Assembly (NCBI GenBank): GCA_021432635.1 | Contig: MU270025.1 | Location: 951,244-1,015,243, forward strand | Origin: Thozetella sp. PMI_491 | Taxonomy: Eukaryota > Ascomycota > Sordariomycetes > Chaetosphaeriales > Chaetosphaeriaceae | Length of the DNA stretch: 64,000 bases | Direction of reading: 5' to 3' | Part shown: in pieces, positions 1-64,000 of the stretch | Numbering within the stretch: position 1 is the first letter of the stretch | Layout: every line of letters starts with the position of its first letter | The notes under the pieces: model-generated | What the model was told of the DNA's origin: nothing | The model's database searches: none | The model's input: the letters and a program-made list of their open reading frames with translations, nothing else | Translations under genes and position numbers: made by a program

Positions 1-1961
1 GGGGAGGCCACATGCGAATTCTGAGAGATGGTGGTCCAGAAACGGCGGGCGTGCCTCGATGCTATGTGCCATTTCGGTACGGTCTCCAAGACACGACAGC
101 ATCACGTTTGCGAGCATTGTCTTGGTGGTAATGTATTCGGCAGAGTGTAGTGGGTGCCACTTGTTCAATATCTTCTCCCGAGCGTCGACAGAGAGCGAAT
201 TCAGGGCGGTGTCGCGACAGTCGAGCTCGGTATATGCCGGTTGCTCGCGGACCCAGGGAGCAAAGACGTGTTGTGTTGGCTGCTGCCCAAGCATCCAGGT
301 TAAGATTGATGATCCGTTAACCGACCTCGTTGTCGCAGACTCGCCTAGGCTATGCTGAAACGCTCCTGAACGAGGGTAAATGCTACTTAGTTGCTCTTCC
401 ACCATCTTCAGCATCTCTTCCCGCTTTGGAGGGTCTCGTGTCAACGGGGCGTCAGGGAGCGCCAAGTCTGATTCTCTGAGCAGGTCTGGGGCGAAGAAGC
501 GGTATCCCGCAAAGTGCTCATCAGCACCTTCGCCGGTTAGGACAACCTTATAATTCTTGTCCCGAGCCAGCTCAGAGAGTGCGAATTTGCTCACGCTGTT
601 CAAGTCAGCGTTGTGATGCTCACAGTGGTAAGCAGCATCGGCAAAGTTGTTCGCTAGTTGTTCTTCGTCAATGTGCACTTTATCAAGTTGGATCCCCAGC
701 CACTCTGCTGTTCGCTCTGCAATAGCTGGGCTTGCATGTTAGAACCTTAGTCAAAATATTTGGCTGTATGAAGGGGGTATACACACCGGACTCATTGAAT
801 CCAGGCTGAGAATACTCCACGCAGAAGCAGCTGATTCTCTTCGCTGCCTCTTGGTCTCCCATCTTTACGCCTTGCTCACGCACAAGAGTTGTGGCTATAC
901 CTGCGATCAAGGAGGAGTCGATGCCACCTGAGAGGTAAATGCCGACGGGTACATCTGCCTGGAGACGTAGCTTCACAGCTTCCATCAAGTGCTCCCGTAC
1001 TCCAACCACCATCTCATCTATGGTGCGACACTCCGGCTCTAGCTGCTCCTGTTAGCTATACGGCATAAGATGCAGACAAAATTTATTGTATACCTTGTTC
1101 CTATAGTCCAAATCCCAGTATCGGTGTTGGTAAACCTTTCCATCATTCAAAACTTCGAGAAAACATCCTGGAGGAACTTTCTTTAATCCACGGAATAGCG
1201 TCCGGTCGTCATGGATCCAGCCTCCATCTGCTAGGCATCCTAGGTCCCACCTCGGCTTCCAGTCAAAGGCAAGAAGCGCTTTGGCTTCCGCTGCAATGAG
1301 AAGTCTCTTCCTTGTGTTACCCAAGCCCTTTTGCGCCGTCTCTCTTGGGACCTCAATTGTTTGGTCAGTAGTAGTCCAAAACAAAGGCTTAATGCCGAAT
1401 CTATCTCGAACCACTAGGATCTTGCCGGCCGGTTCGTCATATAGCACGAATGCAAACTCGCCCCGAATATGCTCTAGGAACTTTGGTGCTCCGTGCACTT
1501 TATACAGGGCAACGACAAGTTCGCTGTCGCTGTGGCCGCAGAAGTTATATCCGTGGTCACGAGATAAATGCTCTCGCAGCCGAATATGATCGTATATTTC
1601 GCCGTTCACAACGGCGTGGATTTGGCCATCGTCGCTGTGAATGGGCTGGTCTCCTTGGCTGGATAGATCATTGATCGATAGGCGACAGTGGGCGAGACCT
1701 GGTCCGGGATATGAGCATTTTGGACACTTGGCGGTGTATCGGGAGCATAGATCTTTGCAACATGACTCGCCTACTCCTTTCGTAGAACGCACCTACGTGA
1801 CAGTCTTCGCTGACCCAAACACCTCGCGCATCCGGGCCACGGTGGGCGATGAAGTCGAGACTTTTTTCCAACTGGGTAGTTAGGTTCGTTATACCGTCAC
1901 TAGTATCTTGCTTGGCTCGGCTGGTTGTGCCGAGTGTAATGCTTGCTGTTATTCCACACAT
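1..1961 (-). CDS. Asparagine synthetase (glutamine-hydrolysing), 3' end beyond the window
   Basis: Converts aspartate to asparagine with glutamine as nitrogen donor and ATP; related fungal copies sit in secondary-metabolite clusters. I start at the ATG whose next codons give MCGI, because Cys2 is the glutaminase nucleophile; an in-frame ATG 39 bp upstream would bury it. Four exons join in phase: 1961-1793, 1698-1094, 1048-787 and 716-1 (introns 94, 45 and 70 bp, all GT-AG). Visible motifs are HRGPD, NGEIYDH and RDRFGIKPLF of the class II amidotransferase domain, then the ATP-pyrophosphatase loop SGGIDSS and LTGEGADEHFAGY of the synthetase domain. The frame stays open to base 1, where the window cuts the C-terminus. 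No lesion is seen in the visible part. Confident on family; a housekeeping versus cluster role cannot be decided. Confidence 0.92.
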
Positions 1962-2000
1962 TGGACACACCAGGCTGTTTGGCGGCCCTGCCTGAATCAA

Positions 2001-3116
2001 CGGCTGGAACTGGGCAAGACGACGGTTGTCTTCTTAGTGGCTACGGGGGACGCCTCTCGCAACAGGTTGAGTGAATATCAGGAGCTGACGTGGGCGGCTT
2101 GTCAACTAAATAAGGTACTTTGGTGCTTGGCTGCGTTACAGGCAGACCCAACTGTGGATCCGTTCGCTTACAACACCTCCCTAATTCATCACTAGCCAGC
2201 CGAGAGCAGACAGATCCACAGACGTGTTGGTCTTGAGAGTCCCAATGCCAAGGGATGAGACGATTACCCCGCCCTTGACAGTTTGAAGCGGTCCTCGGTC
2301 CAGATTGGACAATAGCAAACTAACAAGACCAGGCCGTTATATTTACCGATTGATTGGGACTTAGGGCTCAGCGACTTACTTCCGGGTCATGTGAGCTAAA
2401 CTCAAATGCAAGGAACAGACGGAGAGATGTCCCTCGTTTAGCCGAGCTTTATTTAGAAATAAAACGTTGATGTGGTAGTGGGCAGTTGCTAGTTTCTTCG
2501 TTGACTTGGCACCTCGGGATTTCCACATTGAGCCACGAAGTCGTTGGGGGTAGATGAGCTAACATCCGGAAACATTTAGGGTTCCCTTGCATTCTGACTA
2601 GTAGATTCCGATGAGTTGGAAACCTTCTATCAAGTACCTGGCTCATTTCCGCATAGAGTCGCCATGAGGGAAAGGACAAGCGACGTCCTAATCGTCGTGG
2701 CGCAGTTATATGAAAACACTACCTGTAGGAGATTACAGTGCAAGGTAATACGGTTGTCCTATGATGAAGACTGGATCAGACGTTGGGGGAAGCGCTCGTA
2801 CCTTTAACAAGTTCTTCGGGTCCTGTATGGCTTGAGAAGATATTACTATAACTAACTTAGTGGGATTTTTAAAATACCAGTTTCAGGCCCAGTTCGCGGT
2901 TGCAAACAATGATTTTATCTACGGAGGCCAATCCAATCCCGAACCCTTATTTTCCACTTGACTACGACGATTATTACCTGATAACAGCTGGATTATGTTG
3001 TCTAATGGATATTCTCAACCCCTATTGATCGAAGGGGCACGTCGACAGAGTTGTAGATTGCTATCATAGCGATTTAGGCTGCCTAAATATACTGTAACCA
3101 TAGAAAATAAACCAAT
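2001..3116. other. Intergenic, no supported gene
   Basis: About 1.1 kb upstream of the asparagine synthetase. Open frames are short (under 100 codons), lack recognisable motifs and have no splice partners that I could find. It probably holds the synthetase promoter. Confidence 0.5.
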
Positions 3117-3983
3117 GTGACCCGAAGATTTGAGTTTTCGATGGTGAAATATATATTGAGAAAATCCGCATCCCCAACATCGGCGGCCATGACGCCTCCT
3201 ACGACCTTCGGCCCTATGAATCCGATGGCAGCCCTCGCCCCTCCGACACCACCGATCGCTCAAGGCATGGTATCACCGCCTACCGGGAATGACTTCACCC
3301 CTATTATAATCCCACCACAAGCCGGCTCGACCTCGCCGCCTCAGTCTAAGACTTCTCCTCCAATATCGGCCACAGCGCAAAATAAAACCCCACTACCGTG
3401 TGCTTCAACACTGCCTGCAGATGTTGCTCACCCAACACAGGGATTTTCACAATATCAGTCGCCAGGGGTATTGCAATTCCAGATAACGCCGCCACCGCGA
3501 GGCTCAATGCCAGTGCAGCTCTATGGATCATCCTACGACCAGTCTCAGCCTTCTACTGGCCTCCCATCATACCCCTTCTTTATCGCCACGCAATCTCCAC
3601 TACCACCTGCTATGACAGCTGTGGGCCTTCCGCCTCATCCTGATCACCAGGTACCTCGTGCTTATCCCTCAGGGTATAACCCAGGAATGTACCAATATAA
3701 CCCTAGTCCAGCGTCTCTAGGTCTGCAGCAATACAGCCCTAGCCTACCAGTGATTTTTCCTGGACCATAACAGCCTCAATTTCATGAACAGCACCAGCAA
3801 ACTGGCCTCCTTTCAGTAGGCTATTCGGAACCTACGCCTGGATCGTTCTCTTCGCAGCATGGTGGCATCGGCGCCCGGATGCAATTCCTGCCGCCACCGA
3901 TAGCCCCGCAGATGCCGCTGTGGAAGAAGAAGAGTTTACTCAGTTTAGGTAGTCTGACGGAGAGGGCGGAGGAGATTTTTAAG
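3117..3983 (+). pseudogene. Pro/Gln-rich low-complexity protein, interrupted by in-frame TAA
   Basis: Frame of 217 codons rich in Pro, Ser, Thr, Gln and Tyr (PP and QY-type motifs throughout), ended by TAA at 3768-3770. The same frame continues without shift for 70 more codons of the same composition (Gln- and Pro-rich, then KKKSLLSLGSL) to TAA at 3981-3983. The continuation of compositional bias past the stop suggests that TAA replaced a CAA glutamine codon. Alternatives are a genuine C-terminus at 3770 with a chance open tail, or a missing intron. No domain is recognised, and the N-terminal start is uncertain because the first 20 codons differ in composition from the rest. Confidence 0.45.
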
Positions 3984-4532
3984 TGATATAGGCCCTACAT
4001 CTAGAAACCACTCCTATGGCGTCGGATGATTTGTCGCTTTCCCTACTTCCGACACACTATCGACGGGTGTGCACCTTTCGGGAAGCACCCTGTTTAGTAT
4101 AAAATTCTCCTTATCGGGTATGTCTACGGTAACGGTTGTCGGATGGGACGGGCTAAAGGGAGATTATGTGAATTTTAACACCGTTCTGTTTTCGTAGTAT
4201 TACGACGCAATTGCAGCTTCACAAGTACACTCTTACGGGAAACAGAGTATATAGCGTCAAGTTCAAACACTCGAAGTGAATTCATTAATATAGGGCGATT
4301 ATTGTCATATGTCATATCGCGTAGGGTGGCCAGTTCGATGGCAGTTGTGCAACCCAGAGTTCTCGACTCGCACTAGGAGGCATCATACACCGTCTCTTAT
4401 GGTAATGCAGTTTGCATTTCGCTTGGTAACGGCAATTCCATCTTGAACCCAACATATGTTATAAAAGACACTAGTTCATGGGCATGCCTTCCTATACTAT
4501 CCCTTGAAATCGTAAGATAGAAGAAATATCAT
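3984..4532. other. Intergenic, nothing recognised
   Basis: AT-richer spacer of about 0.5 kb between the Pro-rich frame and the small secreted peptide gene. It contains the 3' flank of the latter. No RNA gene or repeat was recognised. Confidence 0.4.
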
Positions 4533-4824
4533 CTAGTTTCCGTGGCAGGTGCAGTGGCAAGTGCCAGTAACACCACCATTCGAGACGCACTGACACAGAA
4601 GTAAGTCGAGAACTGTCTGTTGGAGGTTTGAACGAGGGCTTACGCACGTAAGAGTCTTCGCATTCTTTGCCAGTCGAGCGAGAACAATCAGCAGGACATT
4701 GATCGTCGGTAACCCTGCATCCGATCCGTTTAAATAGCTGTCTGGGAATAGGCGCGGGATCGGCAGCTGGCGCTGCAATCACCGCTGTAATTACAGTGAG
4801 TAGGAGCACGATGTAGTAGCGCAT
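4533..4824 (-). CDS. Small secreted cysteine-rich peptide, fungal defensin-like (CS-alpha-beta pattern)
   Basis: Two exons, 4824-4648 and 4589-4533, flank a 58-bp intron with GTGCGT donor, CTTAC branch-like site and TCAG acceptor, spliced in phase 0. Product is 77 residues. Residues 1-18 form a hydrophobic signal peptide, followed by a short Pro/Ala-rich propeptide ending in Lys-Arg, a Kex2 cleavage site placed just before the first cysteine region. The mature part has eight cysteines spaced C-x6-C-x3-C-x7-C-x4-C-x8-C-x-C-x-C. The CxxxC and terminal CxC, and a Gly-Gly before the CxC, recall CS-alpha-beta defensins of fungi such as plectasin, which have six cysteines and the same pre-pro layout. 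Without splicing the last four cysteines are lost, which supports the intron. An antimicrobial role is inference; a cysteine-rich effector of another fold is possible. Confidence 0.6.
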
Positions 4825-5756
4825 TTTCGAGTAAATCCTAGGGAGGGAAAAAAAGGAGACGATATGATCTGAGGACGCTCTACTCCCAAAACAGCCTCAG
4901 GGTTTCCTAGAGGGATACGTCTTCATATACTATGTCACAGATACAGATTCGTCTTCGTGGAGGTTGTAACCGAGCACCGTATTCGTCGCACCCTTTCGAA
5001 TAAGCCACACATACCATTACTTTGTATCGCTTATTCTAATTCGTCAGCTAGTAACGCAGGAGGCTATCTCAGCCACTCTCATCGCCCACCTTCCATATTA
5101 AGAATATGGAAACATCAGCTCGGAACATAGTTTCAACCGGCTGACATGAATATGAGCGAAGAAGCTTCAAGAAACACGGGCTGCACGTCATTCACCGTCA
5201 GAGTTGCAACAATTTTCAGCCCCAGAGGACAACGCACTCTGAGGCCATGCACTGAAGGGGCGTCGGGATAGTTCCGCTCGTCGTTCCGCCCTTGGGTCAA
5301 CCTGCTGTCTTCTTAAATGGGCCCCATCTTAAATTCCCCAGGAAACATTTTAAAACCCATGCGACAGCCACCACCATAGTTATATATATCGATAACACCT
5401 CAGTCATTTACTGCGTTGGGTCCACTATCGCGGACAAGTTACATGTCGTTTTTGACTAGCCCTAAGACCGTACTATTTTCCTCTTCATCGAGCAACTATA
5501 GTTGAAAAAGAGAGTTTCCAGACAAGAGGCGATATATGTACTGGATATGACTGCAGGCGAAATCTTCGTACAAATTGGAGTAGACTCCGCTCTCAGGGAG
5601 TTCCCGATATAGGAACAGATCCTTACCTCCCTTTACACAAAAGGAAACAGGATCCCTCGTCTACTACGATACAGGCTATCGGCTTAGCTAAAGAGTAATA
5701 GTAGAGTAATGAGAGTTTGTGGCTTAACGGATAAGTACTTTATATCCCACCCAATA
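4825..5756. other. Intergenic, no supported gene
   Basis: About 0.9 kb. Upstream part holds the promoter of the small secreted peptide. No open frame with recognisable content on either strand, no tRNA-like cloverleaf noticed. Confidence 0.45.
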
Positions 5757-7643
5757 TCACGAGAGGACGATGTATGCCCCCTCGCTTCCGTCGTTTGGGA
5801 CTTCGCCGTCAAATGCCTCGCCTCGCATGAGGCCCTCAACATAGCATGGGCCGGCTAGTTTCCACCCCTCCCCATCCGGCGCCGGCCGAATGATGAAAGG
5901 TACATTGGAACCGTAGGGAATCACAATTGTGTCGTCCTGTCGAGCGAACAATCCAGCATTTCCGACCCAACCCTGGGACGCGACGAAGAAGCAGTCCGAG
6001 AAGACCAGAGTGGCGCTTCGTTGGAGATACCTCCAAAAGTCCATGAAGCGGGGTATGTGGTTAGCTCCCAGCTCATGTACTGCAAGCGCCAGCAGCTCGT
6101 CATCAGATTTCTCTTCGCCGCCCGCTCGATGCTGATTCTGGAAGTTCCGGTAGCCGACACACACATTGACAAACAACGCCCAGCCGTCACGGCACTCGTC
6201 GCCTAGCTTGCCGCTTATCAGCGCGCGGCTGACAGCCTCAATTACATCGTTCGGGTACCGCGCCCGGGTCATTGGGTGGCTGTCCAAGGACGCAAGGGTA
6301 GCCACCCATGGTCCTACCACGTCCATATCCAATTTCTGGATCTCTCGTGTAGTGGGAAGGGCTCGTACGCTCGCGATACGGTCTATTACCAGGCATTTGA
6401 GAAGGAGTTTATGGCGGCTATCGCTTGCACCGAAAGCCCCACGAGACGCACCTCCTGCGTTGAACTGTTTGGTCTCATCCGGATACAAGTTGCGGTTGAT
6501 GGACCAGTCAGGCACCCAAGAGGGCAGATCGTGATTCTTCGCTCCGTGGGCATGGCAAAGAATGTCATAGCCATTCCGCGTGCCAAGGATGCGGTACGCG
6601 ACCTCGCGGTACAGATCAGCCACCGGCTGGGTGTAATCGACTGCGATTCCTAGCTGTGTGCCATCGATAGCCACTCCCATTAGCGCGTATATCTTGTCGC
6701 GCGGATCTTTGCACGTGGTCTGGCGCGTCTGGATTAGGGCATGGCCGAGCGTCACGCCGCCAGCGAACGCAGCCACTGGGTGAATGGTGCCGTCCGCGCT
6801 AGCCCTAACGCCACCCCGAACGTAGTTCTTCAGCATGCTCAGGTCCATGATAGCCTTGTGTGTACCTGACTGGCTGTCGCCATCAATCTGGAGGTACGAA
6901 TCCACAATGGCGGGCAACTTGCGCATGCCAATCGCAAACGCCACCATAAAATATGAACTTGAATCGAATTCGTACATGCCGGCCATTAAAACCAATCGCT
7001 TGGCCAGGATGGCCTCTTGGAGTACCCATGCTCGCGTTGGCCATTTTGACGTGATGATAGTGCGAAGGGAAGCCCATCCCGGATCGTCTTCTGGGGGAAG
7101 CAGCTTTCCATCGTGCTCTACCGCTAGCTCGGACGCGTCACTATGAGCCCCGCCAAACTCCATAAGCTTCGTTAATAGTGTGTTGGCTGCTCCTGGATTC
7201 TACACGTTGTCGCACAGATAGGCGATGACCTGCTCGGCTTCTCCATAAAGCTGGGCCATCCGCCGTACTTGGTGCGCCTTCTCCTCCTGGTCATCTTGGT
7301 TGATGCAGACGGCATCTGCCCAAACTCTCGGCGTGGGCTGGGCCCCGGGAAAAGATCGGATGCTCGAGAGTGCTTTGTATAGAGAAGCTGTTATTGAGAG
7401 TCTCTTCGGAGCATTAGCCCCTTCCTCCAGTAGTTGCAGTACATAGGGCTTCTCATCACTCCCCCAGACATATGACAATGCCGCATAGCTCGGATGAGTG
7501 TCCGGAGATACGATTTCGTCCTGCGCAACGGTGGGATGTTCGGGACGGCCCGTGCTAATCTGCAACAGACGGAAATGGTTGGATGAAGGGAGTGCCTTGT
7601 ATTGAAAGGAATCGAATGATTCCATAGTCGGACGTAGAAGCAA
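5757..7643 (-). pseudogene. HET-domain protein, interrupted by in-frame TAG at codon 148
   Basis: HET proteins act in heterokaryon incompatibility and trigger cell death on non-self recognition. A single uninterrupted frame of 629 codons contains one stop, TAG at 7202-7200. Before it are the three classical HET blocks: YAALSYVWGS (about residue 52), RVWADAVCINQDD (about 105) and HQVRRMAQLY. After it, in the same frame, come NPGAANTLLTKL, RAWVLQEAI, DPRDKIYALMGVA and the usual C-terminal GLFARQDD region. No splice site pair removes the TAG. Loss of one base pair (CAG to TAG) is the simplest reading. If translated, the protein would stop just after the HET core. Length without the stop is typical for the family. 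Confidence 0.8.
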
Positions 7644-8087
7644 GCTTATCAGTTGACATTCCCGTACGCGCTGGTTGGAAACTAGATGGGCTGAGATTTC
7701 TCCCTCTTCTACCCCGCGCTCGCTGATAAATTATTGGTCCTATTACTGCGGGTTACTTGTCCGCAGACGCTGCTTATTTTTAGACGAGGCATGAGCGTGC
7801 ATGAAGGCGCGTATTTCAAGTAGCCTAGGACGCTGCGTTTGCGGAACTATCGCGAGAGACTTCGCTCTTTGACGGCCAACATTACTGCGTGAACTAAAAC
7901 TTATTATTCTTCAAGCGAGTAAATAATCGGCGAATAGGAGTGAACCTATGCTATCATTACGTGACCAAACGGTAGGACCTATTTTAATGTCTATCGCCCG
8001 GGCATGTCTAGGGTCACAAGTTGTGAAATAGAAGGGGAGTCGAGAAAGAGACCTAGCATTCCCCTAAATACTACCGCCGACAGACAC

Positions 8088-8168
<81 letters not shown>

Positions 8169-8477
8169 TGCATTAGCTCCCTCCAGCCGCGACAGTCGCG
8201 CAAGCGTGCCGATATCTCTGATAATAAGATTATTACTTCTAACTATTAAACCTCTACCGCCAATAATTCACTCCTCTTTCTCTATTAACCCGATCTATGG
8301 CAATAGCCGCCCAAGTCGTGACTTCTCAATCGAAACCTCGAATTAGCTTCTCTACAGCTTCGTTATCAAATATCGAAGGATGCATCTCATTTAGCAATAG
8401 ATTAGGATTCTATAATTTCGGCTTGTGTTTCCAGGACAATGGTTTGACTCTAAAGCTACACTATCTGGTAGATAAGG
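7644..8477. other. Intergenic with microsatellite
   Basis: Promoter side of the HET gene and 3' flank of the DUF3176 gene. Apart from the tetranucleotide array listed separately, no gene is supported. An open frame on the plus strand at 8297-8701 lies mostly antisense to the last DUF3176 exon and was rejected. Confidence 0.45.
8079..8168. repeat. (CAGA)n tetranucleotide microsatellite, about 20 copies
   Basis: Nearly perfect tandem GACA/CAGA repeats, with one imperfect CACA step near 8086. It reads as poly-(Cys-Leu-Ser-Val) or poly-(Thr-Asp-Arg-Gln) if translated, so frames across it are artefacts. Confidence 0.95.
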
Positions 8478-10705
8478 TCAAACCTTTTCGTCTGCTTGAC
8501 TATCTAGACGAGGATGTCCCGGTGAGAAACTCATGGTATTATTTCGCATCTGAGCCTTGGCCGATATCGCCTCGCGCCGCAGACTTGCCGTATATCCAGC
8601 TCTATCGGCCGATACATCTTCACTTTGAAGCGCGAAGAGTGTCGCGAGTGCCGAGCTCTTCTTCACTGGTACTCCCAGTCGGTGGGTTGCGGCAGCAGTG
8701 AAGAGAAAGAAGACAGTAGCCACGGCACATTGTCCTGCCAAAAACACCAACCAGCCCCACCGCACGTGCATAAAAGTACGATGTTCGAATACGATACCCG
8801 GTACATCAAAAGCATTAAGCCCCGCTTCGTATGCAGGGAGAGAGCGCATCCTGTGATACTCTTCGTTAGTCACTATACGAATACTTCGACTTGCATGGGA
8901 AATAAGACATTACTCAGAGAGTTACTACGTACCCGTTTGTGATGCTTACGGCTACATTCTCCGTTGCAGTTCGAAGCCTCAGCACCTGATCATCGCTACT
9001 CCCCATGCTCAACGGCGACTGCTGGTTACCGCTAGGGTTCTGAATATATCCGTATACGGCATCAGCGATGATTGGTAAGCCTTGGTTGCCGGCCATGAGG
9101 AATTTGTCTCTTCCATCAAATGCCCAGAACCCTGTGGACTGCTCGATAATCTCAAGGCCGACGACCGCCAGACTGCGCAGGTTTGCGGTGAAGTTGGCGC
9201 CAGAGTTGCCGGCGGGTGCATCCCCAGATCCTCGGAAGACCATTACCGCATGATCAGAGCTGGTAGTGCTCTCAGAGCAGCGTGATGCCTGCGTTCTACC
9301 CTGAGATAGAGGGCTACTGCAGTTGATCACAATCTTTGCATCGCCGTCGGCCGGTAGCGCAATGGTATCATATGAGCTGGATTTGTTGGTGCTGGGAGTG
9401 CCGTTCTCGACACGAATCTCATATGTATTGATACATGCGTAGTAGAGTACCTCTACTGCTTGGAACTGCCATGGATCTGGACGTGTAGCGTTGTGGCCGT
9501 TATAAGTCACGTCACCCGAGGTGCCCCACGCAACTTTATACCCTGCAATTTTGGCAGCTTCCAGGTGCGTATCCTTGGAAAACGCAATTGAATGAGCGAG
9601 AAAGGCACTGTAGACTACGTAGGACACCGGGGTTACAAAATAATTGCCATCGTCGGGAAATGAAACGTTGTAGGCCAGTGTGCCATTTAAGGCCAACGGA
9701 TTGGTGTCTAGCTCCGGTATCCATGTTGTCCAGTCGTCGCTGGTAGAGAAAGGCACCTGGGAAACCTGCAAGTGGTCTGTTATATTAGCGGTTGTGACGC
9801 ATATGCCGATGCTTTGAAATCTCTCCCAGCTGCAAGTTCCGCTTGGGCAGCTCGGTGGTTTATGCGGAATACTAGAACTCGATGAGTGCACTAGGCCAGT
9901 CGAGATGTAATCGTATAAATCCAATGATATTACGCCAATCTGACTGCGGTAGTGCATGATGGCTGCGCTACTAGCGGTGATCGAGTCTCCGAAGACGGGC
10001 ACAAGGCGATCCGGAAGCTGGATCAACAGCTGCGTGACTGGCGTCGTAGCGACGCACAGTATGGAGACAATTGCTCCGATAGTCGCAAAATGACTGATAT
10101 GTGAGCTTATGAGTCATGCGGAGCGGGAAAGGTCAAGAGGAAACCAAGGTGGTGGTACTGACTTCCACTTCAACAGACGAAGTAAAGTGATAGATCCGAA
10201 GAACCCTCGACTTGCGCTGTCGAATATATGAAAATCGATGAGTGGACGCTGACTGTTGAACCAGTTCCATTTCCACTGGCTAATGCACTCAGACACAGGT
10301 ATCATAAACGCGGTCTTGGCCAATGTTGCAAAGAAGGCAAGGAAAGCGGATGGGCTGATCCCCATCGGTAGGTTATGGAGAGGGCGGTCATCGAAAGCAA
10401 AGAACACAGAGACGATAACTATTTGGAACAATTAGCTTTTTCTCAGTACTGTGGATGCGTTCCGTACCCATGAGTGATGATAGGCTGACGAAAAGGCAGA
10501 GCAGCTCAAATATCCAGGGCCTGAGGGACATTCGGTGCTTTGGGGCAGGGTTTGGGACCTCAGCGACGGGGCTACTGCACGCATTTTTTGGCTTCTCCTC
10601 AGACTCAATCGGAAGGGAGCGTTTGGTTATCAACACACGGGGACGAATCTCCTCGAGATCTTTCATTTCCGCGCTCATTTCGAGATAGGAACTTGCGACA
10701 GGCAC
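8478..10705 (-). CDS. DUF3176-family membrane protein
   Basis: Fungal integral membrane protein of unknown function. Four exons join in phase: 10705-10468, 10418-10163, 10093-8933 and 8889-8478; introns are 49, 69 and 43 bp, all GT-AG. The product is 688 residues. The N-terminal 65 residues are polar, followed by a hydrophobic segment (PWIFELLCLFVSLSSLM) that continues into exon 2. A second membrane segment lies around LPMGISPSAFLAFFATL, then the family signature ISQWKW followed by RPLIDF. A third opens exon 3 (HFATIGAIVSILCVA). Exon 3 then encodes a large probably extracytoplasmic domain with many N-x-S/T sites and cysteines. Exon 4 has the last membrane span (WLVFLAGQCAVATVFFLF) and a cytoplasmic tail. 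The last intron is short but restores the conserved TNEEYHRM context. No lesion is visible. Confidence 0.85.
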
Positions 10706-11428
10706 TGTGCTTCGGAACCTGCTGGCTAACGTTGCTGTAACAGTCCGCGATATTTGTCGCCTCTCTTATCCGCGTTGCAATAAAGCCCGAGGCACTGCAC
10801 AAAACCCTTATCTCTTCTGCCTATCTCTTCTTTTTCTTTTATCCCCTTAAGGAAGTTAGAGGGCGTATTGATTCATGCTGTCTTGGTCTTCTAGTCCAAG
10901 GCAACAGCGGTATCTAGAGTACAACCAATAGAGACCCGCACGGTAATTGGACTGGTAGGCCTAGAGACAGAGCCCCCTCAGCTCCATATGTCGGATTGTT
11001 TATACGAATGCTGTACTACGTACAGTAGACCTCGTGCCGCTGTGCCAACGCGGGAACAGGTGTGTGTGATAAGTGCCACGCATTAGCCGTCGCCCCCAAC
11101 CTCGTCCTGACACAACAAGTCAGCCTTCTCTGTAATTAAGTAAGTCTTAAGCAGGAAGCTCAGAGCCGTCTATATTAAAATACGCCGCTCGCTTATGAAG
11201 CATAGCCATTTCAGATACGCCTAAGGCATAGATAATAGATCAATCCAAAAATTGAGCAGCCTCTTCTAGTACTGCTAGTTGGTGGCTCGCCGCCAATCTA
11301 TTTAGCCAGCCCCACGGCCAAATTATGCCCACATTCCAAAACAGGACTCTCCTTACTCGGATATTCGTGTACGGCGAGCTAATACGGACCCTTTTAAAAG
11401 AAAAGCCTTCGAAACATCCATAGCAGCT
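10706..11428. other. Intergenic, divergent promoter region
   Basis: Separates the minus-strand DUF3176 gene from the plus-strand secreted protein, so it should contain both promoters. A pyrimidine-rich tract lies at about 10800-10850. No gene recognised. Confidence 0.4.
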
Positions 11429-12136
11429 ATGGTTTCAACTTTGTGGTTCTTCACACGCTTGGCCCTCTGGGCTGCGCTGAAGTCGGTTGCGGTAGGATAC
11501 GAACAAGCATCTGATCATATCCTTAGTACTTGGAATTGTCCCTGTCATTCGGGCAAGATCATTGTGTGCGAATTTAACGCCTACTTGGGCCGGGACGAAA
11601 CCGATCAAGAGCGTCCGCTCCCACTCCTCACATGTCAGCCAGTCGGCAACAACGACATATGGGAATGCCTAGAGAGCCAGTGGACCGTCATCTCTGACAG
11701 CAACGGTGCCAAAGAAGTTCTCGATGTAGAGGATTCTGTTCCTGGCAATGTTGTATGCCAGTCTCAAGGCATCAAGATCGTCCTAGATGCCACTTGCGGA
11801 CCTCTACAACACTTCACGATGACGCCAGTCATTACAAAGACCCAGGTTTTGACTACCCACACCGCGTCCTTTGCGGGTATGGAATCGACACAGGGAGCCG
11901 CGATAAGTCATATCAATAGTGGCATACCCTATGCAACTATTTCGTCTGCCGCAGTCGCAGCAGAGACATCCACTGTGGGAAGCACCAAAGCCCATGCTGT
12001 GGTACAGAACTGTGCGGATAGCAAAGGGGCCCAAGTTGCAGCAGTTAATTCATTCCATAAGAAGCGTTCCGAACAAAAAGAGTGTGTTTGCACAGGTATT
12101 TGCTATATTGTGTCTGGTATATCATCATCACCTTGA
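11429..12136 (+). CDS. Secreted cysteine-containing protein of unknown function
   Basis: 235 codons. The first 23 residues form a signal peptide (hydrophobic LWFFTRLALWAALKSVAVG). The next 110 residues hold most of the cysteines (CPCH, two WxC-like contexts, CQSQG, CGPL), suggesting a disulphide-stabilised globular domain. The second half is rich in Ser, Thr, Ala and Val, as in mucin-like linkers. The last 25 residues carry a Lys-Lys-Arg and a CVCTGIC group. A GTATTT donor near 12091 could remove the present C-terminus, so the 3' end is uncertain. I do not recognise the family; candidate roles (effector, wall protein) are guesses. Confidence 0.5.
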   Translation: MVSTLWFFTRLALWAALKSVAVGYEQASDHILSTWNCPCHSGKIIVCEFNAYLGRDETDQERPLPLLTCQPVGNNDIWECLESQWTVISDSNGAKEVLDVEDSVPGNVVCQSQGIKIVLDATCGPLQHFTMTPVITKTQVLTTHTASFAGMESTQGAAISHINSGIPYATISSAAVAAETSTVGSTKAHAVVQNCADSKGAQVAAVNSFHKKRSEQKECVCTGICYIVSGISSSP

Positions 12137-12751
12137 TGCGGAGCGTCCTGGGCTGAGTCGGTTAACATATGCATCCAGAGGGCGATCTGGGCACATTATA
12201 GAATACATGTCTTTTCGCGGCCGCTTAGATCAGAGGGCATGGACAGAAACTACTTGCACAATCTTCAGCTACACCTTCAATGCATCCTTTCAGCCTCGTC
12301 TTATATCTCAGTATTCATTCTGCATAGCAATTGTAGTCGTTCCTCGGAGCCACCGCTCTGCTCTCGGCAATAGGACCAATCGTGCCCTTCCGGCACACAT
12401 TATAGGATTAGTTATATCCAGATACAGAAGGTAAATCTTTAATACCTCGCCAAGATTCTACCCCGCAACTTCTTTACGAGATCTGACGGCGCTCTGGCGT
12501 GCGAATGCCATGCACAATCCTGGTAACTCAAAATTAACCGTGCATGAGACAAAAAAGCCTCATGGAAATGGTACTCTATGACATAAGAGCCACGCAAAAC
12601 TAACCAAGGCACTAGATGCATGGATAAACAAGCAAAGCCGCAACACCGAGGAAGGATTTCCGTCGGGTTACTCTAGGTCTCTCCCGATTCCATCGAAACG
12701 CATCTCTTCTTATACCACTACGCACTGATTGCATCCATCATCGCCAACACT
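12137..12751. other. Intergenic, promoter of amidase gene
   Basis: About 0.6 kb. The stretch just before 12752 (CTTCTTATACC, then CATCATCGCCAACACT) resembles a fungal core promoter and Kozak-like context. No gene recognised. Confidence 0.35.
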
Positions 12752-14454
12752 ATGACTTTCAGAGCCAGAGCCGTAGTCACCCTGTTGTGCACTCTTTCAA
12801 TCACGGCGGCGCTGTCTATAAAAAGCTTACAGGATATCTCTATCCGAGACCTGGGCAACCTCTTGGACAGTGGCGCCATCACAAGCTACAACCTCACGGC
12901 ACTATACATGAGACGCATCAACGAAGTGAATGACAAGCTACACGCCGTGATCGAAGTGAGCGAAGAGGCACTAGTGACCGCCCGCCAACTCGATGCAGAA
13001 CGTGCGATGGGCCTCAAACGGGGCCCGCTACACGGCATACCAATCCTCGTCAAGGACAATTTCGCCACAGTAGACGATCTCGCTACCGGCTCCGGCAGCG
13101 TATGTCTTGCCAGGTCGCAGCCTAGCAAGGAAGCAACAGTCATCGCCAAGCTCCGCAAGGCGGGCGCCATCATTCTCGGAAAGACCAACTTGAGCGAATT
13201 TGCGGGCGGGCGCGGGAGCGTGTCGGAAGGCTGGAGTCCGCGCGGTAACCAGACATTTGGAGCGTATGTCGAGCATCAAACTCCTTGTGGGAGTTCAAGT
13301 GGGAGCGGCGTTGCTGCTTCAATTGGTCTTGCAGCTGCGACTCTAGGAACAGACACAGCTGGCAGCATCACCTGTCCAGCCTTTTACAACAACGCTGTTG
13401 CTATAAAGCCAACAGTAGGCCTGACGTCTCGCTACGGCGTTGTGCCACTAACGCCCCGTCAAGACACCTGCGGTCCAATTACCCAGAATGTGGGAGATGC
13501 GGCGTTGTGCCACTAACGCCCCGTCAAGACACCTGCGGTCCAATTACCCAGAATGTGGGAGATGCGGCGTTGATCCTTGATAGCATTGCTGGTAGAGATG
13601 CAAAGGACAACTATACGCTTTCACAGCCGTGGTGCGTTCTGCCCAGTTATTCAGCGGCTCTCAATACATCGGCGCTCCAAGGAAAACGAATTGGGGCTTT
13701 TTTCATGGAAGAGGGTACAGCAAGTGACCCTTTATCCGCGAATCGAGACCAGATCCTGCCGGTTTTCGAAGATGCTCTCGCCGACTTGGAACTTGCTGGA
13801 GCCAAAGTGGTGAGGGTCAACCTTGGCGTTGACGGAATCCCGCTAGCGAATACTTCCAGGGAGCTGACAGGCAAACTCTTCACCTACGCGGTGCCGGACT
13901 TTGCCGAGGCTTTGACCAAATACATGCAGGACATAGCCCTTCCTGGCGCCAACGGTCCTCATACTCTTGCTGAGTTACTAGAGTGTATAGAGAAGGATCC
14001 TGCCGAGCGTGCCTCCGATTACGACATCAGCGATATAGTAGCAGTCGCCCAGACGTCTGTGACGGCCGGGAGCGTAGAATCGTGGGAAGCATATGTAACG
14101 GCCGTCAATATTTCTCGACGAGTCCTCCTGGGCCCGATCCGCGAGCATGGGTTGGATGCACTGGTCGTGTTTTTGGATACCGCGACTCTCTATACAGCGG
14201 CACCTGGCTTACCGGTGATTACGGTACCCATGGGTGCACTCGGACCGAATGCCTCAATTTTGTGGAATTTGTACGGAACGGCAATTGCCACGGCACCTGG
14301 GTTGCCATTGGGGCTGACCTTTGTTGGAGACCAGTGGACCGACCATGACCTCATCGGATATGCTTATGCGTACGAGCAGGTATCGCAGAAGAGGCGAACG
14401 CTCACGCCATATGTGAAGCTTGATGCAGACCTAGATTCCATCCTCCAGCAGTAG
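12752..14454 (+). pseudogene. Secreted amidase (amidase signature family), frameshifted by a 65-bp tandem duplication
   Basis: Amidase-signature enzymes hydrolyse amides with a Ser-cisSer-Lys triad. Residues 1-20 are a signal peptide. Lys101 in ILVKDNF, the Ser181-183 cluster in CGSSSGSG, and Ser205 in GTDTAGSI are the expected catalytic set. At about codon 252 the frame is lost because 65 bp are repeated head to tail: 13435-13507 equals 13500-13572 exactly, with an 8-bp CGGCGTTG shared at the edges. Since 65 is not a multiple of three, the first frame stops at 13516. The remaining amidase sequence (from DAALILDSIAGRD to the conserved GLPVITVPMG and LPLGLTFVGDQ) runs in another frame to TAG at 14454. 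With one copy counted the length is about 545 residues, normal for the family. Recent mutation or assembly artefact are both possible. Confidence 0.85.
13435..13572. repeat. 65-bp exact tandem duplication inside the amidase gene
   Basis: Two identical copies at a period of 65 bp, extended to 73 bp of matching sequence by an 8-bp microhomology. No AGGT is present in the unit, so it cannot act as a duplicated splice site that would be removed as an intron. Confidence 0.95.
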
Positions 14455-14477
14455 ATGAAGAACCGGTAGCATTATAC

Positions 14478-15568
14478 TTACTTGCAGTAATTTTCAAGAA
14501 ACCGGACAATATTTTCTGAGACGATATCATAAGCCTCTTCTGGCAAGAAGTGACCATAGCCTTCTCCAACCGCTTACGACTCGTATGGCGTTCCAGGTGT
14601 GATCCAGTCCTCCCACTCTTTGGCCACGTCAATCTTTGTCCCCATTTTAGCTGCTGAGAACATCACCATGATAGGTACGTCCACCTTCCTCCCCGCTTTC
14701 TGATCATCTAGTTGGTCGTTGTACTCAGGCATCGCTCCCGCAGCAAAGTATGCGCTTGAGCACCGCAGAGCCTCCTCCTTTTCGAAGAGGGCAGCATATG
14801 CATCCACGGCGCCATCGGCTAGAATACGCTGCAGGCCTTTCTCGTTGCCGGTGAGACTAAGGGAAGCGCGCACCCATTTTCCGGGGCCGAAGGATTGCAA
14901 TAATGCCACAGCTAGATCAGCATTGGCCAGCAGGGGCCAGTGAAAATACGCCTGGCTGATGGCTGGATTGGAGAGCTTGTCCCAGAGTGCCTTCGTCGGG
15001 ATAATGTCGAGAATAATAGTACCCGCGATGTTCACGCTGGGAAACTCGTGGCGTAGAACGGTAAGGCGGTGGACAATGCCTGCTCCACGATCGTGGCCAC
15101 ATAGAATGACATTCCGGGTTCCTTCCGTTTCGAAGATAGTCTGCATGGCTTCGAGGAGGCGGAACCCACGACCACTTTTGTATGCTCTTTGGCTGGGCTG
15201 CTGACCCCCCAACCCGGCAGCTCAGGGACAAAGAGGGACACCGTGCCAAGCAAATTTTGGACAACCTAGAAACGGTTGTTAGTGATGTAGTACAAGCGCC
15301 ACTCATCTCTTTGAGACGCTCGAATCGGTGGAACGCGGAACCAACATGACGCCAACTGTGACAGATATTGGGTTAGAAACTTCAACTATTCGGTAGATCT
15401 GTGAGTCGTTACCTGAAGGCAGATAGATTGTGGATAGCCATGTGCGAGGACCAAGATTGGTCCCCCATTCTTTAGATCGGAGGTGTAGCTGACCAATTCA
15501 GAGCCTGACTTGGTCGGTGTCACATGCCGCTCGAGCTGGGGAAAGAAGTTTCGGGTCTCAACCGCCAT
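14478..15568 (-). pseudogene. Alpha/beta hydrolase (epoxide-hydrolase-like), decayed
   Basis: The order of family motifs is intact but the frame is not. Exon 1 (15568-15413) ends in LAHGYPQS, the oxyanion HGxP motif. It is followed by WRHV after a GTAACG...CACAG intron that leaves the frame off by one. After a second probable intron come VPELPGWG (substrate-loop region), then a frame change at a C6 tract (15205-15210), then QRAYKSGRGF and the nucleophile-elbow-like CGHDRGAGI. Residues DWITPGTPYES are followed by TAA (14576-14574) and, in the same frame, by the C-terminal catalytic-His segment VGEGYGHFLPEEA and 20 further residues to TAA at 14480-14478. The elbow Asp in GHDRG suits epoxide hydrolases and haloalkane dehalogenases. 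Three lesions make loss of function likely. It lies tail to tail with the amidase, 23 bp apart. Confidence 0.75.
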
Positions 15569-16573
15569 CTGATATCGTGGAAACGAAACCTAAGAAGCTA
15601 CCAGTTGCTGTGTTTGACCCAGCGTTTCGCCTGTTAGAAATAGGACTCGAAGGTTACGTTAATATGGTAGTTATAAAATAGGCGAGTTGCATTGCACGAC
15701 ATCCTCCTGTCATTTTTATAACGCTAGCGGCCGGAATGTGGCGTAATCACCGGTTCTCCGCCTTCGTCGTGTCTTCGTATAATTGACGAAGTTGGCAGCC
15801 GTTGACGATGCAACAAAGATATCAGAACACCGATCCGGGTTTCACGAAGCCAGAACCGGCATCGGCAGGTAGCCTATAATCCCCGGGCTTGGCATCAGGA
15901 AGACTGCCACTATTGTTCTATTCCCCATCGTAACCGTATACTAGCCATATTGATGGCTGCAGTTTACGTTACGTCTGCCGTACAGTCGTTCTGCTTTTGC
16001 GTCTCGCTTTTGCAAACAGGCATATGGCCCAAGGCGTGGTGGCATAGCACTCCCGACGACACAGCGAAGCAGAGCTAGCCAATGGCATATGAACCGGGCG
16101 ACAGGTACCCAACCGTCTATAGGCGCCTCCAGTTATCTACCCCACATATCCCGCCCCACTGAAATATCGTTGCTGGTTTGAGTTTGAGGCTGGTCAGTCG
16201 TGGTGGCGGACTCTCGACCTACAGAATTGGTGTTTCGGGCAGCTTCTCCATTTGCCCATCTCCTCTGGCCTCTTGCATTCCAATATGCAAAAAGACGTGT
16301 CACCAATCGAAGATGGAGCCATCACACCCTCCCATTCGGTTTTCCGGGAAACCCAATTAACGTGACGTTTCAAGCCTGGCCAGCCGCTCGCCCAAGGAGT
16401 AATAAAATGCTGGTGCCCAAGCAACTTGGTTGAGGAGGGCGTGCAGAAAGAAATTACGATTGCGTGTGTACGGCAACTCCAAAGGCACGGCCACCGGATG
16501 CATCTCCTTAGTCGCGCAACCTTCTAGGCCATCAATCGACACTCGTTGCTATCTCGTTGCTGTCCGCGCCGCC
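15569..16573. other. Intergenic, no supported gene
   Basis: About 1 kb between two divergently oriented genes. Short open frames on both strands around 16180-16540 overlap one another and show no family motif. Confidence 0.45.
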
Positions 16574-17956
16574 ATGACTTGTACCGCACAAGGTTGCACG
16601 AGAAGACATCTGGAGGGCTATGAATTCTGTCGTCATCACAAATGCCAAAGCTTCGATTGCCGCAAGGCAGCATCGTCAGGGCGAACATGGTGCATATCTC
16701 ACATGTGCTACTACCCAAGCTGCGAGCGCGCACATACCGGTCGGTCTAGCTCATCTCCTGGGCTCGAACGAGATTAAGAGAGTACTAAAATATATGAATG
16801 CATCACAGCATATAGCTGGGCATGTGGGAAGCACAAATGCAAGTCTAGTAGGTGCCAGAATATACTCGAAGTAGGCTCTGCGCACTGTCAGAAACACATG
16901 TGCAGCCGGGCAGGGTGCACACGAGGTCGCAAAGGAGACACCAATGGATGCAAAATCCACGTGTGCCAAATGGCCGATTGCCGACGCCTTCGCGTGGATG
17001 CCACGAATTCCGGCGCGTGTGAGAAGCATACCTGCTACGCCGATGGCTGCCCAAAGGTACGGCAGTCGCGCAGTCACAATTTCTGTCGTCGACACTCCTG
17101 TCAGTGGACACTCACCCCGTGCCCAGAGAGGGCGGAGGCAGAGTCGAGGTTCTGCGAGCAGCACAAATGCCCCAATCCGGATTGCACATCTAGCTGTAGA
17201 AAGGCTGGAGAGTACTGCAATGGGTGTCGCTGCCGCTACGATACTGGATGCTCTCAACCGCACGGTGGCGAAAGCGTGTATTGCGAGAATCACACTTGTT
17301 TCAATGAAGGATGTCATGAACCCATCGTGGATGGAAGCTATTATTGCAACGGACACACCTGTCAATGGGACCTCGACGAAGTTCGCTGCTCGCGCCTCGC
17401 CATTTCGAACAAAGCGTGGTGCGAGCAGCACAAATGCGCGGACAACGGCTGCCCGTCATCGCATATCGAAGATGGCTCCTATTGCAAGTCTCATACGTGC
17501 TCCGAGCAAGACTGTAACGAGCGTCGGGATCCCAGTGATGGGAAGAAGTGCAGGGCACATATGCTACGGGTGATTCCAATCAGGCCGCACCAAGTTCCTT
17601 CCACGACTGGCAAGGCGAAAGGGCCACTTTTCACGATGAGTGACATCGAGCAGGCATATGCGGTGGGATACGTCGACGGACTTGGCCATGGGACCGGCCT
17701 TGACGGCGAGGATGCCCGACTTGCGAAGATATTTGTTTCAGAGAGGACTGACTCTGGTGGGGATAACCGAAGGCGCGGCCGCGAGTTGCTGGCCGGGCTA
17801 ATAAACGAACACATCGCGGCCCAGAGAAACGCGCAGTCTCTGGGGGGCATGGCCGAGCAACAACTTTTGACAGACGCGAAACCATCTGATAAACTAGAGG
17901 ATCCTGGTGCGGGAACTGCGAGAGTTGAAGAAGTTGAAGATGCAGATCTGCCCTAG
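16574..17956 (+). CDS. Tandem Cys/His-repeat protein (14 CxxHxC-type units)
   Basis: Two exons, 16574-16739 and 16809-17956, spliced in phase 1 over a 69-bp GT-AG intron that restores repeat 3. The product has 437 residues. Residues 1 to about 300 consist of 14 consecutive units of about 22-26 residues with the pattern C-x(8-12)-C-x2-H-x-C-x(4-6). Examples of the unit end are CRHHKC, CISHMC, CGKHKC, CQKHMC, CEKHTC, CRRHSC, CEQHKC, CENHTC. Unit 9 has Cys in place of His (CNGCRC) and the last unit lacks its final Cys. Regular Cys3His spacing strongly suggests zinc binding, one ion per unit, but I recognise no named zinc-finger family. The C-terminal 130 residues are polar and helical with an acidic end (EEVEDADLP). 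No signal peptide. Possible roles are scaffolding or nucleic-acid binding. Confidence 0.8.
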
Positions 17957-19151
17957 AACGTGGAACTGTAGCTTCTACTTGTGTCTATTACTGTACTGTT
18001 CTCATAGCATAGCATTTAAATATTTCCTTAACTCTTCTATGATATAACTTCTGTATTATAAATCCAACAATTCAGTTTCAACTGAAGATACAAGCACAAA
18101 GAATAAGCGACTTGCGAATAGATAGTACATACTTTTAGCACCAGGTCTCTACACGTCCTAAACGGAATCTAGACGGCTAACCCCCCACCCCCCTTCTCCC
18201 AACTAGGGCTCTTCTTTCCAAGAGTACCTTATTTTCCATTCTATGCAGTAAGTAGAAGTCTTCACGAAAGTGTCAATGTCGGCGGCAACGGCGATAGCAA
18301 CGTATGAGCTATTGTCGAGTTGCTAACTACTGGCTTAGAGATAAGAGCTTCATGGTCAGTACAGTAGAGCAGCCCTCCTCTTTAGATGATTTGCAAACAC
18401 CAACCTTCGGCATCGCGTGCAGATCAGGTTACTTTGAAGGCCCTCTGGGTGCGTATCTGTAGTCTTATCAAAGAACAGGCAAATGGAGCAAACCTTCCAT
18501 CGTCCCTCTCTCTGCCTATTGCTCAAGGATGACCAAACGCCGGTGCTGTGGGGCGGCTCAACTGCAGGACGTCGTCAGCATGCAGGCAGGCTTCAGCGAT
18601 ACGCCATCCGACAGGCGCCGACGAATTCGGCGGATCAAGTCAGGTCAACTCAACACATAGGCGTCACTGTGGGCTACAAGAGCGCCCATCTAGAAAATGA
18701 CGAAAGCCGATTACCTCGACTTTCGATAACTTTTCGGCACCCAGTGGAACCACGTCACGGGAGATAGGATGGAAGACTCGACACAGTATCAAAGGCAATA
18801 CAGACGATGAGTCTTTCTATTAGCCACCCATCCCCATGAAATGAGGGGAGCAGGGGTTCAATGCTGATATGACATTCAACCTTGCCAATCGATAGTTCAT
18901 CAACTACCTAAAATCTAAAACGGTCGCCTAGATAGAGTTGTTGTTATCGGAGGCAAATCCATCCCTTTCTAGAGTCCGAGTTATAGGCGTCTCTCCTCTT
19001 GAATCTCAGTAACATTATTCTCCACGTGCTCTTCGTGGAGGTCTTGGGTTATCTTTTCGGGGGGCGCAATTTCGAATACTATAGTGCATCCGGCGTCAGC
19101 GCAGTTCTCTCACTCATAGGGAGCCAGTATTCCCGGTCAGTAGCAAAGGGG
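17957..19151. other. Intergenic, convergent 3' flanks
   Basis: Lies between the 3' ends of the Cys/His-repeat gene (plus) and the sugar transporter (minus). AT-rich near 18000-18100, which may hold the poly(A) region. A C-rich tract lies at 18181-18195. Small open frames at 18483-18767 and 18999-19478 (the latter partly antisense to the transporter) were not supported. Confidence 0.4.
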
Positions 19152-20726
19152 TTACTTACAGTCGACAGGAGTAGTAGTAAACTTCCGAGCTGGAGTCTTC
19201 GTCTGGAAGAGATAGTCCAGCTCGGCATAGCTGCGGTTCTTCGTCTCTGGCAGGAAGAAGAAGATCCAGACAGCCCAGATGATGCAAAGTCCAAAGTAGA
19301 ACAGACCAGCCTTGGCACCCCAGTTCCAAGCGTCGCTGCTCGAGTTCAACATGCGCGGGTTGAGCTGTTGTACAATAATCTGGCCGACGACATAGACAGC
19401 GCGACCGATAACAATCGTTTGGGCTCGGACTCGGTTCGAGGAGGTCTCAGCGACGATAACGTAGGTTGTAGGGCCTAGCGACACCTTGAAGGTTGCCTGG
19501 ACGATGATCATCACGACTGCCACGGCGATGGAGACGTTGGCAGTCCCCGGCAGGAAGCCGAGGATACCGATGATCAGCATGGCAAGACCGATGATCGAAG
19601 ATCCCCAGAAATAGAAGATCCGACGTCCGATCTTGCCCATCAGCACAATGGCGATACCCGTGGCGAAGATGTTGACGGACTGGATTCCCATGTTGTAGTT
19701 GAAGGACTGGATGGTGGGCATGCCGGCTGATTTTAAAAAGACAGCAGCATAGGAGGTTACGGACTGCCCGTTGAGGATCTGAATGAGCCAGGCCATGCAG
19801 ACAATGCCGGTACGGCGCAGATTAGTGCTCCGGAAGCAGTCAGGGTAGCTGGAATTTTCGGCCACGATCTTCTCCATCTTGTTGGTGTGCTTCATGAGAG
19901 CCAGCGTCTGGGCCATGGTCTCCTCGGTATAGAAATCTTTGCGCGCGAGACGACGCAAAGACTTCTCGGCATCCTCGATGCGGCCGCGACGAACGAGGTA
20001 CCAGGGGCTCTCGGGCGCAAGAAAGCCGACAATGAAGAGAGGGACAACCCACACCCATTGGATAGCGTAGGGTATCTTCCATGCTAGGTCGCCTTCAAGG
20101 TCCAGAGAACCCCTCAGAACACCGGTGGCCAAGAACGAGCCGGCGCCCCAGCACATGGACACCCACGCGGTGAGGTATCCACGCATAGCCGTTGGGCAGA
20201 TCTCGGCAGCGTAGGCTGTAGTAAGGGTCTGGAACATGCCCCACGGAATGCCGCACAGGATGTTGCCGACAAGAAGCGTCTCGACGCTGGTGGAGAAGAA
20301 GAGGGCGAAGATGCTGACGCCCATCAGCGCCATAGCGCCCATGTACACCCTGCGAGATCCGTAGCGGGACTGGAGGTAACCGTTCAACAGCAGACCGATG
20401 ATGCTGCCAAGATTGTTGCCATTGCCGATGCCCGACTGCCACGAAGTTGGGATATGCAGCTTTCCATTGGCGTCGGGCCAGCCAAATTTCTTCAGGTAGG
20501 CGTCGTGCGCAAAGAAGTTGTTGATCAGCCCCACATCCATGCCCTCCATGATCAAGGCCATGCTGAGCAGGCCGCTGAAGATCACGCCCGGCCAGTAGCG
20601 GGAGAAGAGCTCCTTGCGAGAAAGCTTGCATTCTTCGTCGCTGGCGATCACAGCCGCCTCGATGAGGTCTGCTTGCGAGGTTCCGAGCTCGTACCTGGGC
20701 TCGGCCCGGGCCTCGTTGGCGGCCAT
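19152..20726 (-). CDS. MFS sugar transporter, alpha-glucoside (maltose) permease type
   Basis: Plasma-membrane proton symporter of the sugar-porter family. Single exon of 524 residues, a normal length, with about 12 hydrophobic segments. A polar N-terminal tail of 45 residues precedes TM1 (GVIFSGLLSMALIMEGMDVG). Diagnostic motifs are RYGSRRVYMG after TM2, PESPWYLVRRGR with an RLAR follow-up at the end of the first half, GKIGRRIFYFWG in the middle loop, and PETKNRSYAELDYLF after TM12, the variant typical of maltose/alpha-glucoside permeases. Substrate is inferred from these motifs only. Head to head with the HET gene at 21815 across 1.09 kb that contains CreA-like sites. Confidence 0.92.
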   Translation of the reverse strand: MAANEARAEPRYELGTSQADLIEAAVIASDEECKLSRKELFSRYWPGVIFSGLLSMALIMEGMDVGLINNFFAHDAYLKKFGWPDANGKLHIPTSWQSGIGNGNNLGSIIGLLLNGYLQSRYGSRRVYMGAMALMGVSIFALFFSTSVETLLVGNILCGIPWGMFQTLTTAYAAEICPTAMRGYLTAWVSMCWGAGSFLATGVLRGSLDLEGDLAWKIPYAIQWVWVVPLFIVGFLAPESPWYLVRRGRIEDAEKSLRRLARKDFYTEETMAQTLALMKHTNKMEKIVAENSSYPDCFRSTNLRRTGIVCMAWLIQILNGQSVTSYAAVFLKSAGMPTIQSFNYNMGIQSVNIFATGIAIVLMGKIGRRIFYFWGSSIIGLAMLIIGILGFLPGTANVSIAVAVVMIIVQATFKVSLGPTTYVIVAETSSNRVRAQTIVIGRAVYVVGQIIVQQLNPRMLNSSSDAWNWGAKAGLFYFGLCIIWAVWIFFFLPETKNRSYAELDYLFQTKTPARKFTTTPVDCK

Positions 20727-21814
20727 GATGTCGGTAGTAGAGTCGGGCAGTGAATTCGCTTAGGATTGCGACTGCATGAGATGGACGGGAAGGAAGGAGT
20801 TCATCCTTTATCCATGTCGCTGACTCGCACAAGCGAGGAGGGCTCGGTCGACTCAACACCGAGATAATCTAGAAGCGCGCAAACGGCCGCACCATACTTT
20901 CCCCGGGGGGCCACACTCCCCCGCATGATCCCATGGGGTTTATTGATCATCTTCCCAGGTTTGGGCGCCGTCGTTCTTGGCGACGCACCAACTGAACGTG
21001 TTGGAGCCCAGACCCAAGAGGCCAAGCCTGCCGGTGTGCCAGGGCACGCACACTGTCAAGTCTGGGCGTCGCAACAAATGACCCGGAGCCCGACTGTGAC
21101 AGCCAATTGCGCGGCGGACGGAATCTGGAAATCCCAGGAGGGCCAAGATTCGGCTGCGGGCATTGCCACCGAAATGGTGTAAACTTTCGGGTGGTTGGCC
21201 TGAATCCAGCCCTAGTTTCTGGGCAGAGGCGGCTGGGCGCGTTTCCCAGGAGCGCCGTACCCCTAACTTCCCCCAACCTCCACCTCCCCCATTTGGCCTT
21301 GCACATCTGTACGGCCTGCTCTCTGCGCTATCTCCCAATCCTTCTTCCCCGGGGGGTAACTTGGCGGAGGCGGGTCCCGCTCTGCTGGCCCGGCCAACCG
21401 GGTCGACATCCACGTACGCTAACTCTGGCCAAGCCTAATTCTCTGTCAAGAAGTACGCATACAGCGTGCGCATCTAATTAAAAGAGTTTTTTTGGCATAA
21501 AAAATCCTTGAAGATGCTCCAGCTGTGAACATGAGGCAAATATTCCTTGACGAATTGCCTATGCATGCGCTGTACTCTATGTCCCTGGGGAAGGTCCTCT
21601 ACCCGTCGGACCGCAAGGCGGTTTCAATTTTCAATGTAGAGATGTGATGACGTGCCCCACCCTAGAACTTTCTACGCCCTTGACGGCTCAAACAGGCATA
21701 GTGCTGGCCTCCCGGCTGGGGAAAAGATTGTAGCCGAGCTCATAACGGCCATGCGGCAGAGACCGCCTACCTAGGTTTGGTCTCCTCCGCCGCCTGAGGC
21801 TGTCGCGCATCAAG
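20727..21814. other. GC-rich divergent promoter region
   Basis: Separates the sugar transporter and the HET gene. Markedly GC-rich from 20880 to 21440, with overlapping open frames on both strands that reflect composition rather than coding. From 21480 it becomes AT-rich. It presumably holds promoters for both genes. Confidence 0.5.
20901..20924. promoter_or_regulatory. Cluster of CreA-like SYGGRG sites upstream of the sugar transporter
   Basis: CCGGGG at 20903-20908, its complement at 20901-20906 and GCGGGG on the minus strand at 20924-20919 lie 175-200 bp before the transporter start. Further matches are at 21347-21354 and 21364-21369. Paired sites in a sugar-permease promoter are what carbon catabolite repression by CreA/Cre1 would use. 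The region is GC-rich overall, so chance matches are plausible. Confidence 0.35.
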
Positions 21815-23854
21815 ATGTCAGAACCCCAAGGATTGTGTGAAAAATGCCGAGACCTGAGTTTCGAAACCCTTGGAGCGTCTAATGGTTACCTTCATTCAGC
21901 CTCCTACCGCGAATTTATCGCCGGGGCCCAAACGTGCGCCCTGTGCCGACTCATTGCTTCAGACCACCGCGGCGTGCTGCCGGATGTCGAATCAGTTAAC
22001 CCATCGGGAGAGCTAGTCACCTTCTCTCTTACTAGTAATCTGACAGGGGAGCAAAATGCACGCATGGTTGTCCACGTATCGACAGGAAACGGTGGCGCCT
22101 GGTATATACATCTCGACGTGTTCACGATGCAGCGTGAGTTGACAAACTAAATCATCAGTAGCATGCGCAGCGCTAATGAGACCGCAGACGATCCGGCAGC
22201 TGAGATCGGGGTGTCTGAGATGATACCACTTTCCAATACTTCCTCCGACAGCTCGATAGAATTTGCTCAGAAATGGCTCTCACTGTGTCATGGCTCACAT
22301 GGCTGCGCAGACAGCATGTACACCCTCAAGGCCCAGTACACTAATGGCAGCTGGCCGGCGCGTCTACTTGATGTCATGGCGTTTGCCGCAGATAGTAGTG
22401 ATGATATCCGCCTAGTTGAAATGCACGATGCTTCACAGCCATATGCCGCCCTTAGCTATTGTTGGGGAACCAACGCAGCCCTTCATAGTAGCTATATCAC
22501 CACCAGTAGCTCTCTGGAAAGAGGCTACAAGAGTATAGGTCTCACTGCGCTGCCACGAACTCTCCAAGATGCAGTAACTATAACTCGAAGCTTGGGGATA
22601 AGATATTTCTGGATTGATGCTCTTTGCATCATTCAAGACTCCGAAAAGGACTGGCAGACGGAGGCGTACAAGATAGGGATCATATACAGCCAGGCCGTGG
22701 TCACCATTGCGGCGGATGCTGGCACCGGTTGCGATAGCGGCTGCTTCAATACCCAGAGCGAGAGCGACATGAAGTTCCCCTCTGACGCTGTCCGCGTGAC
22801 CTCGATATCCTCCGATAAAAGAGCAACATCTCTGTGGTTTCACAAAAAGAGGCTAGATGCAAACTTTAGCTTCACCTATGGCGACAACATAGACAGCGCG
22901 CCTTTGCAGTCCCGGGGCTGGACACTCCAAGAACGCATGTTTTCTCCGCGTATTCTTCATTTTGGTGCCAAAATGCTGTACTGGGAGTGCCGTCAGCGCC
23001 TTGCTGCAGAAGACTACCATCGAATGCGGTTTGATAAGGACACCACAACGTCTGGACTGCTAACCACGATCTTGGAGACGAAAGACTATTTGCGAACGCC
23101 GATTCGTCAGATCATCACGCGCTGGTACACATCCATTGTGGAGAACTATTCCCGGCGCAGCTTAACATACCAAAAGGACAAGTTCCCTGCAATACTGGCC
23201 GTAGCAAAGCTGGTCCAGGAGCAGACCGGCTCAGAATACCTAGCAGGTCTTTGGCGCTTGAACTTGCAATACGGACTGTTTTGGAAATGTGTGGGTCCTG
23301 CGGCGCGCTCGCCCGAGTACATCGCGCCGACTTTCTCGTGGGCATCCGTGGCGAATGCCGTGAAATGGAATGAAGACGTTCAAGCTGACATGGTAGAGGC
23401 CGAGTTTGAAGTGGAAGACTTCCATGTCGAAGCTGCCGGGAACGATCCCTTTGGGCGCATTCGTTCGTCTTGGCTGAGATTGTCTGGTCACGTGCTGGCT
23501 GCCAAAGTACGGCCGCGTGAGATGCCCTTTGATGAATTCAAACAGCTTGCATATCGACGGGGTCTTAGAGAGGAGGATGTCGTGTTGCCGAATGCAGTCA
23601 TCGTAGCGGATGATGATGAGGTTTGCGGCCATGCGTATATGGACACGCCCTGCAGCGCTGACGAGGAGGTGTTCTGTCTTTTGCTAAGGCATCCACAATC
23701 CGACAGTGACAAGCTCCAAGTCTTGCTACTAAGACGTAGTAAAACATCAAAATATGAGTACTGCCGTTCAGGGGTCGGATCCTTCGAGGATTTTCCTGGT
23801 GACTGGGAAAGTCGGTTCAAATCAACAGCAAGAACTTCTATCACCATAATGTAA
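21815..23854 (+). CDS. HET-domain protein (intact)
   Basis: Two exons, 21815-22133 and 22188-23854, spliced in phase 1 over a 54-bp intron (GTGAGT donor, CTAAT branch, CCGCAG acceptor). Product 661 residues. The first 50 residues carry CEKCRDLSFETL and CALCRLI, a Cys pair arrangement common at the start of this HET subclass. The HET domain follows: YAALSYCWG (about residue 205), GIRYFWIDALCIIQD and EAYKIGIIYSQAVVTIAAD, with the family's third block SRGWTLQERMFSPRILHF further on. The C-terminal half is family-typical (YWECRQRLA, APTFSWASV). In contrast to the HET gene at 5757-7643 it has no lesion and could be functional in incompatibility-type cell death. Confidence 0.9.
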
Positions 23855-23977
23855 CTATCCAGCTTTGGTACCTAATATCTATCTATATATCTATCTATAT
23901 ATTCAAGGAGCAGAAAAAGAAAGGAAATAGTACAGTCAGTCGACAATTCCCTTTTGGCCTGTTATAGTAGGACATTT
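23855..23977. repeat. Short (TATC)n tract in convergent 3' flank
   Basis: The spacer between the HET gene and the dehydrogenase holds an imperfect TATC/TATA microsatellite at about 23876-23901. Confidence 0.6.
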
Positions 23978-25104
23978 CTAAGCAGGTTGAGATTTGTTCG
24001 GTCCCGAGATGGTATCAAGAAGCTCTTTCACTCCAGCGAACTTGAAGGCTTCAAGTGTCTCCTCCCAGGCCTTATCCTTTATCATTCTTCCTTCTTCTGT
24101 GTATATAATCTTGGGAAATCTGAACGATAGAATTCTTAGTCAGTATACAACTTCCATGATTATTCTCGGATACGGTCGGCCCGGAACACTCACGGTGAGA
24201 TCTGCCACGACGCCATAAAACTCCCGTGCGACTCGGCACTCTGTTCAACTGCTGCATTCAAGTATATCCATGCGCAGGCCTCTAATGGCCTTCCAAGCAT
24301 TGTTCTCAACATCCATGTTACGTATTTCGGAATCAACGGCTGGTCGCGCTCATGGGCCGTTGGCTTCGACATACCGGGACAGACGGAATTAATGATGATA
24401 TCGGCGGGATCCACGATGTCCTTGAGCTTTAAAATAAACATCATAATCAACACCTTGCAAGTGTTGTATCGCTCAGTAGCTGCATTGGGGTTCCAAGGAA
24501 AGGGTTTGTCGAACGCGGGAAGAAGGGGGTCGGAGGTTCGCTCTTTAAATTCTGCAACGTGAGCCAGGTCGCTGCTCACAATGGTTAAATGTGCAGGCTT
24601 GCCCTGCACATGCTTCTCTTTTAGAACTGGGAGAAGCAGTAACGAGAGCAGTGTCGTAGACCAGTAGTGTACTTGGGTGACAAGCTCGTGCCCCGTCGAT
24701 GGATTGAGCCGGAACTCGGCCGGGAGGATGCCAGCACCAAGGATGGCAAAGTCAATCCTCTCCAGCGTTGCACATCGCTTCGCAAACTCCTGTACTGAGT
24801 CAAAAGAAAACATTTCTAACTCCCAGACCTGGATGTCGGCAGATGGGAATCCTTCTGACAACGTCCTGGCGACAGCCTTGCCCTTTTCCATGTTGCGAGC
24901 GCCCAAGACCAATGTGGAGAGCTTACGCTCGAGGAGAACGCGGGCGCACACGAGGCCGATTCCATCGGTTCCACCGATCAGAACTCCAGTATGGCCTGAA
25001 AGATCCAAATCTTTCGAAGGCGGGACTGGTTTCGTGAACTGTCCTCGGAGCCAACGGCGGATGTAGGGCTCCTGTAGAGGACCCAGGTCGATGGATGAAG
25101 GCAT
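23978..25104 (-). CDS. Short-chain dehydrogenase/reductase
   Basis: NAD(P)-dependent oxidoreductase of the SDR family. Two exons, 25104-24194 and 24119-23978, spliced in phase 2 over a 74-bp intron with GTGAGT donor, CTGAC branch and TTCAG acceptor; 350 residues. The Rossmann glycine motif appears as GGTDGIG (about residue 44), the family NxG position as LGAGIL, the catalytic Ser in TIVSSDLAH and the YxxxK pair as YNTCK. The first 30 residues before the Rossmann fold and a final 45-residue exon (IIYTEEGRMI) are typical of fungal SDRs linked to secondary metabolism. Substrate unknown. No lesion. Confidence 0.9.
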
Positions 25105-25577
25105 TTCGCAATGTAACTGGGAATGAGCCCGACAATAGAAGCTACCTTTGCAAGGTTTTAAATCCAGTCTCCAGGAAAGTTGCAGAGATGAATCTCCTAC
25201 CAGAGGATGTTGGCTATTTGCCTCCGGTATATAAACATTCGCCCCCTTTCGACCTGGTTCGTCGTCTCCACATTGGTTTGGCCCGCGCTATCCCTTAAAG
25301 AGTCAACAGTACGGTGGAGCCAGGACATGTGCCGCTTCTAGCAGGACTTCTGCAGCCAATGGCAACGGGCACACTTCCCGTCTTCCACTCCACTTGGTTC
25401 TCATCTGGATCCGGCTGTTCCATCGTCATCAAAGCTTCAACTTCTCATCTCCCCTCAGCTTCGCTGCAGACCAAGTCGACCGTCGCTGCTTATGCAATCC
25501 TCTTTGCATGGAAAATTGAAATGCCTTAGCTCGGCCACCAACGTTGACCGGGGCAAGGCAGCACTCGCCCAAACAAG
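25105..25577. other. Intergenic, divergent promoter region
   Basis: 0.47 kb between the dehydrogenase (minus) and the transcription-factor-like gene (plus). No gene recognised. Confidence 0.4.
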
Positions 25578-27311
25578 ATGGAGCCCCGTAGCTTTATCTT
25601 CATCAAAACGGACAACCGCGGCAAGACAAAGAAGTCGGATCGCAAGCGTATACGCAGCCAATGCATGAATGGAAGGAACTTGAGGATAGGCATTGGGCCG
25701 GTTCCCTCTGTGGAGTCTGATGTGACCGGCCATACTAGCAGCCAAGCCCCGAGTCGGAGGTCATTTCAACGGCAACCTATCCAGCAACCCGCAATAACTA
25801 GTAGCGACCGAGCCGATGATACGCAGGGGACTCTGCATGAACAGCTAGCCCAGCTCGTCGTACCTCGAGGGCCTAAATCCGATCTCTCTGTTCTGGCGGA
25901 CAATGCCGATGCGCGAGCACGACTGCATGTGTTCCATTGTAGGCTGCAACAGGTTCCCGAGGCTCAAGCGGCCTTCCACCGCCTTGCGTCGGTTCCACTG
26001 ACCTCCTATATGCAGTTTTAACCCATGCAAGCCACGTGACTTACCCTGTCGAGCTATGCACCGATTTCGATCTTGCGCAGAGCAACGGAATTCGGTGGAT
26101 GTTCGAGGACACGACATATCTTCACTTTGTCCTGTTCTTTACTTCAGCCATAAACGATGTATTTCTGAAGCGGCCATGGGGCAGGACATCATATTACCAC
26201 ATGGCGCAGACCATTACCTCTCTGAACGACAAGCTAGCCCGGAATGAGCTGGAAGACTCAACCATAGCTGTCGTTAGCTCGCTCGTCATCGTATGCGCCA
26301 TCCTAACCGATTACACCGCTGCTAAGACCCACTTTACTGGCCTGCAGCAGATGGTCAGGCTCCGCGGCGGCCTCGAGGCCTTTCGCGACAATCTAGGCCT
26401 ATATATCAAGCTAGCTCGGTTAGTAACTATCCAATGCATAGTCCATGATTCGCGATAGACTTTATCACCCGACAAGGGCTTGCTAACACACCCTAATCAG
26501 AGTCGATCTCGCTTACGCCCTGCATACCGGACAAGCTCCGCTCTTTATTCACCCGGGATTCCTGGCCTATGTCCAGCCAAGTGCCGTCACGTCCGGCACT
26601 CCACACGGCAGTCACATTAAAGATGACAGCGACAACAGCGACTATCCGTCGAGCTCACTTTCTTCTCCCATTTCCCCTAGGTCGTACCTCCAGATTCCAA
26701 AAGTTCTCGAGACACTCCTCGACGATTCTAGCGTTGTTTCCGTGTTTTCCGACCTGCAACGCCTCTCTTGTTCGCTCAACCATCGACGTCGTCTGCAGGA
26801 CTCTGACTTCAAGCTTGCCATTTGTTCAATCCAGTACCGCCTGCTGCTGTTGGAAGGAACTCTCGACGACACGATGGCCGAATGCCTACGCCTCGCCATG
26901 TTGACCTTCCTAACTACAACATTTGAAATCCCCGAGGGCCCTGGTCAGCGGTATCCCCACCTCTCGCGTAAGTTTCGCGAAAGCTGTTGTGCCTTGATCG
27001 GAGACTCGATGCCCGGAATGCTCTCCGGCTTCGCGACATGGCTTCTGGTCATCGGAGGAGTATCTCTGTACGGTTTAGACGAGGACTGGTTGTGCAAACG
27101 ATGGAGAAGCTTGGTGCCTGTTGGGGCGTCGTGGTATGAGGTCCGAAGGGGACTGAAAACGTTTTTATGGATTGATGCAGTGCATGACAGGTTGGGGAAA
27201 GAAATGGTTAATACCTTGGATCAAAATGGGGCGCGCAAGATGGCGACTGGGAAAACGAAATCCAGCCCGTGGTGGCTGAGCGGATGGGGCATATGCCCCT
27301 TAGAGCTGTAG
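25578..27311 (+). CDS. Fungal transcription-factor-like protein (C6-type regulatory domain, no zinc cluster seen)
   Basis: Three exons, 25578-25938, 26016-26418 and 26501-27311, with introns of 77 and 82 bp that keep one frame of 525 codons. The first junction was chosen because GTAGGC...TATGCAG gives the family-like sequence FLTHASHVTYP. The N-terminus (FIFIKTDNRG, then RIRSQCMNGRN) matches the family whose members often lack the Zn2Cys6 binuclear cluster. The middle and C-terminus follow the fungal-specific factor layout (DTTYLHFVLFFTSA, LTDYTAAKTHFTGLQQMVRLRGG, LLEGTLDDTMAECLRLAMLTFL). No Cys6 motif is present, so DNA binding is doubtful. It may act as a cofactor or be an uncharacterised paralogue. 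Confidence 0.8.
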
Positions 27312-28325
27312 GGGTCTCTATTGCGTATCAGCAACCCAAGTCATTCGACTGTGACCCTAGGCCGCTACATAACCAGCCCTCTCAGGCAAGGTAGATACCC
27401 AATCGCGTAGGGATTTACTCCGTGTGTATTAGAACTCGGCACACTTGACCTTACAACAATTTCCGTCTTTTTAGCTCGCGTTCTAGCGAGGGCGCGCCTT
27501 GAATATCAGTTACCTAGAAATTAGCCGCCGTCATTACGGAGCGGGGGTATATACAAATTAGTAGTATCATTCACCAAGTTAACTTCCCAGGAAGTGTACG
27601 GCGGGATTACTTACCATTTTGCAGATGTTTTCAAGAACGATGTCCAGTCCACTATCCATATAACCTCAGGGCCAAACCAGGCCCAGCAAGGCAATGCGGG
27701 CCGGGGCCGGAAAGCGGGGTGGCAGTCTTGGAATTGCTTCAACTGTATCGACGCGTTTCATTCGTCACTATTCTTTTATCAAGCCGACTACCGGGTGGTT
27801 TCTCGCATATACCATTGCAAGCCGGCTAGCGACACGGTGTCTCACAGAATCAGGGGTCGGGTCGCCGAGTGATCGATCAGTCTATATAGTCACTCGATAG
27901 AGTCACCCGTATTATAGTAACTAAGCCAAAAATGCTCACTTGGTATGATAACTGCGAAGTAGATGGCCCGTAAGTCTCTCTCTTCCGTCGGGAGAAATCT
28001 CGGCCTTCTTGACCCTTGCCCCGAAGAAGCATCCGGTAGATGCAGCCGGCTATAACATAGTGGGGTTCGGGTTCCTGGAGCCAGTAGCTCAAGGTAGAAC
28101 CCCGCCGTCAAGTCCGGCGGGAAGTCTATCTTTTTAAATTCTACATCGCCCGCGACTTGGATTTCAGCTCTGAAACTAGCTACGGAAAGAGGTGCGCGAG
28201 AATTGCAAGCCACCTGATTGTACAGCTCGTGATTCCATCACGGCGATTTCCGGCCATCCTCTCGGTTCAGCCGCGCTCTAACTTCGTCCTATCTGGTTGT
28301 TGCATCCCTATACGGCCGTAACGCT
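27312..28325. other. Intergenic, no supported gene
   Basis: 1 kb with a C/G-balanced composition. A 107-codon open frame on the minus strand (27890-28213) has no recognised motif, and I do not call it. Confidence 0.4.
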
Positions 28326-29104
28326 ATGTTCTACGAGCCAGGAAAGACCGATCATGGTCTCGCTCACGATCCGTTCAAAGTAGGCCCCCCCCTTTTCACG
28401 TCTTGGAATCTTGGAATCTTTGATGGACTGTTGTTCCACGGATTAGCTGACACTCTCAGGCGTGCGTGGTTCCCCGCCCGATCGGGTGGATATCCACCGT
28501 CTCCAAGGCTGGAGTGCACAATCTAGCGCCATACTCGCAATTTAACAACCTGACTTTCGATCCGCCCTATGTTATGTTTAGCGCGAACCAGAACCACCTC
28601 GGCACTCGCAAGGACACGGCGGAAAACGCGGAACAGACAGGAAAGTTTGTCTGGAACCTCGCGACCTGGGACCTGCGGGAGGCTGTGAACGCCAGCGCCC
28701 AGTACTTCACCTCGGATGTGGACGAATTCGCGCACGTCGGCCTCAACAAGGAGACGAGCAAGGTCCTAGATGGAGTCCCGATGGTGGCAGACTCGCCGGT
28801 CAAATTTGAGTGCGAATACCACTCGACCCTAAGGCTTCCGGGGTCGCCGCCGTGGGGCACAGTGGACATCGTCATCGGGAAAGTCGTCGGCGTTCACATT
28901 GCAGACTGGGCGCTGACGGATGGGAAATTGGATGTCAGGAAGACGAAGCCGATCGCGCGATGCGGGTACTACGAGTACGCCGTCGTGCAAGAGACTTTCG
29001 AGATGATCATTCCTGGGACGAGCGAGGTCCTTCTGGCGGGGCTGGAAGGTAACGTGAGAAAGAGCAAAGAGGCGCTGGATCAGGGAAAATTTGATTCCCT
29101 ATAA
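28326..29104 (+). CDS. Flavin reductase-like protein (FMN-binding split barrel)
   Basis: Two exons, 28326-28379 and 28460-29104, phase 0, with an 80-bp intron bearing a GTAGGC donor, a GCTGAC branch and a CTCAG acceptor. Product 232 residues. The tiny first exon encodes HGLAHDPFK, which in this family immediately precedes VVPRPIGWIST, the flavin-binding start of the split barrel, exactly as found in exon 2. NLAPYSQFN and FVWNLATWDLREA are further family signatures. Likely binds FMN and supports a flavin-dependent oxidation or acts in aromatic degradation; partner not evident. No lesion. Confidence 0.88.
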
Positions 29105-29221
29105 ATATGTCAAAGGACGCCCTGCGCATTTTCTCATCGACCAGGGTCTACAGATTTTTGGATATGTAGTTATGCAGCTCTCCATTATGCCCAGAGCCTC
29201 CCCATCTGGTTCTGGACTTTG

Positions 29222-31609
29222 TTAAGTAGATGCTAAGTTGCTCATTCTACCTAGTACATCAGGATGATTGACCCCAACCCTAGCCTGCCGAATATGCTTC
29301 AATTTAGCAGACAACCCCTCAGCCTCTTCGTGCTTCCCTTGGCTGCCAAGAACATTGGTGAGATTTTCCATGCTGTCCAAGGTAGCAGGGTGCTCCGGGC
29401 CGAGAATCTTTTGTCTGAGTGCCAATGTCTCCCGGTAGATCTTCTCAGCTTCGTCATACTTTCCTTGATTGCCGAGCACGAAGCCAAAGTTATTCATGCT
29501 GTCTAGAGTGGCAGGGTGCTCCAAGCCTAGCTTTTTCATCCTTAAAATTAATGTCCGCCGATGCATCTCCTCGGCCTCTTGAGACTTCCCCTGGCTGCCA
29601 AGGGCCACCGCAAGGTTGCTCATAGTGTCCAACGTAGCCGGGTGCTCTGGGCCAAATATCCTTCTTTTAAGCGGTAATATCTTTCGGTGCATCTCCTCTG
29701 TCTCGAGGTACTTCTGCTGACTATACAGTACAATCGCGAGGTTGCTCATGCTGTTCAAGGTAGATGGATTCTCTGGACCTAGAAGCTTTTCTCGAAGGGC
29801 CAATGTATGTCGGTGTTTATCTTCTGCCTCCGTATACTTTCCCTGGATTCCTAGCACCAGCGCGAGGTTGTCTAGGCTATCCAAGGTAGAAAAGTGCTCC
29901 AGGCCAAAAATCCTTTCTTTCAGGACTGCTGTCTGTCGATGTATTTCCTCGGCTTCGTGATGCTTGCCCTGGCTGCCAAGAACAACTGCAAGATTGTTTC
30001 TGCTGTCTAAAGTAGACAAATGATCCCGTCCCAGACTCTTCTCTCTCAGTTCGAGTGCTTCTCTGTGCATACTTTCGGAGATATTGTATTTCCCTTGGCT
30101 GTAATACACATTCGCGAGGCTGTACATGCTGTCCAAGGTAGCCGGATGTTCCGCGCCGAGGTTCTTCCTTCGCGCGTGTAGAGCCTTTTCATGCATTGCC
30201 TCTGCCTCTGAGTATTTACCGAGTAGCAGGTAGCACTCTGCCGCGTTGAAGACAAGCTGACTCCCTGAATATTGATCTGCGGCGACAACCCATGGGTGAT
30301 CCAACAAAGCCTGTACGTGTGGTAGATATGCGGTCCATATTTCTCGATTTTCGAACTGCGGAAAGGGAAACATCTTGGTAAGGCTCTGGAGAATCCGAGG
30401 GGCCCATATCTTCTCTTCGCCTGTCTGCTGCAGCCAACTCCGCATCGCAAGGCGGACAGGGCCAAGGAGGTCAAAAGAATCGAGATTATTGCCATCACGA
30501 ATGAAAGCGTATCTCTTCAAGGTCTCCAGCGCTTCTCTGGCCTCTGCGTCGGGTCTGACTGGCAGAATAATTGATTTCGGAATCCTTTCTTCGGCAAGAA
30601 AGCTGATACATCTCAGGTAGTCTGCCGCACATGATGATTCCCGGACCAGGTTCTCGAATGAGATGAACCAAGCGACGTAGAAGCAGGTAGCCATATGCTT
30701 AGTCGGGTCTTTAGGATTGCCAATATTGAGCTGTATCAATGTCTTCTCGCTAAGTCGACATCGTATGAGGTAATCAATCGTCGACATTCCAGTTATGGAC
30801 AAATATGCAGATGCCAGTTTGATAGCCTGAGTTTGATATGCCAAGAAATCTAGCAAGCCTGCAGTGCTTTCCGAATCGCTTATCTGGGTGTCCTTCAGGT
30901 GTCCCTTCAGCAGTTCGAAAGCCTCTGTTCGATTCAAAATTTCTTTCTCAGTAATATCATCTTTGGAACGGATCGCCTCCGCTTGGTCTTGAGGCTCATC
31001 GATAGACATAGGATCACGTGGAGGGTTCTCGAGAGACGGCGAGAGATCCATTAGACAGTCCACGTATGTTGTAACATCATCCAGGATATCTTCTAGAGTC
31101 CGGTGTATTGCTTCTTCATCGGAAAGACTCCCGGCGTCTGCTATCATCTCGGGACGAGCTAAGGCCGTGGAAGCGATCCGTAGAAGCTCCTGAAGCTCTC
31201 GGGTGACGCCTGGGGGGAGCAGTGTGTCATCTTGGCCTTCCGATTGAATCAGATTCCTTATCTCCTGGAACAAATCATCCGTGACTGTCTTTCCAAGCTC
31301 ATAGAGAGCGTGAAGAACAGCCTGGTGAAGCTCTAATGATGTCGAAAAGACCTCCTCCAATTGAGCTTGTGAAGAACGGAGGCACTCCCCCCAGAGGAAG
31401 AGGCGCTCTACTTCGTTGTGCAGACATCGAAAATGCTGCGTGCGCACAGCTCCTTGAGCAATCTTAGTGCACAAGCTAAGAATTGCAGTGAACAAGTTGC
31501 TCACAAAGTCCGCGCGTGAAACATGGTTCGAGTCGGGGGGTCTACTCTGGGTAACCATGTCGACTTGGGATTTATCAGTCATTTCTGTAGGGTATTGCGA
31601 GGATGTCAC
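29222..31609 (-). CDS. TPR protein derived from an NB-ARC/NACHT receptor that lacks its nucleotide-binding domain
   Basis: Single exon of 795 codons. Residues 1-230 form a mostly helical, acidic region. Residues 235-360 match the part of fungal TPR-type NLRs that follows the ATPase core: the ALDFLPLAIKLASAYI-like helix (LLDFLAYQTQAIKLASAYL), TGMSTIDYL, and the winged-helix block YVAWFISFENLV with LRCISFLAEERIPKSI. Residues about 455-795 are eight tandem 42-residue kinesin-light-chain-type TPRs (EAEEMHR...LGPEHPATLDSM...NLAVVLGSQGK). No P-loop, Walker B or RNBS motif is present anywhere between the helical N-terminus and the post-ATPase region. The open frame shows no stop, so this is a deletion derivative rather than a broken gene. 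It starts 335 bp from, and divergent to, the DUF7580-type gene. Confidence 0.75.
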   Translation of the reverse strand: MTSSQYPTEMTDKSQVDMVTQSRPPDSNHVSRADFVSNLFTAILSLCTKIAQGAVRTQHFRCLHNEVERLFLWGECLRSSQAQLEEVFSTSLELHQAVLHALYELGKTVTDDLFQEIRNLIQSEGQDDTLLPPGVTRELQELLRIASTALARPEMIADAGSLSDEEAIHRTLEDILDDVTTYVDCLMDLSPSLENPPRDPMSIDEPQDQAEAIRSKDDITEKEILNRTEAFELLKGHLKDTQISDSESTAGLLDFLAYQTQAIKLASAYLSITGMSTIDYLIRCRLSEKTLIQLNIGNPKDPTKHMATCFYVAWFISFENLVRESSCAADYLRCISFLAEERIPKSIILPVRPDAEAREALETLKRYAFIRDGNNLDSFDLLGPVRLAMRSWLQQTGEEKIWAPRILQSLTKMFPFPQFENREIWTAYLPHVQALLDHPWVVAADQYSGSQLVFNAAECYLLLGKYSEAEAMHEKALHARRKNLGAEHPATLDSMYSLANVYYSQGKYNISESMHREALELREKSLGRDHLSTLDSRNNLAVVLGSQGKHHEAEEIHRQTAVLKERIFGLEHFSTLDSLDNLALVLGIQGKYTEAEDKHRHTLALREKLLGPENPSTLNSMSNLAIVLYSQQKYLETEEMHRKILPLKRRIFGPEHPATLDTMSNLAVALGSQGKSQEAEEMHRRTLILRMKKLGLEHPATLDSMNNFGFVLGNQGKYDEAEKIYRETLALRQKILGPEHPATLDSMENLTNVLGSQGKHEEAEGLSAKLKHIRQARVGVNHPDVLGRMSNLAST
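29230..30260 (-). repeat. Eight tandem 126-bp units encoding TPRs
   Basis: DNA-level reflection of the 42-residue repeats. Units differ at many positions, so this is an old array with some homogenisation. Confidence 0.75.
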
Positions 31610-31944
31610 CTCGCCTGGCCCTCAGTGAAAGTAGATCTAGTCAGGCTAGAATGGGCTGCGCTCCGAGTAATTCTAGGCCGGATGTTATGGAAATTACATC
31701 ATTCTCGCGGGCAGCGCGGGGTTCTGAATGTTAGAGTATGACGATGATGCCATTGCGATAGATGGCGAGGACCGCGCAAGGAATCCCAATTTGAAACTTA
31801 AAAAGTGCACTTTTTGCCATGCAGAGGGCCTTTTTACCCCGCAGTTAGGCGCCCTCCCTCCCTTCATGGACCGCTTCCCCAAAAGCATTCTCATGATGCG
31901 AGGTCATTTACATTGATGATTGATGTTTACCTTGCGAACGCAAG
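31610..31944. promoter_or_regulatory. Short divergent promoter region between NLR-like TPR gene and DUF7580-type gene
   Basis: 335 bp separate the two start codons, so the promoters must overlap or adjoin. Receptor and effector genes in fungal NLR pairs are often neighbours in this way; no specific factor site was identified. Confidence 0.4.
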
Positions 31945-33939
31945 ATGGAGTTTATTGTGGGGACAGCCCTCGCTGGCGTCCCCATTGTATTGGAGGCATA
32001 CGACCGTTATTGGGATCTTTCGGATGGGCTGCGGATATTTCGGAACTACTCAAAAGAACTAGCCAAGCTCGACACTATCATCGGTACCCACAAGGCTCTC
32101 TTCAGAGGAAACATTGTCCAACTACTCACCGAGATAACAAGAGACCAAGAAAAGGCCCGGAGCCTATTATCAGACTACAACAGCGAGACATGGCAGCAGG
32201 TGGCACTGCAGGCTACCATGGGAAGCAACCGTCTTGATGCCCTCCGAGATGCATTCGCAAGTTGGAGGGGCACACTTGAGCTTGTCCACTCCGCGATAGC
32301 GACCATTTGCCTCGAGATGGAGGGTTTCCGGACCAGCAACACCGGGTTAGACGCGCGATCTCTCCCCAAAGAGACACTTAAGCAGATACCTAAGCGATTT
32401 CGCCTATGTTGGAACAAGCGAGAGGTACAAACCTCCCTCAAAGAGCTGCGGGAGTTCACAAGTGATTTTAGGGAGCTCACCGCGCGGATCGTCAGCGAGC
32501 TCAGAGACACTCAGCGACCTACCCCTCTTTCCATAAGCCAAGGCATGCGGCGGGATGCCGGCCAATTGAGCGCTCTTGAGAAATACCACCAGGTTCGGTC
32601 TGCTTCAAGCAGACTTTTTGACACGTTCGTTCAAAGATGGTCGTGTGCAAGGCACCACGGACACGGCGCTAGCATCTCACTTGTCAACGACAGTCCAAAG
32701 GCTGCAAGTCTGGGCGACAGCATCAACTTTGACGTAGCCATCGACTGTGAGGTCACACAAGCATTGCCACGCGAGGCATCAATATGGCTAGAGGTCCAGA
32801 GCGCTGAGACTAGCTGTCCCCCACCACCACCTCAAACTGGAGAGACACAATCGGACGGATCATGGAGAGACATGATGGAGAATATAACAAAGGAGTCTCA
32901 GCCATTGGTCATCGAACGGGTTGAGAATTCACGCAGGCGGCTCGTCAAGAGATCCACGCGCCCGCCGCCCGCTGCCAGCGACGAGGGAAATCTCGCCACA
33001 GGCGTAGCACCGGTGACATTGATGATGGGGACGATACAGAGCAACCAACAACAGTCCATTCCGGCTTCGGATTCGGCTATACCTACCGCTACAGTCTCGA
33101 CCGGTTCTTTGGTCGACCTGAATATAGTGGACGACTTTTGTGAGCACTTTCGTCTCGTCCAGCCGGCACATTCCTACACTTGCGTAGGCTACATCAAGGA
33201 CCTTGGGATCCACCGCTTCTATCTTCCACCACAGGAACGAAGGCCAGCGGGTCAAAAAAGATCACTAACAGAACTCATTACTTGGATTTCGGAGGACGAG
33301 TTCTCCCGTACTTTGCCCAGGACAGTGGTGACACATCTTGCTGGGGATCTCGCTACCGCCGTGCTCCAATACCACTCAACGCCATGGCTTCCTGAGACTT
33401 GGAAGAGCAACGATGTTCATTTCTTCGGCATAAAAGAACTGTCAGATACGGCTCAGTGCATCACATCCATGACGCCATTTTTCAGGGTTGAGTTTCCGAT
33501 ACGGGACAAAGGCAGCGGCCAGCCTGCGACAGTGCACCAAGACACCGGCGTCGCTTCTGGAAGAAGCATGGACGCAGCTTCACCGCCTTCCGTCCGCACC
33601 GTCACCCGGAACGCGCTTCTTTTTGGACTTGGAATCGTGCTTCTGGAACTCGGGTACAGCCAGCCATGGTCACAGCTCCGAGAGCGGCCATTCAGCACCC
33701 TGCCACCGCAGCGGCGGAACGACTACCACATTGCGGAGCAGCTGGCGCAGTCACCCCTGCTGAGAAGCCGGATGGGGCCAAGGTTTGCTAAAATTGTTCG
33801 TCAGTGCCTAGGGTGCGATTTTGGGCTCGGAGAGAATGACTTGGCAAACGAGCAGCTGCAGTGGACGTTTCTGGTGGATGTGATCAAGGTGCTGCAGGAT
33901 CTGGAAAAGGGCTTGAGGGACCTGGAGAGTGGTTACTGA
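31945..33939 (+). CDS. DUF7580-type protein with helical N-terminal domain and pseudokinase-like C-terminus
   Basis: Single exon of 664 residues. The N-terminus (residues 1-200, from MEFIVGTALAGVPIVLEAYDRY) is predicted all-helical and resembles the helical modules placed at the start of fungal NLR and HeLo-like proteins. A variable, Pro/Ser-rich linker follows. From about residue 390 the sequence matches the DUF7580 region: VVTHLAGDLATAVLQYHSTPWLPETW, an insertion, then ALLFGLGIVLLELGYSQPW and the C-terminal AKIVRQCLGCDFG. These blocks correspond to the HSxPW and LGIxLLEL parts of kinase C-lobes, but the HRD/DFG catalytic motifs are absent, so it should be inactive as a kinase. Function unknown. 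Confidence 0.75.
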   Translation: MEFIVGTALAGVPIVLEAYDRYWDLSDGLRIFRNYSKELAKLDTIIGTHKALFRGNIVQLLTEITRDQEKARSLLSDYNSETWQQVALQATMGSNRLDALRDAFASWRGTLELVHSAIATICLEMEGFRTSNTGLDARSLPKETLKQIPKRFRLCWNKREVQTSLKELREFTSDFRELTARIVSELRDTQRPTPLSISQGMRRDAGQLSALEKYHQVRSASSRLFDTFVQRWSCARHHGHGASISLVNDSPKAASLGDSINFDVAIDCEVTQALPREASIWLEVQSAETSCPPPPPQTGETQSDGSWRDMMENITKESQPLVIERVENSRRRLVKRSTRPPPAASDEGNLATGVAPVTLMMGTIQSNQQQSIPASDSAIPTATVSTGSLVDLNIVDDFCEHFRLVQPAHSYTCVGYIKDLGIHRFYLPPQERRPAGQKRSLTELITWISEDEFSRTLPRTVVTHLAGDLATAVLQYHSTPWLPETWKSNDVHFFGIKELSDTAQCITSMTPFFRVEFPIRDKGSGQPATVHQDTGVASGRSMDAASPPSVRTVTRNALLFGLGIVLLELGYSQPWSQLRERPFSTLPPQRRNDYHIAEQLAQSPLLRSRMGPRFAKIVRQCLGCDFGLGENDLANEQLQWTFLVDVIKVLQDLEKGLRDLESGY

Positions 33940-34674
33940 AATTTATGTTGAGGATTGCTCGGTAATAAAATAAGGTGCATAGTGCGTCGTATGTATAGAC
34001 CGTATAGAGCATTTCGAGCAGCGTCGGCCAGAGTGTTAGCCAGTCCGTCCAGCCCAGTCCAGAATGCCCCCCTATTATCCCCTATCCGCGGGGAAGAATT
34101 ACCCCGGTCCTCCGCCCACGCGAGCAACCCACAGGGCTCTGTAGCGGCGGTTAGTAGCGTCGCGCCCCGGATTCCTACGTGAGTAGTAACAAAAGCGGGG
34201 CGTGCGAAACGCCCAACCGATGCGGATCCTTGCGTGACACTAGTAATTGTGGCTCTTTCCGCCTTGCAGCTTGCGCGCTTCGGGATTAGCCGTGCACGGT
34301 GCAGCACAGCTGAAAACTGAGCCTCTCGGCGTTCCAAGATCAGACAGCCCAACGGACGCTCTGTTTCACGCGAGGGAACACGAAAAAAAAAAAGAGAGGG
34401 AGACATCTATATTACAACGACACTTGGGATCGAACGCCAAGGCAATACCGTTTCTGACAGAAGAACCTGAACGTCGACTAGCTCCGGGATCTACCTACGC
34501 CAGGGGCACAGCTGCTAATTAGCGGACTCGGCTGCTCTCCGCGCGTAACTCGGCTGCGCCTCTCCGTTTGCCACATGGCCCACGAGGCCTCGCGCTCGCT
34601 TGCCGCATCCCGAGCAGAGACGGCCCTCCTGCCGCCGGAATTCTACACGAACTAGTTAGGGGAATGCCAACGCC
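33940..34674. other. Intergenic, no supported gene
   Basis: 0.73 kb between two plus-strand genes, with an A-rich run at 34382-34393. Probably holds the ankyrin gene promoter. Confidence 0.4.
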
Positions 34675-37600
34675 ATGGCAACTATCCAACGTCGCCCCGT
34701 GAGACAGACTCCCCAGGTCCGCCTCCAGCAGCTAGCATCAGAGGCACATCTGCCCGCGCGGCCGGCCCAGCCGCCGGTTCAGGAGGACCGCACGCCGGTA
34801 ACTTTCCTCTCTGGCTCGAATCCCCAGGAGGCCAAGGACCTGCTAGTATGGCGTCGCACCTGGGACCCCGAGTACAAGAGCCAGATCTCGGTCTCGCTGT
34901 CGTCCAAGGCGAAGGAGCCGACCTTCGACTATCGCGAGGTCAACCGGGCCCTCAAGGCTACCATCAGCGAAGGTGGGTCCCCGGGATTGGTTGAGGCTCT
35001 TCTCGACATCAGCCGGGACACCAAGGACCGCCTGCGGGACATGGTCCGCTCCAAGGAGCAGAAAGTCAAGTGGGCCGAAATTATGAACGCTGCCGTATGG
35101 AATAAGCGCTACGACATCGCCCAGCTCCTCGCCTCGAGAGCAGACCCCGTCTCTCTGAACACGGTGCTGCGAGAGTCGATACGCGGCCAGGACGTGCAGG
35201 CGGTCCGGATCCTGCTGCAGCGCGGTGCCGACCCAACCGAACTTCATGCCGATTTCATCGCCACCCTGAACACGCCGAACGTGGAGCTTGCTGAACTTCT
35301 CATCTGCTGCTCCCGCCCCCCATGTCACCAGTGCCGATCCGAGGCCCTGGTGTTGGCTGCCCGAGCAGGCTCTCTGCACCTCACGAGCCTGCTTGTGCAG
35401 AGAGGAGCCGATGCGGATTGGCGCGACTGGTCCGCCCTGAGGACCGCGATTCAGAACCGACAGAGGGATGTGGTCCTCGCCATTGTTGCAGGACCCTCCC
35501 CCCCGCGGCCTGAGTCTTTGGATGCTGCCGTCGGTCTCCTGTACAGCGTCGCTGGCACCGATATCGACTACGTGACCAAAGTGGCCGAGATCCTACTATG
35601 TGCTGGGGCGCGCGGCGACAACATATCAAACGTTCTCGTGGCTGCGGCTCGCAACCGGCAGATGGAGTTACTCGCCCTGCTGATGGAACACGGCGCCTCC
35701 GTCGACTTCCGCCAAGGCGACGCCATCCGAAGTGCCATCGCCGGGAAAGACGCCCCGCTCCTATCCCGCTTGTTGCTTGGAAAGCCGAGCCTGGAGACTC
35801 TGTCAGCGGTGCTGCAGATGACCGGTGGCATCTTACTAGAAGACCTCCAGAACGGCAAGACCGTCGTGGGTAAGCTGCTTTCGGCTGGGCTCAAAGGTAC
35901 GGCTGTGGAGTATTTCTTCCACCAGCTCGTTCTCCTGGCTTGCAAGAATGGTCCACAAGGCCAGAGCCCCGTGATCTATCGCGATAGCGTCGAGATCATC
36001 CGCATGCTTCTCGACGGAGACCACGTCAATGTCAATTTCAACGATGCCAACTCCCTGCGGGCGGCAGCCAGCTTCGCAAGCCTGGACTTGTTGCGCCTCC
36101 TCCTCAGCAAGTCCCCCACCGAAGGCTCCCTGAGTGCTGCCTTCTCTCAGGCATGCGGCATTCCGCCCGACAGCCCCGCACGCATAGAGGTTCTCACAAT
36201 TCTCCTGGATGCCGGTGTCCGCGGGGCCGTGGCTGATCAGGCCCTCGCTATTGCGGTCTCACGCGGACGGTCTGCAATACCCGAGGTTGGCTTGCTGCTG
36301 CGGGTAGCCTCCGTTGATTACAACCAGGGCGCCTCGCTCAGGGCAGCGCTCATGCAGCCCGATGGAGAGCTATTCGACATGCTCCTCGCTCGTCAGCCGT
36401 CCGAATCCACTTTGCAGCACGCCTGGGATGCGGCTGCCCAGCTCAAAGACAGCCAGTTACAGTATCGAGTATACAAACGACTGCTCGAGTTCAACGCCAA
36501 GGTGGCTCCTCTAGACCGGGAGCTCATCGCAGCGGTTCCCAAAGGCCCTGCCGCATTGTCCCTCTGCGAACTGCTGTTGAGTTACGGCGCCAATGTGGAA
36601 ACCAACGAGGGCCTGCCGCTCAATGCGGCGGTAAACACCCAGAATCTGGCCGTGCTGAATCTCCTGCTTCAGAAGAAGCCCTCGGCGTCGGCTCTTGGTA
36701 GCGCGGCGCAAAGCGCATGGCTCTTACCCAGAGACACAAGGATGGAGGTGGCGCAGGCATTGCTGGCCCATGGCCTAGAACAAACATCGCTTGACAGGGG
36801 CCTGCTGGCAACCGCCACCGAACGCCCTCCCTACACCCCGCTCGTTAAGCTCCTTCTCGACCACGGAGCTTCGCCCGAGTTCAACCAAGGCGAGGCCGTT
36901 CTTCGTGCGGCGGAAGGGGGAGACCGAGAACTCCTCGCTCTGCTTCTGCCCCGGGTTGCCAGCCCGGAGTGTCTTACCAATGCCCTCGGCGTAGTCTTGG
37001 ACCATTCTGACTGGCAAACACCCTCCAACTTGTCCCTGGTTAGCGACCTCCTCACCCACGGAGCTCGGGGTCCGTGGATCGACTTTTCCTTTGTGGAAGC
37101 CTGCGTGAGCTTCAACCCAGACGCATATCTCCTCCTCATGGAGTATATCAGCGCCGACTCGATACTCACGGATGCCCTACGGGAAGTGGTATCTCAAGAG
37201 TCTATCTGGCAGCAGCCAGCCGGGCTCGCCGTCACAGAGGCCCTACTCACTCGTGGCGCGTCTGAATCCGTCGTGCGGCCCGCTCTTGTGCAGGCAGCAT
37301 CAGTGTTCAGCGTGCCCGCTGTCTCGGTGCTGCGCAACTATGTACGGGATCCGGCAACGCTAGAAGCTGCCTGGGGGGAGGCCACGCTGACGAACCACGA
37401 CTGGCTCGAGGAGAGCAATCTGCAGGTCCTCGAGCTGCTCCTTGCATCTGGGGTTCGCAGTGATCTGAATTTCACTCTAGCGCGAGCCGTCGCCGCCTCC
37501 TCGGGTGATAAAGAGATGATTTCTCTAGTCGAGATGCTTCTGCGATACGGTGCCGATGCAAACAATAACAACGGCCAGCCACTGCTGTGGGCGGCGCGGA

Positions 37601-39599
37601 GGGGCAACGCAGCTCTGGTCAAGATGCTCTGCCTGTATCAGCCGAGCGCCGAGGCTCTGCGCCTCGCCTTCTTCGAGGTCCTCCGAGGGCACGCCCGTTA
37701 CGATCCTGACCAGGCGCTAGGGTGCCTCCGACCCTTGATCGAGGCGCCTCAGTCTAGATTGGATCTGAACCACGCCCCGGATGGTGAAGACCCTCTTTTG
37801 ATCCAGATCATAACCAGATACCCCACCGCCCCTGCCATCGTCCAGCTTGCCGTCCACGCCGGCGCAGATGTGATGTCGACAGCGACTTGTCCTCTGCTGC
37901 TGACGGATGGGGATGATTGGCGCTCCATTAGCGGCCACAAGAGGGGAGAGATGGACCCGGCCGGACTGCGCTTCTCGGAAGAAGTGCCCGCTTTGATATG
38001 GGCATTGATGCGCCCGAACACGGAACTGTCGGATGCCACTATTGAGGCACTGATCGAGCTCGGCGGTAAGAAATACAACCCCATCTACTTACTGCTGCAA
38101 GGGCATGCTAACGCGTCGCTTCAGCTGACGTGAATTTCCACACCCCCTATCTTCGCATGACACCGCTCATCCTTGCAGCCAAGCACAACAGACCCGCTGT
38201 CGTCGCCAAGCTCCTACAGTACGGTGCGCGGCAAGACGAAAAAGATAACTTCGAGAACACAGCCCTCTTCTATGCTTCTAGACATGGTCACATCGATTGT
38301 GTCAGGATTCTGCTTGCCCAGAGCACGGCGATCAACGACGGTAGCCTCCACGAGGCCGCCCGGTATCTGCACGCCGGAGTCGTCCAACTGCTTACTCATG
38401 CCGGCCACAACCCAAATTTTCCTTCAACCTTGCATGGGGATCGCACCGCCCTCGGCGAGCTCTGCCTGCTAGCAGATGCGAGTTCACAGGCTTTAGACGC
38501 GACCCTGGACGCTCTCGCTGCGGCAGGAGCCGACCCAGGTCCCACGCCGGGAGCCAGCATGCCCGCCATCTTCCTCGCTCTCTCCAACGCCAATCCGAGG
38601 CGCATCATGGAAGGGCTGACCGGGATCGTGATTCAGGAGAGCCTGGGAAGCCAACGGCTCATCCATGTGCAAGACCAGCTTGCGTACTCGCCCACTATGT
38701 ACCTGAAGAAGCTCATCCTCCCGGCAGTTGGACAAGCGAGGCGCGTGTCCCCCATACCCGCCATCCAACCGGGAATCCCGTACCCCGCCGGAGGCGACCT
38801 GCAGGCGATTGATCTCCCTAATGCAAGCCAGGCATTCCATGTAGCTGTCGCCACGGCGTACAGCGACCTCCTCAACTTCCTCGTGCGTAAGGGCGCCACC
38901 GATCGGTTCTACTACACGGGCACCGACATGGTCCAACCTGCCGACATGATCGGTGCACCCGACCACATCGCGGACCGTGAGACCATCCGACGCCAGCAGA
39001 TGGGGCACTTGCAAGGCCCCGTCCCCATGGGCGCCTCCAACGGCTTCTACAGCAGCACGCCGACGCTGGGGTCGCGGGCAGGCCGCGAAGACGAGTTGCA
39101 CATGCAGAGCGATGCGCAGCGCCGCATGGCAGAGGGCAGCCGCCAGATCCAGGACCGCCGGGTTCTCTCGGATCTTGTAGACCGCCACAGGACGGAATCG
39201 CGCGATCTGCGGCAGCAGGCGCAGCAGCTCGTGCAGAAGAGCCTCCGCAAACTCCAACTCGACAGAGAAGGTCTCGAGTCCGGGTGGCTGGCAAGCCAGC
39301 TAGCGGCCGCGCGTCGACTAGGCGGCTACAGCCTCGGCGATGTGGACGCGGAGTTTCTCCGCCGCAAAGACGACGAAGCGACCGAGCTGCTTGCCGACGT
39401 CCGGGAGATGCGGCTGGTGGAGCACCAGCGCGCTATGGCGGTATGCTTCCCGGATGAATGGGAGCGGTGGCTAGCCAGGCGGCCGATGCCCGTTGCCATA
39501 GGCAGGGCACCTTCTGGGGGGCAGAGGGTTGACGACTACCCGCAAGATGGGACGAAAGTGGCGAGCATCGTTACCACGTTGCCGATTCGGACCTACTAA
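34675..39599 (+). CDS. Giant ankyrin-repeat protein (1621 residues)
   Basis: Two exons, 34675-38065 and 38125-39599. The 59-bp intron has a canonical GTAAGA donor, a GCTAAC branch site and a TTCAG acceptor. Splicing in phase 1 turns an apparent stop (38131-38133) into ELGADVNFHTP followed by TPLILAAKHNRPAVV, a classic ankyrin junction. The first 120 residues are basic and Pro-rich, then degenerate ankyrin-type helices (LLxxGAxxD, LRxAIxxxxxxxxxLLL) recur at alternating short and long spacing across about 1000 residues. Four better-conserved repeats follow the intron. The C-terminal 200 residues are coiled-coil-like and charged (DLRQQAQQLVQKSLRKL). The gene is clearly GC-richer than its neighbours. 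Such arrays usually mediate protein binding; no enzymatic domain or signal peptide is present. Antisense open frames inside it are composition effects. Confidence 0.85.
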
Positions 39600-40015
39600 T
39601 GATTAGATGAGATGGCTATGGTTATACCCTCAAGGCTAGTTGTTCTTCTCTCTCTAACGTTCTTTACAACAAGAAAGCGTTGCGGGTTTAATTAGATTGC
39701 ACCAAGCAGGGAGCATTTTGGTCATGCCATTTTTGGATGGACGAGGAGTTAGCATAAACAGCGGTAGAGCATGCGCTTGCCTAGAGGTACTTTAGCACAC
39801 ATACACTTTTTAATGACCTTTCTACCTACTTGTTTCTGTTTCCAGCGCCAACAGGTGTCTCATGGAGTGAGTGGGACGACGTGCGTTTTGTCAACCTCAG
39901 GCTAAGCGCTCCGAAGAACTCCGATTAGCGCACTGGGATCGATTCTTGGTACCAGGATTGGCGAGACGACCTTTACCCTCGACCTAATCGTGTACGCGAC
40001 TCTAGATTCTCTGTC
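39600..40015. other. Intergenic, promoter of the phosphatase gene
   Basis: 0.42 kb. AT-rich first half (3' flank of the ankyrin gene), nothing else recognised. Confidence 0.35.
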
Positions 40016-40901
40016 ATGTCTGACGCAAATGTCACCACTCCCCGGGTGTTCATCGCTCGCCACGGTATGTCCTTGTGCCGCCCCAGAGTCAGCCGAGCAG
40101 CCAAGACGTGCTAATTTCCTGCTAGGGGAAACTTTGTGGACAATTTCGGGACAGTGCACGGGTAACGCCAATATACCGCTCACGAAAAATGGATTCAAGC
40201 AGTCGCGTGGGACCGGAAGGATGCTTGTTGGGCCTGGCAAGCTGATTGATCCCGCAAAACTCGCCCATGTCTTCTGCAGCCCTCGGTCGAGAGCTTTGGA
40301 CACAATGGACCTTCTCCTCGGGAAGGAAGTGAAAGATGGGCTGAACGGCGAAAGCAGGATCACCATCACTGAAGAGATTCGGGAATGGGACTACGGTGCC
40401 TATGAGGGGCTGACGCCGAGCGAGATCAAAGCCAAAAGGAGCGAACAGGGCCTGGGCAAGTGGAATATTTGGGTCGAAGGGTGCGACGGCGGCGAGTGAG
40501 TACGACCAGCGTCCGCGCAGTAACCCAAGAAACTTTTAACACGTTCCTCAGGGATCCCCGGGCAGTCCAAGAAAGGTTAGACGGGCTCATCGCACAAATC
40601 AGGAAGATCCAGGAGCCATTTATGAATGGCGGAACGGCTCCGGATGTCTTGGTGGTAAGTCTCGTGAGCGCTTCGGAATCGCTGCCCTCGCTTGAAGATA
40701 CAACGAATAAGATACCAACACCTCTATTAGGTCGCACATGGCCACATTCTTCGCGCCTTTGTAAAGCGATGGATGAGATACCCCATGGAGTTCGAGTTTA
40801 CCATGATGATGGAGCCCGGTGCTATTGGCATCTTGAGCTACGCCCACCATAACCAAGAAGAGCCAGCCATTCTGGTAGGCATGGGCTTCCCGAATGCTTA
40901 A
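40016..40901 (+). CDS. Histidine phosphatase, sedoheptulose-1,7-bisphosphatase (SHB17)-like
   Basis: Four exons, 40016-40064, 40126-40495, 40552-40654 and 40731-40901, with introns of 61, 56 and 76 bp; all junctions keep frame and give 230 residues. The phosphohistidine motif is split by intron 1 and reads ARHGETLWT after splicing. SGQCTGNANIPLT, CSPRSRALDTMDLL, EEIREWDYGAYEGLT, WNIWVEGCDGGE and VAHGHILRAF line up with yeast Shb17, which hydrolyses sedoheptulose bisphosphate to feed riboneogenesis. The catalytic acid Glu (EWDYGAYEG) and second His (AHGH) are present. A general phosphoglycerate-mutase-like sugar phosphatase is the alternative. No lesion. Confidence 0.88.
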
Positions 40902-41954
40902 TAGATTAGATGACCGAGAGGAGCCGGTGGAGGAGCGGGCAAAGAATTGCGCCCTTTGAAAGGACGCGAGAAGACTAGGTGACTGTAGAGGCTGTGTTGA
41001 GGACGGGGCGCATCTAAAGCTTCCAAGAGGCGACAGGGAGCGGTAATACAATCACTTAGATATATACCCTCAGAAGTGCCAGCAGCTCAGATTGGCTCCA
41101 TCCCATCGAAGAGCACACGAGTCCAGTCTTCAGCTCGTGCCACCGTAGAGGCAGGGCATTAAGATATAAATTCGCCAATGCGCTTGCACCTGGCAAGCGC
41201 ACTGACCACTTCCTGTGGTGGCTTGCTAGGGTCGAAGAACAAGCGCCGGGGTCCCAAACAAACAAACAGAGCCCACTTCCCGGCACGGCGGGTGACTCGT
41301 GTGCAGCCCTTCCCTGCTTCCGCGGCATTGGAGTAAAATCATCAGGTAAAATCACCAGGTAGGCGGTGGGTCGAGCTAGAATGGCATGAAGAAATGATAT
41401 TTTGGGCCCCTTACGCCCCTAAATACAAATTCCGTCCGTGATCTTGCCCTCTAAGACGTCCCGACTATACCATGGAAGCTCCTAGATCCTCGCCTGTTGC
41501 CTCTTCCATTGAGCATGGACTTTCTACTTCACTCTTCTCAAATATATATGAGCCCTTCCTGTCCAAGATATTTATGATTTGACCGAATTCAACTCGTGTT
41601 ATTATGTTTTAGAGAGCCAGTGAGGTGGACAGCCGCAGACTAAGATACCCCTGAAGCTAATTCCCCTCGCACACGTATAGCCCCACCCGGCCACGCGTCG
41701 CTCACAGTCCCTGACTCTCCCCCAATCCAAAGCAGTGGCATCATGGGAAACATTATAGCGTATTGTCCAGCCTCAGGTCTGACGCGTTCAGCCTCCACTG
41801 CGGGCCTGCTAAACCTCGTACCCGTACTGGGACCCAACGGGAGGCCAACGCCACCAGATGGGGGCAAAGCAACGATGATATATTGGCCCTATCCCGGGCA
41901 CGCGGAGACTTTGCATACCATCGTGATCCAGAATTGTCTAGATTCCGTGACAAG
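40902..41954. other. Intergenic, no supported gene
   Basis: About 1 kb. Several short overlapping frames on both strands show no motif. It should contain the promoter of the wall-enzyme gene. Confidence 0.4.
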
Positions 41955-43093
41955 ATGCCTGCAGTTCATAGGGTCGCTATAGCGCTTCTGGCGCTGGCAT
42001 CGGGCAGCTTCGCCCAGACGTACACCAGCTGCAACCCCACGACGAATTGTATGTGAAAGCCGGGTGGATGCAGACTTTGGCAATAGCTTGTATACTGACA
42101 TGATTTTTTTGGGCAGCATCCTGTCCCTCGGATACCGGCCTGACGTCGACGAGCTACAGCGTCGACTTCACCCAAGGGTCCGATGATGACAACTGGTCCT
42201 CAGTCGGCACGGGCGATGTGACCTATACCTCGTCTGGCGCTGGCTTCACAATCTCGGAGAAGGGAGAAGCACCCACGATCCAGACGAGCTGGTACTTCTT
42301 CTTCGGCCGCGCTGAGGTCCATATGCGCGCAGCTTCGGGTACCGGCATCGTGAGCAGTGTCGTCCTGGAGTCGGACGACTTGGACGAGGTCGACTGGGAG
42401 TGGATCGGTGGCGACGTCAACGAGGTGCAGACCAACTACTTCGGCAAGGGAAACACCACGTCATACGACCGTGGCGGCACTACCACCGTCTCCGACACCC
42501 AAGGAACTACGCACAACTACACCATCGACTGGACCTCGGCCGCCATCACCTGGTACCTCGACGGCGTGGCTGTCCGCACGCTCGCATATGCCGATGCCCT
42601 CGACGGCAAGAACTTCCCGCAGACGCCGATGCGACTGAAGCTAGGCATCTGGGCTGGTGGCGACAGCGACAACGCGGAGGGAACCATTGAGTGGGCTGGT
42701 GGCGAGACTGACTATGACAACGGACCATACACCATGTATGTTGAGAGCGTGTCCGTCACAAACGCAAACCCGGGATCGAGCTACACATATAGCGACCAGA
42801 CGGGAGACTGGACAAGCATCACCATCGACTCCTCTTCGAACTCGTCCAACGAGGCCTCGAGCGACGCGGAAACTACGACCGGAAGCAGTGTCTCCTCTAC
42901 TACGAGCAGCTCGTCGACCGCGCGTAGCTCCAGCAACGTCAGCGCAACGGCTAGCAGCACCTCCGCCAGCACCAGCAAGACCTCGACTACGTCTGCTGCT
43001 GTGGCAACCTCGACGGTTTCTGCTGCCTCTCCTATGGTGAATAACACTCTCTTCCTCGCCGTCGCTGTGCTTGCGGCCACATGGTTGCTATAA
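41955..43093 (+). CDS. GPI-anchored GH16 cell-wall transglycosidase (CRH type)
   Basis: Two exons, 41955-42048 and 42117-43093, spliced in phase 1 over a 68-bp intron (GTATGT donor, CTGAC branch, GGCAG acceptor), 356 residues. A signal peptide of about 20 residues ends at FAQ. The catalytic GH16 motif reads DEVDWEWIGGD with preceding SDDLDE, and VQTNYFGKGNTT, HNYTIDWT, ITWYLDG and MRLKLGIWAGGD follow as in the CRH1/UTR2 group, which links chitin to beta-glucan in the wall. The last 110 residues are a Ser/Thr-rich stalk, then a hydrophobic tail (TLFLAVAVLAATWLL) for GPI attachment. Complete and probably functional. Confidence 0.93.
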
Positions 43094-43490
43094 GGAGCCT
43101 AGATTATAAAAGGGGGGAAGCAAATTGCCCACGTACATCTTGTATTAATTACTAGACATCGAACATGTCTTCATTTCTGATAGCATTGTTATGTACATCC
43201 ACTATTCAATCTCGCCGACGCGGAAATACTCGATTCCTATCTGTCACATATTTCCCAGACTATATCGCTTGATGGGAGAGACAAATGAAAATTGATAAGC
43301 CATGCTAAGCTCCAAATAACGGCACCGTTCAATCCGAAAGGAGGGCGTACGAGAGAGCCTGCTGTGACCAGCCTAGACTAAGCTGGAAGTACACACCTTA
43401 GCCGACCGGTTGCGCCTAGAGGAAGGGGCAGTTGATGCCCAGGCTTTTTGGTACCCATTCAAACATTCGGCTTATCAGAGATGACCCTCT

Positions 43491-43582
43491 TATGAGCTAG
43501 TATGGGACCGACGAAGGTATGGTTGAAAGCGTAGGCTAGTATTTAGCTATATTGGCTAGTAAACGAGTGGTTGAAAGAGAGA
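43491..43582 (+). repeat. Dispersed repeat copy A, cut by assembly gap
   Basis: 92 bp nearly identical to 59184-59274 (one substitution and one single-base indel). It ends exactly at the N run, so the gap most likely stands for the unresolved remainder of a repetitive element. Confidence 0.9.
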
Positions 43583-43607
43583 NNNNNNNNNNNNNNNNNN
43601 NNNNNNN
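43583..43607. other. Assembly gap (25 N)
   Basis: Run of 25 undetermined bases. Frames crossing it are not real. Confidence 1.
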
Positions 43608-44952
43608 GATGGAGAAGTTTAAGAAAATTTTGCAAAACAGCGTGGTGGTGGTGGTTGCCCAAAATTTTGGTCCCACTGTCTTATCGTTCGGAAAGCACAG
43701 CGTGTCGATGTAGAGCCTTCCGAAATTGGAAGCCTAGACCCACCATTTCAGAACCCTGTCAGGCATATTTTAAAAAGGAGATAACTACGGAATATATCCT
43801 TCTTAAATCTACTATACATTAACTATATAGCATATTTAACATATACATTATAGTAGATAGTATACATCAAACGCCTCGCGAGATACAATTGCACCCGTGG
43901 TTGACATTTAGAATGAGGCCATGGAACCCCGGACAAAGACAATAGGCTTCTCCTCAAAAGTTGTTTCGTGCGGCTTAACCGTTACGTCTCCATTAACCCA
44001 GGTTTTAGCTGGTTGACCTGGCTTGGTGGCCTATGCCTTCAGGAACGAGATGTCCTTTGCCTTTTGTTCCTCAAGAGCTCGAGGGGGGAAGGGGCCTTCC
44101 GACCAGCTACATAGGTATGTAGCTACCTAAAAGTTGGGTACTTGATGAGTTCAACGGAAGAGCCTTGGAGCAAGAGAGGTGGCCGTTTGTCAAGTGGCTT
44201 TTGTCCAGCCGGGACCTTCTAGCTTCTTAGCGCACTCAAAACACAAGACCTATTTTGCTCGATCTCTTTCTCCGCCCCGCATACATTTCCTCTTCTGATC
44301 TGCTTATGGAATCACAAGCTCAATTCGCGCGAGCCTCCAAATACAAACTGTCTGATCAATTACTCCTATGGCCTCAGCACTTACACTTTTCCGACATTAA
44401 AAATTTACAAGGCCAGAACCAGTTTTTGCAGTCACTTAAACGAATCATAAAGAACCCTCTATATTATCTCCAGAAACACCAAGGGGCTCAAAGGTTACTC
44501 GCCACTCTATGAACGACTCGGTGTTTGTAGGCGCCGACTTCGGCGCGAATAGTGACACAGAGACCGAAGACAATTCTGCCAGCGGCAAAAATGAAGTTTC
44601 GCGGCCCGCCCTAAAATCTAAACATAACTATCTTAATACTAGTCGAACGATGACAAGATGTCCAGACCCTAGCCTAATTAACCTCCTAAGGATTACCTTA
44701 CCAATGTAACTTTTAACACTATGTGGACAGGATAAAATTTAAGCCAGCTACAGAGCTTCCTAACGCATACGTTGCTCTTTACATATTATTGTCAAGGCAC
44801 TGAGTTCAGTAACACCTCCCAGCTCTGATGCTTAATCTGAACCGGTATTGACATTGGAAACAAAAACTGTTAATACAGTTGCGAATCTAATAGCTTATAT
44901 TAGCTTTAACTCTCTTCAGCCCCTAGCAGAGCAGTGTTCGACGAAGGGATGC

Positions 44953-45838
44953 TCACGTAGCGCCGGCCAAAATCAGCTTTGTCGTTTTCATATCAGTCAA
45001 CTTGGATAAAACCAAGAGATAGGAAATCGTAGACACTATGATAACGCATACTCGAGCCCAGACACTGTTGGTAAAAATGCAGATGACCACTGGCATGAGC
45101 AAAACAGTCGTTATGAGCATTAGCATTACGGTTCTGGCAATAGTCTTTATCAACGAGCCCGAATAGATATACATGTCCGGGTCAGTAGATAAGTCGTGCT
45201 GAGCAATCTAACATCTATGGTTAGCTGATCATCTCTGCGAGGGTCAAGAGGAAAGAAAAAAAGGCAGGCGAATTCATCAAAGTCTCGCCGTACCGTTCGG
45301 AAGCCCTTGTAATAGTCAATGAATAGGTCTTCAATCCAGTCCTCAAGTTGCCTAAGCGCGCTATCATTTGAATATGCAAGGCTGGTTAACTCCAGGTGGT
45401 TGTCAAGATACTTCCTCTCGGATCTACTAATGCATCCCTTCGCCCTCAACCATTTCTGCAGACTAGACACGTCTCGTGATAAAGCAGGTCTTAGGCTGAG
45501 CATCTTGCTCGTCCTCTCCACAAATGAGTCTATCTAGTGTTAAATAACGCATGATCAATGGCAATTGCGAAGCATACCGTAATCCTCCAAACTTGACGAA
45601 AGTTCTGTCAAAAGAGAGATCCGAGCTGTGTTTCCATCGCTCCGGCTTTCGCCTAGTGAAAGGGGTGCGGTCTCATTCTGGTCCAGGTCGTCCAAGGTTT
45701 GCTCAAGCTGCGATATTTTGTCTTGTTTTAAGAGAAGAAGCCTGGATCGAAGCCTGAGAAATCGCCTGCAGATGAAAAAGTTGTCGTTGGCGGCAAGTAA
45801 AGCACAGAACCGCGGATAGCCGCTTCTATATTCTTCAA
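44953..45838 (-). CDS. DUF6594-family membrane protein, 5' exon unresolved
   Basis: Fungal protein family with a long helical N-terminal part and three C-terminal membrane spans. Three exons are supported: about 45838-45578, 45529-45294 and 45198-44953 (introns 48 and 95 bp, GT-AG, in frame). Exon A encodes GYPRFCALLAANDNFFICRRF and LRSRLLLLKQDKISQLEQ, the family's hallmark start. Exon B continues the helical part (SLRPALSRDVSSLQKWL). Exon C holds DPDMYIYSGSL followed by hydrophobic spans (MLMLITTVLLMPVVICIF and ARVCVIIVSTISYLLV). The first coding exon upstream of 45838 is unclear: an in-frame TAA precedes an AACAG acceptor, so at least one more exon should lie between 45850 and 46134. It lies beside repeat-rich DNA but no stop is seen in the supported part. 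Confidence 0.7.
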
Positions 45839-46594
45839 CTGTTGACTGTTAGCCCATGGTTGTATGTAGACTGGGATGGATTTTGGTAACTGGATAATTC
45901 AGACTTTTCTTAATCGGACCAGCGCATGCCGTTGGCCCCTGGGCCATTTCCAAGTCGCATCCTGCACCTCGATCTGGTGGCCGTAGCGACCATGGATTCA
46001 GGTTTGAAAGACGAAATCTGACGAATCTCATTAAGACGTGCAGCAGCTCGAGGATTCTTGAGAATACAGGAGCATGTTATGGTCCCACAGGCGATATTTA
46101 ACATGCTAGTCAAGGCAGGAGGTAGTGGAGGCATTTATGCCTTCCTAACAAACGAGTACCGGAGTTGGACCATGTGAGAGACCATCAGGCAGCAATGGTG
46201 GGGCATGCAGCCTACTATATTTCTGCGACAGCTAAAGACTGACAAGGCCAATCATCTGACACAACGTGTGATTCTCCGAAATGTACGAAGAAGTATGCGC
46301 CTTGGTGATAGGGCTTTTCGCTCGGGCACACAATTGACAGGGGGGTCAGAAAATGCTGAGAGTGGGGTCAGGAATAAGTGGGGCAAATATTAGTATTTCT
46401 GACACTAAACACTCTTTTCGCTCTTTGCATTTTGCTGCAGTAGTAAGATTAAGCAGCCCAGAGTTTTATAAATGAGACGGCGTCGCCATGGGGTGGCCAG
46501 TTTAGCGATAGATATTATACCCCAATCGCACAATCGCACATCAAGCCGCACATTTCTCGTGCCGATAGAACCGCTTCCGTTTGCCACTGGTAAA
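45839..46594. other. Spacer with probable 5' end of DUF6594 gene
   Basis: Open frames on the minus strand at 45849-46134 may include the missing first exon. Otherwise nothing recognised. Confidence 0.35.
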
Positions 46595-46951
46595 ATGAGT
46601 CACCCTGAGTGAGCTATAGCTATCTTTACTACGCACCCGGATACTGATATTTCGATTGCTAGTCGTAAAAGTCCCGATCCTCACGTCGTTGGAGGTCGTC
46701 CACGGTACAATGGCAATTCGGTTCGTTGTACCTGTCCAAAGCTGCTTGCTTTCCGACTAACTGCTGTCGAGGAATCGGAGTTCTCGATTGGTGATAAAGT
46801 GTATCTAATAAAAAGCGGGACAAAGACGGGACCCTACAAAGTGGAAACGGTGACCGATAGTGGAAAATTTACACTCTGCGAGGTTGAGACGGGGGAATCC
46901 ATTAATAACGGCGACGTAGTGGAGGCGAGCGACTTGGACATGTCGACTTGA
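46595..46951 (+). CDS. Small beta-rich (SH3-like) protein upstream of caspase-like gene
   Basis: Two exons, 46595-46608 and 46663-46951, joined in phase 2 over a 54-bp intron with GTGAGC donor and GCTAG acceptor; 100 residues. Without splicing there is no start codon in the frame of the conserved part. The second half reads FSIGDKVYLIKSG, GPYKVETVTDSGKFTLCE and NGDVVEASDLD. It alternates hydrophobic and polar residues with glycine turns, as in an SH3-like or KOW-type barrel; similar small fungal proteins share the GDKVYL...GPY...GKYTL pattern, but I know no function. It ends 392 bp before the caspase-like start on the same strand. No signal peptide or membrane segment. Confidence 0.6.
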
Positions 46952-47343
46952 GAGGCGTTTGGTCGAGATTCCACTACCAGAGAATTTCAAGTAGTGCTCA
47001 TTATTAAATGTAGCGGAGATAAACATGCGAGACAGATGCCTTCTCCTAAAACGGGCTGCCACATGTCCACCTAGGAACGGATCCCCAGCGTGACAGGGCG
47101 ATGCTTATGACTCATCACGGGCCTATAGGCGTGCGGCTTGGCCAAGTAGGCAGCCAAGCAGTTCTCGTTAAGCAGGCCGATCAGCTCCCGACTGGTTCCA
47201 GACCTGCAATACAACACCAATACCCAATATTAGACAAAAACCCCGCCTTTGGCTACATTTTGCCTGATCGCAGCCTTACTGTGCGCGACCTGCCCATAAC
47301 CTGCATCTACCCTCCAAGTTCTCGCCAACCTCGGTTCTCCATA
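46952..47343. other. Leader region of caspase-like gene
   Basis: The caspase frame is open back to 47101 without a good start; its first Met in a plausible context is at 47344. This interval likely contains the promoter and 5' leader, with an alternative start further upstream possible. Confidence 0.4.
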
Positions 47344-49401
47344 ATGCCGGATCAGAGCAGCGTCGTGGGGCAATATGCCCTCTTGGTTGGCGTAAATTTT
47401 TATCCGGGCACGTTGCGATCTCTGAAGGGTGCTGTGCGTGATGTGCAAGAGCTTGAAGAGCACCTGATGGGCAGGACCGGGATTGAGATTCAAAGGCTCA
47501 CCGCGAGCTCAACGGAGCCGAACTCATCTCGGCCGGCTGAAGATGCCGAGCACCTGCCCACGTATGATAACTTGGTGTCGAGCCTCGAGAGGATAACATC
47601 GCATTCTGCGCCGGGCGACCTCGTCCTCATCCACTATTCCGGACACGGCACCACGATTCCACCGGCGAGCGATTTATCAGACGGCCCTAATACCTCAACC
47701 GGTGAACTAGCCCTAGTACTACTCCATGGGATGCACGGAACCGACGTAAAATATTTCCGAGGGGCAGAATTAGCAGCTCAGCTGGCCAAAATGGTGAAGA
47801 AGAAGCTTATTGTTACGCTTGTCCTGGACTGTTGCTTTTCTGGAAGCGTAATGCGCAACGATGATTCGATTCGTTTTCTCCCCTATGATTTTTTGGTGGA
47901 CACTGCGCATCCTCCCAAGCCTTGGGAGAGCCTCGGCTGGGGAACTGAAAGCGCCCTTGCAAGTGTCCGCAGCGCTTCCATGCGACAAAACTGGCTGGTC
48001 AATCCGGACGGCTATTGTATACTCACCGCATGCGGGCCGACAGAGGAGGCGAAGGAGATAAAAGTTGAAGGGCAGTACAATGGCATGCTGTCTTACTTTC
48101 TAATCAGGTCGTTCATCAAACGTGGTGGCTTGGGGGGGCGGCAGCAGCACATTTATGCTTATCTGTGTGCCAGATTCAGGCAGAAATACCCATGGCAGAA
48201 ACCAATGCTCTACGGGAACAAACGACTAAGATTTCTCGAGAATGTCAACGGCTGGCCTGATACAGAACCAATTCCGGTCATCACAACCGGAGATATATCC
48301 CCTAAACTACAGGCCGGCGAGGCTCACGGTGTTAGTGAAGGAGACCAGTTTACACTCTGTACAACGGGCACAGCTGATACCTCCGAGGCCGAGAAAGATG
48401 CAGTGATTGTCCAAGTCACCAGTGTCGGCGCGCTGTTGTCTGATTTGAAGATATTGGATGCGGAATCTTTTCCTGCCTTGTTGGGTTTGACGGCAGTAGC
48501 GAGGACGAGATTATCCCTCCGCCGATTCCCCATTCGACTTGAGCTTCGTTTGCCTTGCCTTGATGTCTGGATGGCGGCCCTTGAGGAACGAGCCTCGATA
48601 TATGTCCAATTCGTGGATGATGCCGAGCCCAAACCTTCGTTCTCATTTTACGCAGCTATAATTGCCGAAAATGTGTACGAAATCCGAGACGAGTGGGACC
48701 GAGCGATCCCGGATCTACCTGCCTCTCCGTACAACCTAAAAGAAAACGCGGATTACGTGTTAGATATACTGGAACATTTGACTAGGTTTAAGCTGGCGCA
48801 GAGTTTGGCTAACGAGGAGCCGAAAACTGATTTCCGCCAGTCTTTCGACGGTCGTCTCGTCAACACCAGAACCGGGAAGGCAATGGCTCCGGGATGTTTG
48901 CGGACAGGACCATTTCAGCCGAACTGTTCACATCCGGGTTGCAGAATGGAAGCAGCGCATGGCGATGTTTTAGACCTGCAGCTGAAAAACAATGGGGACA
49001 AGCAGGGTTATGCTCTTCATGTACACGTCTACAGCTTGGGGTCCTGCTGGGAAATAGAAAATCTTCTTGATGCGAACAACGAGGTCGTTCCACCGCGGTA
49101 TAGCAACCAAAACCTAGACTATGAGCTGGGAACGAGCGGGCAGTGGAATAAAAAGATAAGGATGACAGTTCCGGAGGAGCTGCAAGCGAGGAGCTGGCAA
49201 GGATGCGATGACACTATCAAAGTCTTTCTTACCATCCAGCCTACATCATTCACGTGTTTGGAATTGCCAGAGATAGGCAAACTGACCAAGCGACATGGAC
49301 AGTCTGGGACCGAGAAAGTAGTCCCAGATCATCTATCAGAAGATTGGGCAGCACTGAGTTTTCAAGTTCGTACACACGTCAAGCAGATTGCAGAGGTCTG
49401 A
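47344..49401 (+). CDS. Caspase-like protease (peptidase C14 clan) with C-terminal extension, copy 1
   Basis: 685 residues from the Met at 47344 (MPDQSS); the frame is open another 81 codons upstream, but the family start (YALLVGVNFY, strand 1) begins ten residues after this Met. The catalytic dyad is clear: His101 in HYSGHGT and Cys164 in LDCCFSGS, with the strand-2 region LRSLKGAVRDVQELEEHL as in metacaspases and other caspase-like proteins of fungi. The core ends near residue 290. A small beta domain (AGEAHGVSEGDQFTL), a helical piece (DYVLDILEHLTRFKLAQ) and a C-terminal domain with GDVLDLQLKNNG and LHVHVYSLG follow, resembling DUF4384-type sensor regions. This same order recurs in the protease at 54504. 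Faces the CHAT gene tail to tail, 416 bp apart. Confidence 0.85.
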   Translation: MPDQSSVVGQYALLVGVNFYPGTLRSLKGAVRDVQELEEHLMGRTGIEIQRLTASSTEPNSSRPAEDAEHLPTYDNLVSSLERITSHSAPGDLVLIHYSGHGTTIPPASDLSDGPNTSTGELALVLLHGMHGTDVKYFRGAELAAQLAKMVKKKLIVTLVLDCCFSGSVMRNDDSIRFLPYDFLVDTAHPPKPWESLGWGTESALASVRSASMRQNWLVNPDGYCILTACGPTEEAKEIKVEGQYNGMLSYFLIRSFIKRGGLGGRQQHIYAYLCARFRQKYPWQKPMLYGNKRLRFLENVNGWPDTEPIPVITTGDISPKLQAGEAHGVSEGDQFTLCTTGTADTSEAEKDAVIVQVTSVGALLSDLKILDAESFPALLGLTAVARTRLSLRRFPIRLELRLPCLDVWMAALEERASIYVQFVDDAEPKPSFSFYAAIIAENVYEIRDEWDRAIPDLPASPYNLKENADYVLDILEHLTRFKLAQSLANEEPKTDFRQSFDGRLVNTRTGKAMAPGCLRTGPFQPNCSHPGCRMEAAHGDVLDLQLKNNGDKQGYALHVHVYSLGSCWEIENLLDANNEVVPPRYSNQNLDYELGTSGQWNKKIRMTVPEELQARSWQGCDDTIKVFLTIQPTSFTCLELPEIGKLTKRHGQSGTEKVVPDHLSEDWAALSFQVRTHVKQIAEV

Positions 49402-49817
49402 TTCGGACTAGGTAGATCAAATTCACAAGGGTGGCCAAAATTTAAGTGGAAACTGACCCTATTTTGGTATCTTCAAGTGGTAAAGTTCCGAGACGGTTCA
49501 GCAAAGCCATCCTGTTGGGATGGTTTGTACGCGTGTACTTGTGGATGCTTTCGAACAAATCGGATTGCCCTTTCAAAGCCGTCTTTCTTAACATCCGTTT
49601 CTAGCTAAAAACTGACACTAGTGTAAAAGAATGATTGTATGGCGGGTTTCTCGCTTCCATGGTGATACGGATTGTATAGGACAAACATGGTGCATGGAGG
49701 GGGCCGATTGTAGCTTACTCGATACGTGATGAAGCGCAGGCCAAATGGGCCTTTTCTAACGACTTCTACACGGCCACGTACAGACTTCCTTATAACTTGG
49801 CCAAGACCAAAGCCACC
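49402..49817. other. Convergent 3' flanks of caspase-like and CHAT genes
   Basis: 0.42 kb, no gene seen. Confidence 0.4.
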
Positions 49818-52800
49818 TCAGGGGCCAAAATGTACAAAAGGTGCCCACAAAAACGGGCTATCAGGGTAATTCGCCTTCAAGCACATCACGGCATACCTCA
49901 GCGCCTCGGCAGCCCGCCTGCCAATCCCCAGGTCTTCTGTCTTCGTGACTTTCCTTTGATTTGTCGGTTCCTTTGTGCCAAGGAGCCGCGAGTAAAAAAG
50001 CTCAGCCAGAGCGACGCAGATGTCGTCATCCACCGACCACAGCGAAGCCACCACCTCCATAAACCCAGCCATCTGGAACGCGCTGGCCATGTGAAGTCCC
50101 TCATCACTCAGTCCATGCGTTCTCACCTCAGCAGTTGAGCAAGCTGAGAGGAAGGCGATGCGGGCGCTGCCGTCGCTTCCCGTGACAGGGTGCGCGGCCA
50201 CGACCTTGGCCAGCTTCGCGATAGTGAGACGATCCACGACGGGAACACTTGGACGGCCGACGACATCTCCATCGCTGTCCCGCTGCAGCATCAGATGACT
50301 GCGGGAGGGATCTTCCGCGTCTGAGGAGCCGTGGCAGGCGAAGTGAACAATTTGTGAGTGAAGAATCTGGCCAAGTACATCACGAACACAGGGTTGAGGA
50401 AGGCGCAAGACCTTGGATGGTTTATGAAGTGAGGAGGAGGAGGCTGAATCAGGTGCGGATGCCCAAGCAGTAGCGACTACCTTCTCAATAGCATCGCACT
50501 CGCGTTGAGCTCCTGGGAGAGGCTTGTGCCCGGGAGTAGTTGACATGGTAACAACCAAGATGGTGTTGTCGTCGCGAGCCTCGCTGCTTTTCTCTACTGC
50601 GGCTGTATTGGTCCTGACGGACTTTTCCCGAGCGTAGCCAAGGGTCTTGATCGTTGGAGTGTAGGAAGATATTATGTAGTCCAGGGCGCCTGCTGTGGCA
50701 TCGCCAGCGGCATGGAAGGGGAACGAGCTGGCGATACCAGATCCTATCCACCAAACCCGTCTTAGATCCTCTTCGTTAGGATCACCTACGAGACCCATGA
50801 GCCTAAGTTCATCGAGAACTGGCTTTACGCAGTGAACCCAGAGCCACGCCAGCTGATCGAGTTGTAAATCGTCCTCGTCAGAGTCATCGCCTCCTATGTC
50901 TCGATCACGGTAGTCTACTTGACGGTTGGATCTGTACCGTCGGAACTCGTATTGTATGGGAGGGGGTGCAGTGGCCGGTGACAGACCGGGTAGTGGGAGC
51001 GATTTTATTACATTGTGAGAGACAATGATGGCGTCGGATGCGATGTCGGTGACATTGACAACGACGATGGGACCTTCGACGGCGTGGCGCTTCATCTCCT
51101 CGACGGTTGGACCCAGGAGGAATCGTTCCTGGCCAGGCACGGTTTGACGAATATCATGTATGCAGGCGTCGATGGCGTACACGGCCTCTCTTCGCTCCTT
51201 GAAGAGTCGTTCCCTCCCAACCGAGTCCCATCCGTCGATAGGCATGGAAGCCTGTGTTTTCAAGGTCCTATAGCGCTGGGCTAACGTGCCATCCATGCTC
51301 TGCAGGCGGGATAGGTCGTCGAGGCCGTCAATGGTGTACCCGATGATGAGGCCTCGACCGAGCTCAAGCAGCTCAACCGCCTTCTCCGTGTTGCCTAGCT
51401 TGAGGAGTACGGCACAGGCATCCGCGGCGAGGCCCGAGATCTGAATCACTGCATGCTGCTGATCTTCACGTGCAGCATACCGGCTGCAGATCTGTGGGAT
51501 CAGCTTGACGGCAGCCTCAACGACCACCATGGATTGATTCCAGTCCTCAGAATTTCTTAGAAGTAGGAGAGCAGTGCGCAGTGCCAACATTCGGGTCAAA
51601 GCCACTCCGAGTGGTTGTTCGGCAGCCTCCAGATAGTACTTGAGTGCTTCGTCGAGGTATTTGTCGTCGCGCGACAGACCCGCAATTCCTACTAAGCTAT
51701 TGGCGAGACGTATCAAGAACGCCGATCGGTCTGGGTGGCCCCTGAGAGTCAAATCAACTGCTCCTCTTGCCAACTCAACCGCCCGTTCAATATCCGGTGG
51801 GTTATGCTCTTCGTCATATCTCCTTTCAAGCAGCACTCCCAAGTTGCTCATGCAATTCACCCTTGCCGGGTCTGTCTCTGCTGCATCTTCGACAGCACGC
51901 TGGGCTAGCTGAATAGCTTCTTCAAGATCTCTGGTCGACTTGAATCGGCGGTACCTCGACTCAAGTCTATTGACGAGGTTATTCACGAAGCCTGATCGAC
52001 GAGGGTCGTCGTTAGGGGTTGAGTTGACGGCTCGTCTTCCAATATCGATGGCTTCTTCGAGATCCTTGACGTCAAGCAGCCGCGAGTATCGCATACCATG
52101 TTTGCTCCCAAGGTTGTTCAGCCTGCTGGAGAGGTTCCGGTCATTTTCAGGTGTCGAGTTGACAGCATCCTGTGCAATCCGAACGGCCTCGTTGATGTAG
52201 TGGACCTCGCCAGTGAATTCAAAAAGCCTCTGAAGGGAGTTGGCTAAGTTGATGAGACCACTGGCACTCCCGGGACCACTCGATGGCATCAAAGCCACTG
52301 ATTCCTGGACCAGCTCAATCGAATGGTGAAGCATCTGCACGTTGCCCTTTTGTGTATAATTGACTTGTAACAAAGCTCCTAGGTTGGCCGAGTATCGCGC
52401 GCGATCAGTGTCAGCATATGGGGCCACGGAAACGGCCTCTCTGGAGAAGGCGATTGCCTTTTCAAGATCCTTCTCATCACCGCTATGTGCCCATCTGTCG
52501 CCAAGCATTGTACCCAGACTGTCAAGCAGAGTTGCCCGTCCCGGGTGCGTCGCAGAAATGCTCTCGACAGCGTCCTGTGTCTTCTGGATTGCGTCTATGA
52601 GATCTTGGGGATCCCGCAATTCTCTGTAGCGATCCTCCAGGCTTTCTCCAAGTTCGCCGAGGGCAGTCGCCAACCCATCACTGCCAGACTCAAAGAAGCT
52701 TACCGCCATTGTTCTAGCTTCAATGGTTTTTCCGAGAAGCTGCTTCTCTCCCGTGAGCGTATACTTATGCCGAAAGCAAGTTGCTAGTTGCTTCCAACAA

Positions 52801-54041
52801 ACCGGGAGGTCTGGGTCCCCCTCTGACATCAGGCCAATCGCCTTTGTCGTTGCTACTATGGCTTCCTGGATATCCATAACATCATTCGACAGCTTGCACA
52901 TCTTTATAGCAAGGGTTGCTAAAAGCATCGAGTAGGTGGCTCGTTCCTGGTTGTTGGCTGACGCCAGGGCCGAGATATCTCGGGCGATTTGGAGAGCTAA
53001 GTCGAGATCACTCTTGCCGGACTTCTCTCGATAACGAAGCTCTAGAACGGTTGCTAAATTTACCATCCTGTCTAGCCGCTTCGAATGATTGAGTGGGGTC
53101 AAGTCGAACCCATTCTGTATGGCTCGCACGGCGTCCTCAAGATGAATCGTTGCCTCTGTCTCCTGGTACAGATATTTCAGGCCGATGCCAAGGCTGTCAA
53201 GCCATCCTGCTCTGTTTGCATGGCCCTCCGGAGTCAAATTAACAGCTCTCTGAAGTGATTCGACGGCCTCTTGCAGAGCGGCAGTATCGCAGCTCTGCTT
53301 ATATCGCCCTGTCAGCATGAGGCCTAGATTGTTCAACCTGCCCGCGAGGTTTAACACGTTTTCCGGAGATGTTGTACCAATGGCTTCTCGCGCAGCAGAA
53401 ATGGCCTCCTCTAGGTCTTCTTCTCGCTCTGTGCGCTCATGCCGAATGTGAAGCTTGCTAGCGAGGTTGGTCAGGTAGGAAGGCCGGTTTGGGTGGTCGT
53501 GAGGCGTTTTAGCAATAACCTCTCTTGCCAACTGAACCGCACCTTCCAGGTCCACTAGACTATTGGTGTACTTGTAGAGGAGAGTAATTTTGTTCGACAG
53601 GCCGTTTAGCAGGGCGCCTTGCATTATGGGGTCATCTAAGTCATAGCGTACCGCGCGTCTCGCCTCGTCAATGGACCTTTCAAGGATACTCCTATCCGAA
53701 GTGCTTGCGAAATGGAGCTCTAGAGCGTTTGAAAGGGTATCCAGTAGTCCAGCTTTGGCTGGGTCATCATCTCTGACCAAGTCGACGGCCTGCTGTGCGA
53801 CATGCACCGCTTCCTTGGCGAAGACAGCCTCTGCGGAGTATTGATATTGGCTCTGGTGAAAAACCGATAGGTTGCTCAGAAGGTTCGGCAGTAAATTATG
53901 GCCCTCGGGTACCATATGCACCGCTAATGTTGCTGCGAAGACGGCTTCATTGAGATGCAGAGGGTCGCCAGTGCTCTGATAAAGCTCGTATTCTGTCACG
54001 GCATTGTACGAGGCATCTTCTGCAAACTTGACTGGGTCCAT
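49818..54041 (-). CDS. TPR-CHAT protease, 1407 residues
   Basis: Single exon. Residues 1 to about 1030 consist of about 18 degenerate TPR-like helical pairs of 50-60 residues (LEEAIxxAREAV...P....LNNLGxxLxxRY), the repeat form usual before fungal CHAT domains. The CHAT domain (caspase HetF associated with TPRs) occupies about 1090-1407. Catalytic His1237 lies in VHFACHGSSD and catalytic Cys1301 in LSACSTAE; the following HMASAFQMAGFMEVVASLWSV and PFLWAPFVHFG are the conserved CHAT end. All key residues are present and the frame is unbroken over 4.2 kb, so the gene is probably functional. CHAT proteins cleave substrates in bacterial and eukaryotic death pathways; the fungal substrate is unknown. 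Shares a 462-bp divergent promoter region with the caspase-like gene at 54504. Confidence 0.93.
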   Translation of the reverse strand: MDPVKFAEDASYNAVTEYELYQSTGDPLHLNEAVFAATLAVHMVPEGHNLLPNLLSNLSVFHQSQYQYSAEAVFAKEAVHVAQQAVDLVRDDDPAKAGLLDTLSNALELHFASTSDRSILERSIDEARRAVRYDLDDPIMQGALLNGLSNKITLLYKYTNSLVDLEGAVQLAREVIAKTPHDHPNRPSYLTNLASKLHIRHERTEREEDLEEAISAAREAIGTTSPENVLNLAGRLNNLGLMLTGRYKQSCDTAALQEAVESLQRAVNLTPEGHANRAGWLDSLGIGLKYLYQETEATIHLEDAVRAIQNGFDLTPLNHSKRLDRMVNLATVLELRYREKSGKSDLDLALQIARDISALASANNQERATYSMLLATLAIKMCKLSNDVMDIQEAIVATTKAIGLMSEGDPDLPVCWKQLATCFRHKYTLTGEKQLLGKTIEARTMAVSFFESGSDGLATALGELGESLEDRYRELRDPQDLIDAIQKTQDAVESISATHPGRATLLDSLGTMLGDRWAHSGDEKDLEKAIAFSREAVSVAPYADTDRARYSANLGALLQVNYTQKGNVQMLHHSIELVQESVALMPSSGPGSASGLINLANSLQRLFEFTGEVHYINEAVRIAQDAVNSTPENDRNLSSRLNNLGSKHGMRYSRLLDVKDLEEAIDIGRRAVNSTPNDDPRRSGFVNNLVNRLESRYRRFKSTRDLEEAIQLAQRAVEDAAETDPARVNCMSNLGVLLERRYDEEHNPPDIERAVELARGAVDLTLRGHPDRSAFLIRLANSLVGIAGLSRDDKYLDEALKYYLEAAEQPLGVALTRMLALRTALLLLRNSEDWNQSMVVVEAAVKLIPQICSRYAAREDQQHAVIQISGLAADACAVLLKLGNTEKAVELLELGRGLIIGYTIDGLDDLSRLQSMDGTLAQRYRTLKTQASMPIDGWDSVGRERLFKERREAVYAIDACIHDIRQTVPGQERFLLGPTVEEMKRHAVEGPIVVVNVTDIASDAIIVSHNVIKSLPLPGLSPATAPPPIQYEFRRYRSNRQVDYRDRDIGGDDSDEDDLQLDQLAWLWVHCVKPVLDELRLMGLVGDPNEEDLRRVWWIGSGIASSFPFHAAGDATAGALDYIISSYTPTIKTLGYAREKSVRTNTAAVEKSSEARDDNTILVVTMSTTPGHKPLPGAQRECDAIEKVVATAWASAPDSASSSSLHKPSKVLRLPQPCVRDVLGQILHSQIVHFACHGSSDAEDPSRSHLMLQRDSDGDVVGRPSVPVVDRLTIAKLAKVVAAHPVTGSDGSARIAFLSACSTAEVRTHGLSDEGLHMASAFQMAGFMEVVASLWSVDDDICVALAELFYSRLLGTKEPTNQRKVTKTEDLGIGRRAAEALRYAVMCLKANYPDSPFLWAPFVHFGP

Positions 54042-54503
54042 GAGGGGCGCAAACTATTCCTCTGTGAAGGTAAGTCGATGGATGAAGAGGCGCACACGAC
54101 CAGATTTTGTTCTTTGGCATAAATCTAATTTTTAAGGATACCATTTTTTTGGGCCGCGGCGAAATCGACCAAATCAACGTTGATTAGTTATGGCCTGCAT
54201 GATGCAGCCTTCTTCGAGTCCAAAGAGTCGCTGTTCATGCCTGAAGTCCCAGGCATTCTACATCGTTAGGCAGCCTCGTGCACGAATGACAGAAGGGGGG
54301 GGGTCGTTTTGTCGGACCAAAATTGGTCCGAGATTTCCTCAGGACTAATCCACGCGAAAAGGCAACACCTAGACCTGTTTCGTGTCCGTGGAGTTATGTA
54401 AAACCGCGCCATATACCTCCGCCGAACGACTCAGACCCAACAACCTAGTCCTGTCGTATGTTTTAACGCGAGCGCACACATTTGAGGCAGAGAGCGCTTC
54501 TCT
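54042..54503. promoter_or_regulatory. Bidirectional promoter region between CHAT and caspase-like copy 2
   Basis: 462 bp between the two start codons, which diverge. A G-run lies at 54295-54303. A GGTCCGA-type sequence occurs at about 54312 and again, inverted, at 54328 (TTTTGTCGGACCAAAATTGGTCCG), an imperfect palindrome that could be an operator. No factor assigned. Confidence 0.45.
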
Positions 54504-56588
54504 ATGACGGATAAGAAGGCTCTGCTTATCGCCAGCCCGTTCGGAGGCTTGCGTGGGCCGCTGAATGACATTGAGAGAATGGACAGGGTTCTCCGAGGCA
54601 TGGGCTTCGAGACATTTCGGTGCAGTGGGCCTAACGCTACTCGAGCTGGAATACTTGAGGCCTGGGAACAGCTCATCAATAAGGTTAGCGCGGATGACGC
54701 CGTTGTCGTCTACTATTCTGGACACGGCGGGCTAGTCACGTCTACTGAGCCTCCAGACCGTTCGTTCGAGGCCCCAGATCCGCCAACGCCTTGGCGCTAT
54801 CAGTTTCTCGTCCCCATGGACTTCGGCGAGTTTGGCAAAGTAGGCGGCGGCGATAACAACGATGAGGACAGCAGGACTGACTTCCGTGGTATCCTCGACG
54901 TCGAGCTATCGGCCCTCGTGAAAGATACCACCGCCCGTAGCCCTAACTTCACGCTCATCCTCGATTGCTGTTACGCGGGGCGTATGGCGCGTGATCCGGC
55001 AGCCCCCGACATAGTGATGCCCCGCACCATCTCCACCACTACTACAGGCAGCGACAGCTGTGGCGGGCGCTTCGCCGCCGTTGCGCGCCACGTCGACCGC
55101 CTCTGCAGACAGGGCCGCCTACCCGCGGACTTGCACGTCGAGCAGAATCCCTACGCTGTACGTATAGCGGCCGCTGCGGTAGGAGAGACGGCGTGGGAGT
55201 ATTGTAGCGAGGTCGCTGGTGAAGCCAATGTTTGGCATGGCGCCTTGACTGACGCGCTGCTATGCACCCTCGAGGGGGGGAATAGCGGGATTTTGGGCGG
55301 CGCAGGTGATAGTGGTTCTCATACAGCTATGTTGTCGTGGCGAACCGTAATGCTGCGGGTAGCCGAGCTGGTCCATGTGCGCTTCCCATACCAGCACCCA
55401 GAGGTAGCGGGACCGGCAGACCGAATACTATTCCAAGTGCGGGAGTTTGTCAGCAGGGTGGTTCATATCCGAATGGAGGGCAATAGCACGGCATCAGCTA
55501 TCATTCAGGCTGGGCGCGTTTCGGGCGTACGCGAAGGGAACATATACAGTGTGGTGCCATTTGGGATAGATGAGGCGGCAAGAGGAGCATCAGCCAAGGT
55601 ATTGGGAGAGGCAAGGGTCACTTCGGCTACGGCTTTCAAGGCCATGGTCGACTTTATACCGCGCGATCCGGTCGGAGGTGATAAGCTCCCAACCGAGGGA
55701 GCGTTGGTCTTTCTCAAACACGACGCACTATACAAGTGGCCGGTGGTCCTGCCATCTGCCTTGGAGCGGTTGGCGGCGGCAGTGCACAAATCAAGATTTG
55801 TTAGACCCCGAAATCTTGACGACGGAAATTTGGTCTTGGCCGAGTTTCGCCAATGGCCTGACCGCACTGCTTTGTACAACAATCGCGGCCGCGAAATTGC
55901 TTCAGTATCTAGCACTGAAGAGTCCCTCGGGCTGGAGAACCGGCTTGTTGAAACTGCCGAGCAACTCGCACGCGGTCAACACCTGCTATCTTTGAGCAGC
56001 GAGGACGCCCATCTGCTTCAGCACAGGGTTGAGGTGAGATTTGGCCTTGTAGATGAAGGCGGCCACCGGGGGAGAACAATTAGGCAAGACGGCACCGACA
56101 GCATCTTCGAAGGCGACAAGGTCTACATCGAGCTAATTAACCGGGGGCTAGAGACAATCCACGTGTGGATTTTTGACGTCAACGCGGCGGGGCAGATAAA
56201 ATTGGTCTCAAAATCCAGCCCTCGGGGGGTCGAATTGCCATGCGGTCGAGTGGAGGTTCTTGGGGCCGCCAGGCACCGGCCTGGACTGAAGGGCCTGGCG
56301 GTTGGATGGCCGACCATCCTCTCTCAGTCAAAAGAGGAACCGGTTGAGGAAACACTAGTGTTTATCCTTACCAGCTCGCCCGTGGACCTCAGCCACCTCT
56401 GCCAAGCCAACAAGCCTGCTGGGAGCAGGATGAAGCTTACTTTCCTCGAGAAATTTACTTCCGCAATTGTGGTAGGAGAGAGCCGCAAAGCCACGGCAAT
56501 TGAAGACGACGACAAAATAGTCCGCTATTCCACCATTCATATCCCGATGCTTTTGTTTCCAAAATCTCCTCTGATAGATCCGAAATAA
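54504..56588 (+). CDS. Caspase-like protease (peptidase C14 clan) with C-terminal extension, copy 2
   Basis: Single exon, 694 residues. Starts with KKALLIASPFGGLRGPLNDIERM, the first strand and following helix of the caspase fold. Catalytic His74 lies in YYSGHGG and Cys156 in LDCCYAGR. After the core (to about residue 310) come AGRVSGVREGNIYSVV, VETAEQLARGQHLL and GDKVYIELINRGLETIHVWIFD, matching in order the beta, helical and DUF4384-like parts of the protease at 47344. Pairwise identity outside the motifs is low, so the duplication is old. No lesion. Divergent to the CHAT gene. As with other fungal caspase-like proteins, cleavage preference could be basic or acidic and is not known. Confidence 0.87.
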   Translation: MTDKKALLIASPFGGLRGPLNDIERMDRVLRGMGFETFRCSGPNATRAGILEAWEQLINKVSADDAVVVYYSGHGGLVTSTEPPDRSFEAPDPPTPWRYQFLVPMDFGEFGKVGGGDNNDEDSRTDFRGILDVELSALVKDTTARSPNFTLILDCCYAGRMARDPAAPDIVMPRTISTTTTGSDSCGGRFAAVARHVDRLCRQGRLPADLHVEQNPYAVRIAAAAVGETAWEYCSEVAGEANVWHGALTDALLCTLEGGNSGILGGAGDSGSHTAMLSWRTVMLRVAELVHVRFPYQHPEVAGPADRILFQVREFVSRVVHIRMEGNSTASAIIQAGRVSGVREGNIYSVVPFGIDEAARGASAKVLGEARVTSATAFKAMVDFIPRDPVGGDKLPTEGALVFLKHDALYKWPVVLPSALERLAAAVHKSRFVRPRNLDDGNLVLAEFRQWPDRTALYNNRGREIASVSSTEESLGLENRLVETAEQLARGQHLLSLSSEDAHLLQHRVEVRFGLVDEGGHRGRTIRQDGTDSIFEGDKVYIELINRGLETIHVWIFDVNAAGQIKLVSKSSPRGVELPCGRVEVLGAARHRPGLKGLAVGWPTILSQSKEEPVEETLVFILTSSPVDLSHLCQANKPAGSRMKLTFLEKFTSAIVVGESRKATAIEDDDKIVRYSTIHIPMLLFPKSPLIDPK

Positions 56589-57448
56589 GAGCAAATGTAT
56601 CAAGCTTCCTCCGTCACTACCTCGCTACTAGGACACTCTCGAATATTGCAACTCTCCCATCGTCCGCCAATGATCTTCTATACGGTAAAGATATCAAAAC
56701 GCGTAGATCCTTAGAAAAACGATAAGAAAAACTAGTTAGGCTTCTACTGTATCGAAGTAGGGACTGAGTTTTCTGGTTTCCCACTGGGTCACAAGTCGCT
56801 AATCAGTGCTCAAGTATCCAATAATTTTCCCACTTTGCAGTGGATTTTTCTTTAGGATAACTATTACAATAATCCGGTCACAAAGATCGAAAAATAAGTG
56901 AATCAATATCAGAGCATCACAACGATCTTGGTACGAGAAGAAGCCAGGACCGCCGTAGTGGAGTGGTGGGGTGTTTCTTCCTACAGTAGCTGCTACTAAT
57001 TACGGCATCAACAAGGTAGTAGTGGTCAGGGCCAATTTGTTCTATTGAAGAAGTGGAATTGCAAGCTCTTCTCCGCTGAGGCAGCCCATTGGCTCACAGA
57101 CCTGCTTTCTCTCAGATGCGACATCCTAGTTTGCAGGGTTACTGCCCACTGGAGTCCCGCCAGGGCCGTGATTGTAGTATGAGCCCTTTTATGTCACCAA
57201 CCGCTTATCATTAGATGACAACCGTGGACTGCCCTCTAATCTAACGCTAACCAAGACCTTTGGCCAACTGCCCAGGAAATCACACAAAAGGACGTCATTG
57301 AGAGGACAAACAACAATCCATTAATTACTGCGCAGCGTTTCCCGATAGAGATGGGAGGGAGACTCTCGATCTGCTAAAAGAAGAGCACAATCAACCTTCC
57401 AGAACAACAAGCCGAATACGACTATGTGACAGCCATGGTTCGCGAGAA
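56589..57448. other. AT-rich spacer, no supported gene
   Basis: 0.86 kb between the second caspase-like gene and the PTR2 relic. No repeat or gene recognised. Confidence 0.4.
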
Positions 57449-58550
57449 TTACGTAAACAAAATTCTTAGATAAGGGTTATGGGCAGCGGGCGAGACTAAC
57501 AATCCAAGCACAGAGTTAATAGTTAACGTAGACATGGTAACTGCATGGAGAGTCGATTTTATCCGAGGGGGGCGTCTTATTGTAAGCGTACTCGGACCCG
57601 GAGATGGAAAAAAGAACCTCCTCCAGGGCGCCAATCACGTAGACTAGCACCTGCAGCATGACACTAACCTAGTTCGGCGTTTGTCCACCGTCCGATACTG
57701 GGCACTAAAGGGGCACGTCATAGCAAGGCCCCGCCTTGCAGACTATCTGCTGCACACCGGCCACAATGGCCAGAGATAACAAACTCAAGTGCTATACTGA
57801 CCGTAGGTCGAGGATTGAGTTTGACTTTGTACATGTATGGATACACCAGACGCTCCAGGATAGGAATGATGATGAGCACGCAAATAGGATTCAAATTCAT
57901 CATAGCGTCGTTCGGGATGCATAGGTTATCATCTGTCCGGCTTGGGAGACTAAGTTCGTCTGTTTCTGGTCAAAGCAAAGCTACACTATAGGATAGATAG
58001 CCCTGCGCTTAAATGTTAGCTCACTTTAGTTCGAAACAGAATGAGATGCCACGGTGATGCGCACCAGACTGTATACTCCGCCAGCGCTTGGTGGAGGTCG
58101 TGCATGAACTCGTCATCCTAGGGTCCTACCCGAACGCAAGCAGAAACACAGTCCAGGACCCAAATTATTTTTCCATTTTGATACTAGCGAAACCAGATAG
58201 TGTACCCACGTTGATGCACCGGTATAAAATGCTATTCACTCGTCGGACGGTTCTCTCGTGCCGGAGAACAACCTTCTCGCCCGACTTTAGCACGACGACC
58301 TTATTTACGTTGCTACGCAGCTGATCGGCTTGGAATGTGACAATTACAAATCAGTTTACAGGACGGTTATACAATCGCGAAGGATACAGGATTTGCCAGT
58401 AAATGGCACCACGCTAGACTTAATGCCTCCTACTCTGAGCCCGATCAGCATAAATGAAGCAATAAGTCTACCCAGACCCGCGCCAGCCTCGAGCGAAGGT
58501 GGAATCGCAGTTAAAATGAAGATTAAGACGCTGTATATGTTGGTTAGTAC
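57449..58550 (-). pseudogene. PTR2/POT-family oligopeptide transporter relic, 5'-truncated and multiply broken
   Basis: Fragments appear in correct order on the minus strand but in different frames. The block SLEAGAGLGRLIASFMLIGLR with VGGIKSSVVPF (about 58510-58390) is the GLGTGGIK region of proton-coupled peptide transporters. The block KSGEKVVLRHERTVRRVNSI with INVGTLSGFA (about 58300-58180) is followed by TAA and then FGSWTVFLLAFG. NPICVLIIIPILERLVYPYM lies at about 57895-57830. The block VLVYVIGALEEVLFSISGS with EYAYNKTPP (about 57650-57580) is followed, after a shift at a C6 tract, by IKSTLHAVTMSTLTINSV and GLLVSPAAHNP, ending at 57449. The first membrane segments are missing. Clearly non-functional. 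Not previously evident as one gene because no frame exceeds 80 codons. Confidence 0.85.
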
Positions 58551-61500
58551 TGGGTGAGGCCAACTACTTTGACTTAAGACTTAATATTGACCTGACTAAA
58601 CTAGCTACGGAGCGTAGGGGAGCTGGGGAGCCTTTATATAGGGCTTCCCAGAGCAGGTGGTATGGACCACGCGAGAGCTCCCCACACGTGGCAGTGGTGC
58701 TCGGCAACCAGTGGTATATGAATCCATATAACTATGGATCCATATATAGCTACAACAGTACAATCATATACTGTGGCATTTTAGCATGTGCCAAGCCTCT
58801 GTTAGGCTTCTAACGCCGTTGTCATTCACCTAACATAAGATTATAATTGTCTTTTATGAGCCCTAGCGGCTGTCTGTAAGCACCCCGATGAATATTGGCA
58901 TAGTGTAACTTACTGGTTTAGAAATTAGTTGAAAGAGGTGCCGGCCGACGCTCTATGCCTAGAAAACTAGGTAGGCTAGAGTTGGCTGGATTTTATATGT
59001 AATTCTCTACAGAAGTCTCTATATATTAGAAAAGGAGTGATTAATAGGATAAAGTTAAAGAGTTATACTTGTAATAATACTATTCCCTTTATGGGGGAAC
59101 TTAGACTGTAAACAATAATGTGATGGAAGTCGTTGACAGTGTGAGCACTTGAGCCTTGATTACGTGACTATCCTAAGGATCTATATGAGCTAGTATGGGA
59201 CCGATGAAGGTATGGTGAAAGCGTAGGCTAGTATTTAGCTATATTGGCTAGTAAACGAGTGGTTGAAAGAGAGATGCTTGCTTGACCAGCTGTTCTGGAA
59301 GCTGGCTGGCTGGCCAGCTATTTATCCTCGTACGGCAGCTGGATCTCGTCGGCTCTCGGGGAGGCCGTTCGTCATCCTAAATCTAAATACAGGGCCGTAT
59401 CAAGGCAGTGGCAACTAAAAAGCCTGTAAATATCCATACTAGTAAATATCCAGTAAAGACCGTGTGCTTTGACCTAGGTCAGCTGGTCTTTCCATATTAG
59501 GAAGTAGGTCCATTCAACAATCTAGCTTTAGCAAGCCGCTTCAGCGCTGGCCATTCTATACTTTATCATAAAACTCCGGGACATTTGAACTAGATATTCC
59601 AAGTACCTGCTCTTAAGCAAAATATAATAATATAAAGCCTTGCTGTCTTCTTTCTCCTTCTACTTAATTATCTTATTCTTATTCTTAAGCAAGATATTAT
59701 AACTAAACTTAAAGATATAAAGAAGTTCCTTGGTAGATAAATTGTTGAGATTAAGCAAAGGACTGATATACCTTGCTTGGCCTATAACCTTATTTATATT
59801 AGCTAGAGCTTTAACAATGGCTTTCTTAATGTAGTATTAGCCTTTAGAGGTGAAAAGAGGGACTGGAATAGATTTTATCTTGGCAATAGGTATGTTTGAG
59901 TATGTTGTGTAAGGTTTGGTAAGTGGAGCAGCACGTTAGGCGAGGAAGTTGTTTAAGGTCTAAGATGGCAGGCTTACACAGCAGCTGCTCTCTTATCCTC
60001 TTAGGCCTGGCCCATCAGAGAAAGGTTGTTGCTGATTTAGTCATCTTACAGGGCTGCAATAAATTTTTCTAGAGCTTCTATACCATGGTATAGCCAAAGC
60101 TACCACAAGCTCGCCATGGTGTAGCTGAACCTTACTGCGACTATACATTGTTGGGAGCGCACGATCATGGTGGCTTTTGTCAACTTTAATGGGCGTTGCA
60201 CGTGACGCTGATTGTGGCTCGTCAGTCCTGACAAGCTCTGCATATAATGGTCGAAGATGAGGCCCTGCGAGCCCTGAGGGGCTGCATCTGTCAACGATCA
60301 ATTGTAATCATTACTGGATTTTCGCTGTGCTTGGAGATACTAGGTATGGTATTTACTGTGTGGATTGACGGGTTTTCATTTCTTCTGTGTGCGCAGCCCA
60401 ACTTTTGAGGCTTGCTAAAGATAAATTACCTTAGTTGCATAATAATACTCTTAAGACAAACTAGGTAAACCTCTTAGCTCTAGAGAAGAATGCTACTAGC
60501 TATGCTTTGATGGAGATCTTGCCTATTATGTGTCTTGAACTAGCTAACTTACCCTCGGTTGGTTTGCTAGGACCTCTTTCCTCGCCATCGTTGTCTGGCA
60601 AAGAGCGGGCTATTGCGGCTATATCCCTCACTTTCTCTAATATCTTAGCCGTTTGGCCTAGCTTACAGTCACTTGTTCGTGATATCATTATTTATTGTTT
60701 CAATGGGACTTTATACTAGGTGACAATACGAGTTTAAGGCTCTCCAACAGGCACCTTAGCGTACTGCTTTGATAAAGAGAGTGCAAAGTATCCCATGGTC
60801 CGGAGAGACAAGTTAGAAATCTCTATTATAACACATTGCAGAAGCCCTAGCTGTTTTTTTTTGTTTTTTTTTTCGACAGGGTTCCAAACTGTTGTCTATT
60901 CGTGATTGCGGCGTTGCGTTTATATATCTTAGCGAGACGAGACTGTTTCTCTATAATATCTGGCCAGAGCGAGGTACTAATGCTCTGCAAGGACTCTATG
61001 TATGGCATGTCAAGGTCACAGGTTCCCTGTGGCGAGCCTCCACTTTTGGGGGGATTTTTTTCTATGATTTTTTTATATTATTTTTCTTGATTTTATTTGT
61101 TTATCTTTGGTTGCAGATGGCTCGTTTGCACGTGGCTCGCTTGCCTCCACTTTGAATGAAAGTGGAGCAAATCGTCTCGGTCTTCAAGATCTAACCCATT
61201 CCACAGTCGAGCATACCGTACTTTACCACTCTTCTAGTTCGATACGTAAATCGCTGTCAACAATGCAAGGCTCAAGAGAATATTGACAAACTGTTGACGT
61301 AAGGGAAGTGCAATGATGCCAACGAGATCGCTGCCCAAGTACCCCAGGAAACGAGACATTATATTTCCATCCTTCCAGGAATTGCGACCTTGAATGGCCG
61401 ACTATTCCGAAACTGGCTGGTGGCATTCAGCAACTTGGCGAGTTTATTGGTGTTGCCTGGGAACTGTGCAAAGATGTCATTCCCAAGCTACCATTTAGAG

Positions 61501-61766
61501 AGTGTGTTCGTCAGAGGGATGCAAAGAACTGCGAATTACATATACGTGGTCGCGAGCCGTTGATTCTCAGCATCCCCTTGTGTTGATGGTGAGGGGTGGA
61601 GCTGCCACGGTGTACCCCTGTCTGTTTCGTGGCTGAGAAGACGAGACGCTTTGACCAACAACGCGCTCCAGGATGGAGTGCTTACGAGGATGCCTAATCT
61701 CGGGGAGGCTTTCGAGATGTGATGATGTACCATGCAAAATCCGAATGTAATAATGCGTAGGGAACA
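58551..61766. other. Repeat-rich, AT-rich stretch without supported gene
   Basis: 3.2 kb of low-coding DNA between the PTR2 relic and the NACHT receptor. Contains repeat copy B (listed), long A/T-rich runs (59600-59900, 60840-60880, 61055-61090) and hairpin-forming sequence (CTCCACTTT...AAAGTGGAG at about 61145-61168). Composition and absence of frames suit old, mutated transposon remains. Confidence 0.5.
59184..59274 (+). repeat. Dispersed repeat copy B
   Basis: 91 bp, 98 percent identical to 43491-43582. Here the sequence continues past the shared end into a CTGG-rich segment (59275-59330), which shows what the gap at 43583 may hide. Confidence 0.9.
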
Positions 61767-64000
61767 ATGGCATCGGAAGATGATCGGACGGACGATGGAG
61801 CCAGTAGTGAGACCAAGAAGCCCAATTTCCTAAAGAAGTTGTTACACCTGGGGCGAAAGTCGTCCGAAAAGGCACTTGCCGAGAAGAGAGATGCCGCAGA
61901 AAAGGGTTTGTTCGACAATCCGAGCGAGTTGGACGCATCAACTCGTGCCTGGGCCAGGGCCTATGAAGGACTAAGGACGAGTAAGAAGGATCCCATGGAG
62001 GCCTATGATGAAGTCTTACGCAAGCAGTAAGCAGGTGAGAGCGCCATCGGGAGCATCTCTTATTCTCCCTCCTTGCTAACCACATAACGCAGAGACAATG
62101 GCAGAGAGTTCCCTCGCTAAGTTTAGTCTGGGCTTGACACCCGATGCATTTGGTCGGGCTAATGCTCATACTGCTACCCGGATCTCCAGCCTGAAAGCTG
62201 TGACGAGCTCGGCACAGAATAAAGCCAACAAGCATGCCAAGTTGGAGGGGCACATCGTGGCGGTCGGCGAATTTGGCAAGAAAATGCAGGACACCATCAG
62301 CGCGGCACTAACAGCCTACCCGCTCGCAGGTATGGCGTGGTCCGGTCTCTGTGCAGTTGCGCCATACATTGCGCAGCCATTGAGTTCGCGCAAAGATATG
62401 CGCGACGGCCTGCAGCATGTCATAGACCAGCTGGGCTGGTATATGGATCTCGTTCGCGTGCTTCTCCGAAGTAGCTGGGAGAAAGGCGAAGAGTTTGCGC
62501 AGCTTCAAAAGACGCCTGAAGCGTGCGTTGTCCAGCTGTACGAGAAACTGGTGCTTTACCAAGTCCATGTCGTCGTCGAGGTCTTTCACACCAACAAGCT
62601 TGTGAAACTGATAAAGGTATATCTCGGTCAGACAAACTGGGCACAGGAGATCGAAGATATCAAAAACCTTGAACAGTCAGTCGTCAAGCGCATCTCAGAG
62701 GGCCTCAAAGTGGAGGTGGCCGAACACCTCCGGGGACTCTCCAGCCACGTAGTCTCCATCGACGAAACACTCCTAAGAATAGAGAAGGGCGCCGAGGAGG
62801 GTCGCATCCGGGAAGCGGTCGAGCGCCACGGGGATCTTATTGGCAAGTTCAAGGCCATTGACTACGAATACACGATGAAGATGAATCCACTGCGAGTCGA
62901 AGGGACATGCGAATGGATATGTCAGCATCCCGGCTTCAAGAGTTGGCCGGACGGCCCAGATAAGATGCTCCTGGTTTCAGCCGATCCGGGTTGCGGGAAA
63001 TCGGTGTTAGCAAGGTACCTGGTTGAAGACTTTCTCCCGCGACAGAAACCCGAGTCGGCCGTTTGCTACTTCTTCTTCAAGGAGCAGCTGAAGCCCGAAA
63101 ACCGAGAACAAACGGTAGCACTATGTGCCATCTTACACAGCCTCTTCACCCAGCGACCGCTCCTGGTGGATGCATGCAACAAGGCAGTGAGAGAAGCCGG
63201 AAATCGGCTGCAGTCTGACTTCACTGCGCTCTGGGATATTTTTGAGAAGGTCGTGACCGACAAGACTGCGGGGCCAGTTCTTGTTGTTCTCGACGCCCTG
63301 GACGAGTGCAATCCCAAGGAGCGAGAGCGCTTACTTGGGTGGATAAACATTCTACTATCCCGACCGGAAAAGGCTTCCGGAGTAAAGTTTCTGTGTACAA
63401 CAAGAGGGTATCCGAGAATTGCCGACCTTTTCGATGCTCTTGGTACTAGCAAAGTACGCCTGTCGGGGGAAGATAAGATTAATGCTGGGAAGATCCAGAA
63501 GGAAATCGGGCTCGTCGTCGAGCATCGCCTGAAAGAGCTAGCCAAGCCACCCAAGAGCCTGGTAGAGTCACAGATCCAGTCAATTCGGAATGCCCTTGGC
63601 AGCAATGGGCAGACTCAAAGGACATATCTGTGGGTGAAACTCATGTTCGACGCACTGGAGGAGGAGCTCGACAATGCTGCGGACGACATAGCTACGCTCG
63701 TCGCCAAGCTCCCGCAGACACTGTCGGGAGTATACGAGACGCTTCTCAGAAGAGTCAAGAGCGATGATTTTGACGCAGTTCAGATCGTATTACGTCTCGT
63801 GATAGCCGCAAACAGGCCGCTGACGCTGCGGGAACTCAATACTGCTCTCAAGGTCCGAGGCAAGATTGGGGTGAAGAACGAGGCTGCCCTTCACCTTGTC
63901 CCCGACGATAATTTCCGGAGATAGGTTAGCTCAGCTTGTGGCTTCTTCCTCTCAGTCCACGATGAATTTGTGTACTTCATTCATTTGACTGCCAAAGAGT
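61767..64000 (+). pseudogene. NACHT-type NLR receptor with two in-frame stops, 3' end beyond the window
   Basis: Fungal NLRs sense non-self and trigger cell death. Exon 1 (61767-62034) and exon 2 (from 62093) join in phase 1 over a 58-bp intron with GTGAGA donor, GCTAAC branch and CGCAG acceptor. Exon 1 contains TAA at 62028-62030; reading across it gives RKQ-stop-AETMAESS, matching the receptor N-terminal domain. No donor before the TAA gives a consistent phase. The N-terminal helical NWD-NACHT domain (WARAYEGL, YPLAGMAWSGLCAV, WYMDLVRVLL) is followed by a NACHT with P-loop SADPGCGKS and Walker B LVVLDALDEC, then YLWVKLMFDAL and LPQTLSGVYETLLRRV. After NFRR comes TAG (63922-63924), and the same frame continues with ACGFFLSVHDEFVYFIHLTAKE-like sequence to the window end. 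Both stops could derive from CAR codons. Confidence 0.82.

Follow-up and report, generated by a model that had tools for sequence, protein, structure and literature searches.

A recurrent block of CHAT and caspase-like proteases in Thozetella sp. PMI_491 as a candidate multi-protease module

Research on fungal cell death has so far concerned mainly gasdermins, HET and HeLo proteins, and metacaspases of disputed role. A block of three neighbouring caspase-fold protease genes in the fungus Thozetella sp. PMI_491 raises the question of whether such genes can form a functional unit. The block lies in a 64,000-nucleotide stretch of DNA, the whole of which is called the window here (Table 1). A preliminary description had noted three long intact protease genes, and this was borne out: all three frames are open and carry Pfam C14, CHAT and C14 domains with their His/Cys dyads, and both C14 matches and the CHAT match exceed the curated Pfam cut-offs. 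The extent given for the block held for the proteases and a small SH3-like ORF, but not for its leftward limit, as the unit also takes in a DUF6594 gene. The same description had taken supposedly broken neighbours (PTR2 and NACHT) as a hint of selection on the intact frames, a point we could not sustain: among ten ORFs scanned with Pfam, eight of them outside the block, none matched PTR2 or any other family at E 0.01, and an intron, rather than breakage, may account for the split between the NACHT pieces. CHAT and C14-B are divergent, and a shared promoter may lie between their start codons.

Table 1. Features of the protease block and its left-hand partners (positions within the window).
Feature	Positions	Strand	Remarks
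DUF6594 (PF20237) gene	~44953-45848	-	spliced, at least 3 exons
DUF6594 exon ORF	45848-45555	-	Pfam 68 bits
DUF6594 exon ORF	45533-45150	-	Pfam 34.3 bits
DUF6594 exon ORF, last exon	45207-44953	-	Pfam 34.3 bits
SH3-like small ORF	46613-46951	+	core conserved at 46766-46948; relatives elsewhere in genome
C14-A (P0001)	47101-49401	+	uninterrupted ORF, 766 aa; Pfam C14 (PF00656), 54 bits
TPR-CHAT protease (P0002)	49818-54041	-	uninterrupted ORF, 1407 aa; Pfam CHAT, 121 bits, and TPR
Gap between CHAT and C14-B start codons	54042-54503		462 bp (ORF coordinates)
C14-B (P0003)	54504-56588	+	uninterrupted ORF, 694 aa; Pfam C14, 46.6 bits

The left caspase-like protease, C14-A, has its catalytic dyad at H182 and C245, both in columns that are invariant in the alignment with bacterial relatives, and structure comparison matches the fold of its model to metacaspases and paracaspases, the structure models being of moderate confidence (pLDDT 65 and 63). 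Its true start is probably Met82 (position 47344), since relatives start nearby and residues 1-86 were modelled at very low confidence. In metacaspases, an Asp two residues ahead of the catalytic Cys goes with cleavage after Arg or Lys; C14-A has an invariant Asp at this place (D243), which suggests by analogy that it would cleave after Arg or Lys rather than Asp. Beyond the protease domain, the C-terminal regions of C14-A are predicted to contain strands and helices. In both P0001 and P0003 the C-terminal part is without a Pfam name; we assigned these regions to no family, because the matches seen in paralogues, to DUF4384 (C31 paralogue, 12.1 bits) and FlgT_C (C9 paralogue), are sub-threshold. 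The C14-A copies of this genome form one clade in the C14 tree (support 100/99), with pairwise identities of only 35-47%. Third codon positions are the most divergent in all 17 gene pairs compared; we state only this excess and make no claim on dN/dS, because the NG86 method gave no dS for 14 of the pairs.

The right protease, C14-B (dyad H74/C156, likewise in columns invariant against bacterial relatives), belongs to a distinct lineage with its own clade in the C14 tree (100/100), and these separate clades rule out that P0001 and P0003 are recent tandem duplicates. Pfam, alignment and, for P0001, fold agree on a C14 p20 domain with His and Cys, as in metacaspases. A Pro/Gly/Gln-rich N-terminus marks type I metacaspases, and two other C14 genes, L009 and L010, are by this feature presumably the type I metacaspases of the genome. 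They form a further clade (100/100) with which neither C14-A nor C14-B groups, and the idea that these two are the genome's own metacaspases was rejected. L009 and L010 entered the tree as single ORF pieces, and the tree supports the C14 clades themselves, not their deeper branching order.

Between the two caspase-like proteases, P0002 combines TPR repeats (Pfam TPR_10) with a CHAT domain at residues 1064-1406. Its dyad, H1237/C1301, is the one named in the preliminary description and occupies columns invariant against bacterial relatives; together with the TPR N-terminus it gives the protein a TPR-CHAT, separase-like make-up. The best Foldseek matches of its model were to Csx29 (ranks 1-4 and 6; 8eey, E 2e-12) at 10-13% identity and TM-scores of 0.31-0.39, and separase was also matched. 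The SAVED-CHAT structure 8tl0 was a weak match at rank 26, no SAVED domain is present among the eight Pfam families that P0002 matched at E 0.1, and a phmmer search against PDB sequences gave no match at E 0.01. As for a pseudo-caspase domain ahead of the active one, the modelled fragment of P0002 has a mixed helix/strand region at its residues 393-566, but 248 of its 808 residues have pLDDT below 50. PADLOC assigned its generic "caspase" model alone to the three C14 proteins submitted and none to the two TPR-CHAT queries, of which the one from contig C9 is partial.

The left-hand partners are a constant feature of C14-A. At four of four loci a DUF6594 gene lies 1.2-1.6 kb upstream of C14-A with an SH3-like gene between the two (at one locus by a weak match), and the order and strands of all three genes are the same. 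Relatives of the SH3-like gene of the window were found upstream of C14-A on contigs C9, C20 and C7 (the last weak, E 0.018), and further ones sit beside other DUF6594 genes (C116 and C20:138.5k). Apart from presumed repeats and antisense ORFs, the genes recurring at the compared loci are DUF6594, SH3-like, C14 and CHAT only. The start codon of the DUF6594 gene probably sits in a short upstream exon, and in its last exon the hydropathy profile shows hydrophobic segments suggestive of about two transmembrane helices. The genome contains about 34 DUF6594 copies in total, some 30 of them not adjoining caspases; contig C132 has no DUF6594 match.

Within the 72.3-Mb genome, which has 14 C14-family genes and 14 CHAT hits, six C14 genes lie within 5 kb of a CHAT gene (in fact within 4 kb), and these are the four C14-A and the two C14-B genes in full. 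Chance would account for this with a probability of about 1e-12, and chance clustering was therefore rejected. The counts omit a decayed C14-A-like fragment (C22:126239, six stops), near which no CHAT or DUF6594 match was found, and CHAT-like pieces matched by P0002 alone, such as one on C117 with stops. At eight of the 14 CHAT hits no C14 match lies within 10 kb, and CHAT can therefore act independently of these caspases; conversely, no CHAT match accompanies the solitary C31 caspase, which has the same architecture, or another caspase on contig C14. Compared with the window, CHAT lies on another side or strand at C7 and C9, and its gene tree disagrees with that of C14-A. In AU tests, the p-values were 0.017 and 0.009 for CHAT and 0.046 for C14-A when the decayed C20 copy was left out, and 0.032 and 0.042 when it was included, all of them weakened by the fact that the tests followed inspection of the first trees. 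The CHAT tree rejects grouping the CHAT of the window with either CHAT of C9, whereas the C14-A of C9 is close kin of that in the window. Given this disagreement between trees, simple co-duplication was rejected as the whole account.

The same association is found in bacteria. Of 284 confirmed bacterial C14 relatives, 80 loci with C14-A relatives were kept; a CHAT gene is close by in 39 of these, made up of 17 of the 26 non-cyanobacterial and 22 of the 54 cyanobacterial loci. In actinomycetes, each of the four C14-B genes found is at most 9 kb from a CHAT hit. One of the actinomycete loci, L141, places a C14-B relative beside a TPR-CHAT gene. Only Pfam-confirmed CHAT neighbours were counted, because a home-made CHAT profile came, on iteration, to match caspases at large; some second CHAT rows in one tree come solely from that home-made profile. 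Of the 165 matches to a profile built from CHAT neighbours in bacteria, the 60 listed were to TPR and comparable repeat proteins. The pairing exceeds the base rate, which was drawn from 16 loci in 15 genomes; as most of these had been chosen for a CHAT already seen, the highest base rates were applied to all loci. Judged from its presence in bacteria, the CHAT-caspase pairing is old. The earlier proposal of a functional unit is thus strongly supported as far as the association goes, which recurs at other loci of the genome and in bacteria; the SH3-like fold name, taken over for an ORF with no Pfam match, is putative.

These findings suggest, with a probability that we put at about 0.5, that the block represents a genuine, conserved module of several proteases, of the kind serving fungal cell death or non-self recognition. 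In such a module, the TPR repeats of P0002 would sense a non-self or damage cue, and the CHAT domain, built like those of Csx29 and separase, would be switched on as the initiator. It would then cleave and activate one or both caspase-like zymogens, and the activated caspases would cut cell proteins, with the DUF6594 membrane protein as a likely local target or anchor, the SH3-like protein as an adaptor, and death of the compartment as the outcome. If this is true, fungi have a cascade of caspase-fold proteases in which the initiator can be named and there are candidates for the effectors, the DUF6594 family becomes testable, and fungal cell death is tied to bacterial immune protease cassettes. 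A bolder version is unlikely, in our view: that the death cascade is homologous pair by pair to bacterial CHAT-caspase cassettes, that TPR-CHAT activates two caspase lineages, that DUF6594 is a dedicated substrate and a new, non-gasdermin class of executioner, and that CHAT and C14-B passed as a unit between actinomycetes and fungi.

The locus could also be composite, with a DUF6594/SH3-like/C14-A module that has lost its original CHAT, or had it replaced, lying beside a CHAT and C14-B unit with a divergent promoter, so that CHAT serves mainly C14-B. The failure of the window CHAT to group with those of C9, the mere 462 bp between the CHAT and C14-B starts, and the pairing at L141 all speak for this arrangement, which we regard as possible though on balance doubtful: every other C14-A locus has an adjoining CHAT, which indicates that C14-A too goes with CHAT, and the trees, which have long branches, disagree only modestly (p 0.009-0.046). 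Paralogy without functional coupling, by block duplication in fast-evolving regions combined with low rearrangement, would explain the single C14-A clade and the constant order and strands of its partners. The low identity among C14-A copies, the changing strand and side of CHAT, the conflicting gene trees, the adjoining of CHAT to both separate caspase lineages, and the bacterial pairing above base rate make it very unlikely.

The conserved-module reading also has to be set against fungal gasdermins. In the accessible text of the sources, the pairing of CHAT with gasdermin is an established arrangement in fungi (PMC12881547, PMC10197012), and a TPR-CHAT protease activates gasdermin in one fungus (PMC12881547). 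The CHAT protein studied here might accordingly activate an unlinked or unrecognised gasdermin, with the caspases as accessories. We consider this quite unlikely, as no gasdermin-like gene recurs at the compared loci, a weak point since no gasdermin model was applied. As described in those texts, the gasdermin clusters (CHAT or S8 protease beside gasdermin) resemble the block in being fungal, of two or three genes, and equipped with a TPR-CHAT sensor protease (PMC12881547, PMC10197012), and P0002, with TPR_10 and CHAT, is likewise a CHAT-type protease with a repeat domain. They differ in their partners: in the block CHAT stands with caspase-like proteases, with a DUF6594 membrane protein and with an SH3-like protein, and no gasdermin candidate was recognised among the recurring ORFs or among the ten ORFs scanned with Pfam.

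Several prokaryotic systems are also among the closest known. The Craspase protease Csx29 has TPR and a CHAT domain with His/Cys in common with P0002. Steens et al. (Science, 2024) reportedly found that SAVED-CHAT activates a prokaryotic caspase. Like the block, the SAVED-CHAT cascade of type III-B CRISPR places a CHAT protease in a proteolytic defence cascade, at least in the available part of the source (PMC11229360), and in both a CHAT protease is encoded beside a caspase; the block is distinguished by being fungal, by TPR in place of SAVED, by two caspase lineages, and by DUF6594 and SH3-like partners. The CHAT/caspase cascade proposed for the block would fit this bacterial precedent. The bacterial C14 caspases of cyanobacteria, Acidobacteria, Chloroflexi and actinomycetes share with the block both CHAT neighbours and full-length architecture (up to residues 92-727 of P0001 and 4-662 of P0003), whereas their loci have nSTAND1/WD40, C25-like and sigma-like neighbours. 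A search mostly confined to open-access literature found no description of a caspase-CHAT-DUF6594 unit, and a search for DUF6594 returned no paper. The bacterial conflict systems of Kaur et al. also set caspase-domain proteases in multi-gene conflict neighbourhoods, and the partners named in the accessible text, EACC (EACC1/EACC2), VMAP, and alpha/beta-hydrolase or TRADD-N, are unlike those of the block (PMC7159879, PMC8195603). In the accessible text of PMC8195603, matches to "CHAT" are author names. Among fungi, the portion of PMC11138114 available describes one het gene of Aspergillus fumigatus as a CHAT gene.

The gene block around the TPR-CHAT protease of Thozetella sp. PMI_491 is a genuine conserved module, bigger and older than the preliminary description recognised, and constitutes a new variant among CHAT-based protease conflict systems. 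The grouping of three caspase-clan proteases with a small SH3-like gene proposed there holds, but the unit is larger, as a DUF6594 gene must be added. The three claimed ORFs, P0001 (C14-A, the left caspase-like protease), P0002 (TPR-CHAT) and P0003 (C14-B, the right caspase-like protease), are present with frames open throughout, and the intact His/Cys dyad attributed to each was located, that of CHAT included.

Coordinates of the module genes and of related features (unprefixed: window positions; prefixed: contigs of the same genome, except the last row)
Feature	Coordinates	Strand	Content
DUF6594 gene	44953-45848	-	three exon ORFs matching PF20237
SH3-like gene	46613-46951	+	
P0001 (C14-A)	47101-49401	+	Pfam C14, 54 bits; H182/C245
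P0002 (TPR-CHAT)	49818-54041	-	Pfam CHAT, 121 bits, plus TPR; H1237/C1301
P0003 (C14-B)	54504-56588	+	Pfam C14, 46.6 bits; H74/C156
Glycosyl hydrolase family 16 gene	42218-43093		152 bits
Sequence break	43547-43822		~27 N (read as X)
~345-bp repeat	59178-59523; 43491-43582		41 matches listed in genome
NACHT gene	61761-63924		NACHT_N and NPHP3_N matches
Repeat copy in C20 CHAT gene	C20:232700-233045		97% identical
Locus with second TPR-CHAT gene (L029)	C9:1190649-1199998		gene product of 1204 aa
HET-domain gene (L025)	C132:20810-21625		59.8 bits
Decayed C14-A-like fragment (L044)	C22:126239-126736		6 stops
SH3-like locus (L061)	C20:137054-140221		
DUF6594 near L061	C20:135850-136711		
Actinomycete contig (G011)	C7:117854-161261		two C14-B genes, three CHAT matches in ~43 kb

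The glycosyl hydrolase gene and the sequence break lie to the left of the block. The first piece and the long ORF of the NACHT gene may be joined by an intron, and this gene may extend beyond the window end.

An alignment of P0001 with P0003 and 38 bacterial relatives shows no variation at H182, D243 and C245. Nor do the columns of H1237 and C1301 vary when P0002 residues 600-1407 are aligned with 16 bacterial CHAT sequences, which come from 15 loci. The true start of P0001 is probably Met82 (47344), since its relatives begin nearby and residues 1-86 have pLDDT below 50 in the AlphaFold model (overall pLDDT 65, pTM 0.56). In structure searches this model resembles metacaspases, a Geobacter caspase-fold protein and MALT1. 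For the model of P0002 residues 600-1407 (pLDDT 63, pTM 0.58), Csx29 takes ranks 1-4 and 6, separases appear from rank 8 on, and SAVED-CHAT is at rank 26; because TM-scores are low, these matches are fold-class assignments. Metacaspases have an acid S1 pocket and prefer Arg or Lys; in the primary study of SAVED-CHAT, the target is reportedly a caspase.

Profile searches of the 72.3-Mb assembly, where the window occupies C11:951244-1015243, returned 14 CHAT (PF12770) and 15 C14 (PF00656) matches, the latter giving 14 C14-family genes once exon matches were merged, a C20 copy detected via P0001 was added and the C22 fragment was excluded. This fragment has neither a CHAT nor a DUF6594 match close by. 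P0001 has relatives on C9, C20 and C7, which are 35-46% identical to it and fall in a single clade, and P0003 has one on C132. A CHAT gene stands within 3.7 kb of every C14-A and C14-B relative, and the C14 genes less than 5 kb from CHAT (6/14) comprise 4/4 C14-A, 2/2 C14-B and 0/8 others. The binomial chance of this proximity is 1.4e-12, or 2e-10 if the window's two caspases count once, approximate figures, since they assume independence between genes and model the genome as a single line. Solitary caspases on C31 and on the contig numbered C14 weigh against the module, as do the 8/14 CHAT matches without a C14 gene within 10 kb (6/14 have one), beside which partners have possibly gone undetected. 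The C20 CHAT gene is disrupted, since it contains a copy of the ~345-bp repeat; the adjoining C14-A copy carries stops. On C132, a small contig, the HET-domain gene comes after C14-B and CHAT.

All-against-all comparison of ORFs from six other loci and the window revealed four recurring families, apart from presumed repeats and antisense ORFs. DUF6594, which has ~34 genes genome-wide, lies 1.2-1.6 kb upstream of C14-A at 4/4 loci, with the SH3-like gene between them at all four (window, C9, C20 and C7; the C7 match is weak, E 0.018, with position and strand as expected). Between window and C9, DUF6594 is conserved best of all members: its exons reach 61-70% amino-acid identity, compared with 47% in C14-A, 39% in the CHAT domain and 37% in the SH3-like core. 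This does not hold for window against C7 (31-52% across the exons, 35% in C14-A). Its last exon in the window has hydrophobic stretches that, by hydropathy, are predicted to form about two transmembrane helices. Two further SH3-like copies adjoin DUF6594 without a C14 match (C116, at the contig end, and C20:138.5k), and one, at C7:161651, has no DUF6594 neighbour among the matches listed. The SH3-like/DUF6594 pair may be a portable unit combined with different partners. At L061, the locus of the C20:138.5k copy, where no caspase match was found, the SH3-like gene adjoins a DUF7580-like gene (22.5 bits, under the cut-off).

Beyond the observed gene anatomy, dyads, recurrence and fold class, the TPR part of P0002 would act as a sensor, CHAT might cut C14-A and/or C14-B, and these could then act on DUF6594 or other proteins. 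Published descriptions offer precedents: a fungal TPR-bearing CHAT protease in a two-gene cluster activates gasdermin (PMC12881547; also PMC10197012), an A. fumigatus incompatibility gene is a CHAT gene (PMC11138114), Csx29 is a TPR-CHAT protease that target RNA switches on to cut the product of a neighbouring gene (PMC10028731), and SAVED-CHAT works through a cascade of proteolysis (PMC11229360).

Co-duplication as the sole explanation of the recurrence is countered by differing gene orders and conflicting C14-A and CHAT trees. The window reads DUF6594(-), SH3(+), C14-A(+), CHAT(-), C14-B(+), and C132 reads C14-B(+), CHAT(-); C9 carries CHAT(+) and a second CHAT(-), and on C7 CHAT lies beyond DUF6594, on the opposite side. 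Past the second C9 CHAT gene, a frame stays open for at least 1903 aa. The C14-A topology is ((window, C20), C9), C7; without the decayed C20 rows, window and C9 group at 98/93 and {C7, C9} is rejected (p-AU 0.046). The CHAT data without C20 rows place the window's CHAT outside {C7, C9a, C9b, C132, C6, C36} at 98/97 and reject {window, C9a} (p-AU 0.017) and {window, C9b} (p-AU 0.009). With C20 rows kept, the AU tests of the two trees gave 0.042 and 0.032. This evidence is modest, since the AU tests followed inspection of the first trees and the data contain long branches.

C14-A, C14-B and the genome's two presumed metacaspases form separate clades, and C14-B joins an actinomycete protein (100/100). 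Relatives of P0003 occur in 3/200 genomes of one actinomycete order as four genes, three of which align as far as residue 636-662, and all four have a CHAT match 3.5-8.1 kb away. Two of the C14-B genes on one actinomycete contig share ~43 kb with three CHAT matches. The caspase of the Nucisporomicrobium locus L141 clusters with C14-B (100/100). The CHAT of this locus is split from six other bacterial CHATs, towards the fungal side (100/99), in an unrooted tree where its row is long and oddly composed; a bigger tree with 25 bacterial rows does not settle its placement.

Bacterial relatives of C14-A were sought in the genome collection by a caspase alignment scan via one active-site motif plus tblastn; 80 loci, 54 of which are cyanobacterial, were retained from 284 confirmed, many matching P0001 residues 92-727. 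Within flanks of up to 8 kb, Pfam-confirmed CHAT occurs at 39/80 (17/26 non-cyanobacterial, 22/54 cyanobacterial), a lower bound because Pfam was applied only to candidates from an in-house profile. Assigning the CHAT density of the richest measured genome to all loci, the chance of such flanking is 3e-10 (non-cyanobacterial) and 1e-6 (cyanobacterial). At five loci (L111, L113, L130, L134 and L137), CHAT and C14 flank a conserved gene that has a His and a Cys without variation and matches peptidase C25 in three (E 3e-6, above the cut-off; 2e-4 and 9e-3, both weak); judged by its sequence, it is possibly a further caspase-clan protease family of bacterial cassettes. With this His/Cys, C25-like gene included, bacteria as well have caspase-clan genes in blocks of three, perhaps of four. 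At L093, sigma-like and zinc-finger-like genes (sub-threshold matches) take the place of the C25-like gene.
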